A DNA stretch of 54,389 nucleotides, from assembly GCA_017656135.1 (NCBI GenBank), contig JACDOJ010000008.1:1-54389 (forward strand), read 5' to 3'. Made by a program: the position numbers and the translations under genes. Numbering within the stretch: position 1 is the first letter of the stretch; every line of letters starts with the position of its first letter. The notes beneath the pieces were generated by a model. It saw only the letters and a program-made list of their open reading frames with translations, made no database searches and had not been told where the DNA came from. Origin of the DNA: Bacillota bacterium. Its GTDB lineage: Bacteria > Bacillota > UBA5301. Of the stretch, positions 1 through 54,389 are shown in pieces.

Positions 1-45
1 TGGTACTTGGACCGCGAGGTCCTGGGAGAGTAGGTCGTTGCCAGG
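1..45 (+). rRNA. rrf: 5S ribosomal RNA, 3' end (partial)
   Basis: The first 45 bases match the 3' portion of bacterial 5S rRNA: the GGGAGAGTAGGTCG block is followed by a closing CCAGG that would pair with the 5' end lying outside the window. An intrinsic terminator follows within 20 bases. The window therefore opens at the end of an rRNA operon transcribed on the + strand. The 3' end is estimated to within one or two bases. Confidence 0.9.
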
Positions 46-61
46 ATTTATTTTTACATAT

Positions 62-85
62 CGCCCTTTTTTGGGCGGTTTTTTT
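62..85 (+). terminator. Intrinsic terminator of the rRNA operon
   Basis: A 5-bp GC-only stem (CGCCC 62-66 / GGGCG 73-77) closes a six-T loop and is followed by G and seven Ts (79-85). It sits directly behind the 5S rRNA end, as expected for an rRNA operon terminator. Confidence 0.85.
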
Positions 86-162
86 ATGGTAAGACCTCTT
101 CTGACCGAAAGGTTTTTTTTCACTGGAAAATATAATCTTTTAGCGAGAAGGAGGGGATATTT

Positions 163-1035
163 GTGAAGGCCCCGCTTAGATTTGGACTGCGTATCGTCTT
201 GCTGACCGTTCTATTGTTCCTAATTTTTGCCATTGCCACTGCGGTTTCCGGGCTAAGTTCAACCAACACCTCAGAGCATAAAGGGGCAGCCCTGGCCTTA
301 GTGTTCGTCTGTTTTGCCTTCAGCGTTGTCACCAGTTATCCTGTTATCCGCTCAAGATGGTCCGGTTGGCCCCTGATTTTAACAATGTTTTCAGCCATCT
401 TCGGGATCATGACTTTTTTAAGCCAGATTGAGACCGTCGTTTTTCTCAAATATCTGGTGGATATTGTAGCGGTCGAGATGATTCCCAAGCTGTTTCTCCA
501 GGGAGCAGTTATCGCTGCTTTGTTTGCACCAGTGCTTGTTCTGGTGCACGGGAAATTCAGAAAACCCCAGAATGCCCCGGTGAAGGAGGAAAGGCCTCGA
601 TTGGCCATGCCGGCCAAAGAGTGGTTGTGGCGGCTTTTGGTGATCGCCATCTGCTATATGTTGATCTATTTTTCCTTTGGCCTTTTTGTCTTTATTCCCT
701 TGGCAGGAGAGGCCTTTAGTGAGTACTACGCCGACCTGCAGATGCCCCAGTGGATGCTGCTCTTCCAAGCAGCTCGCGCTCTGGTCTGGGCGGCGGTGGC
801 GGTACCAATCATCCGAATGATGCAGGGCGAGCGGTGGGAGGCTGGTTTGGCCGTTGCCTTGCTTTATTCGGTTCTGATGGGCTTCTTGCTGCTCATACCC
901 ACAGAAATTATGCCCGATCGGATTAGGTTAGCCCACTTTGTTGAAGTAACATCGTCAAACTTTGTTTTCGGATGGCTGGTTGTCTGGGTCCTGACTGCTC
1001 CACGGCCTTTTAGCCGTCGACCGGTCAGACCCTAA
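163..1035 (+). CDS. Polytopic membrane protein of unknown function
   Basis: This is a 290-residue protein that I do not recognise. It starts at GTG behind a strong AAGGAGGGG site (148-155). Long hydrophobic stretches at about residues 8-30, 42-62, 70-90, 108-125, 150-180, 195-215, 228-245 and 262-280 suggest seven or eight membrane helices. A basic cytoplasmic-looking loop lies near residues 128-150. The tail is Arg/Pro-rich. No catalytic motif or signal peptide is evident. It stands alone between the rRNA operon terminator and the rpsB promoter. A TATAAT at 131-136 could be its -10 box, but I see no convincing -35. Coding is well supported by length, ribosome binding site and hydrophobic pattern; function is open. 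Confidence 0.75.
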   Translation: MKAPLRFGLRIVLLTVLLFLIFAIATAVSGLSSTNTSEHKGAALALVFVCFAFSVVTSYPVIRSRWSGWPLILTMFSAIFGIMTFLSQIETVVFLKYLVDIVAVEMIPKLFLQGAVIAALFAPVLVLVHGKFRKPQNAPVKEERPRLAMPAKEWLWRLLVIAICYMLIYFSFGLFVFIPLAGEAFSEYYADLQMPQWMLLFQAARALVWAAVAVPIIRMMQGERWEAGLAVALLYSVLMGFLLLIPTEIMPDRIRLAHFVEVTSSNFVFGWLVVWVLTAPRPFSRRPVRP

Positions 1036-1306
1036 TTATTTCCAAGTGAAGCGTACCATTTTCCACTGATACCCTGCAGGGCTTGTGTTTGACCGCAAAG
1101 AAGGTCTGAGCAAACTGCTAATAAGGGTATTCCTGTGAAACTGCTGCTTCTTTTCCAACCTTTGCTGATTCATCCAGTCTTTTTTTAGATACTCGTTTTT
1201 GGCGGCCCTTTGGGAGAGGAGCTTGGTTGGTGGGATAGATTATTGTGGGTTTGGAGTTCTCTGATTCCCCACGAATAGTTGTACCAGACCATATCTGAAA
1301 TCGGGA
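1036..1306. other. Intergenic stretch without a recognisable gene
   Basis: I see no ORF with a ribosome binding site and no tRNA-like structure here. The octamer AAACTGCT occurs twice about 30 bases apart near 1113-1150, and a weakly complementary pair (GCAAAG near 1096 and CTTTGC near 1160) could form a long imperfect hairpin followed by a T-run near 1180. None of this is strong enough to name. Confidence 0.4.
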
Positions 1307-1335
1307 TTGTCAATACCTTGCTCCTGTGGTATACT
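1307..1335 (+). promoter_or_regulatory. Sigma-A type promoter of rpsB-tsf
   Basis: TTGTCA (1307-1312) and TATACT (1330-1335) are separated by exactly 17 bases, and TGG directly before the -10 makes it an extended -10 promoter. The start point would lie near 1342, giving an untranslated leader of about 105 bases before rpsB. Confidence 0.8.
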
Positions 1336-1342
1336 ATCACAG

Positions 1343-1446
1343 GTGTTTATTACACACGGTAGCTGACTGTGAGCGTGGTGCCGAATCCTCGGTTGCGAGC
1401 AGGAGGACGCTACCGGAGGAAAAAACCGAAAGGAGGTGACGCTGTT
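1343..1446 (+). promoter_or_regulatory. Structured 5' leader of rpsB (candidate r-protein autoregulatory element)
   Basis: CGGTAGC (1357-1363) and GCTACCG (1409-1415) form a perfect 7-bp closing stem. Inside it is a second hairpin, CTCG (1388-1391) / CGAG (1396-1399), with a GTTG loop and flanking TCCT/AGGA complementarity. The element ends about 15 bases before the AAAGGAGGTGA site of rpsB. Leaders that bind S2 are known in other bacteria; that this one does so is inference. A GTG at 1369 opens an in-frame 26-codon extension into rpsB, but it would start inside this structure and is not conserved in S2. Confidence 0.55.
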
Positions 1447-2202
1447 ATGGCAGTTGTTTCCATGAAACAGCTTTTAGAGGCCGGCGTTCACTTCGGTCAC
1501 CAGACCCGTCGCTGGAACCCTAAGATGAAGAAATACATCTTCACCGAGCGTAACGGCATCTACATTGTAGACCTGCAGAAAACCGTCCGCAAGATGGAAG
1601 AGGCCTACAATTTTGTCCGTGACGTTGCACGTGATGGTGGAAAGATCCTGTTCGTCGGTACCAAGAAACAGGCTCAGGAGTCCATTCGCGAGGAAGCTGA
1701 GCGCTGCGGCATGTTTTATGTCAATGAGCGCTGGTTGGGTGGTATGCTGACCAACTTTGCCACCATCAAGACCAGGATTAACCGGCTCAAGGAGCTTGAC
1801 CGGATGGAAAAGACTGGCGAGTTCGAACGGCGTCCCAAGAAGGAAGTCATCAAGCTCAAGAAAGAGCGGGATAAACTCCGTCGGTTCTTGGGTGGCATTG
1901 AGGACATGCAGTCCCTTCCGGATGTCATGTTCGTCATCGATCCGCGGAAAGAACGCATTGCGGTAAGTGAAGCCAGGAAACTTGGAATCCCGATCGTGGG
2001 ATTGGTGGATACTAACTGTGATCCCGATGATGTTGATTACATCATTCCTGGTAATGACGATGCAATCCGGGCTGTCCGGCTTATCAGCAGCAAGATTGCT
2101 GATGCTGTGATCGAGGGTTTGGAAGGTAAGGACCAGACCAAGGAGAACGGTGCAGCTGAGGCGGCTGAGGAGGAAGCATCAGAGGCCTCTACCGCCGAGT
2201 AA
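1447..2202 (+). CDS. rpsB: 30S ribosomal protein S2
   Basis: This is the small-subunit protein S2, which joins late in 30S assembly and helps bind S1-like factors. The ATG at 1447 follows AAAGGAGGTGA with ideal spacing and gives a 251-residue product. It begins with the typical S2 start ([20 protein letters not shown]) and contains the conserved [10 protein letters not shown] and DTNCDPD segments. The last 30 or so residues are Glu/Ala-rich, as in many Firmicutes S2 proteins. An in-frame GTG at 1369 would add 26 basic residues but lies within the leader hairpin, so I reject it. It is followed 27 bases later by tsf, as in nearly all bacteria. Confidence 0.97.
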
Positions 2203-2229
2203 GGCCTAGTTTCTAAGGAGGGGTTGGCT

Positions 2230-2880
2230 ATGGCTATTACCGCAGCTCAGGTTAAAGAGCTTCGTGAGCGCACAGGCGCTGGTATGATGGACTGCAAAAA
2301 GGCCCTGCAAGAAGCGGATGGTGACATTGAAAAAGCCATCGAGCTGATGCGGGAGAAAGGCTTGGCCAAAGCTGCGAAAAAGGCCGGAAGAGTGGCTGCC
2401 GAGGGTCTGGTTGATTCCTACATTCACCTCGGGGGCCGCATCGGCGTTTTGGTGGAAGTCAACTGTGAAACCGACTTCGTGGCCAAGACCGATGAATTTA
2501 AGAATCTGGTCAAGGACATTGCTATGCACATCGCAGCTGCCAAGCCCGAATACGTTTCAAGGGAAGATGTGCCTGAGTCCGTCATCGAACACGAGAAACA
2601 GATCTACCGGCAGCAGATGCTCAATGAGGGCAAGCCGGAGAAGATCATCGATAATATTGTGGCCGGTAAGATTGATAAATTCTTCGAAGAAGTTTGCTTG
2701 CTCGAACAACCCTTCGTTAAAGACCCTGACAAAACCGTAGGAGACCTGCTCAAGGAAAAGGTGGCTCAAATTGGCGAAAACATAGTTGTTCGCCGGTTTG
2801 TCCGGTTTGAGCGGGGCGAAGGTATCGAGAAGAAGAAAGAGAACTTCGCAGAAGAAGTAATGTCCCAAATTAACAAGTAA
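2230..2880 (+). CDS. tsf: Translation elongation factor Ts
   Basis: EF-Ts recycles EF-Tu by exchanging GDP for GTP. The protein has 216 residues. It opens with the UBA-like N-terminal domain carrying [15 protein letters not shown] and continues with the TDFVAKT core motif. It is the short form common in clostridia, with a reduced second core domain and ending in a helical segment. The ATG at 2230 has AAGGAGGG seven bases upstream. A TTG two codons earlier is less likely. The gene shares the rpsB transcript and is closed by a strong terminator. Confidence 0.97.
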
Positions 2881-2900
2881 AGTGTCCAAAGCACTGCCCG

Positions 2901-2925
2901 GGGACCCGCAAGGGTCCCTTTTTTT
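2901..2925 (+). terminator. Intrinsic terminator after tsf
   Basis: A perfect 7-bp stem GGGACCC (2901-2907) / GGGTCCC (2912-2918) closes a GCAA tetraloop and is followed by seven Ts (2919-2925). It ends the rpsB-tsf transcript. Confidence 0.93.
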
Positions 2926-2968
2926 GCGAGAGGCCGGTCAATTTACGCTAGCAGGAAGGATAAATGAG

Positions 2969-2974
2969 TATAAT
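2969..2974 (+). promoter_or_regulatory. Possible -10 box for the pyrH operon
   Basis: TATAAT matches the consensus exactly and lies between the tsf terminator and pyrH, where a promoter is needed. No hexamer 16-18 bases upstream resembles a -35; the nearest candidate, TTTACG at 2942-2947, is 21 bases away. Confidence 0.35.
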
Positions 2975-3012
2975 AAAGAAAAATAGTTAAGGATTTGGAA
3001 CGGAGGAAAAAG

Positions 3013-3741
3013 ATGTCATCTAAACGCTATAACAGGATTGTTTTGAAACTAAGCGGCGAAGCTCTTGCTGGCGAAAAGGGTTTCGGTATTGATCTGGACA
3101 TAATGAACATGATTGCCACTCAGATTAAGTCGGTGACTGAAACCGGGGTGGAAGTAGCGGTTGTGGTTGGCGGCGGAAATATCTGGCGAGGAGCACCGGC
3201 CAGTGCCCGCGGTATGGATAGAGCTACTGCCGACTATATGGGTATGTTGGCCACAGTTATTAACGCTCTGGCTTTACAAGATTCCCTGGAGAACTACGGC
3301 ATTGAGACCAGGGTGATGACCGCCATCGAGATGCGGGAGGTCGCCGAACCCTATATCAGAAGACGGGCCATCAACCATTTACGCAAAGGCAGAGTCGTGA
3401 TCTTCGCCTCCGGTACCGGTAATCCTTATTTCTCTACTGATACCACCGCAGCTTTGCGGGCCGCAGAGATCGATGCCGACGTCATCTTAATGGCTAAGCG
3501 GGGAGTTGACGGGGTCTACGATTCGGACCCCAGGTACAACCAGGATGCCAAAAAGTTTGACCACCTGGAGTACATTGACGTTCTTAATATGGGCTTGACT
3601 ATAATGGATTCCACGGCAATATCATTATGTATGGATAATACTATTCCGATCATCGTCTTCAACTTCAGTGTTATGGACAACCTCAAGAAGATAGTCAATG
3701 GGGAGAAAATTGGAACTTTAGTAGGGGGGCATAAAGAATGA
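3013..3741 (+). CDS. pyrH: UMP kinase
   Basis: UMP kinase converts UMP to UDP, feeding RNA, CTP and cell-wall nucleotide-sugar synthesis. The product has 242 residues and is of the amino-acid-kinase fold, with the N-terminal LKLSGEAL nucleotide-binding motif, [11 protein letters not shown], and the C-terminal [18 protein letters not shown] segment. I place the start at ATG 3013, with CGGAGGA just upstream. The upstream TTG at 2995 would overlap the binding site. It is the first gene of a long, tightly packed transcription unit and overlaps frr by four bases (ATGA). Confidence 0.96.
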
Positions 3742-4295
3742 TTGCTGATGTGCTAAAGACGGCCGAAGAATCAATGAAACACACTATTGAAGCGGCTAAG
3801 AAGGAGTTCAACAGCATCCGGAGCGGCAGGGCAAACCCTTCCCTTTTGGACCGGATTCACGTGAATTACTATGGTACTCCCACACCATTAAACCAGGTAG
3901 CCACAATCACCGCTCCAGAACCTAGGCTTATTGTAATTCAGCCGTGGGTCAAAGATACTCTGGGCGAGATCGAAAAAGCCATCCAGAAAGCCGATTTGGG
4001 GCTAAACCCCAATAACGACGGTAACGTGATCCGCTTAAACTTCCCTACTCTCACTGAAGAACGCCGCAAAGAGCTGGTCAAGATGGTGAAGAAGATGGCC
4101 GAGGAGATGCGGGTGGCCATCCGGAACATCCGCCGGGATGCCAATGATTCCCTGAAGAAGCTCGAGAAAGAGGAGCATGTCTCCGAGGATGAGGTAAAAC
4201 GGGCTATGGACGAAGTGCAAGAATTGACTGATAAATACATAGAGAAGATCGACAAACTACTGGAGGCCAAAGAGGCTGAAATAATGGAGGTTTAA
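3738..4295 (+). CDS. frr: Ribosome recycling factor
   Basis: RRF splits post-termination ribosomes together with EF-G. The 185-residue length is standard. The conserved [13 protein letters not shown] and the long helical C-terminal half rich in Lys/Glu (residues 105-185) forming the three-helix bundle are present. It overlaps the pyrH stop codon (ATGA), indicating translational coupling. Confidence 0.97.
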
Positions 4296-4297
4296 GA

Positions 4298-4522
4298 GTG
4301 CCCACCCCAGACATTCTCGGTCTGCCGTGGCCTGACGCTAAGCGTCTTTTGGAAGCTGCCGGGACTAGTTACACCGTGAAAGAGACCCTGGCTCCTGGGA
4401 GTTCGCCGGATTGGCAGCGTTCACCAGGGATAGTCGTCAGGGTCCTGGAAAATGCACCGACTTTGGAAGTGACAATAGCCTATCCAGTGATTAACCCAAT
4501 TCAGCGGACCTCCTCTGAGTGA
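4298..4522 (+). CDS. Stand-alone PASTA-like small protein
   Basis: This is a 74-residue protein starting at GTG two bases after frr. Residues 4-60 resemble a single PASTA repeat: PDILGLPWPDAKRLLEAAG, then a short strand, then SPGIVV and a final strand LEVTIAYP. PASTA domains normally sit outside the cell on PBPs and Ser/Thr kinases, yet this protein has no signal peptide or membrane segment. The GTG lacks a clear binding site and is probably coupled to frr. Its position beside uppS and cdsA hints at a link to envelope synthesis, but this is only context. The PASTA call rests on pattern and has not been searched. Confidence 0.6.
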   Translation: MPTPDILGLPWPDAKRLLEAAGTSYTVKETLAPGSSPDWQRSPGIVVRVLENAPTLEVTIAYPVINPIQRTSSE

Positions 4523-4529
4523 GGAGGTC
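4507..4529 (+). repeat. Perfect inverted repeat across the 4522 stop codon
   Basis: GACCTCCTC (4507-4515) and GAGGAGGTC (4521-4529) form a perfect 9-bp stem with a TGAGT loop. The 3' arm is an almost ideal Shine-Dalgarno sequence, and the 5' arm mimics the 16S anti-SD. The stem spans the end of the PASTA-like gene and lies 22 bases before the preferred uppS start. There is no T-run, so it is not a terminator. It may govern reinitiation at uppS. Confidence 0.6.
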
Positions 4530-4551
4530 AAGTACTCAGGAGAGAACGGTT

Positions 4552-5274
4552 TTGAATAACCAGCTAGAAAAGAAGATTCCGAAACACGTCGGCATAATTA
4601 TGGACGGAAACGGCCGCTGGGCCAAGCAGCGAGGACTTCCCAGGATTGCCGGACACAAGGAAGGAATGCAGCGGGCCCGGGAAATAGTGGAAGCCGCTGG
4701 TAAATGGGGAATAAAGTACTTATCATTATTTGCTTTCTCCACGGAGAACTGGAAACGTCCTGCTGATGAAGTGAAGTTTTTAATGAACTTACTGGAGAGC
4801 GCCATTGAAAACGAATTTGGCACGCTGATGGAGAACAATGTCAAGTTTCTTACTTCCGGGCGAATTCAGGAGCTTCCTGGAAACCTCGGTGAAAAGCTCC
4901 AAAAACTGGTTGCTGCTACTACCCATAACACCGGGCTGGTTTTGAACCTGGCCGTAAACTACGGTGGAAGGGCTGAGATCGTAGATGCGACCAAAAAGAT
5001 CTGCCAGGATGTAAGAGCCGGCCTCTTAGATTGTTCCCAATTAGATGAAGAGCTCTTTAACAATTATTTGTACAACCCGGAATTGCCCCCGGCGGATTTG
5101 ATTATTAGACCCAGTGGGGAAATGCGGATAAGCAATTTTCTGCTTTGGCAGGCAGCTTATGCTGAGTTAGTGACCGTGGATACACTCTGGCCCAGTTTCA
5201 CTCCAGCCGACCTGGAAAAAGCTCTACAGGAGTATGCAGGCAGGGAAAGACGTTTTGGGGGTATTGTTTCGTGA
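4552..5274 (+). CDS. uppS: Undecaprenyl diphosphate synthase (cis-prenyltransferase)
   Basis: UppS adds eight isopentenyl units to FPP to make the C55 lipid carrier used for peptidoglycan and surface polymers. The product has 240 residues from TTG 4552, which has CAGGAGAG about eight bases upstream. A GTG at 4519 would add 11 residues but has no binding site and overlaps the hairpin. The catalytic MDGNGRWA motif, GHKEGM, FSTENW and the C-terminal RPSGEMRISNFLLWQ signature are intact. It overlaps cdsA by four bases. Confidence 0.95.
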   Translation: MNNQLEKKIPKHVGIIMDGNGRWAKQRGLPRIAGHKEGMQRAREIVEAAGKWGIKYLSLFAFSTENWKRPADEVKFLMNLLESAIENEFGTLMENNVKFLTSGRIQELPGNLGEKLQKLVAATTHNTGLVLNLAVNYGGRAEIVDATKKICQDVRAGLLDCSQLDEELFNNYLYNPELPPADLIIRPSGEMRISNFLLWQAAYAELVTVDTLWPSFTPADLEKALQEYAGRERRFGGIVS

Positions 5275-6065
5275 GCTCTGCTTTGCTGCAACGGGTGGTA
5301 ACAGCTCTAGTCGGCATTCCATTATTGTTGTTTTTGGTGTACTGGGATGGGTTTCCTTTCTTCCTGCTGGTTTTCGCTGTCGGTATGATCGCTTTGTACG
5401 AATACGCCCGTCTATGGTGTAATAAAGGTATTAACTGTATCGACCCGGTATTGTACCTGGCAGGTGCCGGCATCATTATTCTGACCTGGTTAGGGTATGC
5501 TGCCCATAGTCTAACCTTGATTTTCGCGGCTATGGTTACAGGCTTTGTTTACCACGGGCTGCAGGACAGTTGGCGAAAGGGGAACAGCTTTCTCGCCATT
5601 GGTATGACTGTAGTAGGTCTGATTTACATCGCTTGGCCGGTGTCGCTGCTGTTCCTTTTGCGGGAACAAGGTTATGAGCTGGTATTATTCGTCTTAATTT
5701 TGGCCTTTGGCTCTGATACAGCCGCCTATTTTGTAGGGATGAATTTTGGCAGCCGGCGTCTGGCTCCAACCATTTCTCCGAAGAAAAGCTGGGAAGGTGC
5801 CCTTGGTGCCCTGGTCTTTACCGGGCTCTTAGGTGCGATTTGGGCGGTGGTGGTCCCAGGGGATTTTACCCTTTTCTCAGGTTTTGTTTTTGGGGTTGTG
5901 GCCAGCTTCCTTGGTCAGATCGGTGACCTTATGGAATCCATGGTCAAGCGTTATTGTGGCGTAAAAGACAGTGGTTCGCTTTTGCCGGGGCACGGCGGGA
6001 TATTAGACCGTCTAGATAGCATCTTAGTGATTATTCCCTTGGTTTACCTGGCATCATTGGTGTAG
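5271..6065 (+). CDS. cdsA: Phosphatidate cytidylyltransferase
   Basis: CdsA makes CDP-diacylglycerol from phosphatidic acid and CTP, the branch point of phospholipid synthesis, in the cytoplasmic membrane. The 264-residue protein has about eight hydrophobic helices. It carries the family signature in its last third: SPKKSWEG, GDLMESMVKR, KDSGSLLPGHGGILDRLD. It starts at GTG 5271 within the uppS stop region (GTGA), so the two genes are translationally coupled. Confidence 0.95.
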   Translation: MSSALLQRVVTALVGIPLLLFLVYWDGFPFFLLVFAVGMIALYEYARLWCNKGINCIDPVLYLAGAGIIILTWLGYAAHSLTLIFAAMVTGFVYHGLQDSWRKGNSFLAIGMTVVGLIYIAWPVSLLFLLREQGYELVLFVLILAFGSDTAAYFVGMNFGSRRLAPTISPKKSWEGALGALVFTGLLGAIWAVVVPGDFTLFSGFVFGVVASFLGQIGDLMESMVKRYCGVKDSGSLLPGHGGILDRLDSILVIIPLVYLASLV

Positions 6066-6072
6066 GTGTACT

Positions 6073-7104
6073 ATGGTCAATACGGAGATCAAAAAAGAAC
6101 TGTACATACTCGGTATTATTGCCGGGGTTTTTATTGCCTTCAAGTATCTTTTGCCCTTATTCATCCCCTTTATCATCGGAGCCCTGTTGGCCATCATGAT
6201 CGACCCGGTTGTGGACTGGCTGGAAGAGCATTTCCGGGTCCCTCGGGGACTCAGCGCTTTTGTGGTCTTGATTCTGGTGGTCATTATCCTTCTGGCTTTC
6301 ATCGTCACCGGGATTACCCGGCTCATCTATGAGTTGGATTTGCTCCTGCAAACCCTGCCCCAGTACCAAGAGATGTTGGCCTCTTTTGTGGATCGGGTGG
6401 TGGAGCAAATATCACAACTCTATTCAGGGTTGCCCGGGGTTATGCTGAAAGCAGTGGAGTCCGGTGAGCAGAATGTATATAATGCCATCAGTTCTGTGAT
6501 TAAACAGCTGCTCTCCTTCGTGCAGAGCCTGCCGAATATGGTGGTCATCGGGCTGCTTAGCATTATTGCTTCCTTTTTCTTCAGCCGGGACAAAAGGATC
6601 ATTTCCAAAACGCTGATCCAGTTCGTGCCTAGGTCCTGGCGGAAACAGGTCTTTGAGGTCAAAGAAGACGTCTTTACAGCCTTTTCTGGGTTCTTTAGGG
6701 CCCAACTAATTTTGATCAGTATGACTGCTGTGATGGCCATCGTCGGTTTAACCCTTTTGGGGGTCAGGTATGCCTGGCTCTTAGGACTCACTGCCGGCAT
6801 CTTCGATCTGATTCCGATGATGGGGCCCAGCGCTGTTTTCCTCCCCTTGGCTGGGTATTTTCTGGTTTTGGACCAGCTGCCCTTGGCCATTGGCGTTCTG
6901 ATCACTCTAGGGTTCATTCTCCTAGTTAGGCAGCTCAGTGAACCCAGAATCGTCGGGGCCAACATCGGCCTGCATCCCCTGGCGACTTTAATAGCTATCT
7001 ATTTGGGATTCCGTCTCTTTGGGGTCAGCGGTTTCATCTTGGGTCCTTTGGCGGCCATCACCATCAAAGCAATTTTCGCAGTGATTATTCCGGAGGCTTT
7101 TTGA
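6073..7104 (+). CDS. AI-2E family membrane protein, YtvI-like
   Basis: This 343-residue polytopic protein belongs to the AI-2E/PerM/YtvI family, shown by the N-terminal hairpin of two helices (residues 8-30, 55-85), a soluble central helical region (85-150) and a C-terminal block with LIPMMGPSAVFLPLA and LGPLAAI. Family members include B. subtilis YtvI, a sporulation membrane protein, and proteins annotated as exporters; the substrate is unknown here. The ATG at 6073 follows the cdsA stop by seven bases with a weak AGGT site. The gene ends in TGATG overlap with dxr. Confidence 0.85.
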   Translation: MVNTEIKKELYILGIIAGVFIAFKYLLPLFIPFIIGALLAIMIDPVVDWLEEHFRVPRGLSAFVVLILVVIILLAFIVTGITRLIYELDLLLQTLPQYQEMLASFVDRVVEQISQLYSGLPGVMLKAVESGEQNVYNAISSVIKQLLSFVQSLPNMVVIGLLSIIASFFFSRDKRIISKTLIQFVPRSWRKQVFEVKEDVFTAFSGFFRAQLILISMTAVMAIVGLTLLGVRYAWLLGLTAGIFDLIPMMGPSAVFLPLAGYFLVLDQLPLAIGVLITLGFILLVRQLSEPRIVGANIGLHPLATLIAIYLGFRLFGVSGFILGPLAAITIKAIFAVIIPEAF

Positions 7105-8255
7105 TGAAAAAACAGGTTATTATCTTAGGTTCAACAGGTTCTATCGGCAGACAAGCTCTTGAGGTGATTGCCAATCATCCGGAGGAATTTACAGTCTACG
7201 GTCTCACCGCCAACCGTAACTCCCAGATACTTATTGAGCAGGCCAAAAAGTTCAAACCCAAGTACGTGGTCATAGCTCAAGACGAGGAGTATCTCAAGGT
7301 TAAGGCCGGGTTGGCCGGCACCGGGGTTGAGGTTCTGGCTGGTTTTCAGAGCGTTATCGATTTAGCTGGCCAGCCAGTGGACCGGCTTTTGGTGAGTTTA
7401 GTGGGGGCCGCCGGTATTAAACCTACCATAGCAGGAATAGAAGCCGGCTCACCGATTGCACTGGCCAATAAGGAATCCCTGGTGGCAGCAGGGTCTGTGG
7501 TCATGGAGTTGAGCCGGAAGAAAGGGGTCCCCATTCTGCCAGTAGACAGCGAGCACAGCGCTATCTTCCAGTGTCTCCAGGCCTCTCCAAAAGCCTTGAA
7601 GAGTATTTGGCTCACCGCCTCAGGAGGTCCCTTCCGAACGACTCCCAAAGAGGAGTTGGGGAAGGTCCGGCCGGAGGACGCCTTGAAGCACCCTAACTGG
7701 GATATGGGTGCTAAAATTACTATAGACTCGGCAACCTTGGTCAACAAGGGTCTGGAGGTTATTGAGGCTCACTTGCTCTTCCAGGTGCCTTATGATCACA
7801 TCAAGGTCCTGGTTCACCCGGGTTCCATTGTTCACTCACTGGTGGAGTTCACTGATGGATCGGTTCTGGCGCAGTTGGGTTGGCCCGATATGCGCCTACC
7901 CATCCAGTACGCCCTGACTTACCCTGAGAGGCTGCAGACCCATCTCGAGCCCCTGGACCTACTTGAAGTGGGGCGCTTGGAGTTTGAGGCTCCGGATACA
8001 GAGCGTTTCCCAGGCCTTAAACTGGCTTTTGAGGCCGGAAAGGCCGGCGGGACTATGCCAGCGGTCTATAACGCCGCCAATGAAGTTGCGGTGCAGCATT
8101 TTCTCCGGAATGAGCTGCCGTTCACCGGCATACCGTCGGTAATAGCAGATGTGATGTCCAGGCACAGCGTTGTTTCAAATCCGGACTTAGAAGAAATATT
8201 AAGGTATGATGCCTGGGCGCGGGCTGAAGCCGAAAGGACGGTGGCTGCCAGGTGA
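7104..8255 (+). CDS. dxr: 1-deoxy-D-xylulose 5-phosphate reductoisomerase
   Basis: Dxr converts DXP to MEP with NADPH, the committed step of the non-mevalonate isoprenoid route that supplies UppS. The 383-residue product starts with the Rossmann motif LGSTGSIGRQ, and includes the metal-site PVDSEHSAIFQ and the substrate-loop SASG-like LTASGGPFR. ATG 7104 has GGAGG eight bases upstream; the overlapping TTG 7101 is less likely. Together with ispG downstream it gives two MEP steps in one operon. Confidence 0.96.
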   Translation: MKKQVIILGSTGSIGRQALEVIANHPEEFTVYGLTANRNSQILIEQAKKFKPKYVVIAQDEEYLKVKAGLAGTGVEVLAGFQSVIDLAGQPVDRLLVSLVGAAGIKPTIAGIEAGSPIALANKESLVAAGSVVMELSRKKGVPILPVDSEHSAIFQCLQASPKALKSIWLTASGGPFRTTPKEELGKVRPEDALKHPNWDMGAKITIDSATLVNKGLEVIEAHLLFQVPYDHIKVLVHPGSIVHSLVEFTDGSVLAQLGWPDMRLPIQYALTYPERLQTHLEPLDLLEVGRLEFEAPDTERFPGLKLAFEAGKAGGTMPAVYNAANEVAVQHFLRNELPFTGIPSVIADVMSRHSVVSNPDLEEILRYDAWARAEAERTVAAR

Positions 8256-9325
8256 TAATTGGCACTATTCTCGCGTTTATCATAGTTTTGGGAGTACTGG
8301 TTTTCGTTCATGAATTCGGGCACTTCATCGTGGCCAAGTCAGTGGGAATCTATGTGGAAGAGTTTTCTCTAGGACTGGGTCCTTTGATTTGGAAGCGCCA
8401 GGGAGCCGAGACCCAGTATTCCATTCGCAGTCTGCCCCTGGGTGGCTACTGCAAGATGGCCGGTGACAATCCCCACGACGATAAGATCACCGGAACGACC
8501 AACGTGGATCAGGAGCGTATCCCTGAGCACCGCATGTTTTACGCCAAAACAGTTTGGCAAAGGGCCCTGGTCGTGGCTGCCGGTCCGATCATGAATTTCA
8601 TCGTGGCGGCTCTGATTTTCGGCGTGATCTTCATGATCCTTGGGATTCCCACCGCCTTATCAAACAAGCCCATCATTGGTGAGATCAGCCCAGGGGGACC
8701 TGCTGCTCAGGCTGGGCTCCTGCCGGGAGACAGAATTCTTTCAGTAGACGGAATAAAGGTTGAGTCCTGGGATCAGTTGGCCGAACAGATTCGCAGTAAG
8801 GCCAATCAGGATGTCATCTTAAAAGTCCAGAGGGGAGAAGTGATCTTCGAGACTGTGGTTCAACCCAGGCAGGAGAGGCCCGACGGTCCCGGTCTCATTG
8901 GTATTGTACCGAAAGCCGAGGCTAGGGAAAGGGTGCCGCTGCACACAGCTCTCTGGTACGGCTTGCTCCAGACCTTTCACCTTTTGATTGCCTTGGTTGT
9001 GGGGCTCTTTGAATTGCTCACCGGAAAATTGACCGGGCCTATCGCCGGTCCTGTTGGCATCGCCAAGATGGCCGGTCAGGCCGCCCGGTTCGGTTTGGAA
9101 AGCCTACTGAATCTCACTGCCGTTCTCAGCGTCAACTTGGGTGTGCTTAACCTTTTGCCTTTTCCGGCGTTAGACGGCGGACGGCTGGCATTCCTGGGGG
9201 TGGAGGTCCTACGAAGAAAGCCGGTTGATCCGGAACGGGAGGGCTTGGTGCATTTCATCGGGTTTGCTTTGTTGATGCTGTTGATCCTCTTCATCACCTT
9301 CAGGGAAGTCGTCAGTCTGTTTTAA
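8252..9325 (+). CDS. rseP: Site-2 intramembrane metalloprotease, RseP/RasP family
   Basis: This is a membrane-embedded zinc protease that cuts transmembrane anti-sigma factors and signal peptide remnants. The 357-residue protein has HEFGH in the first helix (zinc ligands and the catalytic Glu), one PDZ domain at about residues 125-205, and the third zinc ligand in the C-terminal NLLPFPALDGGRL helix. It starts at GTG 8252 overlapping the dxr stop. Length and domain order match the family, and its place between dxr and ispG is common in clostridia. Confidence 0.95.
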   Translation: MIIGTILAFIIVLGVLVFVHEFGHFIVAKSVGIYVEEFSLGLGPLIWKRQGAETQYSIRSLPLGGYCKMAGDNPHDDKITGTTNVDQERIPEHRMFYAKTVWQRALVVAAGPIMNFIVAALIFGVIFMILGIPTALSNKPIIGEISPGGPAAQAGLLPGDRILSVDGIKVESWDQLAEQIRSKANQDVILKVQRGEVIFETVVQPRQERPDGPGLIGIVPKAEARERVPLHTALWYGLLQTFHLLIALVVGLFELLTGKLTGPIAGPVGIAKMAGQAARFGLESLLNLTAVLSVNLGVLNLLPFPALDGGRLAFLGVEVLRRKPVDPEREGLVHFIGFALLMLLILFITFREVVSLF

Positions 9326-9335
9326 GGGTGAGGTT

Positions 9336-10400
9336 ATGTATACACGAGCTGAGACCAAAATTGTTCAAGTGGGCGAGGTTAAGATCGGCGGCGGTAATCC
9401 GGTGGTGGTCCAGTCGATGGCCAATGCCGATCCTCATGATTTTGCCGGACTGAAGCGCCAGGTGGAGGAGCTGGCGGCAGCCGGTTGTGAGGTGGTCAGG
9501 CTGACTGTCCCGGACCAAGAGGCCGCAGACGTTTTCAGGAGAGTGAAGAAAGTAAGCCCGGTACCTTTGGTAGCTGATATTCACTTTGATTACCGGATGG
9601 CTTTGGCAGCCATCAAAGCAGGGGCAGATAAAATCCGGATCAACCCGGGAAATATTGGGTCAGAGGAGCGGGTGAGCCAGGTCCTGGCTGCAGCTAAAGC
9701 CGCGGGCATCCCCATCAGAATCGGTGTCAACAGCGGCTCACTACCTAAGGACTTATTGGACAAGTACGGGGTGAGCGCCCGGGCCATGGTGGAGGCAGCC
9801 GAAAGAATTATCACTCTTTGCGCCAAGCATGGTTTTGAGGATCTGGTTTTTTCTTTGAAAGCATCCAGTGTTCCCTTGGCTGTGGAAGCCAATTTGGAGT
9901 TTGCCCGACGCTTTCCTTTTCCTTTACATTTAGGAATAACTGAGGCAGGACCGGCTGAATCTGGTATAATCAAATCAGCGGCTGGACTTGGCGGCATGCT
10001 GGTCCAGGGGATAGGCGACACTATAAGGGTTTCCCTCACCGGAAATCCGGTGCAGGAGGTAGAAGTGGCTTACCGGATCCTGCAGGCCTTTGGCCTCCGG
10101 GAGTATGGTCCGACCATCGTTTCCTGCCCCACCTGCGGGCGGTGTCAAGTGGATTTGGAGAATATCACTAGAGCGGTCAGTACCGCCCTTAAAGACGTAA
10201 AGAAGTCCCTCAAGGTGGCGGTAATGGGTTGTGCTGTCAACGGACCCGGGGAAGCCCGGGAAGCGGATATAGGAATTGCCTGTGGCCCCAGGGGAGGGCT
10301 TTTATTCAAGAATGGAGAAATCGTTGCCAAAATCTCAGAGGATCAGTTGATACCGAGATTGATTTCGGAAATTAAGGAAATGTCAGGGAGGAAGTCTTAG
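9336..10400 (+). CDS. ispG: 4-hydroxy-3-methylbut-2-en-1-yl diphosphate synthase
   Basis: IspG reduces MEcPP to HMBPP using a [4Fe-4S] cluster and ferredoxin or flavodoxin. The protein has 354 residues: a TIM barrel beginning with VVVQSM and a C-terminal cluster domain. The cluster ligands are visible as Cys264 and Cys267 in SCPTCGRC and Cys299 in [11 protein letters not shown], with the following Glu as the fourth ligand. ATG 9336 follows a GGGTGAGG site. Confidence 0.96.
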
Positions 10401-10401
10401 G

Positions 10402-12108
10402 ATGTTAATGTCTCAAGTCTTTGTGCCGACATTACGGGAAGTTCCCAAAGAAGCGGAGATCCCTAGCCATCAATTGATGCTCAGGGCTGGATTGATCCGG
10501 AAGAACGCCGGTGGAATCTACACCTATCTGCCTTTAGGGTTGAAGGTGATCCAGAAAATTGAGGCTATCATCAGAGAGGAGCTCAATGCCAAGGGTTCTC
10601 AGGAGCTTCTCATGCCGATCATCCAACCTGCGGAGCTGTGGGAACAGACCGGACGCTGGGAGATCTATGGAGACGAGATGTTCCGCCTGACTGATCGGCA
10701 CGGCCGCCGGTTCTGTTTGGGCCCGACCCATGAGGAATTGATTACGGCTTTGGTCGGGGCCGAGGTCAGCTCCTACCGGCAGCTGCCCCTCCGCCTCTAC
10801 CAGATTCAGAATAAGTACCGGGACGAGATTCGTCCCCGGTTCGGTCTCATGCGGGGCAGGGAATTCATCATGAAGGATCTCTACTCCTTTGACCGGGATG
10901 AAGCCGGACTGGAAGAGAGTTATCAGGCCATGTACGAGGCCTACACCCGGATTTTTCAGCGCTGTGGGTTAGAGACCCGTCCTGTGGAGGCTGATCCTGG
11001 TGCCATTGGCGGGAATTCCACCCACGAATTCATGGTGATTGCTGAGACCGGGGAGGCGGCCATTGTCTACTGTACTGAATGCGACTATGCCGCCAATGTG
11101 GAAAAGGCGGAGCTTCTGCCGCCGGAAGAAGAGGTTCTGCCCACCGAAGCTCTGCCTGAGCAAGTCTTCACTCCTGATACCAAGACCATCGAAGAAGTCG
11201 CCAACTTCCTGGGGTTGCCGGAGAGTGCTACCATCAAGTCCCTCCTCTATGAGGTTGAGGGTGAGCCGGTTATGGTTCTGGTCCGGGGAGACCACATCCT
11301 CAATGAATTTAAACTGGCTGCATATCTTGGTACCAGCACCTTCCGGTTGGCTGATGACGACTTCATCACGGAGAACGGTTTCATCACCGGCTACGTAGGG
11401 CCGGTCAGCCCGCCCAAGAAAGTGCGGGTGATCGCGGACTACGCGCTGAAGAGCGGCGGATCTTACGTAGTTGGCGCGAATAAAGAAGATACCCACCTGA
11501 AGAATGTGGTCCCGGGACGGGATTTTGAGGTCGAGGCTTACTTGGATCTCCGGCAGGCCCAGCCTGGAGACCTCTGTCCCCGGTGTCGAGGTGAGCTCAA
11601 GGGGGCCAGGGGAATTGAAGTCGGGCAGATCTTCAAACTGGGGACCAAGTACTCCGAGGCCTTAAACGCCACCTACGTCGATGAAGAAGGCAATTCCAAC
11701 TACATCTACATGGGCTGCTATGGCATTGGTGTCGGCCGGACTATGGCTGCCGCCATTGAGCAAAATCACGATGAAAACGGCATCATCTGGCCTTTGCCCA
11801 TTGCCCCGGCCCAGGTTATCATCGTCCCGGTGGCTTATCACGACGAGCAGCAAAAAGAAATCGCCGACCGGCTCTACCACTCCCTCATGGCTGCCGGTTT
11901 CGAGGTCATCCTGGATGACCGGGACGAACGTCCAGGGGTCAAATTCAAGGATGCGGATTTGATCGGTATTCCCTACCGGGTGACTGTGGGGCCCAAAGGA
12001 ATTAAGAACGGCGTCTTAGAGCTTTATGAACGCAAAACCGGAGAAATTCGGGAGCTGCCAATCGAAGGAGCAGATCGCGCCATCGAATCTTTACTAAGGA
12101 GCGTGTAA
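10402..12108 (+). CDS. proS: Prolyl-tRNA synthetase, bacterial type
   Basis: ProS charges tRNA-Pro. The 568-residue length and the presence of an inserted YbaK-like editing domain between the class II motifs (about residues 230-385) identify the bacterial form. Motif 1 and motif 2 regions ([29 protein letters not shown]) and the motif 3 region ([13 protein letters not shown]) are present, followed by the anticodon-binding domain. ATG 10402 sits eight bases after GGGAGGA; a second ATG at 10408 is too far from it. Confidence 0.96.
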
Positions 12109-12110
12109 AC

Positions 12111-12749
12111 GTGGATTTTGCCGTTATTATCCCTGCTTTCAATGAAGGTAGGACCATCGGCAAGGTGATTGATTGCGCACTGAAGGCTCAGCAGATGGAT
12201 AGTAGGATAGCCGAAATCATTGTGGTTGATGACGGATCTCAAGATGACACCGCTTTAGTTGCCGAAACCTACGGGGTGAAAGTTATCCGTCTGCCCCGGA
12301 ATTTAGGGAAAGGAGCGGCCATGGTTGCCGGGGTGGCGGCCACCCAGTGCGCAGGGATTTTGTTTTTAGACGGTGACCTTATAGGACTTGAACCCAAACA
12401 TCTGAAATTACTTATAGATCCCATTTACAATGGATCCGCCCGAATGACCTTGGGTGTTTTTGATGCCGGCAGAATCTCTACTGACTTGGCCCAGGCGGTT
12501 GCCCCACATATCAGCGGACAGCGGGCCATGTTTAGGGAGGATTTTCTGAAGGTCAAAGGATTGGAGGATTCCCGCTTCGGTGTAGATATCGCCTTGACCA
12601 ACTACGCCAATAAATGGAAGTGGCCGATTCAAAAGGTTCCTCTGCGCGGCGTGACCCAGGTGATGAAGGAGGAGAAGTACGGGTTCTTCAATGGGGCCAA
12701 AGCCCGGCTGAAGATGTACTGGGATATTTTGAAGCAAATTAGGGCTTAA
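12111..12749 (+). CDS. Family 2 glycosyltransferase, soluble
   Basis: This 212-residue protein has a GT-A fold: N-terminal VIIPAFNEG, VVDDGS at about residues 43-48, NLGKGAAM, and the metal-binding FLDGD (DxD-like) near residue 90. It has no transmembrane segment, unlike dolichol-phosphate mannosyltransferases with membrane tails. It resembles glucosyl-3-phosphoglycerate synthase-like GT2 enzymes, but the acceptor cannot be told. GTG 12111 follows AAGGAG with good spacing. The gene lies two bases after proS and 15 before polC, so it is probably co-expressed with both. Confidence 0.8.
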   Translation: MDFAVIIPAFNEGRTIGKVIDCALKAQQMDSRIAEIIVVDDGSQDDTALVAETYGVKVIRLPRNLGKGAAMVAGVAATQCAGILFLDGDLIGLEPKHLKLLIDPIYNGSARMTLGVFDAGRISTDLAQAVAPHISGQRAMFREDFLKVKGLEDSRFGVDIALTNYANKWKWPIQKVPLRGVTQVMKEEKYGFFNGAKARLKMYWDILKQIRA

Positions 12750-12764
12750 AGGTTGGTGAATTGA

Positions 12765-15700
12765 GTGAGTTTGGCCGAGGAAAAGATGGAGATCTCTCAT
12801 CTTACCTGGGACAAGATATGGGAGCGCCTCCTGGCTGAGTGCCTGACTGGTGAAGAGCACCGACGCTGGGCGGCGCATCTTGATGTTAAAGAGGTTGTTG
12901 TTCAAAAACAGGCTGGCAGCTGGCGGATCGTCCTCTCTGGGCCTGAGGATCTGCCCCAAGAGACCCGCCAGAAAATCATGAACTACCTCAGCAATTATCT
13001 TTCCCGACTGGTGCCGACGACCTGTGAGTACTGCGGGGACAAGCCTTCGGTGGCGGTGACCAACGACTGGGAGTATTACCAACGTCTCCAGGAGTTTCGT
13101 CATCAGCAAGCTGCGGCCGCTGAGGGCCTCTTCGGTCGCCCTTTTCAGGCTGAATCGGTTACTCTGGATCAGGTGGAGCATTCCGGGGATAAAGTGACCG
13201 TGCTGGGGAAGGTCATCGCCGTTGACTCCCGCGAGCTCCGCAACAGCAAGACCCTGCTCACTTTCGATCTCACTGATTACACTGACTCCATTACCGTCAA
13301 ACTCATTGGTGATGATGAGGTTCGGGCTCTGGTCGGGTCCATCAAGAAGGGGCAGTGGTTGACGGTTTCCGGAGTGACTGAAGTCGACCAGTACCTCCAG
13401 GAGATAGTCTTATCCCCCAAGTTTATCGATGAGGCCGAACCCCCTGTGGACCGCGTGGACCAGGCTGACGAGAAAAGGGTGGAACTCCACTTCCACACCA
13501 AGATGAGCGCTATGGACGGGCTAGTGGACGTGGAAGAGGCGGTGGCTTTGGCGGCTTCCTGGGGGCACAAGGCCATCGCCATTACTGACCACGGCGTGGT
13601 TCAGGCTTTCCCGGAGGCCTTTTCTGCCCGCCAAAAATACCGGATCAAGATTATATATGGTATGGAGGGTTATCTCTGCGCCGGAGAGGAAGAGCCGGAG
13701 TTTGAACGCACCCACCACATCCTGATCTTGGTACGCAATCAAGCCGGCCTGAAAAACCTCTACAAACTGGTCTCCCAGTCTCATCTGGAGCACTTTTACC
13801 GTCATCCGCGCCTGTCCAGACAGCTCTTGGAGAAACACAGAGAGGGTTTGCTCTTGGGTTCGGCCTGTGAAAACGGGGAGCTCTTTCAGGCGATTCTCGC
13901 CGGCCAGCCTGAAGAGAAACTGCTGGAGGTAGCTTCTTTTTACGATTTTCTGGAGATCCAGCCTTTGGGAAACAACGACTTTTTGGTCCGGGAAGGTCGA
14001 GCGAGTTTAGACCAGCTTAAAGAGTACAACCGGACTATTTGCCGGCTGGGAGAGATTCTCGGCAAACCGGTGGTGGCCACCGGGGATGTGCACTTTTTGC
14101 GTCCCAGAGACGAAGTTTACCGCCGGATTCTCATGTACGGGCAGGGCTATAGCGATGCTGAAAAACAGGCTCCTTTGTACTTTAGGACCACCGAGGAGAT
14201 GCTGGCTGAATTCGAGTATCTCGGAGAAGACCTGGCCCGGAAAGTCGTGATCGAATCTCCCAATCAAATTGCGGATATGGTGGAGGAGGTCATTCCGGTC
14301 CCTCAAGAGTTCTGTGGGCCTCAACTGCCGGGTTCCGCCGAGGAGATCCGGCGCTTGACTATGGAGACTGCCCATAAGCTATACGGTTCTGACCTGCCGG
14401 AGATTGTTCAAAAACGGTTGGAGCGGGAGTTAGACTCCATTATCAACAACGGTTTCGCCGAGTTGTACATGATTGCCCATAAGCTGGTGCAAAAGAGCCT
14501 TTCTGATGGTTACTTAGTCGGCTCCAGGGGCAGTGTGGGTTCATCTCTAGTGGCCACGATGTCCAAGATTACCGAGGTCAATCCGCTCCCACCTCACTAC
14601 TTATGCCCCAAGTGCCAGTATTCTCAGTTCATCACCAATGGTTCGGTCAACTCAGGGGTGGACCTACCCGACGCCGACTGCCCCAGGTGCGGAGCCAAGC
14701 TGCTTAAAGAGGGGCATGATATCCCCTTTGAGACTTTTCTGGGTTTCAACGGCGACAAGGTCCCCGACATCGACCTAAACTTCTCCGGTGAGTACCAGCC
14801 GGTGGTGCACAAATATACGGAAGAGCTCTTCGGCGAGGGACATGTTTTCAGAGCAGGCACCATCGCCACCTTGGCGGACCGGACCGCCTACGGCTTTGTC
14901 CGCAAGTACTTGGATGAGAAAGGGATCAAAAAGCGCAGAGCTGAGATCAACCGACTGGTTCAGGGGTGTACCGGGGTAAAAAGAACCACCGGTCAGCACC
15001 CCGGCGGTCTGATGATTGTGCCCAAGGACCGGAAGATCTTTGACTTCACCCCTATCCAGCACCCGGCCAACGATGCCAAATCGGGTACTATCACCACCCA
15101 TTTTGATTACAAGGCTATCAGTAGCCGCTTGGTTAAGCTGGATATTTTGGGGCATGATGATCCCACGGTTCTGAGGATGCTGCAAGATATCACCGGAGTG
15201 CGTCCGCAAAGCATTCCGCTGGATGATAAGGAAACCATGGCCATCTTCTCCGGCTTGGGCTCCTTGGGTTTGAATGAAGAGGAATTAGGCTCCAAGGTCG
15301 GGACTTTAGGGGTTCCGGAGTTTGGCACTCGTTTTGTCCGCCAGATGTTGGAAGAGACCAGGCCGAAAACCTTTGGAGAACTGGTCAGAATCAGCGGCCT
15401 TTCCCACGGCACCGATGTTTGGCTCAATAACGCTCAGGAGTGGATTCACAGCGGTCAAGCCAGTCTGGCCGAGGTCATCTCCACCAGAGACGACATCATG
15501 ACTCACCTCTTGCTCAAGGGAGTGGACCCCTTGACCTCCTTCAAGATCATGGAAAAGGTTCGCAAGGGCAAAGGGATCACTCCGGAGGATGTGGAGGTGA
15601 TGAAGAAGGCCGGGGTAGCTGAGTGGTTCATCGAATCCTGCCGCCGGATTAAGTACCTCTTCCCAAAGGCCCACGCCGTGGCCTACGTTACCATGGCATT

Positions 15701-16190
15701 TAGAATCGCTTGGTTCAAGGTACACTATCCGGAGGCCTTTTACGCCACCTATTTCACGGTGCGAGCCGACGAGTTCGATGTGGCTCTGGTAGCCGGAGGG
15801 CTGCCGGAGGTAAACAAAACTATCAAGGAATACGAGGCCAAAGGGAACTCCGCCACCGCCCGGGAGAAAAACATCCTTACCATTTTAGAGGTTGTCCGAG
15901 AAGCGCTGTTACGGGGCATCACCTTTGGTTCTGTGGACCTATATAAGAGCGATGCCACTGCTTTTAAAATTGCCGGGAAGAAACTCATTCCCCCTTTTAT
16001 CAGCATCTCTGGACTTGGAGAATCGGCTGCCGAATCCATTGTGACCGCCAGAGCAGAAGGGGCTTTCACCTCGGTGGAGGATCTACGCAGCCGCACCGGT
16101 CTCTCCAAAACCCTTATCGAGGTCCTAAAGGAGCAGGGAACAATCGGCAACCTGCCGGAGACCAACCAGATGAACCTTTTTGCCTTCTAG
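12765..16190 (+). CDS. polC: DNA polymerase III alpha subunit PolC, lacking the proofreading exonuclease domain
   Basis: This is the main replicative polymerase of Firmicutes. The protein has 1141 residues, about 300 fewer than B. subtilis PolC. Order: N-terminal domain with TTCEYC near residue 86; OB fold (about 130-230); PHP domain starting at HFHTKMSAMDG (about 242) with ITDHG; zinc-finger region CPKC...CPRCG; palm with PDIDLNFSGE carrying catalytic Asp668 and Asp670; helix-hairpin-helix and the C-terminal clamp-binding QMNLF. In standard PolC an exonuclease with DVETTG interrupts PHP just after the GMEAN-like strand; here residues near 300-320 run straight into LVRNQAGLKNLYKLVS, with no DEDD motifs. 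The start is GTG 12765; ATG 12786 is an alternative. Confidence 0.95.
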   Translation: MSLAEEKMEISHLTWDKIWERLLAECLTGEEHRRWAAHLDVKEVVVQKQAGSWRIVLSGPEDLPQETRQKIMNYLSNYLSRLVPTTCEYCGDKPSVAVTNDWEYYQRLQEFRHQQAAAAEGLFGRPFQAESVTLDQVEHSGDKVTVLGKVIAVDSRELRNSKTLLTFDLTDYTDSITVKLIGDDEVRALVGSIKKGQWLTVSGVTEVDQYLQEIVLSPKFIDEAEPPVDRVDQADEKRVELHFHTKMSAMDGLVDVEEAVALAASWGHKAIAITDHGVVQAFPEAFSARQKYRIKIIYGMEGYLCAGEEEPEFERTHHILILVRNQAGLKNLYKLVSQSHLEHFYRHPRLSRQLLEKHREGLLLGSACENGELFQAILAGQPEEKLLEVASFYDFLEIQPLGNNDFLVREGRASLDQLKEYNRTICRLGEILGKPVVATGDVHFLRPRDEVYRRILMYGQGYSDAEKQAPLYFRTTEEMLAEFEYLGEDLARKVVIESPNQIADMVEEVIPVPQEFCGPQLPGSAEEIRRLTMETAHKLYGSDLPEIVQKRLERELDSIINNGFAELYMIAHKLVQKSLSDGYLVGSRGSVGSSLVATMSKITEVNPLPPHYLCPKCQYSQFITNGSVNSGVDLPDADCPRCGAKLLKEGHDIPFETFLGFNGDKVPDIDLNFSGEYQPVVHKYTEELFGEGHVFRAGTIATLADRTAYGFVRKYLDEKGIKKRRAEINRLVQGCTGVKRTTGQHPGGLMIVPKDRKIFDFTPIQHPANDAKSGTITTHFDYKAISSRLVKLDILGHDDPTVLRMLQDITGVRPQSIPLDDKETMAIFSGLGSLGLNEEELGSKVGTLGVPEFGTRFVRQMLEETRPKTFGELVRISGLSHGTDVWLNNAQEWIHSGQASLAEVISTRDDIMTHLLLKGVDPLTSFKIMEKVRKGKGITPEDVEVMKKAGVAEWFIESCRRIKYLFPKAHAVAYVTMAFRIAWFKVHYPEAFYATYFTVRADEFDVALVAGGLPEVNKTIKEYEAKGNSATAREKNILTILEVVREALLRGITFGSVDLYKSDATAFKIAGKKLIPPFISISGLGESAAESIVTARAEGAFTSVEDLRSRTGLSKTLIEVLKEQGTIGNLPETNQMNLFAF

Positions 16191-16193
16191 ACC

Positions 16194-16222
16194 TTGCATT
16201 GCTCAGAAAGTAATGGTAAAAT
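16194..16222 (+). promoter_or_regulatory. Sigma-A type promoter of the rimP-nusA-infB operon
   Basis: TTGCAT (16194-16199) and TAAAAT (16217-16222) are spaced by 17 bases, with TGG before the -10 (extended -10). It begins only three bases after the polC stop, so the translation-factor operon has its own start. Confidence 0.7.
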
Positions 16223-16229
16223 GTTTGTG

Positions 16230-16347
16230 GAGTTTTGTTTACGTGTGTGAATGAGTGGGTCTCGCCCACTCATTCTCTGTTAATGCCGACAGAATTTTCC
16301 CTTACCTACCAGGTAAAACTAGATGTGCGAGGAACAGGAGGAAATCC
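16230..16347 (+). promoter_or_regulatory. Structured leader upstream of rimP
   Basis: The leader contains a perfect 11-bp hairpin (GAATGAGTGGG 16249-16259 / CCCACTCATTC 16265-16275), then a smaller hairpin TTACCT (16302-16307) / AGGTAA (16311-16316). Between them TTCTCTGT can pair with ACAGAA, which would compete with the base of the first stem. There is no T-run, so simple intrinsic termination is unlikely. Alternative folding, processing or protein binding are possible. Confidence 0.5.
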
Positions 16348-16812
16348 ATGAGCCGGTCCCAGGTAGAACAGGTGGTAACTGAGTTAGCTGAGCCTGAAGT
16401 TTCGGATTTAGGATATGACCTGATTGACGTCGAGTTTACCAAGGAAGGACGTCATTTTTTTCTGCGGGTCTATATCGACAAACCCGGTGGAGTCACCATC
16501 GATGATTGCCAGAAGGTAGCGGAACGCTTGAATCCTCTTTTGGATGCGGCTGACCCCATTAACCAGCAGTACATTTTTGAGGTGTCTTCTCCGGGGGCGG
16601 AAAGGCCCCTCAAAACTGAGCGCGACTTTGAGCTAGGAAAGGGCCGGTTTGTTCATGTGAATACCTATGCCCCGATCAATGGCGCCAAGGAATTTGAGGG
16701 AGTTCTCTTAGGCAAGCAAAATGGGGTGGTTTCCCTGGAGCTTGATGAGGGAGAGACCATTGGGATACCAGAGGACAAGATAGCCAAAATCAGGTTTGCG
16801 ATTAGATTTTAA
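16348..16812 (+). CDS. rimP: Ribosome maturation factor RimP
   Basis: RimP helps mature the 30S subunit. The 154-residue product starts at ATG 16348, six bases after AGGAGGA. An open frame reaches back to GTG 16255 but that falls in the leader hairpin. The conserved GYDLIDVEFTKEG, LRVYIDKPGGV and FEVSSPGAERPLK segments are present, covering the N-terminal alpha/beta domain and the C-terminal SH3-like barrel. It heads the nusA operon as in most bacteria. Confidence 0.95.
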   Translation: MSRSQVEQVVTELAEPEVSDLGYDLIDVEFTKEGRHFFLRVYIDKPGGVTIDDCQKVAERLNPLLDAADPINQQYIFEVSSPGAERPLKTERDFELGKGRFVHVNTYAPINGAKEFEGVLLGKQNGVVSLELDEGETIGIPEDKIAKIRFAIRF

Positions 16813-16836
16813 TTTATTTGGGGAGGTCACATCGGG

Positions 16837-18225
16837 ATGAATTACGACCTGATGCAAGCACTGCATGAATTAACTCAAGACCGCGGTATATCCATGGAGG
16901 TGCTGCAGGAAGCTATCGAAGCTGCCATTGCTTCGGCTTATAAGAAGCATTACAACGCAGCAGGCAATATCCGGGTCGATTTTGGGGAGGGTCCCGGTGG
17001 AGATATTAAAGTCTATTCCAGGCGTAGGGTTGTCGAAGAGGTGACCAATCCCCAGCAAGAAATTTCCCTGGAAGAGGCGCGGGCAATCGATCCCAGTTAT
17101 CAGGTGGGGGACTACTATGAAGAGGAGGTAACCCCAAAAGACTTTGGCCGGATTGCGGCCCAAACTGCTAAGCAGGTGGTAATTCAGCGGATTCGCGAGG
17201 CCGAACGGGATTTGGTCTATGACGAATACATTGAACGGGTGGATGATATCGTCACCGGTATAGTACAGCGCGTTGAACGCCGCAATGTCTACATCGACCT
17301 GGGTAGGGTAGAAGCCGTCCTCCCGCCCCATGAACAGATGCCCAATGAGCGCTACCATCATGGTGATCGCCTCAAAACCTACATTGTAGACGTTAGCAAG
17401 ACCACCAAAGGACCGGTTATTACTGTCTCTCGGGCCAATCCTGGCCTTTTGAAACGCCTTTTCGAGCTGGAAGTTCCGGAGATCTTTGACGGCATTGTAG
17501 AGATCAAGAGCGTGGCCAGAGAACCGGGTTCCCGCTCCAAGATCGCTGTTTTTTCCAATGATCGCAATGTGGATCCGGTAGGTGCCTGTGTAGGGCAAAG
17601 GGGAAGCCGGGTTCAGACTATTGTTAACGAACTTAGGGGCGAGAAAATTGATATCGTCGAGTGGGACGAGGATATCGGCAAATTCGTGGCCAACGCTTTG
17701 AGCCCGGCCAAAGTGGAGGCGGTTTACCCTAAGCCCAGTGAGAAAATCGCCCGGGTTGTGGTCAATGAAGACCAGCTTTCCTTGGCCATCGGCAAAGAGG
17801 GGCAAAATGCAAGACTTGCGGCAAAGCTCACCGGCTGGAAAGTGGATATCAAGACTTGGGATCAGATGCAAGAGATCCTGGCCAAAGAAGCCGAGGAGGA
17901 AGAAGCCGCCCGGAAGGCCGCTGAGGAAGAGGCTAAGCAGGCTGAGGAAGAAGAGATTGACACCTCACTCCTGGATGAAGTGGTCGCCCAGATTATCGAA
18001 GAGGGGATTCCTGAAAAGAAAGAGAAGGCTAAAAAGCCCACTATCCTACACAATCTGGAAGACCTGCGGATTCTGGTCGAGGGCAATGAGTCCGACGAAG
18101 ATGAGGCCGAAGATAAAGACACAGAGCCAGAGGCTGAGGCCAAGAAAAAGAAAGAGCCTGCTCCAGACCACATTGATGATGATCTCTTAGATGATGCTCT
18201 GGCTGATCTTTTGGATATCGACTAG
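16837..18225 (+). CDS. nusA: Transcription termination/antitermination factor NusA
   Basis: NusA binds RNA polymerase and nascent RNA to modulate pausing, termination and antitermination. The 462-residue protein contains the N-terminal RNAP-binding domain (1-125), an S1 domain (about 135-200) and two KH domains (about 200-345; [13 protein letters not shown] and [15 protein letters not shown]). The last 110 residues form a highly charged Glu/Lys/Ala-rich tail absent from B. subtilis NusA (371 residues) and reminiscent of acidic tails in other clostridia. GGGGAGG lies upstream of ATG 16837. Confidence 0.96.
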
Positions 18226-18248
18226 CCTGTTAAAAGGAGGCGAAGACT

Positions 18249-18506
18249 GTGAAACGAATACCTGTTCGAACCTGTGTGGCGTGTCGGTCAACCGGTGACA
18301 AACGGGGTTTGGTCCGGTTTGTTCGCACTCCTTTAGGCCAAGTTGAGTTAGACCCGACCGGCAAGAAATCCGGCAGAGGAGCCTACGTCTGCCCGAGAGA
18401 GGAATGCTTTGATAAGGCCCTTGCTGGGCCTTTGGCCAAGGCTCTGAAGGTTACCTTATCTGCTGAGGATAAAGAAAGGCTGGTTAAGGAGTTTGCCAAC
18501 CGCTAG
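18249..18506 (+). CDS. ylxR: YlxR family RNA-binding protein
   Basis: This 85-residue protein of the YlxR (DUF448) family has the hallmark start RTCVACRS, the GRGAYVC motif and a basic surface. Such proteins sit between nusA and infB and bind RNA; reports for homologues include a regulatory or RNase P-related role. It begins at GTG 18249, with AAAAGGAGG upstream, and overlaps the next gene by 14 bases. Confidence 0.92.
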   Translation: MKRIPVRTCVACRSTGDKRGLVRFVRTPLGQVELDPTGKKSGRGAYVCPREECFDKALAGPLAKALKVTLSAEDKERLVKEFANR

Positions 18507-18831
18507 TCAAAAGGACAAGATCCTAGGCTACTTAGGGTTAGCAGCCCGTGCAGGTAAGTTGGTGATGGGCAGAGGCCCGTTGCTGGATGGGCTCTCCCGG
18601 GATGCTGTGGTCCTGGTGTTGATCGCGGCCGACGCAGGCCAGGCGGTTTCCACAGAGGTCGCCAGGGTGTGCCAGGAGCGGGCTGTCCCGTGTTATACTG
18701 TTGATGGCCTGACTAAGTACGATTTGGGTAGTCGATTAGGTAGGCGGGCCTACTCAGTGGTGGGCCTTACTTCCCGAGATTTTGCCCGTGGAATAGAGGA
18801 CCAAATTGCTTCGCTGTTATCGGCCGATTAA
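18493..18831 (+). CDS. ylxQ: L7Ae-family ribosomal protein, YlxQ/RplGA-like
   Basis: This protein of about 112 residues is of the L7Ae/L30e/S12e family, which binds kink-turn RNA. The typical start ILGYLGLAARAGKLVMG and the VVLVLIAADAG strand are clear. I set the start at TTG 18493, which overlaps ylxR by 14 bases. The nearest AAGGAG is too close to be used, so initiation probably relies on coupling. A few N-terminal residues are therefore uncertain. Position between ylxR and infB supports the call. Confidence 0.88.
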   Translation: MPTASQKDKILGYLGLAARAGKLVMGRGPLLDGLSRDAVVLVLIAADAGQAVSTEVARVCQERAVPCYTVDGLTKYDLGSRLGRRAYSVVGLTSRDFARGIEDQIASLLSAD

Positions 18832-18849
18832 TGTGGGGGTGTTTTATGC

Positions 18850-21105
18850 GTGGATAAAGTAAGAGTGTATGAACTAGCTAAAGAACTAGGGGTTAACTCC
18901 AAAGATATGGTGAAGATGCTTCAAAAACTGGGACTCGATGTGAAGAACCATATGAGTGCCATAGATGCATCTATTGCCAACCAGATTAGGGAGCGGGTCA
19001 AAGTTCTCCGCCAGCGCAAACAACAGGAGGAGAAAAAGGCTGAAAAGCACGTGGAGCAGCAAAAGCAGCCTGAAGCAAAAGCACCTATAGACAAGCAGGA
19101 AGCCTCGGTTGAGGGCAGCAAACCGAAGAAAAAGAAGGACAAGAAGCGTTCCCCCAAAGATTACGCGGATGAAGAGAAAGAGGCCAAGGGCTTTAAAAAG
19201 GTTGCCAAGCGAAGAGATGAGAGTTTCGATGATGATGACGAACTATTCGAGAGTAGAGGCGGCAAGAGTCGGCCCCAAAAAGGCTCCGGGCAGAAGCAAA
19301 AAGGCGTTGGGAAGAACCAGAAACCTGCTTCGAAACCAACTCCCATTGCCAAGAAAAAGGTCACTATTCCATTAGAGGCTACCGTTAAAGAGCTGGCTGA
19401 AGAGTTTGGCATGCCGGCCACTGAGTTGATCAAAAAGTTGATGAACCTTGGGATCATGGCGGCTGTAAACCAGACAGTCGATCCTGAGGCTGCTCTCCTA
19501 ATTGCCGAGGAAATGGGTTTGGAAGCTAGCATAGAGGAACCCAAAGATCCTGAAACCCTCTATCTGGCCGACGAAGAGGATCCACCAGAAAGTCTCAAGG
19601 AGCGGCCGCCTGTAGTGACCATCATGGGCCACGTTGACCACGGTAAAACCACCCTTCTGGATGCCATTAGGGAAAGCAAGGTTGCGGCCCAGGAGGCTGG
19701 TGGAATCACCCAGCACATCGGCGCTTATCAAGTCAAATTCAAGGATAAAACTATCACTTTCCTGGACACCCCAGGCCACGAAGCTTTCACAGCCATGCGG
19801 GCCCGGGGAGCGCAAGTTACTGATATTGTCATCCTGGTTGTAGCCGCTGATGACGGTGTCATGCCCCAGACGGTGGAGGCCTTGAACCACGCCAAAGCGG
19901 CCAATGTGCCTATCATTGTGGCCATTAACAAAATAGATAAACCCAATGCCAACCCGGATAGGGTCAAACAGGAACTTACTGAATATGGTTTGATCCCCGA
20001 GGAGTGGGGCGGTGACACCATTTTCGTTCCCATCTCCGCTCTAAAGAAACAGGGAATCGATGACATCTTGGAGATGATCTTGCTGGTGGCGGAGATGGCA
20101 GAACTGAAAGCCAACCCCGATCGTTTGGCTCGCGGTACGGTAATCGAGTCCAAGCTGGACAGAGGCATGGGCCCCTTAGCCACTGTGTTGATCAAGAAAG
20201 GTACCTTAAGGGTAGGAGACCCGGTGGTAGTCGGAGAGACTTACGGCAAGGTCAGGGCTATGACCGACTACCTGGGTAACCGGCTCAAGGAGGCCGGCCC
20301 TTCAGACCCTGTGCAGATCCTAGGGCTCTCCGATACCCCTCCGGCCGGCGAAAGCTTCGCCGCCGTGGAAGATGAAAAAGTGGCCCGGAGTATCGCTGAG
20401 TCCCGGAGGGAACGGGCAAGGCAGGAGCACCTGCACCGCACTACGGCCCTTACTTTGGAGGACCTCTACGACAAGATCAAAGAGGGCCAGGTCAAGAACC
20501 TAAACATCGTCCTTAAGGCCGATGTGGATGGGTCGGTGGAGGCCTTGCGGGGTTCTCTGGAGCGGCTCTCCAATGAAGAGGTCAAAGTCCATGTGATCCA
20601 CGCGGGAGTCGGTGCCATTACTGAGAGCGACGTTATGTTGGCAACTGCCTCTGATGCCATCATTATCGGCTTCAATGTGCGTCCGGACAGTAACGCCAAA
20701 CGGGCCGCTGAGCGAGAAAAGGTGGACATCCGCCTCTACCGGGTTATTTACAACGCCATCGATGATGTTAAGGCTGCTATCGCCGGTATGTTAGAGCCTA
20801 CTTACGAAGAAGTGGTTCTGGGCCGGGCCGAAATCAGACAGGTTATTCGGGTTCCCAAAGTGGGCAATGTCGCCGGGTCATATGTGCTGGAAGGCAAGAT
20901 TATCCGCAATGCTTTGGCCAGGGTGATTAGAGATAACATCGTCATTCAGGAGGACAAAATTGCTTCCTTACGGCGGTTCAAAGACGATGTTCGGGAAGTC
21001 GACTCCGGCTATGAATGCGGCATCGGTTTAGAGAAATTCCAGGACATCAAGGAAGGCGACATTATCGAAGCTTTTGAGATGCGCGAGGTCGAGCGTACTT
21101 TATAG
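18850..21105 (+). CDS. infB: Translation initiation factor IF-2
   Basis: IF-2 is the GTPase that places initiator fMet-tRNA on the 30S subunit. The 751-residue product has an N-terminal IF2-N domain (1-50), a charged Lys/Glu/Gln linker (55-170), a second IF2-N-like domain (about 175-225) and the G domain from about residue 255 with [21 protein letters not shown] and NKID, followed by domains II-IV. The GTG start at 18850 follows GTGGGGGTG; an ATG four bases earlier is out of frame. Confidence 0.97.
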
Positions 21106-21115
21106 GGGGATAAGA

Positions 21116-21490
21116 ATGGGCAGCAACAGGCATGAGCGGATCGAAGACCAGATCCAAGAGGAAATTGGGGAGATGATTCTCAAGGACCTGAAAGACCCTC
21201 GGATCGGTTTTGCCAGTGTAACCAGGGTTAAGCTGACCGGGGATAAACGGGAAGTACGGGTCTTCGTCAGCGTCTACGGCAGCGAAGAGGAGAAGCAAAA
21301 GACTATCGAAGCCCTAGAACACGCCAAAGGTTACGTCCGCACTGAGATCGGGCGCAGGATCAAACTTCGTCATACTCCGGAGGTTCACTTTTTCCTGGAT
21401 GACTCCATCGAAAAGGGGTCCAGAGTTATGGAGATCCTCTCTCGGTTGGAAAAGGGAGAGACTTTTGACTCCAGTAAGGAGGAAGAGTAG
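21116..21490 (+). CDS. rbfA: Ribosome-binding factor A
   Basis: RbfA is a KH-fold protein that assists late 30S maturation and cold adaptation. The 124-residue product starts at ATG 21116 behind TAGGGGGA. The conserved DPRIGFASVTRVKL and PEVHFFLDDSIEKGSRV motifs are present. It follows infB by ten bases and abuts nrnA. Confidence 0.95.
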   Translation: MGSNRHERIEDQIQEEIGEMILKDLKDPRIGFASVTRVKLTGDKREVRVFVSVYGSEEEKQKTIEALEHAKGYVRTEIGRRIKLRHTPEVHFFLDDSIEKGSRVMEILSRLEKGETFDSSKEEE

Positions 21491-22468
21491 GTGGAGGAGA
21501 TGGTAGTTGGTTCTCCGGAGCTGGTCCTGGCCAAAATAAGAGAACTGGATGACTATCTTCTTGTAGCCCACATCCACCCCGATGGGGACAGCATCGGTTC
21601 TCTCCTGGGTCTGGCCGATTTGTTGGAGCAGTTGGGTAAGAGGTGGATAATCGCTTCTGCGGAAGAGGTTCCTTCTTCTTACCGTTTTTTGCCGGGCTCA
21701 GAGGAGATTCGGGTTGGTACAGAGGGACTTTCCGGCTCTTTCCGCAACGTAATCGCGTTGGATGTCTCGGAAGCCCTCCGCCTCGGGGATTTGCAACCGG
21801 TCTTGGCTGAGGCCCAGGTGGTCATCAACATCGACCATCATCAGGGAAACAGCTTTCCGGAGCCTAAGTACGTTCGGACCAGTGCCTGTGCCACCGGAGA
21901 ACTGATTTATGAGCTCTTTTTGGCAGCTGGCCTGAAACCCACTGTAGTCGGCGCTAAGGCCTTGTATACGGCCATCATGACCGATACCGGGAGGTTCAGC
22001 CACGCCAACACTACCCAAACTGCCCTGAAGATTGCGGCAGAGCTGGTGGGTTTGGGGGCAGATCCTCACCATCAGTACGTTGAGGTTTATGAGCGTAAAG
22101 ATATCCGGCTTTTAAAACTTCTGGCTAAAGTTCTGGATAGCCTCCGTCTGGTCTGTGACGGCAAAGTCGCCTACTTGGTCATCGACCAAGAGACCCTGGC
22201 TGGGTTTCCCTTGGATATGGGTGACACCGAGAACTACATCTCCTATGCTCAAATGATCGACGGTGTCCAAATCGCTCTGCTCTTTAGAGAGGTGGAGGGT
22301 GGTACCACCAAGGTCAGCTGGCGGTCAGTACCGGGGGTTGATGTCAGTCGGTACGCCCGAGATTTTGGCGGTGGAGGCCATGTCAATGCTGCAGGCTGTG
22401 AAATCGCCGCCAAACCTCAAGAGGCTGTGCAAAAGGTTCTTGAGTATCTCCAGAGCAGGATCTGTTAG
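21491..22468 (+). CDS. nrnA: DHH-family nanoRNase / pAp phosphatase
   Basis: NrnA-type enzymes degrade 2-5 nt RNAs and dephosphorylate 3'-phosphoadenosine 5'-phosphate using two metal ions. The 325-residue protein shows the DHH motifs AHIHPDGDSIGS, NIDHHQGN and MTDTGRFSHANT and the C-terminal DHHA1 glycine motif GGGGHVNAAG. It starts at GTG 21491 directly after the rbfA stop, with AAGGAGGA upstream; ATG 21500 is an alternative. The rbfA-nrnA-truB order is typical of Firmicutes. Confidence 0.93.
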   Translation: MEEMVVGSPELVLAKIRELDDYLLVAHIHPDGDSIGSLLGLADLLEQLGKRWIIASAEEVPSSYRFLPGSEEIRVGTEGLSGSFRNVIALDVSEALRLGDLQPVLAEAQVVINIDHHQGNSFPEPKYVRTSACATGELIYELFLAAGLKPTVVGAKALYTAIMTDTGRFSHANTTQTALKIAAELVGLGADPHHQYVEVYERKDIRLLKLLAKVLDSLRLVCDGKVAYLVIDQETLAGFPLDMGDTENYISYAQMIDGVQIALLFREVEGGTTKVSWRSVPGVDVSRYARDFGGGGHVNAAGCEIAAKPQEAVQKVLEYLQSRIC

Positions 22469-22479
22469 GAGAGTCCGTA

Positions 22480-23388
22480 ATGTACGGTTTTTTAAATGTT
22501 CTGAAGCCACCTGGTATGACTTCTCATGACCTGGTGGCCTTCTTACGTAAACTACTTAAAATGAGAAAGATCGGTCACTCCGGCACTTTAGACCCCAATG
22601 CTGCCGGGGTTATGGTTCTGGCCTTAGGCCAAGCCACCCGGCTGTTGGAGTACCTAAAGTCTGATACCAAGAAGTACATCGGCCTCATTCGCTTAGGGAT
22701 CACTACCGACACTTATGATGCTGACGGAATCATAACTTCCACTTGCCCGGAGAAGAAGGTTTCCTTGACCGAATTGGAGGAGGTGGTCGCCTCCTTTCAG
22801 GGCGTTCAGGAGCAGAAACCTCCACTGGTTTCGGCGATCAGGGTTAATGGTAAACGGTTGTATCAGTACGCCAGGTCCGGTCAGGAGGTTGAGGTACCCA
22901 CTAGGCAGGTGGAGATCACCGAGATCAGGATAAAACCTTTAAGCCAAAAAAAAGTCTTCGGCTACAATGATCTGGTGCGGATCGCTGTGACCTGTAGTAA
23001 AGGAACATATATTCGCAGCTTGGCCCATGATATCGGGGTCAGATGCGGTCTAGGAGCTCATTTGGCTGCCCTTTTACGCACCGAAAGCGACGGCTTTGCG
23101 GTAGCTGATACCTTGACCTTAGACGAGCTGCAAGCTGTGGTCTCCGGCGATTTTTTGGCGGACAAAGTGGTTCCGCCCCACAAGGTGTTGGGTTTTCCTG
23201 TGGTAGAGCTTTCGTCCTCTGAAGCGGGGACGGTGGTAAACGGCAATCAGATTAGGGCGAGAGAAGAAGCGTCTTCTGGCACTCTCTTCAGCCTTGTATA
23301 CAATGAAAGGCTGTTGGCGGTGGCGGAGTACAGGCCCGGTGGTAGAGCAGGTATTCTGCAGCCGGTGAAGGTGATGCCCGGTGACTAG
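22480..23388 (+). CDS. truB: tRNA pseudouridine(55) synthase
   Basis: TruB makes the universal pseudouridine 55 in the T-loop of tRNA. The 302-residue product opens with GFLNVLKPPGMTSHD and carries the catalytic Asp in GHSGTLDPNAAGVM near residue 40, plus the conserved KGTYIRSLAHDIG segment. A C-terminal PUA-like region follows (about 220-300). ATG 22480 follows TTAGGAGAG. It overlaps ribF by eight bases. Confidence 0.96.
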   Translation: MYGFLNVLKPPGMTSHDLVAFLRKLLKMRKIGHSGTLDPNAAGVMVLALGQATRLLEYLKSDTKKYIGLIRLGITTDTYDADGIITSTCPEKKVSLTELEEVVASFQGVQEQKPPLVSAIRVNGKRLYQYARSGQEVEVPTRQVEITEIRIKPLSQKKVFGYNDLVRIAVTCSKGTYIRSLAHDIGVRCGLGAHLAALLRTESDGFAVADTLTLDELQAVVSGDFLADKVVPPHKVLGFPVVELSSSEAGTVVNGNQIRAREEASSGTLFSLVYNERLLAVAEYRPGGRAGILQPVKVMPGD

Positions 23389-24328
23389 TGAGAGGGAGTT
23401 TGTTCAGCGCTTGCTGATTCAGCACAATCCGCCTCCCCATGGGGCCGTCTTGGCCCTAGGGGTTTTCGACGGTGTCCATCTGGGGCACCAGGAACTGGTG
23501 GTCACCGCCCGCAGGCTGGCCCAAGAAAACTTTCCGACCCACACCCCAGTCGGAGCGGTTTCCTTCTGGCCCCATCCTCAGAAACTCTTCGCTCCTCAGA
23601 GGCCTTTCTACCAGCTGACCACCGCCATGGAACAGGCTGAATTAATGGCCTCCTTAGGGGTTGATTATTTCGGTTATTTCCACTTTACCCCGGAATTTGC
23701 GGCTATTTCTGCATTTGAGTTTGCCGAAAAAATCTTAGCCGGGCAGCTTGCGGTTCGAGGGGTAGTGGTTGGTTTCAACTTTCGCTACGGCGCCGGAAAC
23801 CAAGGTGATGCCGGGACTTTAGAGGCCGCCGGCAGACGGTATGGTTTCCAGGTCAAAGTGGTGGAGGCGGTCTGTCTGGACGGTGAGGTGATCAGCAGCA
23901 CCAGGATCCGAAAATTGGTTGCCAAAGGAGAGGTGGCAGCCGCCCGTAGGCTTTTAGGCAGGCCCTATTTCGTCACTGGCCGGGTCGTACATGGTTACGG
24001 TCGGGGGCATAAACTCGGTTTCCCCACGGTAAACCTCCGGCTTCCCGAGGATCGGGTGCCGCCGGCAGCCGGGGTTTACGCCGGAAGAGCCGTCCTTGGC
24101 CAAGCTCTATATAGGCCCTGTGCCATTTTCGTTGGTGAACCTGTTACCTTTGGAAACCAGGGCCTTTCAGTGGAAGCCCACCTTCTGAACTGGGAAGGTG
24201 ACCTTTACGAGCAAGAACTTAAGTTGGAGTTTTTCCGCTACCTGCGGCCGATTATCAAGTTCGCTTCCCCAGAGGAGCTGCAACGACAAATCAAGCACGA
24301 TATACAGAGGATTCTAACGGAAACCTAA
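23381..24328 (+). CDS. ribF: Bifunctional riboflavin kinase / FAD synthetase
   Basis: RibF phosphorylates riboflavin to FMN and adenylylates it to FAD. The 315-residue protein, close to the 316 of B. subtilis RibC, has the N-terminal nucleotidyltransferase motif GVFDGVHLGHQ and ISSTRIRKLV, then the riboflavin kinase domain with GHKLGFPTVNL and PAAGVYAG. It starts at GTG 23381 inside the end of truB. It is the last gene of the rimP operon before the rpsO promoter. Confidence 0.95.
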   Translation: MTSEREFVQRLLIQHNPPPHGAVLALGVFDGVHLGHQELVVTARRLAQENFPTHTPVGAVSFWPHPQKLFAPQRPFYQLTTAMEQAELMASLGVDYFGYFHFTPEFAAISAFEFAEKILAGQLAVRGVVVGFNFRYGAGNQGDAGTLEAAGRRYGFQVKVVEAVCLDGEVISSTRIRKLVAKGEVAAARRLLGRPYFVTGRVVHGYGRGHKLGFPTVNLRLPEDRVPPAAGVYAGRAVLGQALYRPCAIFVGEPVTFGNQGLSVEAHLLNWEGDLYEQELKLEFFRYLRPIIKFASPEELQRQIKHDIQRILTET

Positions 24329-24333
24329 AGTTG

Positions 24334-24362
24334 TTGGCAAGTGGCAGTCTTTATGGTAATAT
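24334..24362 (+). promoter_or_regulatory. Sigma-A type promoter of rpsO
   Basis: TTGGCA (24334-24339), a 17-base spacer and TAATAT (24357-24362), with TGG before the -10, form an extended -10 promoter just behind ribF. Confidence 0.75.
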
Positions 24363-24368
24363 GAGAAG

Positions 24369-24462
24369 TGGCCTTTGAGAGGTCGAACGCTTCACTCGGT
24401 TTGGCGTTACTCCGGCGTCATACTGGGTGGACCGCGATTTTGTGGTAAATGGAGGTGAAACG
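24369..24462 (+). promoter_or_regulatory. Leader of rpsO (candidate S15-binding autoregulatory element)
   Basis: About 95 untranslated bases precede rpsO. GGTC (24381-24384) can pair with GACC (24430-24433), enclosing AACGC (24386-24390) / GCGTT (24404-24408); a small upstream hairpin GGCCT...AGGTC competes with the outer stem. The GGCGT unit is repeated. S15 represses its own mRNA through structured leaders in many bacteria; that this leader does so is inference. Confidence 0.5.
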
Positions 24463-24732
24463 ATGAGCCTGAGCAGTGAAGTCAAGCAGAAGATTATTGA
24501 TGAGTACAAGCTGCATGATGCCGACACCGGGTCTCCGGAGGTCCAAATCGCTATTCTTACCAAGCGCATCAATGACCTCACCGAGCATTTAAAGGTGCAC
24601 AAGCACGATCACCATTCCCGGCGTGGCTTGTACAAGATGATCGGTAAAAGGCGCGGTCTTTTGAACTACCTGATGAAAAAGGATATCGATAGGTACCGTG
24701 ACCTGATCGGGCGGCTTGGCATCCGTAAGTAA
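24463..24732 (+). CDS. rpsO: 30S ribosomal protein S15
   Basis: S15 is the primary 16S-binding protein of the central domain. The 89-residue product has the standard length and conserved blocks: [31 protein letters not shown] and RRGLLNYL. The ATG at 24463 follows AAATGGAGGTGA. An in-frame extension to 24427 lies in the leader and is not a conserved part of S15. The gene has its own promoter and terminator. Confidence 0.97.
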
Positions 24733-24754
24733 AGCAATGAGTGTTTTTTGGGAG

Positions 24755-24783
24755 GCGGGTATTCTATGGTACCCGCTCTTTTT
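24755..24783 (+). terminator. Intrinsic terminator after rpsO
   Basis: GCGGGTA (24755-24761) and TACCCGC (24770-24776) form a perfect 7-bp stem with an 8-base loop, followed by TCTTTTT. The 116 bases from here to pnp hold a TTGACA at 24847-24852 without a matching -10, so the pnp promoter is not resolved. Confidence 0.85.
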
Positions 24784-24899
24784 CTGTTATTTGGGAATTT
24801 GAACGCCCTTAGAGGAAATGATATTTTGGTATGGAAATGTTTACAATTGACAAGCTAAAGATAAGAGCATGAGAAAGAGAATAGGAGGACACTTCGTAG

Positions 24900-26990
24900 A
24901 TGAACTTGTATGAGATGGATTTCGGGGGTCGCAAGCTGACCATCGAAACTGGTGAACTGGCAGGCCAAGCCAATGGCGCTGTCATGGTCCGTTATGGTGA
25001 CACCGCTGTTTTGGTTACAGCAACCGCTTCCAAAGAACCCAGAGAAGGGATCGATTTTTTCCCGCTTTTGGTGGATTACGAAGAAAGACTATACGCTGTG
25101 GGCAAGATTCCCGGCGGGTTTATCAAACGGGAAGGCCGCCCCAGTGAACAAGCTATCCTATCGGCCCGGATGATAGACAGACCCTTGCGGCCTTTGTTCC
25201 CGAAAGGATTCCGCAATGATGTGCAAGTTGTGGCACAGGTCATGTCGGTGGATCAGGACAATGTCCCTGACATACCGGCGATGATTGGCGCATCCGCTGC
25301 CCTTTCCATTTCCGATATTCCCTTTGACGGCCCCATTGCCGGGGTTAGGGTCGGCCGGGTAAACGGGCAGCTACTCATCAATCCATCAGCTGAGGATCGG
25401 GAAAAAAGCGACTTTGATTTGGTAGTTGCGGGCACTAAAGACGCTATCATGATGGTGGAAGCCGGTGCCAAGGAAGTGCCGGAAGAAGAGATACTTGACG
25501 CTATTCTCTTCGGCCACGAGGAAATCAAAAAGGTTGTGGAGTTCCAGGAGCGGATAGTAGCTGAGGTCGGAAAGGAAAAGAAAGAGTTCACCCTCTACAC
25601 TGTTAAAGAGGATGTGGATGCAGCTATTCGGGAATTGGGAACTCCGCTCCTTAGGGAGGCCATTCAAAACGCTGACAAACTGGCCAGACAGGAAGCCATT
25701 GAACAGGCCAGGGAAGAGATCATTCAGAAGTATCAAGAGCAAGTCGGCGAAGAAGAATACGCCTTGAGCGCCAAGATGGTAGAGGATGTTTTGGATGTCC
25801 TCACCAAAGAGCTGGTCCGCTCCATGATAATCAATGAAAATCTGCGGCCGGACGGGCGCAGGCCCGATGAGATCCGGCCCGTCTCCTGTAAAGTCGGCCT
25901 CTTACCCAGGGCCCACGGTTCAGGTCTCTTCAATCGCGGTCAAACCCAGGTCATCACCGTTGCCACCTTGGGAATCCAGTCTGATGTTCAGATTCTGGAC
26001 GGCTTGGGTATTGAGGAGTTCAAACGGTACATGCACCACTATAACTTCCCGGCCTACAGTGTTGGCGAAGTGCGGCCTATGCGTGGCCCCGGTCGTCGTG
26101 AGATCGGACACGGAGCTCTGGCTGAACGGGCCCTCTTGCCGGTGCTGCCGAGCCATGAAGAGTTTCCCTACACCATCAGGTTGGTCAGTGAGGTCTTGAG
26201 CTCCAACGGTTCCACCTCTCAGGCCAGTGTCTGCGGCAGCACCCTGGCTCTGATGGATGCCGGCGTACCCATCAAAAAACCGGTAGCCGGTATCGCCATG
26301 GGACTAGTAAAAGAAGGCGACAAATTCGTGGTCCTGTCAGATATTCAGGGAATAGAAGACCACCTAGGAGACATGGACTTCAAAGTTGCGGGCACTAGAA
26401 CCGGAGTTACCGCCATCCAGATGGATATCAAGATCGCCGGTATTGGCAGAGAGATTCTTTCCGCAGCTTTGAAGCAAGCCAGAGAGGGCAGGATGTTCAT
26501 TCTGGATAAGATGATGGAAGTCATCTCAGAACCTCGGCCTGAGATCTCGCCGTATGCACCGAGGATTATCACACTGACTATCGATCCTGAGAAGATTCGG
26601 GACGTTATCGGCCCCGGTGGCAAGACTATTCGTAAGATCATCGCTGAAACCGGAGCCGACATCGACATCGATGACGATGGAACGGTCTACATCGCCTCGG
26701 TGGACCAAGAGGCCGGGCAAACCGCCAAGTCGATCATTGAGAGCCTCACCAAGGGTGTGGAAGTGGGTGAGGTTTACGAGGGTGTGGTCAAGCGAATCAC
26801 CAACTTTGGTGCTTTCGTGGAGATTGGACCTAATAAGGAAGGACTGGTGCACATCTCCCAGCTGGCGAGGCGGCGGGTGAACAAAGTGGAAGACGTAGTC
26901 CACGTCGGCGACATCATCAGGGTTAAGGTCGTCGAGATCGACAGTCTCGGCAGAATTAACCTCTCCCACAAAGAGTTCAGCAAAGTCTAG
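24900..26990 (+). CDS. pnp: Polyribonucleotide nucleotidyltransferase
   Basis: PNPase degrades RNA 3'-to-5' by phosphorolysis and can add heteropolymeric tails. The 696-residue protein contains two RNase PH-like domains ([14 protein letters not shown] in the first; [15 protein letters not shown] and [13 protein letters not shown] in the second) separated by a helical linker, then a KH domain ([13 protein letters not shown]) and a C-terminal S1 domain ([17 protein letters not shown]). ATG 24900 follows AGGAGG. The rpsO-pnp order is near-universal. Confidence 0.97.
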
Positions 26991-27018
26991 CCCTTTTGAC
27001 ACGGGGTTTCTCACGGCG

Positions 27019-27056
27019 AAAGCCTGCTCAGGTAGGAGTGGGCTTTATCTTTTTTT
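27019..27056 (+). terminator. Intrinsic terminator after pnp
   Basis: AAAGCCTGCTC (27019-27029) pairs with GAGTGGGCTTT (27036-27046) over 11 positions including two G-T wobbles, with a six-base loop and a run of Ts at 27050-27056. It closes the translation gene block. Confidence 0.9.
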
Positions 27057-27128
27057 GCAGGGAATAACTGGTCAGGTGCGGAAAAAATCATTCATTACCT
27101 AGCTGGTCTTGAGCAGAAGGAGGGAGTA

Positions 27129-27335
27129 GTGTTGGCTAGGGTGGTGGTCAACAGCGAGCGTTGCAAAGGTTGTCAAATCTGTTGTTTCACCTGTCCCAAA
27201 AACATCTTGCAGCTCAGCACCGAAACCAATTCCAAAGGGTACAACCCAGTCTATGTTCAGTTCCCCCAGAAGTGCACAGGGTGTGCTCTGTGCGCTTTGA
27301 TGTGCCCTGATGTGGCCTTGGAGGTCTGGAAGTAG
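27129..27335 (+). CDS. 2-oxoacid:ferredoxin oxidoreductase, ferredoxin (delta) subunit
   Basis: This 68-residue 2x[4Fe-4S] ferredoxin has the two cysteine clusters CKGCQICCFTC and CTGCALCALMC. It would carry electrons from the TPP site of the downstream subunits to soluble ferredoxin. It opens a four-gene operon (delta-alpha-beta-gamma). AAGGAGGG precedes the GTG at 27129 closely; TTG 27132 has a slightly better spacing. Confidence 0.92.
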   Translation: MLARVVVNSERCKGCQICCFTCPKNILQLSTETNSKGYNPVYVQFPQKCTGCALCALMCPDVALEVWK

Positions 27336-27358
27336 GGAGAAGTAAAGGAGGTTAAAGC

Positions 27359-28438
27359 ATGGAGCGTAAGCTCATGAAGGGTAATGAAGCGGTGGGTGAA
27401 GCCGCTATTGCCGCTGGTTGTCGTTACTTTTTTGGCTACCCAATCACCCCTCAGAATGAGCTCCCCGAGTACATGGCCAGGCGGCTGCCGGAGGTGGGAG
27501 GCACTTACCTACAGGCAGAGAGCGAAGTTAGCGCCATCAACATGGTCTACGGAGCCGCCGGTGCCGGGGCCAGGGTGATGACTTCATCCTCCAGTCCCGG
27601 CATCAGCTTGAAGCAGGAGGGCCTTTCTTACCTGGCCGGGGCGGAACTCCCTTGTGTAGTGGTGAACATGATGCGAGGCGGGCCCGGTCTCGGAGGAATC
27701 CAACCGGCCCAGTCAGATTATTTTCAAGCCACTAAAGGGGGCGGTCACGGAGATTACCACTTGCTGGTCTTGGCCCCGGCTTATGTCCAGGAGTTGGTGG
27801 ATTTGGTTCAGGAGGCCTTTGACCTGGCGGATAAGTACCGCAACCCGGTGATGATTCTAGGCGACGGGGTTCTGGGTCAGATGATGGAACCGGTGGCCAT
27901 TACCAAGTACATCGATCCTCGGGACCTGCCGAAGAAGGAGTGGGCTACCACCGGTGCTTCTGGCCGCCGTCCCAATCTCATCAACTCACTCTACATCGAC
28001 CCGGTGGAACTGGCCGCTCACAATCGGAAGCTTGCTGCCAAGTACCAGAGGATGTGCCGGGAAGAACAGCGCTTCCAGGAGTACTGCTTGGAAGATGCGG
28101 AAACCATTCTGGTGGCCTACGGAGTTATGGCCCGGATCTGCCGGAGCGTGGTGGATATGGCGCGGCACTCAGGTCTCAAGTGGGGTCTCTTCCGTCCCAT
28201 CAGCCTCTACCCCTTCCCTGGAGACGCTCTGTATGACAGGGCTAAAGAGGCGGGCGTGCGGAGGGTCGTCACCGCCGAACTCAGCTGCGGACAGTTGATC
28301 GAAGATGTTCGCCTGGCCCTGGATGGTCTGGTCCCTACAGAACTTTTGGCCTATCCGGGCGGGCTGGTTCCGTCCCCGGCCGAAGTCTTCCGGCAGGCCA
28401 AGTCAGAAAGGGGGGCTTTAAATGGCTGTTCAGCATGA
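27359..28438 (+). CDS. 2-oxoacid:ferredoxin oxidoreductase, alpha subunit (KorA/VorB-like)
   Basis: The 359-residue alpha subunit holds the pyrimidine-binding domain of the TPP enzyme. Motifs include MKGNEAVGEAAIAAG, FGYPITPQNE and TSSSSPGISLKQEG. This type oxidatively decarboxylates 2-oxoglutarate or branched-chain 2-oxoacids to acyl-CoA, reducing ferredoxin. The opening is the form usually annotated VorB, but substrate choice cannot be decided from sequence. AAGGAGG precedes ATG 27359, and the gene overlaps the beta subunit by 17 bases. Confidence 0.92.
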   Translation: MERKLMKGNEAVGEAAIAAGCRYFFGYPITPQNELPEYMARRLPEVGGTYLQAESEVSAINMVYGAAGAGARVMTSSSSPGISLKQEGLSYLAGAELPCVVVNMMRGGPGLGGIQPAQSDYFQATKGGGHGDYHLLVLAPAYVQELVDLVQEAFDLADKYRNPVMILGDGVLGQMMEPVAITKYIDPRDLPKKEWATTGASGRRPNLINSLYIDPVELAAHNRKLAAKYQRMCREEQRFQEYCLEDAETILVAYGVMARICRSVVDMARHSGLKWGLFRPISLYPFPGDALYDRAKEAGVRRVVTAELSCGQLIEDVRLALDGLVPTELLAYPGGLVPSPAEVFRQAKSERGALNGCSA

Positions 28439-29201
28439 GAAAAGGGTCTTTGGTTACCCCAGCAGTCTGACTGATGCACCCTTTCACTACTGTCCCGGCT
28501 GCACTCACGGTATTGCCCACCGTTTGGTGGCCGAAGCTATTGATGATTTAAGGCTTAAAGAACATACGGTGGGAGTTGCCTCTGTAGGGTGTTCTGTTTT
28601 CACTTACAACTACTTTAACTGTGATATGCAGCAGGCCTCACACGGCCGGGCCCCGGCTGTGGCTACTGGGATTAAACGGGTTTCCCCGGAAACCATAGTC
28701 TTTACCTACCAAGGTGACGGCGATTTAGCCAGCATTGGTACGGCGGAGATCATCCACGCTGCCGCCAGAGGGGAGAACATCACGGTCATTTTTATCAACA
28801 ACACTAACTTTGGCATGACTGGGGGGCAGATGGCACCCACCACTCTACCGGGGCAGAAAACCACGACAACCCCCTTGGGCAGAGATGTTAAAAAAGCCGG
28901 ATACCCCCTCAGAGTTTGTGAACTCCTCTCAGCGCTGGACGGACCGGCCTATTTGGCCCGGGTTAGCCTGCACAGCCCCAAGGAAGTCTTGAGGGCCAAG
29001 AAGGCCATTAGGAAAGCCTTTGAAACCCAGGTGGCCGGGGCAGGTTTCAGCCTGGTGGAAGTCCTTTCCACCTGTCCAACCAACTGGGGGCTGCCCCCGA
29101 AAAAAGCCCTGGAGTATCTCAGAGATGAAGTAGCCAAGTATTATCCTTTAGGAGAATTCCGAGACGGGCCCAGGGAGGTGGAAGCATGCTCCACCAGATA
29201 G
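28422..29201 (+). CDS. 2-oxoacid:ferredoxin oxidoreductase, TPP-binding beta subunit
   Basis: The 259-residue beta subunit binds the thiamine diphosphate and Mg. The GDGD motif (TYQGDGDLASIG) and INNTNFGMTGGQ form the TPP/Mg site. HYCPGCTHG near the N-terminus is the conserved Cys motif of this family. It starts at ATG 28422 within the end of the alpha gene and overlaps the gamma gene by 16 bases, so stoichiometric coupled translation is likely. Confidence 0.93.
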   Translation: MAVQHEKRVFGYPSSLTDAPFHYCPGCTHGIAHRLVAEAIDDLRLKEHTVGVASVGCSVFTYNYFNCDMQQASHGRAPAVATGIKRVSPETIVFTYQGDGDLASIGTAEIIHAAARGENITVIFINNTNFGMTGGQMAPTTLPGQKTTTTPLGRDVKKAGYPLRVCELLSALDGPAYLARVSLHSPKEVLRAKKAIRKAFETQVAGAGFSLVEVLSTCPTNWGLPPKKALEYLRDEVAKYYPLGEFRDGPREVEACSTR

Positions 29202-29722
29202 TCTGCGCCGGATTCGGCGGCCAAGGTGTCATGCTTTTAGGTCAGGTGCTGGCTTATGCCGGCATGTTGGAAGGAAAAGAGGTTTCCTGGTATCCTTCTT
29301 ACGGTCCGGAGATGCGGGGAGGCACGGCCAACTGCACAACGGTAATCTCTGATTCTGTGATCGGTTCGCCGGTGGTGAGCAATCCTACGGCCTTGATTGT
29401 CATGAACCAACCCAGCCTGGAGAAGTTCAAAGACCGGGTGGAACCCGGTGGACTCCTGCTTTATAACAGTTCACTGGTTTCCGAGTATGAGCCTAAAAGC
29501 GGCATCCGTGCCTATCCCATCGATGCGGGACGAGTCGCTGCTGAATTAGGCAATCCTAAGGTGGCGAATATTGTGGTACTGGGCGCGCTTTTGGCCCTGG
29601 CCAAACCGGTGACGGTTTCTTCAGCCAAGAAGGCTTTGGAGATGGTCTTGCCGGCCAGGAGGCACCACCTGCTGTCGTTAAACTACGCTGCCCTGGAGAA
29701 GGGAGTTGAGCTCGTTGACTGA
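29186..29722 (+). CDS. 2-oxoacid:ferredoxin oxidoreductase, gamma subunit
   Basis: The 178-residue gamma subunit shows the family opening ICAGFGGQGVMLLGQ-like and SYGPEMRGGTANC, and completes the alpha-beta-gamma-delta set. It starts at ATG 29186 inside the beta gene and runs into the peptidase gene, whose start overlaps its end. Confidence 0.92.
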   Translation: MLHQIVCAGFGGQGVMLLGQVLAYAGMLEGKEVSWYPSYGPEMRGGTANCTTVISDSVIGSPVVSNPTALIVMNQPSLEKFKDRVEPGGLLLYNSSLVSEYEPKSGIRAYPIDAGRVAAELGNPKVANIVVLGALLALAKPVTVSSAKKALEMVLPARRHHLLSLNYAALEKGVELVD

Positions 29723-30815
29723 GAGAGTTGTCCAAGAGTTTATCCAATTAGTGAAGATTGACAGCCCTTCCAGAGGAGAACGGGAACTTGCCGATTACCT
29801 AAAGACCAAATGTCAGAAACTAGGTTTGACCTTGACTGAGGATGCCGCCGGGACCAAGGTTTCAGGAACCACCGGCAACTTGCACGGGGTGCTCCCTGGG
29901 GAGGGAGAGCCTCTGCTCCTATGTGCTCACATGGACACGGTGCGTTCCAATCGAGGGGTGGAAGTGGTCCTGGAAGATGGCGTCTTGAAGACTAAAGGGG
30001 AAACCCACATTTTAGGCGCTGATGACAAGGCCGGAATTGCCGCCATCCTAGAGCTGCTCCAGGTATTAAAGGAACAGAGGGAGCCGCATCCTCCCATCGA
30101 GGTCCTTTTCACCATTGGGGAGGAGGTGGGTCTTTTAGGTGCCAAATACCTCAACCCAGCCGATCTGGTGAGTAAGTCCGGCTATGTCTTGGACAGCAGC
30201 GGGCCGGTGGGCTCAGTGGTCACCAGGTCTCCGGTGCATAATGCCTTTGTCATCAAGATGTACGGCCGGGCAGCTCACGCCGGAAACAATCCTGAAGAGG
30301 GGGTAAACGCAATCCAGATAGCCTCCCGGATTGTCGCCGGTCTCTCTCTGGGTCGAGTCGATGAGTATACCACCGCCAATATCGGCAGAATAACAGGGGG
30401 CGATGCCGATAACATAGTTCCCGATTACGCCGAGCTCAGCGGGGAAGTCAGAAGCCATGAACCGGAGCGACTTTTAAGATACAAGGAAAATTTGCAAAAA
30501 GTGGTCAAGGATGTGGCTGCTATTCACGGAGGACGGGCTGAAGTGGAGTTCGCCGAGTCCTTTCCGGCCCTCCGGCTCTCCGAAGACCACAAGGTGGTCC
30601 GGGTGGCAAGGAAGGCGGCCAAACAGGCCGGACTGGTCTCGGCTCTGGTTGCTACCGGCGGCGGCAGTGACGCCAATATTCTGAATGGCAAGGGAATCAC
30701 CTGCGCCAATTTGGGAATCGGCGCTGGCGGGGAGCACTCTCCCCGTGAGTACATCGCTGTAGACAGCCTTGTGAGCTTGGTGAAGTTCCTCCTCCAGATA
30801 GTCAAAGAGTGGTGA
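29715..30815 (+). CDS. M20 family metallopeptidase, PepT-like
   Basis: This is a di-zinc aminopeptidase/tripeptidase-type enzyme of about 366 residues. Zinc and catalytic residues are visible in CAHMDTV, GADDKAGIA and TIGEEVGLLGA, with a dimerisation domain at about residues 175-285 and the last ligand in GGEHSPREY. It resembles the PepT2/PepT-like cytoplasmic family; the exact peptide substrate is unknown. I prefer TTG 29715, nine bases after AAGGGAG, to TTG 29706, which is too close. It overlaps the oxidoreductase gamma gene, so its products may share an amino-acid fermentation role. Confidence 0.88.
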   Translation: MTERVVQEFIQLVKIDSPSRGERELADYLKTKCQKLGLTLTEDAAGTKVSGTTGNLHGVLPGEGEPLLLCAHMDTVRSNRGVEVVLEDGVLKTKGETHILGADDKAGIAAILELLQVLKEQREPHPPIEVLFTIGEEVGLLGAKYLNPADLVSKSGYVLDSSGPVGSVVTRSPVHNAFVIKMYGRAAHAGNNPEEGVNAIQIASRIVAGLSLGRVDEYTTANIGRITGGDADNIVPDYAELSGEVRSHEPERLLRYKENLQKVVKDVAAIHGGRAEVEFAESFPALRLSEDHKVVRVARKAAKQAGLVSALVATGGGSDANILNGKGITCANLGIGAGGEHSPREYIAVDSLVSLVKFLLQIVKEW

Positions 30816-30819
30816 AGAC

Positions 30820-31917
30820 ATGCTGTACCGGCGCACCGGACAGGTTGTTCGGCTGCTTTCTGCTGACGGCGAAATCCAGAAAATGGTGGTCGCCCTGACT
30901 GACGGGGTAGAGGTCCAGGCAGTCAACTACCCGGTTTTCGCCGGGGAGTGTGCCCTAGGGGATGCGGTCTTGTTGAATGGTACAGCCCAGCGGTTGGGTT
31001 TAGGCTCAGGCGGCTGGGATTTCGTGGTGGCCAACCTGACCAGGTCCTGTTCAGGTTCTCATGATCCCAGAAAATCTCGAGGCCATTTAATGAAGTTGCG
31101 CTACACCCCGCTACAGTTGAAGGTGTTGGCCTGGGATGAGGAAGAAAGTCCCGCAAGACCCCAAGACCCTATGGATTACGGAGACCTGGCGGGTCGGCCT
31201 GTTCTGGTGGCCGGTGTGCACAGTCTGGTGGAGCCCACTGTTCGAGCGCTTTCGAAGCTTTCGCCAGGTTCCCGGATCGTCTACATAATGACTGATGGGG
31301 CTTGTCTGCCCCTTTTCTGGTCTCAGGTAGTACGGCGCTTAAAGGCAGAGGGGTTGATTGCGACCACTATCACCACGGGTCACGCCTTTGGCGGAGATTA
31401 TGAGGCTTTGAACAAGTACTCCGCACTGGCCTGCGCTGCCGAGGTGCAGGCAGATTACATCGTCGTGGCAATGGGTCCTGGAATTCCCGGAACCGGTACC
31501 AAATATGGGAGCACTTCCTTGGAAGTTGGTGAGTGGCTAAATGCCGCGGCCTCGCTAGGAGGCAGGCCAGTGGCTGTGCCCAGAATCAGCACGGCTGATC
31601 CCCGGCCCCGGCACCAGGGAATTAGCCATCATTTTGTAACCGCCCTTAAGAAGATAGCCTTAGTCTCAGCGGAAGTTCCCTTGCCCTACAGAAACCGGGA
31701 TGAGCTCCGGCTAGTGCAGGATTTTGTGGCCTGGTCCTCGCTGAATCTGGGAGCGCAGGGAGTGATTCACACCGTGAGCTTCCAGGATGTAACCGCTCTG
31801 GCCAGAGATCTTTCAGCCTGCGAGCCTTTGTTTAAGAGTATGGGCCGGTGTTTTGAGGAGGATTCCCTGCACTTTGCTGCCGGATATGCCGCTGCTCAGC
31901 TTGTTGCCGCCACCTGA
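30820..31917 (+). CDS. DUF3866 family protein
   Basis: This 365-residue soluble protein belongs to the DUF3866 family of Firmicutes and Actinobacteria, recognisable by the LMKLRYTPLQ segment, GVHSLVEPTVRALS and VAMGPGIPGTGTKYG. No function is established. The N-terminal 80 residues look like a small beta barrel and the rest an alpha/beta domain with glycine-rich loops. It lies four bases after the M20 peptidase gene and is probably co-transcribed with it. Confidence 0.85.
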   Translation: MLYRRTGQVVRLLSADGEIQKMVVALTDGVEVQAVNYPVFAGECALGDAVLLNGTAQRLGLGSGGWDFVVANLTRSCSGSHDPRKSRGHLMKLRYTPLQLKVLAWDEEESPARPQDPMDYGDLAGRPVLVAGVHSLVEPTVRALSKLSPGSRIVYIMTDGACLPLFWSQVVRRLKAEGLIATTITTGHAFGGDYEALNKYSALACAAEVQADYIVVAMGPGIPGTGTKYGSTSLEVGEWLNAAASLGGRPVAVPRISTADPRPRHQGISHHFVTALKKIALVSAEVPLPYRNRDELRLVQDFVAWSSLNLGAQGVIHTVSFQDVTALARDLSACEPLFKSMGRCFEEDSLHFAAGYAAAQLVAAT

Positions 31918-32026
31918 TCAAGAGATGGCGCAGTTCCCAGACTTTGCCCTGAAAACAGAGGCGGTTTTCATCTACATACAATCGGGCCATGGGCAATCAC
32001 CTCTGGCCTAGGGTATGCGGAGTTTT

Positions 32027-32039
32027 GGAATATTATTCC
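32027..32039 (+). repeat. 6-1-6 palindrome upstream of nudF
   Basis: GGAATATTATTCC is a perfect inverted repeat around a central T and lies 17 bases before the nudF start. The format resembles binding sites of dimeric repressors such as the Fur/PerR group, but the bases do not match those consensus sites. The surrounding 139 bases (31918-32056) contain no gene and no clear promoter. Confidence 0.4.
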
Positions 32040-32056
32040 TGTGGAGAGATGAACCG

Positions 32057-32602
32057 ATGGATTTGACGGAAAAGACAGTAAGTACTGAAGTTATTTACCA
32101 GGGAAACATCATAGATGTCCGGAAAGAGACTGTTCAGCTGCCCAATGGGGCCTTGTCCCAGCGGGAGATTGTGGCCCATTCTGGGGCCGCCGCTGTGGTA
32201 GCCCTCACCGAAGAGGGTCGGTTGGTGTTGGTCCGACAGTACAGAAAGGCTGTGGAAAAAGCCCTTTGGGAGATTCCCGCAGGCAAGTTAGACGGTCCTG
32301 AGGACCCCTTAGAGTGTGCCAAGCGAGAGCTGGCTGAGGAAACCGGTTACCAGGCCGAAAAATGGACCAAATTGACCTCCATTTACACCACTCCAGGCTT
32401 TAGCGACGAGGTCATTCATATCTTTCTGGCCACCGGCCTCACCCCCGACGATAGTGGGGGAGGCGGAGATGAGGATGAGTTTGTGGAGGTTGGGATTTTC
32501 TCTCAGGAGGAAATCCGAGCTAAAATCCGCTCCGGAGAGCTTTCTGATGCCAAATCCCTCGCCGGCTTGTGTGCCTTTTGGGTCGCTGAGGGGGAGAAGT
32601 AG
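32057..32602 (+). CDS. nudF: ADP-ribose pyrophosphatase, Nudix family
   Basis: NudF hydrolyses ADP-ribose to AMP and ribose 5-phosphate. The 181-residue protein carries an intact Nudix box, G-KLDGP-E-DPLECAK-REL-A-EE-TG, at about residues 77-99, and the N-terminal swapped strands of the family. ATG 32057 follows GGAGAGATG; the open frame extends to 32015 without support. It abuts the PHP-domain gene, as in B. subtilis where nudF and yqxK are neighbours. Confidence 0.92.
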   Translation: MDLTEKTVSTEVIYQGNIIDVRKETVQLPNGALSQREIVAHSGAAAVVALTEEGRLVLVRQYRKAVEKALWEIPAGKLDGPEDPLECAKRELAEETGYQAEKWTKLTSIYTTPGFSDEVIHIFLATGLTPDDSGGGGDEDEFVEVGIFSQEEIRAKIRSGELSDAKSLAGLCAFWVAEGEK

Positions 32603-33778
32603 GTGCTCTCTGTCTACGTCGACCTGCACGTTCACATCGGAAGCGCCGGAGGACGCGTTGTTAAAGTCACTGCCTCCAGAGACCTTACCGTGGCGAAAAT
32701 CTTAGAGTATGTCCCCCGAGTTAAGGGGCTGGATATCATCGGCATCGTGGATGGGGCTTCCCCGGGAGTTCTCTCCGAATTGGAGGCCATGGTCCGGGAA
32801 AAGGTATTGGCTCCTCATCCTGGGGGAGGTTTGTCCGCAGGTGATTTGCTGGTGATCCCCGGAGTTGAAATGGAGCTAGCGGCTTCTTCAGGGGGGAGCG
32901 CCCATTTTTTGGCCTATTTTCCCGCTTTAGAAAGTATCCGAGAATTCTCGGTGGAGTTGGGCCAGTATGTAACCAATCCTCAGCTGAGCACGCAAAAGGC
33001 GGTCCTCAGCCCTGTGGAGGCCTTAGAGCTGGTCAGGGCCCATGAGGGTTTTCTGGTGCCTGCTCACGCCTTCACCCCCCACAAAGGGGTTTTAGGATGC
33101 TGTGCCAGCAGTTTAAAACAGGTATTCGGGGCCGAGCGAGATAAGATCTTTGCCCTGGAACTGGGGCTTAGCGCGGATACAGCCATGGCTGACTCCCTCT
33201 CGGAGCTTGCTGATATCACCTTTCTGACCAGCTCAGATGCCCATTCTTTGCCCAAAATCGGCCGGGAGTACATGCGGTTTCAGCTTGAGGAGGCATGTTT
33301 CGCTTCCTTGCGGGAAGCTCTACAGGGAGGGAGCAAAACCAATAAGCTTCAGGCCAATTACGGCCTGGCCCCGGCTTTGGGCAAGTACCACCGCAGCTTT
33401 TGTCCGGAGTGTGGGCAAATCTTTGAAGAGGGGAGACCGGTTCTGGCCTGTCCTAACTGCCCGGAAAGCAAAGTGGTCAAGGGGGTCTGGGATCGTTTGT
33501 TGGAGATTGCGGACCAAGAATCAAACTCCCCCAGCCACCGCCCGCCGTACATTTACCAGGTACCCTTAGAGATGCTTCCCGGCATTGGCCCAAAGACCAA
33601 GAGTAAACTGATCGCCCAGATTGGGCCGGAGAAATACGTGCTCAATGAGGCCAGCCCTGAAGAGATTGCTGCCGGCGCAGGTAAGAAGGCCGCTGAGATC
33701 ATTATCCGCGCAAGGCAGGGAGAGCTGGTTTACATCCCCGGCGGCGGCGGAAAATACGGCCGGCCAAAATTGGCTTAG
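32603..33778 (+). CDS. Endonuclease Q-like PHP-domain protein
   Basis: This 391-residue protein belongs to the family that includes endonuclease Q (TIGR00375). EndoQ nicks DNA 5' of deaminated bases such as uracil, hypoxanthine and xanthine. The PHP metal ligands are visible in YVDLHVHIG, GVEMEL, PAHAFTPH and SSDAH. A zinc finger, CPECG...CPNC, lies near residues 265-290 and a helix-hairpin-helix segment, LPGIGPKTKSKL, near 325, suggesting DNA binding. GTG 32603 begins directly after the nudF stop with GGGGGAG upstream. Confidence 0.88.
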   Translation: MLSVYVDLHVHIGSAGGRVVKVTASRDLTVAKILEYVPRVKGLDIIGIVDGASPGVLSELEAMVREKVLAPHPGGGLSAGDLLVIPGVEMELAASSGGSAHFLAYFPALESIREFSVELGQYVTNPQLSTQKAVLSPVEALELVRAHEGFLVPAHAFTPHKGVLGCCASSLKQVFGAERDKIFALELGLSADTAMADSLSELADITFLTSSDAHSLPKIGREYMRFQLEEACFASLREALQGGSKTNKLQANYGLAPALGKYHRSFCPECGQIFEEGRPVLACPNCPESKVVKGVWDRLLEIADQESNSPSHRPPYIYQVPLEMLPGIGPKTKSKLIAQIGPEKYVLNEASPEEIAAGAGKKAAEIIIRARQGELVYIPGGGGKYGRPKLA

Positions 33779-33810
33779 TCCCTCTTTGCTTTAGTTATAT
33801 AGGTTTGTTC

Positions 33811-33849
33811 GCCTGCATACTTATGTTAGGGAACAGGCCTTTTTATTTT
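33811..33849 (+). terminator. Weak terminator-like hairpin before spoIIM
   Basis: GCCTG (33811-33815) pairs with CAGGC (33834-33838) around an 18-base loop that contains CATA/TATG complementarity, followed by TTTTTATTTT. It may end the nudF-endoQ transcript, but the T-run also directly precedes the spoIIM binding site. Confidence 0.45.
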
Positions 33850-33861
33850 GGAGAGATGTCT

Positions 33862-34503
33862 ATGCGCAGAAGAGGTTTCCGGTCGGCCCTGGAGAGTTAC
33901 TTCCAGCGGAGAGCGGCCATTTATATTTTAGTACTGATTATCTTCGTAATGGGTTCTTTCTTCGGAACCCTGGCCGTCAATATTATCAATGAGAGCCAAC
34001 AAGCGGCTTTGACTTACCGTCTGAATTCCTTTTTTGACGGCGTGTCCCAAGTGAGCACCGGGGCGGTCTCTCTGGACAGTCTCAAAACGGTGACATTCTC
34101 TCAGATTCTCAAGCTCGTCGGAGTCATCTGGATCCTTGGTCTCTCCCTGGTCGGGTCCCCGCTTATTCTTTTGGTCGTCTTCACCAGGGGTTTCATTCTA
34201 GGCTTCACCACCGGATTCATTGTCAAAAAACTGGGCTTAAAAGGGGTACTCATGGCTCTAGCCGCTCTTTTACCCCAAAATCTTTTCTACATACCGGCAG
34301 TGATAATTATAGGTGTGGCCGGCATAGCTTTTACCATGAGTTTCATTCGGTCTTGGCACCGGCGGGAAGAAGGGCTGGGGTTACAGTTCGTCGGTTATAC
34401 ATTGGTGGCTGTATTTTGCTCCCTGCTGATGGCCGGGGGCGCCCTGGTGGAGAGTTATGCTACACCGTATTTGATCACGTGGTTAAACGGTCTTCTCGGG
34501 TAA
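33862..34503 (+). CDS. spoIIM: Stage II sporulation protein M
   Basis: SpoIIM is part of the SpoIIDMP complex that remodels septal peptidoglycan during engulfment of the forespore. The 213-residue product matches the 214 of B. subtilis. It has four or five hydrophobic helices and the conserved FFGTLAVNII and GLKGVLMALAALLPQNLFYIP segments. ATG 33862 lies seven bases after GGAGAG; ATG 33856 is too close. Location between the yqxK/nudF pair and the phosphopentomutase gene matches B. subtilis synteny. Confidence 0.94.
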   Translation: MRRRGFRSALESYFQRRAAIYILVLIIFVMGSFFGTLAVNIINESQQAALTYRLNSFFDGVSQVSTGAVSLDSLKTVTFSQILKLVGVIWILGLSLVGSPLILLVVFTRGFILGFTTGFIVKKLGLKGVLMALAALLPQNLFYIPAVIIIGVAGIAFTMSFIRSWHRREEGLGLQFVGYTLVAVFCSLLMAGGALVESYATPYLITWLNGLLG

Positions 34504-34517
34504 AGGGGTGAGGTTTT

Positions 34518-34619
34518 GTGATCATCTTCAAAAGCGTCAAGCTCAGTGTAACCACATTGCTCTGGTGGATCGTGGCCATTTTTGCTGTGCTTATCGGCTT
34601 GTACTTTGGCTTGAAATAA
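34518..34619 (+). CDS. 33-residue single-span membrane peptide
   Basis: A GTG at 34518, preceded by GGGGTGAGG, opens a 33-codon frame ending at TAA 34617-34619. The peptide has a short basic start (MIIFKSVK), then a continuous hydrophobic helix of about 22 residues, and ends GLK. It lies 14 bases after spoIIM. In B. subtilis the small membrane protein gene yqzK occupies a similar place between spoIIM and the drm gene; homology cannot be judged at this length. Good ribosome binding site and clean hydrophobic pattern support translation. Confidence 0.6.
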   Translation: MIIFKSVKLSVTTLLWWIVAIFAVLIGLYFGLK

Positions 34620-34658
34620 CTTGAGATAGATAGATAAATTTGCCATCATCCAGCAGAA

Positions 34659-34686
34659 GTGCTAATTTATAAGTGAACATTAGCAC
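34659..34686 (+). repeat. 8-bp inverted repeat upstream of deoB
   Basis: GTGCTAAT (34659-34666) and ATTAGCAC (34679-34686) are perfect inverted copies separated by 12 bases. TTGCCA at 34640-34645 followed after 17 bases by TAATTT could be a weak promoter overlapped by the repeat, which would make it an operator. The half-sites are the same as those of CIRCE (TTAGCAC / GTGCTAA) but in the reverse order. No T-run follows, so it is not a terminator. Confidence 0.55.
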
Positions 34687-34726
34687 AGACTGATTCTGAA
34701 CTCGCTAGTTAACAGGAGGCTGGAGC

Positions 34727-35908
34727 ATGGCAAATTTTCGTCGGGCTGCTGTGATTGTATTGGACGGTGCAGGTGCCGGGGAGGCTCCGGATGCCGGCCG
34801 CTACGGTGATGTCGGTTCGGCTTCCTTGCCCCATGTCATCGCAGAAAGCCCTGGACTTAAACTGCCTAACCTGGCTGGACTAGGGCTCTACCGGGTTTTG
34901 GGAATGGATTCTGAGGGTTCGGAAGTCCAGGGGGCCTATGGCCTGATGGTAGAGCGTTCAGCAGGCAAGGACACCACCACAGGTCACTGGGAGATAGCCG
35001 GACTCATCTTAGACAGGCCCTTTCCTACCTACCCAGATGGGTTTCCACCTGAAGTAATTGAACCCTTTGAAGCCCGCATCGGCCGGAAGGTTTTAGGGAA
35101 CTACCCGGCTTCAGGAACTGAGATCATTAAGGAGCTGGGGGAAGAGCACATGGCCACCGGGAAACCCATTGTCTACACCTCGGCGGATAGCGTCTTTCAG
35201 ATCGCCGCCCACGAGGAGATCATCCCGGTGGAAGAGTTGTACAACTACTGCCGGATAGCCCGGGAGATCCTGGTCGGCCCACACGCTGTCGGCCGGGTCA
35301 TCGCCCGTCCCTTCGTCGGCCGGCCCGGTAGTTTCGAAAGGACGGCCCGGCGGCGGGATTTCAGCCTTGAACCTACCGGAAAGACCTTGCTGGACCTGGT
35401 CAAAGAGGCCGGGCTGCCGGTACACGGGGTAGGCAAGATAGAGGATATTTTCGCCGGCAGGGGCCTAACCTCGGCGGTGCATACCAAGAGCAACACCGAG
35501 GGCCTGGAAGAAACCTTGAAGTGGCTGAAGGATGCCAAAGAAGGTTTTCTCTTCGTTAACTTGGTAGACTTCGATATGAAGTACGGCCACCGTAATGATG
35601 TCCAGGGTTTCGCCGAGGCTCTGAAAGAGGTGGACTCCTATGTACCTAAGCTGCTAGAGGTTCTGACCGAGGATGATCTTTTGATTATCACGGCGGACCA
35701 TGGCTGCGATCCCACCTTTCCCGGAACCGACCACACCCGGGAGCTGGTCCCACTCCTGGTACAAAACCCTGGGATTCGCGAAGGCCTGGATTTAGGCACT
35801 AGGCAGAGCTTTGCTGATGTGGCGGCAACGGTGGCTGACTGGTTGAAGGTGCCGGCTCCTGAGAACGGCACTAGTTTCAGCGGTGTGATAGAGGAGGCGT
35901 CGCGATGA
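34727..35908 (+). CDS. deoB: Phosphopentomutase
   Basis: DeoB interconverts (deoxy)ribose 1- and 5-phosphates, linking nucleoside salvage to central metabolism. The 393-residue product (394 in B. subtilis) is of the alkaline-phosphatase superfamily with metal ligands visible in [23 protein letters not shown] and [27 protein letters not shown] precedes ATG 34727. It overlaps pdp by four bases. Confidence 0.96.
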
Positions 35909-37212
35909 ATATCGTCGATATTATCAGGAAGAAGAGGGACGGTGGAGAGCTGGGCACCGAAGAGATTCAGTTCTTTGTGGATGGGATAACCTCCGGTAGC
36001 ATCCCGGATTACCAGGCCTCAGCCTTCGCCATGGCCGTCTTCTTTCAGGGCATGTCCGCCAGGGAGACGGCTGACCTTACGTTAGCCATGGCCAAATCCG
36101 GCGAGTTGATGGATCTCTCCGCCATCCCCGGTGTGAAGGTGGACAAGCACAGCACCGGTGGTGTCGCCGACACAACCACTTTAATTTTGGCCCCTCTGGT
36201 GGCCTCAGCCGGAGTTCCGGTAGCTAAGATGTCCGGCCGCGGGCTTGGGCATACCGGGGGAACCGTCGATAAACTGGAATCCATCCCGGGCTACCGCACC
36301 GAACTCTCCAGCGCCGAATTCATTGAGATTGTGAAAAAGGTGGGGGTTTCAGTTATCGGTCAATCTAAAAACCTGGCCCCTGCCGACAAGGTGCTTTACG
36401 CCCTCAGGGACGTCACCGCCACCATCGAGAGCATTCCCCTCATCGCCAGCAGCATCATGTCTAAGAAGATCGCAGCCGGAGCCGATGCTATCGTCCTGGA
36501 CGTGAAAGTTGGCAAGGGGGCTTTTCTCAAGGACCTGGATACCGCAGGCCGCCTGGCCCGGACCATGGTGCAGATCGGCCGGGATGTGGGCAGAGAGACA
36601 GTGGCCTGCCTGACGGATATGAACCGCCCCTTAGGGGATGCCATTGGCAATTCTTTGGAGGTCTTAGAGGCGGTTGAAGTCTTGAAGGGCGGTGGCCCGG
36701 AGCGGCTCAAAGAGATTTGTCTGGTTTTAGGTTCCCAGATGCTGATTCTGGCGAACAAGGGCGAACTGGACAGTGGTGAGGCCAGAAGGATCCTGGAGCG
36801 GAAGCTGGCCAGCGGCGAGGCGCTGGAGACCTTCGTCTCCTGGGTCAAGGCTCAAGGCGGAGACCCTGCCGTTGCCGAATACCCGGAAGAGGTTCTCCCT
36901 TTGGCGCCTAAGTACCCAGTTCAAGCCGCCACTTCCGGCTACGTCTCTACTATGGAACCGCTCCAGCTGGGGCTGGTCGCCTTGGAGTTGGGGGCCGGGC
37001 GCCACCGTAAGGACGATGCCATCGATCCAGGAGTAGGCATTAAGATGCAGGTCACACTAGGTGATAAAGTCGAGGCCGGGGAGACTTTGGCTTGGGTCTA
37101 CGCCCGATCTCCAGAAGCCGCCTTAAAGGCCGCCCAAGGCGTTCAAGAAGCGGTGGGTATCAGCGGAGCTCCGCCTAAAGAGCTTCCCCTGATCTATCAG
37201 GTGATCAGCTAG
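35905..37212 (+). CDS. pdp: Pyrimidine-nucleoside phosphorylase
   Basis: Pdp splits uridine, thymidine and deoxyuridine by phosphorolysis, giving pentose 1-phosphates for DeoB. The 435-residue protein shows [12 protein letters not shown], the signature [17 protein letters not shown] and the C-terminal barrel-sandwich domain with [21 protein letters not shown] 35905 overlaps the deoB stop. In B. subtilis the equivalent slot holds the purine enzyme pupG, so the salvage partner differs here. Confidence 0.95.
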
Positions 37213-37241
37213 TAAACAGACGAGCCCTCTCGCAGTATAAT
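37213..37241 (+). promoter_or_regulatory. Candidate promoter of dacF-spoIIA
   Basis: TAAACA (37213-37218), a 17-base spacer and an exact TATAAT (37236-37241) lie directly behind pdp. In B. subtilis this region uses sporulation sigma factors. I see CAGGAGA at 37243-37249, slightly like a sigma-H -35, but no convincing matching -10. Which polymerase form acts here is open. Confidence 0.45.
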
Positions 37242-37306
37242 TCAGGAGACCTGGCATACAATTATCATGAAGATCCCGCCATTTGATTCTGCGAGGGGGT
37301 TTCAAC

Positions 37307-38476
37307 ATGATTCACAGGTTCCGGTCAGGAATTTTCCTGATTGTTGTTCTTGTTGTTCTGATTGCCAGCGTTCCTTGTGCCAGTGCCGGCCTGCCCATCA
37401 AGGCCAAATCTGCCATTCTGATCGAAGCTCAAACCGGAGAGGTCCTCTACGAACACAACCCTGACGAGAAACTGCCGATAGCCAGTGTAACCAAGATCAT
37501 GACACTGGTCTTGGCTTTAGAGGCGCTAAATGAGGGCAAGGTGAGCATGGATGATGTGGTGGTCGGCAGTTATCTCGCCAAATCCATGGGTGGGACTCAG
37601 ATTTGGCTGGAGGAAGGAGAGCAGATGTCCTTCCGGGATATGCTCTATGCAGTGGCTGTGGGCTCAGCCAACGACTGTGCCGTGGCTATCGGCGAGTACC
37701 TCGGAGGCTCCTTTGATGCCTTTGTAGAGCACATGAACCGGAAAGCTCAGGAATTGGGGATGGTCAATACTCACTACGCCAATCCCACCGGGCTAGATGC
37801 TCCTGACCACTACTCCACGGCCAGAGATATCGCTATTCTCTCCAGGTACGCAGTGCAGCTGCCGCTGTTTTTGGACCTGGTTTCCACCTGGGAGTACTGG
37901 GTTCGCCAAGACACCCCACAGGAGGTCTGGCTAACATCTTTCAACAAACTTCTCAAGCAGTATCCAGGCTGTGACGGAATCAAGACCGGCTACACCAGTA
38001 CCGCTGGGTACTGCCTTTCAGCCACAGCCAAAAGAAACGGGCTGAGGTTAATTGCGGTTGCCTTGGGCTCGAGCACCAGGGATGACCGGAATAACACCAT
38101 TAAAGCCCTTCTGGATTACGGTTTCCAGATGTACAAAGCGGAGAAACTTGTCTCCCAGGGCGAATCCTTCGGCCGGCTTCCGGTGATTCTTGGGGTTACA
38201 GACAGTGTGGAACTGGTCTCCTGTTCTGAGCTGCGGTACCCGGTCAAAAAAGGAACCGAGCTAACTCTGACCAAGAAAGTCAACCTGCCGGAGACTGTTA
38301 CCGCCCCCATCGCCAAAGATCAGGTCATCGGGGAAGTGGTCTTCACTGACCGGTCAGGGAAAGTGGTCGCCAAAACAGAGATTGTGGCAGCGGAAAGTAT
38401 AGAGAGAGCAGGCTTTTTCAAGATTATCAAGCAGACGGTTCATCAACTCCTCAAGGCATTGTTCTTCAGAAAATAG
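37307..38476 (+). CDS. dacF: D-alanyl-D-alanine carboxypeptidase DacF
   Basis: DacF is a low-molecular-mass penicillin-binding protein that trims peptidoglycan stem peptides, in B. subtilis during spore cortex formation. The 389-residue product has a signal peptide (1-30, ending near ASA-G), the active-site SVTK, SAN in VGSANDC and KTG in IKTGYTS, then a C-terminal beta domain (PBP5_C) and an amphipathic end. ATG 37307 follows GAGGGGG by seven bases; the upstream TTG 37283 lacks a site. It precedes the spoIIA operon as in Bacillus. Confidence 0.95.
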   Translation: MIHRFRSGIFLIVVLVVLIASVPCASAGLPIKAKSAILIEAQTGEVLYEHNPDEKLPIASVTKIMTLVLALEALNEGKVSMDDVVVGSYLAKSMGGTQIWLEEGEQMSFRDMLYAVAVGSANDCAVAIGEYLGGSFDAFVEHMNRKAQELGMVNTHYANPTGLDAPDHYSTARDIAILSRYAVQLPLFLDLVSTWEYWVRQDTPQEVWLTSFNKLLKQYPGCDGIKTGYTSTAGYCLSATAKRNGLRLIAVALGSSTRDDRNNTIKALLDYGFQMYKAEKLVSQGESFGRLPVILGVTDSVELVSCSELRYPVKKGTELTLTKKVNLPETVTAPIAKDQVIGEVVFTDRSGKVVAKTEIVAAESIERAGFFKIIKQTVHQLLKALFFRK

Positions 38477-38505
38477 AGCCAAGTACGCCAAATTATGGCA
38501 GGATT

Positions 38506-38551
38506 CCCTCTTTACAAGGTCGAAAGTGAGAATGACCTTTGTAAAGGAGGG
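38506..38551 (+). promoter_or_regulatory. Long hairpin sequestering the spoIIAA ribosome binding site
   Basis: The arm at 38506-38521 (CCCTCTTTACAAGGTC) pairs with 38534-38551 (GACCTTTGTAAAGGAGGG) over 16 base pairs with two single-base bulges (T40 region and G47) and a 12-base loop. The 3' arm is the complete Shine-Dalgarno sequence AAAGGAGGG, and the stem ends seven bases before the spoIIAA GTG. There is no T-run, so it is not a terminator. It should block initiation unless opened. Confidence 0.75.
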
Positions 38552-38557
38552 AAGTTT

Positions 38558-38896
38558 GTGCGTTTAGAGCTGGAGAAGAACGGACGAACTCTGGTGGCGA
38601 GACTGGGCGGTGATCTGGACCTCAATTCTGCCCCTCTTTTCAGAGAAAAAATCGATCAGGCCCTCGCCGATTACGAGATGATCAATAGACTGATCTTAAA
38701 CTTGGCCGAGGTTAATTTCGTCGATAGCTCCGGATTGGGCGTTATTTTAGGTCGGTTCAAGAAGATCCGCTCCCGGGGTGGTACGATGTACCTGGTGGAT
38801 GTCCCCCCATCAGTCAGTAAAGTTTTCGAGCTCAGCGGCCTCTTCAAGATAATCCCGGAAAAAGACACCGAACAGAGCGCTATGGAGACTGCTTAG
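38558..38896 (+). CDS. spoIIAA: Anti-sigma F factor antagonist SpoIIAA
   Basis: SpoIIAA is the STAS-domain anti-anti-sigma factor that frees sigma-F from SpoIIAB in the forespore. The 112-residue product begins at GTG 38558, with AAAGGAGGG six bases upstream. The phosphorylated serine lies in VDSSGLGVILGR. A frame extends in-register to ATG 38495 but that start has no binding site and B. subtilis SpoIIAA aligns with the shorter form. Translation is probably limited by the hairpin over its binding site. Confidence 0.94.
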   Translation: MRLELEKNGRTLVARLGGDLDLNSAPLFREKIDQALADYEMINRLILNLAEVNFVDSSGLGVILGRFKKIRSRGGTMYLVDVPPSVSKVFELSGLFKIIPEKDTEQSAMETA

Positions 38897-38909
38897 GAGG
38901 ATTATAATT

Positions 38910-39392
38910 ATGCCAGAAAGTCGCGGCGGGAAGTACCGGACAAACTTCATGACTCTCAATTTTCCCTCTAAGCCGGAGAATGTAGCCTTTGCTAGGGTGG
39001 CGGTGGCTTCTTTTGCCACCCAACTCCCCTTCACCCTGGAAGAGATCGACGAGATCAAAGTGGCCACTAGCGAGGCCGTTTCCAACTGTGTCATCCACGG
39101 TTATCCTGAGAAGGAAGGAATCGTTCAGGTAGAAGCCGTTATCGATGAGGGAATTTTCAAGTTAACCATCAAAGATTCCGGGGTCGGTATTGCTGATTTA
39201 GAGGCAGCCAGGGAACCTTCTTACTCCACTGATCCGGAGCGGATGGGTCTCGGGTTGGTCTTCATGGAATCTTTCATGGATTCCTTGGAGATCGAAACCG
39301 CTCTGGGTTCCGGTACCACAGTTTACATGACCAAGAAACCAAGCTTAGGAGCTGGCAGTGACACGGACTTGAAAGGTCATGAACTTCAATAA
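38910..39392 (+). CDS. spoIIAB: Anti-sigma F factor SpoIIAB
   Basis: SpoIIAB is a GHKL kinase that holds sigma-F inactive and phosphorylates SpoIIAA. The 160-residue product shows the N-box ATSEAVSNCVIHGYP, the G1 box IKDSGVGIAD and the G2 region PERMGLGLVFMESFMD. Its C-terminal 14 residues extend beyond the 146-residue B. subtilis protein, through overlap with sigF. AGGAGG precedes ATG 38910. Confidence 0.95.
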   Translation: MPESRGGKYRTNFMTLNFPSKPENVAFARVAVASFATQLPFTLEEIDEIKVATSEAVSNCVIHGYPEKEGIVQVEAVIDEGIFKLTIKDSGVGIADLEAAREPSYSTDPERMGLGLVFMESFMDSLEIETALGSGTTVYMTKKPSLGAGSDTDLKGHELQ

Positions 39393-40143
39393 TCTGGTTT
39401 TTGAACCGGGGAACCCCCTCCCCAGCGAGAAACTGAATGAACTCATTTGCCGGGCTCAGTCCGGGGATACTGAGGCCCGAGAAGCAGCGGTTCGTGCCAA
39501 CTTGCGCCTGGTTATGTCCGTGGCCAAGCGTTTCCTCAGTTTCGATTACGAATTGGATGACTTGTTTCAGATCGGCTGTCTGGGCCTTTTTAAAGCCATT
39601 GATCGTTTTGATCCGGAGCGTGGCCTGAAGTTCTCAACTTACGCCGTTCCTTTGATCATCGGCGAGATTCGCTCCTTCATCAGGGACGATGGGCCGGTGA
39701 AGGTTAGTAGAGGCCTCAAAGAGAGGTATCTCAAACTGAACAGCCTACGCCAGCGTTACCAGGCTGAAAACGGGGAAGAGCCCACCCTGGAAAAATTAGC
39801 CGAACTCTCGGGGTTAAGCCCTGAAGAGGTGGTGGCCACATTGGACTCAGGCAACAAACCGGTATCTCTCAATGAAGTGATTTATGCCGCAGATGGAAAA
39901 CCGGTCTGCCGGGAGGAAACCCTGGCGGCTACCGAGAATGATGTAGATTTGGTCACTGACAGGGTTTCTCTGACGAAGGTACTGGATTCTTTACCCCAGC
40001 GGGAGCGGCAGATCCTTCTTTTAAGGTATCTCCAGGACTACTCTCAGACCCAGATCGCAGAGCGGTTTGGGATTTCCCAGGTACACGTCTCAAGGCTGCT
40101 CAAAAAAGCCATTCGCCAGGTTCAGGAAGCCTTGAATTCCTAG
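39379..40143 (+). CDS. sigF: RNA polymerase sporulation sigma factor SigF
   Basis: Sigma-F directs early forespore gene expression. The 254-residue product (255 in B. subtilis) contains region 2 with RANLRLVMSVAKRF and DLFQIGCLGLFKAIDRFDP, region 3, and region 4 with LPQRERQILLLRYLQDYSQTQ and the helix-turn-helix IAERFGISQVHVSRLLKKA. It starts at ATG 39379, overlapping spoIIAB by 14 bases. The three genes form the classic spoIIA operon. Confidence 0.96.
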   Translation: MNFNNLVFEPGNPLPSEKLNELICRAQSGDTEAREAAVRANLRLVMSVAKRFLSFDYELDDLFQIGCLGLFKAIDRFDPERGLKFSTYAVPLIIGEIRSFIRDDGPVKVSRGLKERYLKLNSLRQRYQAENGEEPTLEKLAELSGLSPEEVVATLDSGNKPVSLNEVIYAADGKPVCREETLAATENDVDLVTDRVSLTKVLDSLPQRERQILLLRYLQDYSQTQIAERFGISQVHVSRLLKKAIRQVQEALNS

Positions 40144-40162
40144 AGATAGGTGATATAGAAGC

Positions 40163-40203
40163 ATGCCCCCCAGTCATAAACATGGATGGGGGGTATCTTT
40201 TTT
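40163..40203 (+). terminator. Terminator-like hairpin between sigF and spmA
   Basis: ATGCCCCCCA (40163-40172) pairs with TGGGGGGTAT (40187-40196) over ten positions around a 14-base loop, followed by CTTTTTT to 40203. It is a good intrinsic terminator, yet its T-run overlaps the probable spmA start at 40202 and its G-run is the only Shine-Dalgarno-like sequence for that start. It may attenuate read-through into spmA. Confidence 0.7.
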
Positions 40204-40786
40204 GGTCAATATGCTTTGGCTGATCATGATCGTCACAGGCATCGCCTTCGCCTTGGCCTCCGGTCGAGTAGCTGAACTGGCCCCGGCCATCTTTTCCAGT
40301 GCAGAACTGGCCGTGGAGCTGATCATTGGCTTGGTGGGAGTGATGGGTTTTTGGCTGGGGCTGGCGAAATTGATCCAGAGAAGCGGTTTGCTTCAGGGCT
40401 TTATCCGCCTCTTGCGCCCTGTGGTCCGGGCTCTCTTTCCATCGGTTCCGGCTAATCATCCGGCTACCGGTGTGATTTTAATGAATATCACCGCCAATCT
40501 TTTAGGTTTGGGTAACGCGGCTACGCCTTTTGGGCTTAGAGCCATGCACTACCTGCAGGAGCTCAACCCGCGGCCAAAAGAGGCTTCAGATGCCATGTGT
40601 ACCTTCATGGCCTTGAATACCGCCTGTATTACTCTGGTGCCGACCATGGTTATCGCCATACGGACTGCCCAAGGTTCACGGGCCCCGGGGGAGATCATCG
40701 GAACTACTTTGGTTTCCACCCTGGTTGCCACCACAGTCGCAGTGATCCTTGACTACTTTTTTAGAAGACTCAGGGGGAGGCGGTAG
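40202..40786 (+). CDS. spmA: Spore maturation protein A
   Basis: SpmA, with SpmB, is needed for proper dehydration of the spore core. The 194-residue product (about 196 in B. subtilis) is a nucleoside-recognition (Gate) domain membrane protein with NITANLLGLGNAATPFG and helices at about residues 2-25, 36-60, 80-130 and 155-185. I prefer TTG 40202, which gives MVNMLW, similar to the B. subtilis start MVNIIW-like; ATG 40211 is an alternative, and ATG 40163 would begin in the hairpin. It is followed directly by spmB. Confidence 0.88.
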   Translation: MVNMLWLIMIVTGIAFALASGRVAELAPAIFSSAELAVELIIGLVGVMGFWLGLAKLIQRSGLLQGFIRLLRPVVRALFPSVPANHPATGVILMNITANLLGLGNAATPFGLRAMHYLQELNPRPKEASDAMCTFMALNTACITLVPTMVIAIRTAQGSRAPGEIIGTTLVSTLVATTVAVILDYFFRRLRGRR

Positions 40787-40787
40787 G

Positions 40788-41324
40788 ATGCTGGCCCGCG
40801 CGCTTTTGGTCTTCTCTGACTGGTTGGTCCCCGTCCTTTTGGTGCTCATCTTGATTCATGCCTACTGGAAAAGGGTTAAGGTCTTCGAGATTTTCGCTGA
40901 GGGGGCCAAAGAGGCTTTGACCCTGGCCGGCTCCATTTTTCCCTACTTGCTGGCTATGCTCATAGCTATCGGCATTTTGCGGGCCTCCGGGGCTTTAGAG
41001 TTCCTGTCGGAACTCCTCGCACCTCTCTTGGCTTTTTTGGGCATCCCTAAAGAGGTTTTGCCTATGGCCTTGCTTAGGCCCCTTTCCGGCAGCGGCGCTC
41101 TGGGGGTAATGACCACCCTCATTGCCGAATATGGCCCGGACAGCCTGATCGGCAGAATAGCTTCGACCATGCAGGGTTCTACCGAGACCACCTTTTATGT
41201 CTTGGCCGTTTATTTTGGGTCAGTGGGCATCACCAGTTATCGCCATGCTCTTTGGGTTGGGCTCCTCTCGGATTTGGCCGCCTTCTTGACGGCGGTCTGG
41301 GTCTGCAGGCTAGTTTTTTCCTAA
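40788..41324 (+). CDS. spmB: Spore maturation protein B
   Basis: SpmB is the partner of SpmA in spore core dehydration. The 178-residue polytopic protein contains the Gate domain motif LLRPLSGSGALGVM and QGSTETTFYVLAVYFGSVG. ATG 40788 follows AGGGGGAGG; the frame extends to 40749 within spmA but has no site. The spmA-spmB pair adjoins sigF here. Confidence 0.93.
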   Translation: MLARALLVFSDWLVPVLLVLILIHAYWKRVKVFEIFAEGAKEALTLAGSIFPYLLAMLIAIGILRASGALEFLSELLAPLLAFLGIPKEVLPMALLRPLSGSGALGVMTTLIAEYGPDSLIGRIASTMQGSTETTFYVLAVYFGSVGITSYRHALWVGLLSDLAAFLTAVWVCRLVFS

Positions 41325-41376
41325 AAAGGTATTTTCAGGAAAACGCCGAATAACCAGGGGTGAGGGAGGAAGCTCA

Positions 41377-42798
41377 GTGCCAAAAAGGATGGTTTCTTTT
41401 CTACCTTATATCCTGGTCATGTTAGGACTCGTCGGCATTTTTCTGGCCGGTGGCTTTATGGGAGGAGCTTTACCGGGCTACTTGCTGCTTTATTTTCTTC
41501 CGGTAGTAGGCAGCGCTGCCAGTCACTCCCTCTTTTTTGTCACCTTTACCGTTGCTGTAGCTGGGTTTTTCGCAAGTGTGGCTTGGGGCCGGATCTCCTT
41601 TCTTCTGTGGGGGAGTTTGGCTCTAGTTGGCTGGCTGAGCCTATTCTTGGTCAAGAGAGAGTGTCTTTTAGCCAAGGCCGGCTGGGAAGAGTATAAACTG
41701 TTGGCAGACCAGCATGTGGCCGCCCAGGATCATTTTGAAAGTTACTCCGCCCGGTTGATCAAAAAGAACCAGGAGCTAGAGAGCCGTCTTAATGAGCTAA
41801 ACACCCTCTACGGACTCACCACGGTCGTTGGCTCCACCACCGATTTGAAAAGGATTTACACAGACATCTCCGATGCTGTGGCCAAAATCTGTGGTTTCGA
41901 CTGTTTTATCTTCTTTGAAGCGGACCCAGGCGAGAAGTGTTTAGTGGTCAAAGAAGCTTCCGGGGTCTTTTCGCCTTGGCGAAAAGGGGACAAGCTCTTT
42001 TTCCACCAGGGAATCATCGGACGTCATGCCTCCTGGGGGCAGGTGGCCCTCATTGAGGATGTTAAAACCCAGACCGCGGCCCGGGCCACAGCGGAAGAAG
42101 AGTGGTTTAAATCTCTGATGGTCATTCCGGTGGCCGTGGACGGTCAGCTTTTGGCCGTTTTGGCTTTGGCCCGGGCCGAGGACCCGGCCTTCACCAGAAA
42201 CGAACTCTACATCGTTCAAAGTTTGGCCTGTCAGGTCGGGACGGCGATTCACCGGGCCTGGCTCTACAAGCGCCTAGAGGCCTTGGCAGTTACCGATGGG
42301 CTCACTGGCCTCGCCAATCGGCGGCACATGGAAGAAATCCTGCGCAGGGAATTTGCCCGGGCCGAACGCTATCAGCTGGTCCTCAGTGTGGTACTTTTAG
42401 ATGTGGACCACTTCAAACAGTACAATGACAACAACGGACACCAGGCCGGGGACAAGCTGCTGCAAAGGATCAGCGGGGTACTCAAAGAGTGCATCCGGGA
42501 AGTAGATATCGCCGCTCGCTACGGTGGAGAAGAGTTCCTCCTGATCCTGCCTGAGACCGGGAGGGGGGATGCCTTCGCCGTTGCCGAACGGATCAGGGAA
42601 AAGGTTAACACCCTCTCAGCCCCCGGGGCCGAAAAACAACCCTTAGGATGTCTCTCGGTAAGCTGCGGTGTAGCCTCCTATCCCCAGGATGCGCGAGGGC
42701 CGGAGCAGTTGGTCAAATGCGCCGATACCGCATTGTACCAGGCCAAAGCCAGAGGCCGGAATCACGTTGTCCTTTTTGCGTCTCCAGAGGACAGGTAA
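41377..42798 (+). CDS. Membrane-bound GAF-GGDEF diguanylate cyclase
   Basis: This 473-residue protein probably makes cyclic di-GMP. Residues 5-100 form three or four membrane helices, 105-145 a coiled-coil linker, 150-305 a GAF sensor domain, and 305-473 a GGDEF domain with VTDGLTGLANRRHMEE, VVLLDVDHFKQYND and the active-site GGEEF. An RxxD inhibitory site (REVD) lies five residues before GGEEF, so product inhibition is likely. It starts at GTG 41377 after GAGGGAGGAAG, 52 bases behind spmB. Confidence 0.92.
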   Translation: MPKRMVSFLPYILVMLGLVGIFLAGGFMGGALPGYLLLYFLPVVGSAASHSLFFVTFTVAVAGFFASVAWGRISFLLWGSLALVGWLSLFLVKRECLLAKAGWEEYKLLADQHVAAQDHFESYSARLIKKNQELESRLNELNTLYGLTTVVGSTTDLKRIYTDISDAVAKICGFDCFIFFEADPGEKCLVVKEASGVFSPWRKGDKLFFHQGIIGRHASWGQVALIEDVKTQTAARATAEEEWFKSLMVIPVAVDGQLLAVLALARAEDPAFTRNELYIVQSLACQVGTAIHRAWLYKRLEALAVTDGLTGLANRRHMEEILRREFARAERYQLVLSVVLLDVDHFKQYNDNNGHQAGDKLLQRISGVLKECIREVDIAARYGGEEFLLILPETGRGDAFAVAERIREKVNTLSAPGAEKQPLGCLSVSCGVASYPQDARGPEQLVKCADTALYQAKARGRNHVVLFASPEDR

Positions 42799-42845
42799 TC
42801 TCCAGTGTTGGATACATTTCCTTGCAGGCACTTTCTGTCCTTTAA

Positions 42846-42879
42846 GCGAATCACTTAAATACACAATTCCATAATTCGC
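42846..42879 (+). repeat. Inverted repeat in the intergenic region before the GNAT gene
   Basis: GCGAAT (42846-42851) and ATTCGC (42874-42879) are inverted copies 22 bases apart. The AT-rich interior contains no clear promoter pair. The rest of the 153-base gap (42799-42951) shows nothing I can name. Confidence 0.35.
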
Positions 42880-42951
42880 TAGACCCGGAGCATCGCAGTA
42901 ATTCGTCGTACTAATATTTTCAGCTTCATCGCGGGAAAGGTGGTAGCAATC

Positions 42952-43518
42952 ATGATTGAAGGTGAACGGGTTTATCTGGCTGAACTGAGAGAAGAGGACC
43001 TGCCGAAGATCCTCTCCTGGAACCTCGACGAGGAGCTTAACCAGTACATCGACAGTGATCTTCCAACCTCTCCAGAGGAATGCCGAAAGTGGTACCAGGC
43101 TTTGCAAAGCGATAGGTATGCTCAGAGTTTTGGCATCTACCTTTATGAAACCAATGAACTGATCGGTGAGATAGAGCTGATCAACATCACCTGGCGGAAC
43201 GGTCACGCCGAGCTCCGAATCAGAATCGGTGAGAAACAGTACTGGAATCAAGGTCTGGGTACAGAGGCTGTCCGGATCTTTCTGGGATATGTTTACCACC
43301 AGCTGAAACTGGAACGGGTATACCTGCGGGTTTATGAAACAAACAAGCGGGCTATTCGCTGTTACCGGAAGGCTGGGTTCAAGTTTGAGGGCAAACTGAC
43401 CAAAAGCCGACATGTTCCGAGAGACCAAGGCTCCATCATTCTGATGCGGATTCTCAGAAAGGAGTATTTGCGGAAAGAAAAACAGTGGCGGCGTGAGTTG
43501 GGCGCCCAGGTTAGCTAG
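42952..43518 (+). CDS. GNAT family N-acetyltransferase
   Basis: This is a 188-residue protein of the RimJ/RimL-SpeG type. It begins with VYLAELREEDLPKILSW, continues with GEIELINI and the acetyl-CoA loop QGLGTEAVR, and has the C-terminal VYLRVYETNKRAIRCYRKAGF typical of the family. Its substrate (protein N-terminus, polyamine or small molecule) cannot be told. I place the start at ATG 42952, eight bases after GGTGG; GTG 42940 would add four residues. Confidence 0.88.
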   Translation: MIEGERVYLAELREEDLPKILSWNLDEELNQYIDSDLPTSPEECRKWYQALQSDRYAQSFGIYLYETNELIGEIELINITWRNGHAELRIRIGEKQYWNQGLGTEAVRIFLGYVYHQLKLERVYLRVYETNKRAIRCYRKAGFKFEGKLTKSRHVPRDQGSIILMRILRKEYLRKEKQWRRELGAQVS

Positions 43519-43591
43519 GCGCTGAATAGCTGGTTCATCCTCAGCATAACCTAAGTGCAGCAGACTTATTAAAGGAGGCTGGCTGCACTCA

Positions 43592-43765
43592 ATGGAATAT
43601 GATTCTCACTACCGGGCTTTTCGCCAGTATGCTCGACTACGGAACCAGCTCAAAGGCAGCCATACAGATGTCATAGAAAAAATTATGCTCCGGCGTCGGA
43701 TGAAGAACCTGGCTGACTTTTGTATAATCCGGCCTAACCAAGAGAGCAGGAGAAAAATTGAATAG
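43592..43765 (+). CDS. Small basic protein, 57 residues, unknown
   Basis: ATG 43592 lies 12 bases after AAAGGAGGC and opens a 57-codon frame ending at TAG 43763-43765. The peptide starts MEYDSHYRAFRQYARLRNQL and is rich in Arg, with predicted amphipathic helix content and no membrane segment. It might bind nucleic acid or a partner protein. The spacing to the binding site is long, so translation is likely but not certain. It is the only candidate gene in the 291 bases between the acetyltransferase and the first SLH protein. Confidence 0.5.
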   Translation: MEYDSHYRAFRQYARLRNQLKGSHTDVIEKIMLRRRMKNLADFCIIRPNQESRRKIE

Positions 43766-43809
43766 CAGCGAAGTATAAGCTAACCTTTTTCCGTTTGAGG
43801 TGACTACTT

Positions 43810-44400
43810 ATGCTGCGCAAGTTCATTCTATATTGCCTCCTTGTAGGAGGCCTTTTTTTATCCCCGGCTGTTTTCGCTTCGGGCCAGTACTCAGATATTA
43901 CCGAGGGCCATTGGGCCTGGCCGTACCTGCAGAAATTGGCTGAGGTCGGCGTCTTGGAACCCTTTGATTCCTCTGAATTTGCCGGCGATAAGCCCCTAAC
44001 CAGGTTTGAATACCTACAAAGCACCGCCGCCCTCTTGGATTACCTGGACCTCAATTCCAGCCAAGTTGCCGGCGAGGTGGAGGCGAAAAAGTATACCCTC
44101 CGTTTAGAGGAAGAGGTCTCCGATCTCGCGAACCGGCTTAACACGCTGGAGGCCAGATTCCGCCTCCAGGATATCGTCTTGGAGAGTCTTAAAGCGGACC
44201 TCTCGGATTTGGACACGAATGGCACCTTAACCCTAAATACCACTCTCTCCACCGCAGAAATCCAGAGTTATGAGGCGCGCATCTCTCAGCTTGAGAAATC
44301 CGTGAATGAACTACAAAATGTGATCAATAAGAAAGATGAGCAAATCCAACACCTGTACATAATCATTGCTCTTCTAGGAGCTACCAGTATTCTCAAATAG
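43810..44400 (+). CDS. Exported SLH-domain coiled-coil protein with hydrophobic C-terminus (short form)
   Basis: This 196-residue protein has a signal peptide (1-23, cleavage near VFA-SG), one SLH domain (about 26-80: YSDITEGHWAWPYLQKLAEVG, then GDKPLTRFEYLQ), a heptad-rich coiled coil (about 88-180) and a hydrophobic C-terminal tail LYIIIALLGATSI. SLH domains bind pyruvylated wall polymers or peptidoglycan. The order SLH-coiled coil-membrane anchor equals that of Thermotoga Omp-alpha, which spans the periplasm to the outer membrane. Anchoring in the inner membrane cannot be excluded. It precedes exbB by 75 bases; AGCAGG/CCTGCT (44408-44428) forms a small hairpin in that gap. Confidence 0.82.
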   Translation: MLRKFILYCLLVGGLFLSPAVFASGQYSDITEGHWAWPYLQKLAEVGVLEPFDSSEFAGDKPLTRFEYLQSTAALLDYLDLNSSQVAGEVEAKKYTLRLEEEVSDLANRLNTLEARFRLQDIVLESLKADLSDLDTNGTLTLNTTLSTAEIQSYEARISQLEKSVNELQNVINKKDEQIQHLYIIIALLGATSILK

Positions 44401-44475
44401 CCTCAAGAGCAGGAACTAACTGCCTGCTGTCGAAGGTTTTACCTATTACAGTGGAAGTGACAGGAGGAGGCACTA

Positions 44476-45090
44476 ATGATCGAACTGTTCCGGCAGGGCG
44501 GGATTATCATGTACCCGCTGCTCTTCTTATCAATTCTGGCTCTGGCAGTTATCATCGAACGCATCTACTATTTCCTGATGATTCGGGACGACTTGGAAGA
44601 AGTCATGGACAAGGTGGAAAGCGCCCTTAAACGGGACCGGGTTTTGGAGGCCATGCAGATTGCCAGGCGGGCCAAGGGGCCGGTGGCTGCAGTTTTGGCA
44701 GCTGCCATCGCCCATAAAGGCGAAAGCCGTCATGTGCTTGAGGATTACGTGCGCAAAGCCGGCAGTGAAGAGTTGTATAAGCTGGAGCGGGGTCTACCGG
44801 TTCTGGAAATGATCGTCACCATTTCCCCGCTTCTGGGCCTTTTAGGCACGGTTCTAGGTATTATCGAGAGTTTCAACATTTTAGGGGCTATGCAGGGTGT
44901 CTCGGAACCGGCGGTTTTGAGCGTGGGCATCGCCAAAGCCCTTTTGACCACCGCCACCGGTTTGGCCATTGCCATTCCAGTAGCTGTGTTCCATACCTAC
45001 TTCAACCGGAGAATCGATAAATTCCTTTTGGAGATGAACAAACGGTCGGTTGATATTGTCAATCTGTTGGCTGGTCGAGGTGAGAGCTAA
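44476..45090 (+). CDS. exbB: ExbB/TolQ/MotA-family proton channel protein
   Basis: This 204-residue inner-membrane protein has three helices: residues 12-35, 112-135 and 155-178. The conserved block TISPLLGLLGTVLGIIESF and ALLTTATGLAIAIPVAVFHTYF are the ExbB/TolQ signature, including the channel Thr residues. ExbB and ExbD form the stator that uses proton flow to drive TonB. The next two genes encode ExbD and TonB, so the ExbB assignment is preferred over TolQ or MotA. AGGAGGAGG precedes ATG 44476; the stop overlaps exbD (TAATG). Confidence 0.92.
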   Translation: MIELFRQGGIIMYPLLFLSILALAVIIERIYYFLMIRDDLEEVMDKVESALKRDRVLEAMQIARRAKGPVAAVLAAAIAHKGESRHVLEDYVRKAGSEELYKLERGLPVLEMIVTISPLLGLLGTVLGIIESFNILGAMQGVSEPAVLSVGIAKALLTTATGLAIAIPVAVFHTYFNRRIDKFLLEMNKRSVDIVNLLAGRGES

Positions 45091-45497
45091 TGTATTTCAC
45101 CCGGTCCAGCAAACGCAAACCGGAAATCAATGTCGTGCCCATGCTCGACGTTATCTTCTTTTTGTTAATCTTTTTCATGCTCTTTACCACCTTCCGTACG
45201 GATACCCAAGGTTTCAACCTGAACTTGCCCAAGGCCGTCACCGGAGACAATCAACCCAGCCAGCTTTTGACCGTGACTGTTACCGAGGATGGAACCATCT
45301 TTGTCAAGGATAGGCGGGCCGATGCGGACCTCGTCAAGTCGGAGGTCGCCTCATACCTGGAGAGCCACCCGCACGGGGTGGTCTTGTTGAAGGCCGATGA
45401 AACCGTTCGCTACCGGTATGTGGTCAAGGCCATGGATGCTATTCGGGCTGCCGGGGGGTACCGTATTGCCTTAGCAGTGGAAAAGGAATCCCTGTGA
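45090..45497 (+). CDS. exbD: ExbD/TolR-family biopolymer transport protein
   Basis: This 135-residue protein has one N-terminal helix and a periplasmic domain. The helix carries the essential proton-relaying Asp (Asp20) in NVVPMLDVIFFLLIFFMLF, preceded by a short basic cytoplasmic stretch. The periplasmic domain ends with the conserved YVVKAMDAIRAAGGYRIALA. It overlaps exbB by one base, indicating coupled production of the stator. Confidence 0.93.
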   Translation: MYFTRSSKRKPEINVVPMLDVIFFLLIFFMLFTTFRTDTQGFNLNLPKAVTGDNQPSQLLTVTVTEDGTIFVKDRRADADLVKSEVASYLESHPHGVVLLKADETVRYRYVVKAMDAIRAAGGYRIALAVEKESL

Positions 45498-45510
45498 TTC
45501 AGGTGAGGAC

Positions 45511-46539
45511 ATGAGATTTTCTAGTGATGACAACACCAATATTTATTGGGCACTAGCTGTTTCTCTGATCATCCACCTGGTACTGCTCTTCTTTGTGCCG
45601 GTCTTTAATCCCGGCCTGCTTTCGGGGGATCCTTCCCTGTCAGCCGGGGGGTACTTAGAGGTGGCTTATATTGAAAGCCTGCCGGGTCCAGGGACCGGAC
45701 CAGTGCAATCCACTGTGAAAATTGAGCCGGTGAAACCTAAAATCAACAAAACAGCCCAGAAGCCGGCCACCGAAGTCGAAGTAGTGGAAAAGCCGAAACC
45801 GAAGCCTGAACCTAAGCCGGAGCCAAAACCAGAACCTAAACTCGAACCTGAGATTGAACCTGAACCGGAACCTGAAATTAATCCTGAGCCCAAAGAGCAG
45901 GTGGAGCCGGTGCCAGAGCCAGAGCCAGAGCCGGAACCAGTTCCTGAGGTGGAAAATGAGCCGGCCCAGAAACCTGAGCCGGAGCCTGCTCCCGAAGAAA
46001 CTGTGGCGACTCAGGAAACTGAGCTTCGCGAAGAGGGCCTCATTTCCAGCAGCACCAGTCCTGAGGAGATAGTGCTGCCGGAGAAGAGTCAGCCTGCGGA
46101 GGAGACCGCGGCTCCTACCTCTTCGGCCGCTCCGTTAAAAGAGGAAGAACCGGATCTTGAGCCTAAGGAGGCACCGTCCGAAGAAACCGGGTCGGGCTCA
46201 GAGGGCAGTCCAGGCGAGGCGGCGCCGGATGGCAGCTCTTTCGTCCATTTCGGCCCGGCCCCGTATTTGCCCAAAAACATCAGCAACAAAGAGTTCGCCG
46301 GTCAGGTGGATCTGGCCGTGAAAGTCTCCTTGACCGGCAGCGTGGAGGAGATTTTGGTAGAGAACTCATCGGGTGACCTTGCTTTGGACGAATACGCCCA
46401 AAAGTTCGTGGAGTATCAGTGGAAGTTCCGGGCCGAAGAAACCGGGTATATCATTCACTTGAGTTTCAAGTATGAGAAGGACAAACCCAGAGCGGAAGTC
46501 ATTTACCGTGGCTTGGAACGGTTGGAGAGAGGAGAATAG
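45511..46539 (+). CDS. tonB: TonB-like energy transducer
   Basis: This 342-residue protein has an N-terminal membrane anchor with His (LAVSLIIHLVLLFF, about residues 14-30), a long Pro/Glu/Lys-rich periplasmic spacer (about 75-235, with many PEP units), and a C-terminal TonB domain (about 250-335: GQVDLAVKVSLTGSVEEIL, SSGDLALDEYA, YQWKF). Family proteins contact outer-membrane receptors. Its presence behind exbB/exbD argues for an outer membrane. The spacer would span a wide periplasm. No TonB-dependent receptor is in the window, so the driven partner is unknown. Confidence 0.9.
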   Translation: MRFSSDDNTNIYWALAVSLIIHLVLLFFVPVFNPGLLSGDPSLSAGGYLEVAYIESLPGPGTGPVQSTVKIEPVKPKINKTAQKPATEVEVVEKPKPKPEPKPEPKPEPKLEPEIEPEPEPEINPEPKEQVEPVPEPEPEPEPVPEVENEPAQKPEPEPAPEETVATQETELREEGLISSSTSPEEIVLPEKSQPAEETAAPTSSAAPLKEEEPDLEPKEAPSEETGSGSEGSPGEAAPDGSSFVHFGPAPYLPKNISNKEFAGQVDLAVKVSLTGSVEEILVENSSGDLALDEYAQKFVEYQWKFRAEETGYIIHLSFKYEKDKPRAEVIYRGLERLERGE

Positions 46540-46542
46540 GCG

Positions 46543-48576
46543 ATGCCCAGAGCCCTTCTAGCACTAGTGCTCATTGTCATAACCAGCCTGGTAACACCGC
46601 TGGCCGCTGACGCAGTGGAGAGCGAGGGGCTAAAGAATTCCGAAACCGTTTCAATCAGCAATGAGTACATCCGCATAGTCGTTAACGCGGAAGGGGAAAA
46701 TACTGGCAGGTTTGCCTTGGAAACTACTGGCGGTGACCCTGACCGCACGTCAGATGACGGCGAACCTCTGATTTACGGCAGACCTAAACCCTGGACCAGT
46801 TACACCACGGTTAGAGTCGACGACGAGGATTACGTTTTCGGTGGAAAGACTACTAAACGGGCCGGCCTTTCTGGTAAATACGGCGAGGTGGTTTCAGGTC
46901 CAGAGGTCCAAGGCGATGGTATTGAGATTACAGCAAAGCTGGGACCGGTGGAGGTCCTGCAGCGGTTGGAGTTTGCGGTCAGCTCCACCACCGGCTATCG
47001 GGATTCAGCCCGCATCATCTACCGGATCACCAATACCGATGCGGTTCCCCACGAGGTCGGGCTGCGGATCATGCTGGATACCCTGTTGGGAGCCAACGAC
47101 GGAGCCCCCTTCCGGTTTCACGAGGAAGCCATTTTGGGAGATGCCGAGTACCAGGGAGATGAGCTGCCCGATTTTTGGCAGGCCTTTGATTCCCTCAGCG
47201 ATCCCAGGGTGATCGCCCAGGGGACACTCAAGGGTCCCGATGTAACCACACCTGACCGGATCATCTTTTCCAACTGGGGCTCTTTTGCCGACGGTCTCTG
47301 GGAGATAGATTTCCAACCCGGCCGAGAGTTCTTGCGGTTGGGAGAGTTCGAGTTAGATAGCGCGGTCGGCCTCTACTGGGAGCCGGCAACCTTGCTCCCT
47401 GGTGAGAGCCGCACATATGTCACTGGTTACGGTATGGGCGGCCTCAGCATCAGTCCCGGTGAGCTCAGCCTTGGGGTTACTTCACCGGCCACTGTTGCCC
47501 TGGACAAAGACGGCCGGGCCCGGATTCCGGTGGTCGCCTACTTGGAGAACACCGGTGAGGGTATTGGCCGGGAGCTAACCATCACCCTAAAAGCTCCCAG
47601 TGGCATGGCCTTCTCCCCTGATACACCGCCAAGCAGGATAATTGGTTTTCTGCGTCCAGGTAAAAGCACCCAGGCCTCCTGGGTCCTGGTGGCTGATAGG
47701 CGCTTGGCCGGTCGCTCGGTGAGCCTGAGGGTGGAGGTGAAAGGGCCTGATATTGACACAGTTGCCGTGGAGCGGCGTCTGAAGATTTTAGGTCCGCCGG
47801 AGTTGGATTTCGAGCTCACCGGTTACCCTAAGGAGAATTCGGACTACTATGTTCTCGAGGCCAGCCTAGCCAATGAAGGTCAGTCCAGCGCCTATAACGT
47901 CGAAGCTGTGCTGGAATTGCCTGAAGGTTGGGAGGCTGCCCCACTGGAGAAAACCAACCGCTTTTTAGGGGAGCTGAAACCGGTTGAAGGCGGAGAAGGT
48001 CAGGTTATCCGGTGGCAGTGGCAGGTTAAGCCAATGCCCTTTGCGGCTCAACCTGAATTAGCAGCGAAAGTGACTTCCACCAACACCGACCCCATTACGG
48101 AAAGACTTCGGGAGCTTTCGTTGCCGCAACCGATGCCTAAGATCTTCATAGCGCCGGTTTCCGAGGCCTACGTTCCCGGTGATCTGGTGGAAGTAGCGAT
48201 AAAGGCCTTGGACATCCAAGGTTTCAGCGGGTTGCGCCTGGTACTGGCATACAACCCACAGCAATTGGCCTTTTTAGACTACAGCCGAGGCCACCTCTGG
48301 GTCGATGCAACTGGCCAGCCTTATGAGTTCAGTGTGAACCATAACCCGCATGCCGGGCAGATCATCCTGGAAGGGAAGATACCGGCGGGGAAAGGCATCT
48401 ACACCGGCAAAGGTGACGTTGTTCAGCTGAGATTTTTGGCCCTTGCCCCCGGCATAAGCCCGATTAAAGTGGTGGAAACACCGCTTTTATACAGCTCGGT
48501 AGCGGATCAAGATATCGCCTTAGAGGTCATACCGATTACCGTTAAGGAACAAGGAGTGGGTGTCAATGAGGAGTAG
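46543..48576 (+). CDS. Exported multi-domain protein with C-terminal cohesin-like domain
   Basis: This 677-residue protein has a signal peptide (1-25, near LAA-DA) without a lipobox Cys. Residues 35-310 form an unrecognised beta-rich domain containing RIIYRITNTDAVPHEVGLRI. Residues 310-530 look like two Ig-like NEW3/DUF11-type repeats (PVVAYLENTGEGIGRELTI; EASLANEGQSSAYNVEAVL). Residues 535-670 resemble a cohesin domain (VPGDLVEVAIKALDIQGFSG, LAYNPQQLAFLDYSRG, GKGDVVQLRFLAL). It lies three bases after tonB, so it is probably part of the same system. No dockerin partner is visible. Confidence 0.75.
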   Translation: MPRALLALVLIVITSLVTPLAADAVESEGLKNSETVSISNEYIRIVVNAEGENTGRFALETTGGDPDRTSDDGEPLIYGRPKPWTSYTTVRVDDEDYVFGGKTTKRAGLSGKYGEVVSGPEVQGDGIEITAKLGPVEVLQRLEFAVSSTTGYRDSARIIYRITNTDAVPHEVGLRIMLDTLLGANDGAPFRFHEEAILGDAEYQGDELPDFWQAFDSLSDPRVIAQGTLKGPDVTTPDRIIFSNWGSFADGLWEIDFQPGREFLRLGEFELDSAVGLYWEPATLLPGESRTYVTGYGMGGLSISPGELSLGVTSPATVALDKDGRARIPVVAYLENTGEGIGRELTITLKAPSGMAFSPDTPPSRIIGFLRPGKSTQASWVLVADRRLAGRSVSLRVEVKGPDIDTVAVERRLKILGPPELDFELTGYPKENSDYYVLEASLANEGQSSAYNVEAVLELPEGWEAAPLEKTNRFLGELKPVEGGEGQVIRWQWQVKPMPFAAQPELAAKVTSTNTDPITERLRELSLPQPMPKIFIAPVSEAYVPGDLVEVAIKALDIQGFSGLRLVLAYNPQQLAFLDYSRGHLWVDATGQPYEFSVNHNPHAGQIILEGKIPAGKGIYTGKGDVVQLRFLALAPGISPIKVVETPLLYSSVADQDIALEVIPITVKEQGVGVNEE

Positions 48577-49393
48577 GTTGTTTCGGAGTTCGCTCTGCCT
48601 GATCTTAATTTTGGCTCTCTCCCTGCCTGCCCTGGCGGCAGCTGAGATCAAGGATGTTCCCCCAAACCACTGGGCTTATAGCGCCGTGCAAAAACTCCTG
48701 GAAAAGGGATATCTCTCCCTCTACCAAGATGGGACCTTCCGGGGGGATAAAGCTGTAGACCGCTACACCTTTGCAGTGGTGGTTGCCAGGCTGATTTCGG
48801 AGATGGCGGCCTTAGGCAGCGGGCAACCGGCGACTGATAAAGTAGCTTCCGAGGATCTGCAGCTTTTGCGCAAGTTGACCACTGAGTTTCGGGATGAGCT
48901 GGTGCAGTTGGCCACAACCGATGAGTCCATTCAGGGCGACTTGGAAGCAGCCGCCAAGGAACAGACGGTCCTCAGGGAGGACTTAAATAAACTCCTGGTC
49001 CAAGTCTATCAGCTGCAGCAGTCCACTAAGGCTTTAGCCGAAAAGGATGAGAAGCTGTCCGGCGAGCTAGATGCGGTTCGGACTCAAGTGGAAGAGAACG
49101 GCCAAGCGATAGCAGGACTCAGTCAGGGGTTAGAGAAGAACCGGAGTGAACTCGGCAGCCTAAGATCTGATTTGGAGGCCTTGCAGACTAAAATCGATGA
49201 TGAGGTTCTTACCCGAACCTCCGGAACCTATGTCCGCCAGCAGTCCATGGAAAAAGAGCTCCAAAAACTGAGTCAGGAGTTTGAGAGTTACCGGCGCAGC
49301 TCCGAGGCTGAGCTGGAAGATTTGAAGAAGGAGAACCAGTGGCTGTTTATTGGTATGATTGGCAGCATTCTTTTGAGCTTCGTCCTGAATTAA
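48566..49393 (+). CDS. Exported SLH-domain coiled-coil protein with C-terminal membrane anchor (long form)
   Basis: This protein of about 275 residues has a signal peptide (1-25, near ALA-AA), one SLH domain (about 28-85: IKDVPPNHWAYSAVQKLLEKG, GDKAVDRYTFAVVVARL), a coiled coil of about 160 residues (95-255) and a C-terminal hydrophobic helix WLFIGMIGSILLSFVLN. The plan repeats that of the protein at 43810, with a coil nearly twice as long, and is that of Thermotoga Omp-alpha. ATG 48566 is nine bases after AAGGAG; GTG 48560 is only three. It overlaps the cohesin-like gene by 11 bases. Confidence 0.85.
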   Translation: MRSRLFRSSLCLILILALSLPALAAAEIKDVPPNHWAYSAVQKLLEKGYLSLYQDGTFRGDKAVDRYTFAVVVARLISEMAALGSGQPATDKVASEDLQLLRKLTTEFRDELVQLATTDESIQGDLEAAAKEQTVLREDLNKLLVQVYQLQQSTKALAEKDEKLSGELDAVRTQVEENGQAIAGLSQGLEKNRSELGSLRSDLEALQTKIDDEVLTRTSGTYVRQQSMEKELQKLSQEFESYRRSSEAELEDLKKENQWLFIGMIGSILLSFVLN

Positions 49394-49423
49394 GCTTAGA
49401 ACTGACCTGAATAGCCATGCAGA

Positions 49424-49454
49424 GGCGGGGATAATCCCGCCTTTGTTGTATAAT
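49424..49454 (+). terminator. Short terminator-like hairpin and -10 box before miaB
   Basis: GGCGGG (49424-49429) and CCCGCC (49436-49441) form a 6-bp GC-rich stem with a GATAAT loop, followed by TTTGTTG, a weak T-run. An exact TATAAT lies at 49449-49454, in the right place for a miaB promoter, but the region 17 bases upstream is inside the stem and lacks a -35. Read together they mark the boundary between the envelope cluster and the miaB-mutS-mutL operon. Confidence 0.55.
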
Positions 49455-49489
49455 AACTAGGAGAATTGTCAACGGGAGGACTGCGCTCT

Positions 49490-50830
49490 ATGGCTAAGAC
49501 AGGAGCTAAAACTTATTATATCACCACCATGGGTTGTCAAATGAATGAACACGATTCGGAACGGATTGCCGGTCTCTTAGAAGCCTACGGGTATGTGCAG
49601 GCCGAAGATATCTCCGAAGCTGACCTCATTCTCTTTAACACTTGTTGCGTCCGGGAGAACCCTGAGAATAAGCTGTACGGCCGCCTGGGTGAGATAAAAC
49701 GCCTCAAGGAAAAGAATCCGAATTTGATCGTGGGAGTCTGCGGCTGCATGGTGCAACAGGATGTGCAACGGGAGCGCCTGGAGGAATCCTACCCGTACGT
49801 GGATCTGATTTTTGGGACCCACAACCTGCACCGGGTACCGGCCCTCTTGGAGCGAGCCGAGGCCGGAGAACGGGTTATCGAAGTCTGGGATGAAGCTCAA
49901 GAACAGGTGGAAGGCGTGCCGGCCAAACGCGGGCATGACCTTAAGGCTTGGGTTAACGTAACCTTCGGTTGTGATAACTTCTGCTCTTACTGCATCGTGC
50001 CTTACGTCCGCGGCCGTTGCCGGAGCCGGGAAAAGGAAGCTGTCCTCTCGGAAATCAGAGACCTGGTGGCCAAAGGTTACCGGGAGGTCACCTTGCTTGG
50101 GCAAAACGTCAACGCTTACGGGAAAGATTTGGATTCTCCGTTAGACTTTGCAGATCTTTTGGCTGAGGTCAATGCCATCCCCGGCCTTTGGCGAGTTCGC
50201 TTCACTACCTCTCATCCCAGAGATGTAGATGACAAAATGATTGAGGCCCTGGCCAGATTGGAGAAAGTCTGTGAACACCTGCATCTCCCCCTGCAATCCG
50301 GAAGCAGTCGGATACTGGCCCGGATGAACCGGGGCTACACCTCAGAGCAGTACTTGAAGCTGGTGGAAAAGATCAAACGTGCAGTCCCGGGGATCAGCCT
50401 GACCACCGACATTATTGTGGGTTTTCCCGGCGAGACCGATGAGGACTTCGCTGAAACCATGCGGGTAGTGGAAGAAGTCCGGTACGATTCCGCCTTTACC
50501 TTTGTTTATTCTCCCCGAGTCGGAACCCCGGCCGCCAAGATGCCAGACCAGGTTCCAGAGGAAGTCAAGAAAGAACGGATCATGGCCCTGGTAGATTTAC
50601 AGAAATCCATCAGCGAAGATGCCAATAGGTCTTACCTGGGCAAGGAGGTGGAGGTTCTAGTAGAAGGGCCCAGTAAAAACAATGATCAGGTCTTGGCCTC
50701 CCGAACTCGCACCAACAAGTTGGTCCACTTCTCAGGCGGCCCGGAATTGATTGGTAAATTGGTTACCGTTAAAATAACCGAAATTACCCCGTGGACGCTC
50801 TACGGAGAAATGGTGGGGGAGAGTAAGTAA
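49490..50830 (+). CDS. miaB: tRNA-2-methylthio-N6-isopentenyladenosine methylthiotransferase
   Basis: MiaB adds the 2-methylthio group at A37 of tRNAs using radical SAM chemistry and a second Fe-S cluster. The 446-residue product has the N-terminal cluster cysteines in TMGCQMNEHDS, FNTCCVREN and GVCGCM, the radical-SAM CxxxCxxC in GCDNFCSYCIVPYVRG, and a C-terminal TRAM domain. ATG 49490 follows GGGAGGA by nine bases; TTG 49466 lacks support. It is joined to mutS by a one-base overlap, as in many Firmicutes. Confidence 0.96.
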   Translation: MAKTGAKTYYITTMGCQMNEHDSERIAGLLEAYGYVQAEDISEADLILFNTCCVRENPENKLYGRLGEIKRLKEKNPNLIVGVCGCMVQQDVQRERLEESYPYVDLIFGTHNLHRVPALLERAEAGERVIEVWDEAQEQVEGVPAKRGHDLKAWVNVTFGCDNFCSYCIVPYVRGRCRSREKEAVLSEIRDLVAKGYREVTLLGQNVNAYGKDLDSPLDFADLLAEVNAIPGLWRVRFTTSHPRDVDDKMIEALARLEKVCEHLHLPLQSGSSRILARMNRGYTSEQYLKLVEKIKRAVPGISLTTDIIVGFPGETDEDFAETMRVVEEVRYDSAFTFVYSPRVGTPAAKMPDQVPEEVKKERIMALVDLQKSISEDANRSYLGKEVEVLVEGPSKNNDQVLASRTRTNKLVHFSGGPELIGKLVTVKITEITPWTLYGEMVGESK

Positions 50831-53463
50831 TGTCTGCCAAGTTGACCCCGATGATGCAGCAGTACTACTCCATCAAAGCCGAGTACCCGGAGTGCATTCT
50901 CCTTTTTCGCTTAGGTGATTTTTATGAGATGTTCGGCGAGGATGCGAAGCTGGCCTCAAAAATCCTTGATATTACCTTGACCAGCAGAGACCAGGGCCGC
51001 TCCGGCAAGATCCCCATGTGCGGGGTGCCCTACCATGCCGCCGACAGCTACATAGCTAAACTGGTTTCCTCCGGATATAGGGTCGCCATCTGCGAGCAGG
51101 TGGAGGATCCCAAAGAGGCCAAAGGAGTGGTCAGGCGGGAAGTCGTCAGGGTAATTAGCCCTGGGACAGTGATCGATACCAATCTTTTGCAGGACGGGGT
51201 CAGCAATTACCTGGTCTCCCTCTGCCAAGAGCGCCAGGGCTGGGGCCTGGCCTACCTGGATATCTCTACCGGCGAGTTTGCGGTTACTCAGATTGAATCC
51301 GGTGAGGGTTACGCCAAGGTTCAGGAGGAGCTCTTCCGGCTACAGCCCTCTGAGATCATCTACCCTGAAGACTCAGAAACCCTTTCACAGCTGGCCGCCT
51401 CAGGTCAGCAGTTCGCCTCCGGAAAAACCACGGTTTACACCGGTTTTCGGACCTACGCCTTCAAACCCAGCAAAGCCCGGGAGGTCCTTTTACGCCACTT
51501 CCAGGTAAGTTCCTTGGAAGGATACGGTTGTGCTCACCTGCCTGCCGCGGTGGCAGCCGCCGGTGCCCTCTTGAGCTTCGTCGAGGAGACTCAGAAACGG
51601 ACTTTAAGTCACATTAACCGTCTCCACACCTACAGTCTGGCAGGCTATATGCCTTTAGACCCGGCGACCCGCCGCAACCTGGAGTTGACTGAAACCATCA
51701 GGGGCAGCGGGCGGCAGGGGACCCTGCTTTGGACGCTGGACCGGACCAAGACCGCCATCGGGGGGCGCACCTTGAGGCACTGGGTGGAGTCTCCTCTGGT
51801 TTCGGCTGAAGAGATAAATTGGCGCCTCTCCGGAGTGGAAGAGCTCTACAGTCAGCCTGTGCTCCTGGCCGAAGTCCGCCAAATTTTAAGCGGCATCTGC
51901 GACCTGGAGCGACTAGTTAGCCGGATTTCCTACGGGGTAGTGAATGCTCGGGAACTCAAGTCTTTGGCTGATTCCTGCCGTAAGTTTCCGGAGATCAAGG
52001 CCAAGCTCTCGTCTTTGACCAGCCCCGCCCTAACCCAACTGAACCGGGAGATGGATTCTCTAGAGGATATCGTGGCCCTATTGGATGAGAGTATAGTGGA
52101 CGAGCCCCCCATCGGACTGAGAGAGGGCGGCCTCATCAAACCGGGCTACTCAAAAGAGCTGGATGAGCTGCGGACTAAGGCCAAAGAGGGTAAGGACTGG
52201 ATATCTTCGCTGCAGGGTCGAGAGAGGGAACGCACCGGCATCAAGAGCCTTAAAGTCGGGTTTAACAAGGTATTCGGGTATTATCTGGAGGTTACCAAGA
52301 GCAACTTGGACAATGTCCCGGATGACTACATCCGCAAGCAAACCCTAGCTAATGCCGAGCGCTTCATTACTCCGGAGCTAAAGGAGTGGGAAGCGGCCGT
52401 TTTGGGGGCTGAGGAACGGATCGGAGAACTGGAGTACAGTTTGTTCGTTCAGATCAGGGAAAAAGTTAACCAGCAAGTGGGCCGCATTCAGACCACGAGC
52501 CGAGCTCTAGGGGTCTTGGATGCTTTGGCTTCTCTGGCTTATGTGGCCCGGGAGAACAACTACGTTAAACCGGTGGTGGATGAGGGTTATCGTCTGGAGA
52601 TCATCGGCGGTCGCCATCCGGTGGTGGAGGCCTTGGAGCCTTCAGGGACCTTCGTGCCCAATGACACTGTCATGGATGAAGACTCATTCTTTCTCTTGAT
52701 CACCGGACCTAATATGGCCGGTAAATCCACTTACCTCAGGCAGGTTGCCTTGATCACTTTGATGGCTCAGATTGGGTCCTTTGTTCCGGCCAGCTCGGCC
52801 CATATTGGGGTCGTCGACAGAATCTTCACTCGGGTGGGGGCGGCGGACGATCTGGCTACCGGCCAGAGCACCTTTATGGTGGAGATGAATGAGGTGGCCA
52901 ATATCATTAACCACGCTACCAGGCGAAGTCTCATTATTCTCGATGAAGTCGGTCGGGGGACCAGCACCTTTGATGGATTGAGCATCGCTTGGGCCATCAG
53001 TGAATACCTATTGGCACCTCAGCACATCGGCGCCAAAACCTTGTTTGCCACCCACTACCATGAGCTGACTCAGCTCTCCGAGACCCATCAGGGGATAACC
53101 AACTTGTCGGTGGCTGTCCGCAGAGAAGCGGGAAGAATCATCTTTCTTCGCAAGGTGATTCCTGGAGCCGCTGACAAAAGCTACGGGATTGAAGTGGCGA
53201 GATTGGCCGGCCTCCCCGAAGAGATTATTAACCGGGCTCAGCAGGTACTGGCCAAACTGGAGTCCGACGGCCCTCAGGGAGAGCCCCTTTCCCAGCTTCT
53301 CGGGGGAGTGAACAAGAACCAATTATCGCTGTTCATGCCTATTTCGGAGAAACCCGATCCGATCCGGGAGGAATTGGAGAGGTTGGAACTGGATCAAATG
53401 ACGCCGCGAGAGGCTCTGAACAAACTGTACGAGTGGAAAGAACGGGGTGAGACGGGTGGCTAA
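50830..53463 (+). CDS. mutS: DNA mismatch repair ATPase MutS
   Basis: MutS recognises mismatches and recruits MutL. The 877-residue protein has the mismatch-binding Phe-Glu motif in RLGDFYEMF (about residues 27-35), the connector, lever and clamp domains, and the ATPase with Walker A GPNMAGKSTYLRQ (about 626-638), LDEVGRGTSTFDG and ATHYHEL. The C-terminal QLSLF fits a beta-clamp binding motif. The start ATG overlaps the miaB stop (TAATG). Confidence 0.97.
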   Translation: MSAKLTPMMQQYYSIKAEYPECILLFRLGDFYEMFGEDAKLASKILDITLTSRDQGRSGKIPMCGVPYHAADSYIAKLVSSGYRVAICEQVEDPKEAKGVVRREVVRVISPGTVIDTNLLQDGVSNYLVSLCQERQGWGLAYLDISTGEFAVTQIESGEGYAKVQEELFRLQPSEIIYPEDSETLSQLAASGQQFASGKTTVYTGFRTYAFKPSKAREVLLRHFQVSSLEGYGCAHLPAAVAAAGALLSFVEETQKRTLSHINRLHTYSLAGYMPLDPATRRNLELTETIRGSGRQGTLLWTLDRTKTAIGGRTLRHWVESPLVSAEEINWRLSGVEELYSQPVLLAEVRQILSGICDLERLVSRISYGVVNARELKSLADSCRKFPEIKAKLSSLTSPALTQLNREMDSLEDIVALLDESIVDEPPIGLREGGLIKPGYSKELDELRTKAKEGKDWISSLQGRERERTGIKSLKVGFNKVFGYYLEVTKSNLDNVPDDYIRKQTLANAERFITPELKEWEAAVLGAEERIGELEYSLFVQIREKVNQQVGRIQTTSRALGVLDALASLAYVARENNYVKPVVDEGYRLEIIGGRHPVVEALEPSGTFVPNDTVMDEDSFFLLITGPNMAGKSTYLRQVALITLMAQIGSFVPASSAHIGVVDRIFTRVGAADDLATGQSTFMVEMNEVANIINHATRRSLIILDEVGRGTSTFDGLSIAWAISEYLLAPQHIGAKTLFATHYHELTQLSETHQGITNLSVAVRREAGRIIFLRKVIPGAADKSYGIEVARLAGLPEEIINRAQQVLAKLESDGPQGEPLSQLLGGVNKNQLSLFMPISEKPDPIREELERLELDQMTPREALNKLYEWKERGETGG

Positions 53464-54389
53464 AATCCAAGTCTTACCTGATAAGCTGGTTAACTTGATA
53501 GCCGCCGGTGAAGTCATCGAACGCCCGGCATCTGTAGTCAAAGAACTGGTGGAGAACTCCCTGGATGCCGGGGCTTGCAGGATTACCATCGAAACCGCCG
53601 GGGGTGGCCGGGATTTCATCAGGGTCACCGACGATGGCTGCGGCATTCCCAAGGCTGAGCTTTCCCTGGCCGTAAAACGCCATGCCACCAGCAAGCTTCA
53701 GTCTGTAGAGCAACTTTGGCGGATATCCACCCTGGGTTTCCGGGGTGAGGCCCTGGCCAGCATCAGCGAGGTGGCCCATGTGGAATTGGCCAGCAAGACT
53801 CCGGATTCTGACGTAGGTTGGGCCCTGCGGGTTTCCGGAGGCAGGCAAGAGGGGTTAGAGCCTTCTGGGCTTCCTCAAGGCACCCAAGTGACCGTGGAGG
53901 ACCTCTTTTTCAACACGCCGGCCCGGGCCAAGTACCTTGGCAAGCAATCCGGGGAGAACCGGCAGATCATCAAGACCGTGCAAGATTTGGCTTTGGCCAA
54001 TCCGGCGGTGGCTTTCCGGTTAGTGGTGGAAGGGGAGCTTAGACTCTCTACACCCGGAGACGGTTCCTATCTTTCCGCGGCCGGCTCGATTTTCGGCCCG
54101 GAGTTCGCCAAAAAACTCATTACCGTCTCCTATCAGGGGGAGTTTGGCAGCATCATCGGTTGGGTCGGTGTACCGGGGCATTACGGTAGCAACCGGCAGG
54201 GACAGGTCTTTGCCATCAACGGCCGGGTTTTCAGGCACACCCCCTTCACATATGTGGTGGAGAGTGTCTTCAAAGGCCGGCTGCCGGTTCGCCGCTTTCC
54301 GGTCTTCATGCTCAATATCCAGATCGATGCCGCTGGAGTGGATGTCAATGTTCATCCCACCAAACAAGAAGTCAAATTCCGGCACGAAG
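53456..54389 (+). CDS. mutL: DNA mismatch repair protein MutL (5' part, cut by the window end)
   Basis: MutL couples mismatch recognition to strand incision. GTG 53456, five bases after GGGGTGA, opens a frame that stays open for 311 codons to the end of the window. The GHKL ATPase motifs ELVENSLDAG, TDDGCGIP and TLGFRGEALASI are present, then the transducer domain with FAINGRVF and VNVHPTKQEVKF. The C-terminal dimerisation/endonuclease part lies outside. It overlaps mutS by eight bases. Confidence 0.96.
   Translation, partial: MAKIQVLPDKLVNLIAAGEVIERPASVVKELVENSLDAGACRITIETAGGGRDFIRVTDDGCGIPKAELSLAVKRHATSKLQSVEQLWRISTLGFRGEALASISEVAHVELASKTPDSDVGWALRVSGGRQEGLEPSGLPQGTQVTVEDLFFNTPARAKYLGKQSGENRQIIKTVQDLALANPAVAFRLVVEGELRLSTPGDGSYLSAAGSIFGPEFAKKLITVSYQGEFGSIIGWVGVPGHYGSNRQGQVFAINGRVFRHTPFTYVVESVFKGRLPVRRFPVFMLNIQIDAAGVDVNVHPTKQEVKFRHE

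Follow-up and report, generated by a model that had tools for sequence, protein, structure and literature searches.

The Tol-Pal system of E. coli is encoded in the order tolQ-tolR-tolA-tolB-pal, as read from the sequence record. A 2025 survey found Tol-Pal in Gracilicutes only and, among diderm Firmicutes, listed a Ton system for Negativicutes alone (PMC12204202), so that the way in which the outer membrane moves with the dividing wall in other diderm Firmicutes becomes a question. Several envelope tethers are known. OmpA1/Omp-alpha of Thermotoga maritima carries an N-terminal SLH domain, a coiled coil and about 20 hydrophobic C-terminal residues, and Omp-alpha is found in the toga (outer sheath) fraction; its gene is paired with the porin gene ompB, and the available part of that account mentions no ExbBD-TonB partner (PMC3387000). 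OmpM/SlpA tethers have one SLH domain followed by a helical stalk. In Halothermothrix orenii, ExbB, ExbD and TonB were reported together in 2009 with no receptor detected and their function left open, and the available part of the report does not describe their neighbours (PMC2626281).

We analysed a 54,389-nucleotide stretch of DNA from a Bacillota bacterium (contig JACDOJ010000008.1; hereafter the window). Seven ORFs that a sequence-only reading had singled out as a candidate envelope-energising cassette are all present, consecutively and on the + strand. A 57-aa basic small ORF (43592-43765), which lies outside the conserved core, and a 196-aa SLH/coiled-coil-like protein with a C-terminal hydrophobic anchor (43810-44400; SLH E 5e-7) are followed by an ExbB/TolQ-type proton-channel subunit (44476-45090, 204 aa; MotA_ExbB E 9e-31), an ExbD/TolR-type subunit (45090-45497, 135 aa; ExbD E 6e-32), a TonB-type force transducer (45511-46539, 342 aa; TonB_C E 1.5e-6, above cut-off), the exported, cohesin-bearing multi-beta-domain protein P5 (46543-48576, 677 aa; NPCBM_assoc and Cohesin, E 3e-5 each, just above cut-off) and a second SLH-coil-anchor protein, the core tether (48566-49393, 275 aa; SLH E 9e-9). 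Neighbouring core genes overlap by at most 11 nt or are at most 13 nt apart, exbB is preceded by a 75-nt gap, and about 290 nt lie between a GNAT gene and the upstream SLH gene. The last cassette gene is followed by a strong hairpin and a UUUGUUGUA-type sequence. This intrinsic-terminator-like hairpin (49419-49446, + strand) stands between the cassette and miaB-mutS, and was revealed by folding (-20.4 kcal/mol, z -5.1) although a consensus terminator scan did not flag it.

We then compared the locus with those of 80 named relatives (Limnochordia, Halanaerobiales and unclassified Bacillota). This neighbourhood search, which the earlier reading had proposed, found conserved co-occurrence: the order exbB-exbD-tonB-P5-SLH was identical in 70/70 loci uncut by a contig end, with gaps of a few bases between the core genes, and its recurrence is not a matter of chance. 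The conserved, operon-like unit consists of the last five genes (44476-49393). The small ORF is a real gene restricted to the source family: the relative L027/L047 has it with 86% identity over 57 aa, and it is absent from every other fetched locus; the upstream SLH gene is also real and lineage-restricted, with counterparts in L027, L030, L038, L039 and L116. A seven-gene unit was rejected on these grounds, and the flanking of the cassette by two SLH tethers proved to be a pattern of the source family and a few other lineages. The earlier proposal of one system that may act on an outer membrane is partly supported, by the co-occurrence and by a linkage to Omp85 (below), but not in its seven-gene extent or in a general two-tether flanking.

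On balance, we favour the view that the five genes encode one dedicated proton-driven, Tol-Pal-like envelope machine that lacks TolB and an apparent Pal; the cassette looks like the spore-forming relatives' own version of Tol-Pal, a system thought to be missing there. ExbB and ExbD would form the proton motor in the inner membrane, and TonB, held by its transmembrane helix, would cross the periplasm and present its C-terminal domain. P5 may serve as a free exported adaptor between TonB and the tether, comparable to TolB between TolA and Pal, and the core SLH protein would be an Omp-alpha-like staple with its SLH domain on the wall and its C-terminal helix in the outer membrane. A pull exerted by TonB could then load the tether, let it go or shift it to another place, such as the septum during division, and the outer membrane would in this way follow the wall. 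Both systems share, in one and the same order of genes, a motor pair, a transducer built of transmembrane helix, linker and C-terminal domain, an exported adaptor and an envelope protein that binds the wall, with P5 at the place of TolB and the Omp-alpha-like tether at that of Pal. However, the cassette has no TolB beta-propeller, Pal lipoprotein or OmpA domain, and its adaptor and tether are non-homologous to those of Tol-Pal. TolB_N was not found in any of 61 genomes. We also searched for a Pal elsewhere in the genome, and in most genomes there was no candidate. Among 19 OmpA-domain matches in 18 cassette genomes of a first sample, 16 adjoin motA and therefore look like MotB rather than Pal, while the other three (G002:C59, G018:C91 and G044:C5) carry neither a MotB nor a Pal assignment. 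A Pal is therefore not apparent in the cassette genomes.

The motor and the transducer are well preserved. The best NCBIfam models for the cassette ExbB and ExbD are TolQ and TolR, though below cut-off; for ExbB, the TolQ model scored 98 bits versus 69 bits for the ExbB model, both below their curated cut-offs. The channel threonines T125 and T159 of ExbB align with those of E. coli TolQ/ExbB, ExbD carries the transmembrane aspartate D20, and these threonine and aspartate residues are conserved among the cassettes. TonB consists of a transmembrane helix with an S-x3-H motif, a long Pro/Glu-rich linker and a TonB_C domain (46228-46536). The motif was detected by regular expression in 63/69 full-length cassette TonBs, and inspection showed it in the odd cases L114 and L115 too. 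The C-terminal domain, whose fold is conserved, was modelled alone by AlphaFold2 at pLDDT 82 and superposed on the E. coli TonB C-terminal domain (1xx3) with 1.8 A rmsd and a TM-score of 0.74. Within the TonB/TolA superfamily fold, it is nearer to TonB than to TolA in both sequence and structure, which argues against the Tol-Pal-like reading.

To relate the cassette to the outer membrane and to TonB-dependent receptors, we used a phylum sample of 200 genomes, 150 of them without Omp85. Full-length P5 occurred in 45/200, all 45 of which encode Omp85/BamA, and in 0/150 of those without Omp85 (Fisher p 1.5e-39, uncorrected for kinship), so the cassette is linked to the outer membrane. All sampled Omp85-bearing genomes have the cassette except five, and all five have TonB receptors. 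With the Ton system, the cassette shares ExbB, ExbD and TonB homologues and the TonB C-domain fold. One alternative is that the cassette energises transport: ExbBD-TonB would power a divergent receptor or porin of the outer membrane whose gene lies elsewhere, P5 would be a partner that binds substrate at the cell surface or in the periplasm, and the SLH protein would do no more than hold the complex at a distance from the wall. The TonB-like rather than TolA-like C-terminal domain would fit this account, as would the cohesin and Ig-like domains, which are typical of surface carbohydrate-handling proteins. In the source genome, moreover, a receptor and a TonB on contig C9 stand without an ExbB of their own, and the only ExbBs are that of the cassette and one beside an OmpA/MotB-type gene; the cassette motor may thus also serve the C9 TonB. 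However, no cassette locus contains a receptor gene, a Plug-domain receptor was undetected in 31/45 cassette genomes, and flank clustering recognised no receptor or porin family among the recurring neighbours. Furthermore, seven cassette genomes have a separate receptor-TonB-ExbB-ExbD locus without P5 or SLH, and in a phylogenetic tree 38 cassette ExbBs formed one clade (96/87) apart from 12 receptor-locus ExbBs. A motor shared with an ordinary receptor locus was rejected for these seven genomes, which have their own receptor-side ExbBD, but not for the source genome. The cassette is independent of TonB receptors. The sequence-only reading had named as fatal to its proposal an arrangement with exbBD-tonB beside an ordinary receptor and with the SLH and cohesin genes in other places; receptor-linked Ton loci that stand separately in the same genomes contradict it. 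We consider the transport alternative unlikely.

The tether is built of a signal peptide, one SLH domain, a coiled-coil-like stretch and a hydrophobic C-terminal helix that runs to the last residue or nearly so, a plan that matches the N-terminal SLH and the roughly 20-residue hydrophobic C-terminus of Omp-alpha/OmpA1. The Pfam SLH profile matched 38/44 members at E 1e-4, and D30, A37, Y38, G48 and G60 were invariant in 44/44. In the Pfam scan, the coiled coil gave scattered matches to coiled-coil families only, no beta-barrel family was found, and beyond the single SLH no other domain was consistently recognised. Residues 28-123 (SLH and the next stretch) matched the SLH-porin model NF033921 with 65 bits, below cut-off. 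Like OmpM/SlpA, the tether has one SLH and then a helical stalk, but it ends in a hydrophobic helix instead of a barrel. The source genome encodes a separate OmpM-like protein, making the cassette protein an additional tether. The SLH protein is probably a staple between outer membrane and cell wall. Alternatively, its helix could lie in the inner membrane and, MotB-like, steady ExbBD-TonB-P5 against the wall while the machine pulls, through P5, on another outer-membrane component. A wall anchor for the stator is mechanically sensible, and the hydrophobicity of the C-terminal stretch, with a 15-residue mean hydropathy of about 2-3, matches that of ordinary helices in the inner membrane. Yet across 72 tether proteins the uncharged stretch averages 19.8 residues and reaches (almost) to the C-terminus, with a mean of 3.1 K/R in the 12 residues before it and only 0.3 K/R and no D/E after it, the opposite of a normal stop-transfer helix; judging from the residues, the helix appears to lack a basic stop-transfer tail. 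Tether length also varies widely, from 218 to 1447 aa (quartiles 250-440 aa), and the Thermotoga protein of like plan is placed in the toga fraction in the available part of its account (PMC3387000). We judge this bracing role slightly less probable still than transport, and insertion in the outer membrane would better suit these features. Against the Tol-Pal-like reading, the tethers contain neither an OmpA domain nor a consistent lipobox, and a single hydrophobic helix inserted in the outer membrane is unusual.

P5 contains a conserved N-terminal domain (46648-47475), which holds 53/66 of the invariant residues of the family, and a cohesin domain (48166-48498; Pfam PF00963) that matched type II cohesin by profile (E 2e-13) and cohesin 4uyq by Foldseek (TM 0.80). 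In its model, one beta-sandwich domain follows another and there is no beta-propeller. TolB homology was ruled out by this model and the lack of TolB_N, and the architecture counts against the Tol-Pal-like reading, as does the fact that no conserved TonB-box-like segment was recognised by eye in P5 or the tether. Cohesin is shared with cohesin-dockerin (cellulosome) proteins, but no dockerin partner (PF00404) was found in 17 cassette genomes. To model docking of the TonB C-terminal domain with P5, the two were joined, purely for the purpose of modelling, by reading through the in-frame TAG between them (window 46228-48573). Block confidence for the TonB C-terminal domain was 88-97 in the fusion versus 64-90 alone, from differing alignments and without an inter-domain error matrix, and this rise is only suggestive of docking. 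The partners of P5, TonB among them, are putative. The motor might instead drive surface-layer assembly or turnover, or export beta-domain proteins that resemble P5, and the SLH protein would then be part of the surface layer. Surface layers commonly contain SLH domains, and the P5 N-terminal domain also heads much larger proteins (open frames >1000 aa) in other genomes; nevertheless, the confinement of full-length P5 to Omp85 genomes and an SLH protein in which nothing beyond the single SLH was consistently recognised as a domain make such a role improbable. Finally, inheritance of a co-transcribed block without joint function is the least credible account of the gene order, because the spoIIA (upstream) and miaB-mutS (downstream) flanks, which are also partly kept in about 14-27 loci by flank clustering, differ among lineages while no uncut locus separates the five core genes, and P5 genomes of the phylum sample cover about 23 families.

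More tentatively, and with slightly less than even confidence, we propose that a proton-driven machine for outer-membrane constriction and stabilisation, analogous to Tol-Pal, exists in the diderm Firmicutes (Limnochordia and Halanaerobiales), that it is ancient and has been passed on largely by vertical descent, and that it mobilises an SLH tether and uses an SLH staple for Pal and a cohesin adaptor for TolB. If so, active mobilisation of tethers by the proton motive force would have arisen among Bacteria in several forms. Should the tether indeed be moved actively, losing it would bear on models of outer-membrane loss in Firmicutes. The cassette is a concrete, testable candidate for moving the outer membrane with the dividing wall in these bacteria. 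The receptor-less ExbBD-TonB of H. orenii, for which the 2009 report offered no explanation (PMC2626281), likewise gains a context; judged from that published account rather than from the locus, the ExbB, ExbD and TonB of this member of the Halanaerobiales very likely belong to the same cassette. Our searches of the open-licence literature brought up no previous account of the cassette, and an earlier report elsewhere is possible. The cassette also occurs in cultured strains of Halanaerobium, Orenia, Halonatronum and Natroniella.

Contig C8, part of a 1.9-Mb assembly that is 99% complete, carries all seven open reading frames named in the sequence-only reading, all on the + strand, and family searches upheld the assignments made there: an SLH protein, ExbB, ExbD, TonB, an exported protein (P5; 46543-48576) and a second SLH protein, the tether (48566-49393). 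P5 matched NPCBM_assoc and cohesin domains. The core genes exbB-exbD-tonB-P5-SLH (44476-49393) overlap slightly or lie at most 13 nt apart, and a strong terminator-like hairpin (49419-49446) stands between the last of them and miaB-mutS. Upstream of this cassette, at 37283-43518, lie dacF-spoIIAA-spoIIAB-sigF and a GNAT gene. The spoIIA neighbourhood was seen again in about 25 loci and a GNAT-type gene in about 30, indicating that the sporulation operon and the outer-membrane cassette are long-standing neighbours.

P5 orthologues (E below 1e-100) were present in 18 of the 61 relatives searched, and their gene surroundings were read. A one-genome-per-species scan returned 226 stretches that encode a relative, and the best 80 were fetched with names; these came from Limnochordia, Halanaerobiales (Halanaerobium, Orenia, Halanaerobacter, Natroniella, Fuchsiella and Halonatronum) and many unclassified Bacillota MAGs. 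The complete order exbB-exbD-tonB-P5-SLH, on one strand and with few-base gaps, was present in 70 of these best 80, and a contig end interrupted it in the other 10; the flanking genes differ between lineages. The conserved unit is therefore five genes and not the seven first proposed: the 57-aa basic small protein (43592-43765) had a counterpart, among the fetched loci, in the closest relative only, and the upstream SLH gene occurs in few lineages, so that two flanking SLH tethers are not the general pattern. At three fetched loci (L038:13572-15942, L039:2464-4767 and L116:3469-5805), the upstream SLH gene adjoins a gene for a 521-557-aa exported protein, which carries the motif VPLDSRPANTYSP in L039 and L116. 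In Halanaerobiales (L058, L060, L070, L074, L097, L110), a gene for a secreted protein, about 200 aa long, regularly lies 3′ of the tether gene, and it recurs in about 22 loci; in L058 a nucleoside-diphosphate-kinase-like gene lies between the two.

We found that the cassette follows the outer membrane, as marked by Omp85. In the 61-genome sample, Omp85 was found in the 18 genomes with P5 and in one more. Among 200 phylum genomes, full-length P5 was found in 45, spanning about 23 families, and Omp85 in 50, namely all 45 P5 genomes plus G034, G075, G112, G147 and G176 (Fisher p 1.5e-39, on counts that are non-independent through kinship). These five, which may be Negativicutes, all encode TonB receptors, with up to eight Plug domains per genome. 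The ExbBD-TonB motor, SLH tether and cohesin domain are of known kinds; no description of their combination, of how strictly it is conserved or of how it tracks the outer membrane turned up in the searchable literature. Genomes without Omp85 gave shorter matches to the P5 N-terminal domain, mostly within much larger proteins. One such relative has adjacent giant ORFs (L043:2996-9565 and 9571-16308; 2189 and 2245 aa), the second containing this domain, and similar large proteins occur in G155, G181, G184 and others.

The motor and transducer look functional, judging by conserved residues and modelled fold. In alignments with the E. coli proteins, the ExbB channel threonines fall on those of TolQ/ExbB and the ExbD transmembrane aspartate on that of TolR/ExbD. 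Of 73 ExbDs, 71 carried the aspartate motif; all 73 ExbBs had the second threonine motif, and 61 of them matched a strict pattern for the first. The first helix of TonB carries S-x3-H in 63 of 69 full-length members by regular expression, in L114 and L115 too on inspection, and A-x3-H in four. This S-x3-H falls inside the SHLS-motif region, by which TonB and TolA each connect to their motor (PMC12204202). The TonB C-domain model superposed on E. coli TonB-CTD at 1.8 Å, and a profile search ranked TonB first and TolA last. NCBIfam scores leaned to TolQ for ExbB (98 vs 69 bits) and to TolR for ExbD (84 vs 58-59 bits); since all were below cut-off, this provides slight evidence.

The best-supported reading is that the cassette is a Tol-Pal-like machine, with every step beyond the motor inferred. 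Its gene order is that of E. coli tolQ-tolR-tolA-tolB-pal, with P5 at the TolB position and the SLH tether at that of Pal. ExbBD would turn proton flow into TonB movement, the TonB C-domain would engage P5 and, via P5, the tether, and the tether, as the outer-membrane staple, would be moved or released.

One main rival is transport via an unrecognised receptor. A 2009 paper on Halothermothrix orenii reports ExbB, ExbD and TonB together with no receptor detected, and its authors proposed either another function or receptors that had diverged beyond detection (PMC2626281). A 2025 survey confines Tol-Pal to Gracilicutes and, among diderm Firmicutes, lists a Ton system for Negativicutes alone (PMC12204202). 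The cassette is not an ordinary Ton system. Of the 45 cassette genomes, 14 contain a Plug domain, which marks TonB-dependent receptors, and 31 have none detectable. In seven of the cassette genomes (G022, G069, G085, G107, G121, G141, G194), a receptor adjoins its own tonB, exbB and exbD. The sequence-only reading named, as what would refute it, exbBD-tonB beside an ordinary receptor with the SLH and cohesin genes elsewhere; these receptor loci proved to be separate ones, with neither P5 nor an SLH gene. In a tree of 52 sequences, the 38 ExbBs from cassettes formed one clade (96/87), with Halanaerobiales as a subclade (99/96), apart from 12 ExbBs from receptor loci, which is consistent with old, largely vertical inheritance. 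In the source genome, a TonB-dependent receptor on contig C9 (L045:8012-9787) is followed by a second tonB at about 10542-10769, with no ExbB found on C9; the genome's sole MotA/ExbB matches are the cassette ExbB and one on contig C36 beside an OmpA (MotB-type) match.

The other main rival is that the tether sits in the inner membrane and braces the motor. Members uncut by a contig end combine a signal peptide and a single SLH domain with a long, charged, coiled-coil-like stretch and a hydrophobic helix that stops at the C-terminus or a few residues before, which appears to be the layout published for Thermotoga OmpA1/Omp-alpha (PMC3387000). Basic residues are missing after the helix, which makes a stop-transfer anchor of the ordinary inner-membrane type less likely. 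The cassette tether is not the sole tether, as the same genome encodes an OmpM-like protein at the end of contig C4 (L132:about 7480-9431) with SLH, a helical stalk and an apparent beta-barrel; another apparent outer-membrane barrel protein is encoded upstream.

Tol-Pal proper was rejected because TolB and Pal were both looked for and neither was found, with TolB_N absent from 61 of 61 genomes and no Pal apparent among the genomic OmpA-domain matches; the cassette may still work like Tol-Pal. The AlphaFold2 model of P5 (mean pLDDT 89.9) matched strings of Ig-like domains and cohesin (TM 0.80 to 4uyq), and proteins consisting only of a beta-propeller, TolB among them, were absent from its top structural matches. 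A search of 17 cassette genomes for dockerins found none, indicating that the cohesin does not serve the usual kind of cellulosome. A lipobox was not consistent, a loose pattern picking out 8 of 80. Since the N-terminal domain holds 53 of the 66 invariant residues, it is likely the functional core of P5.
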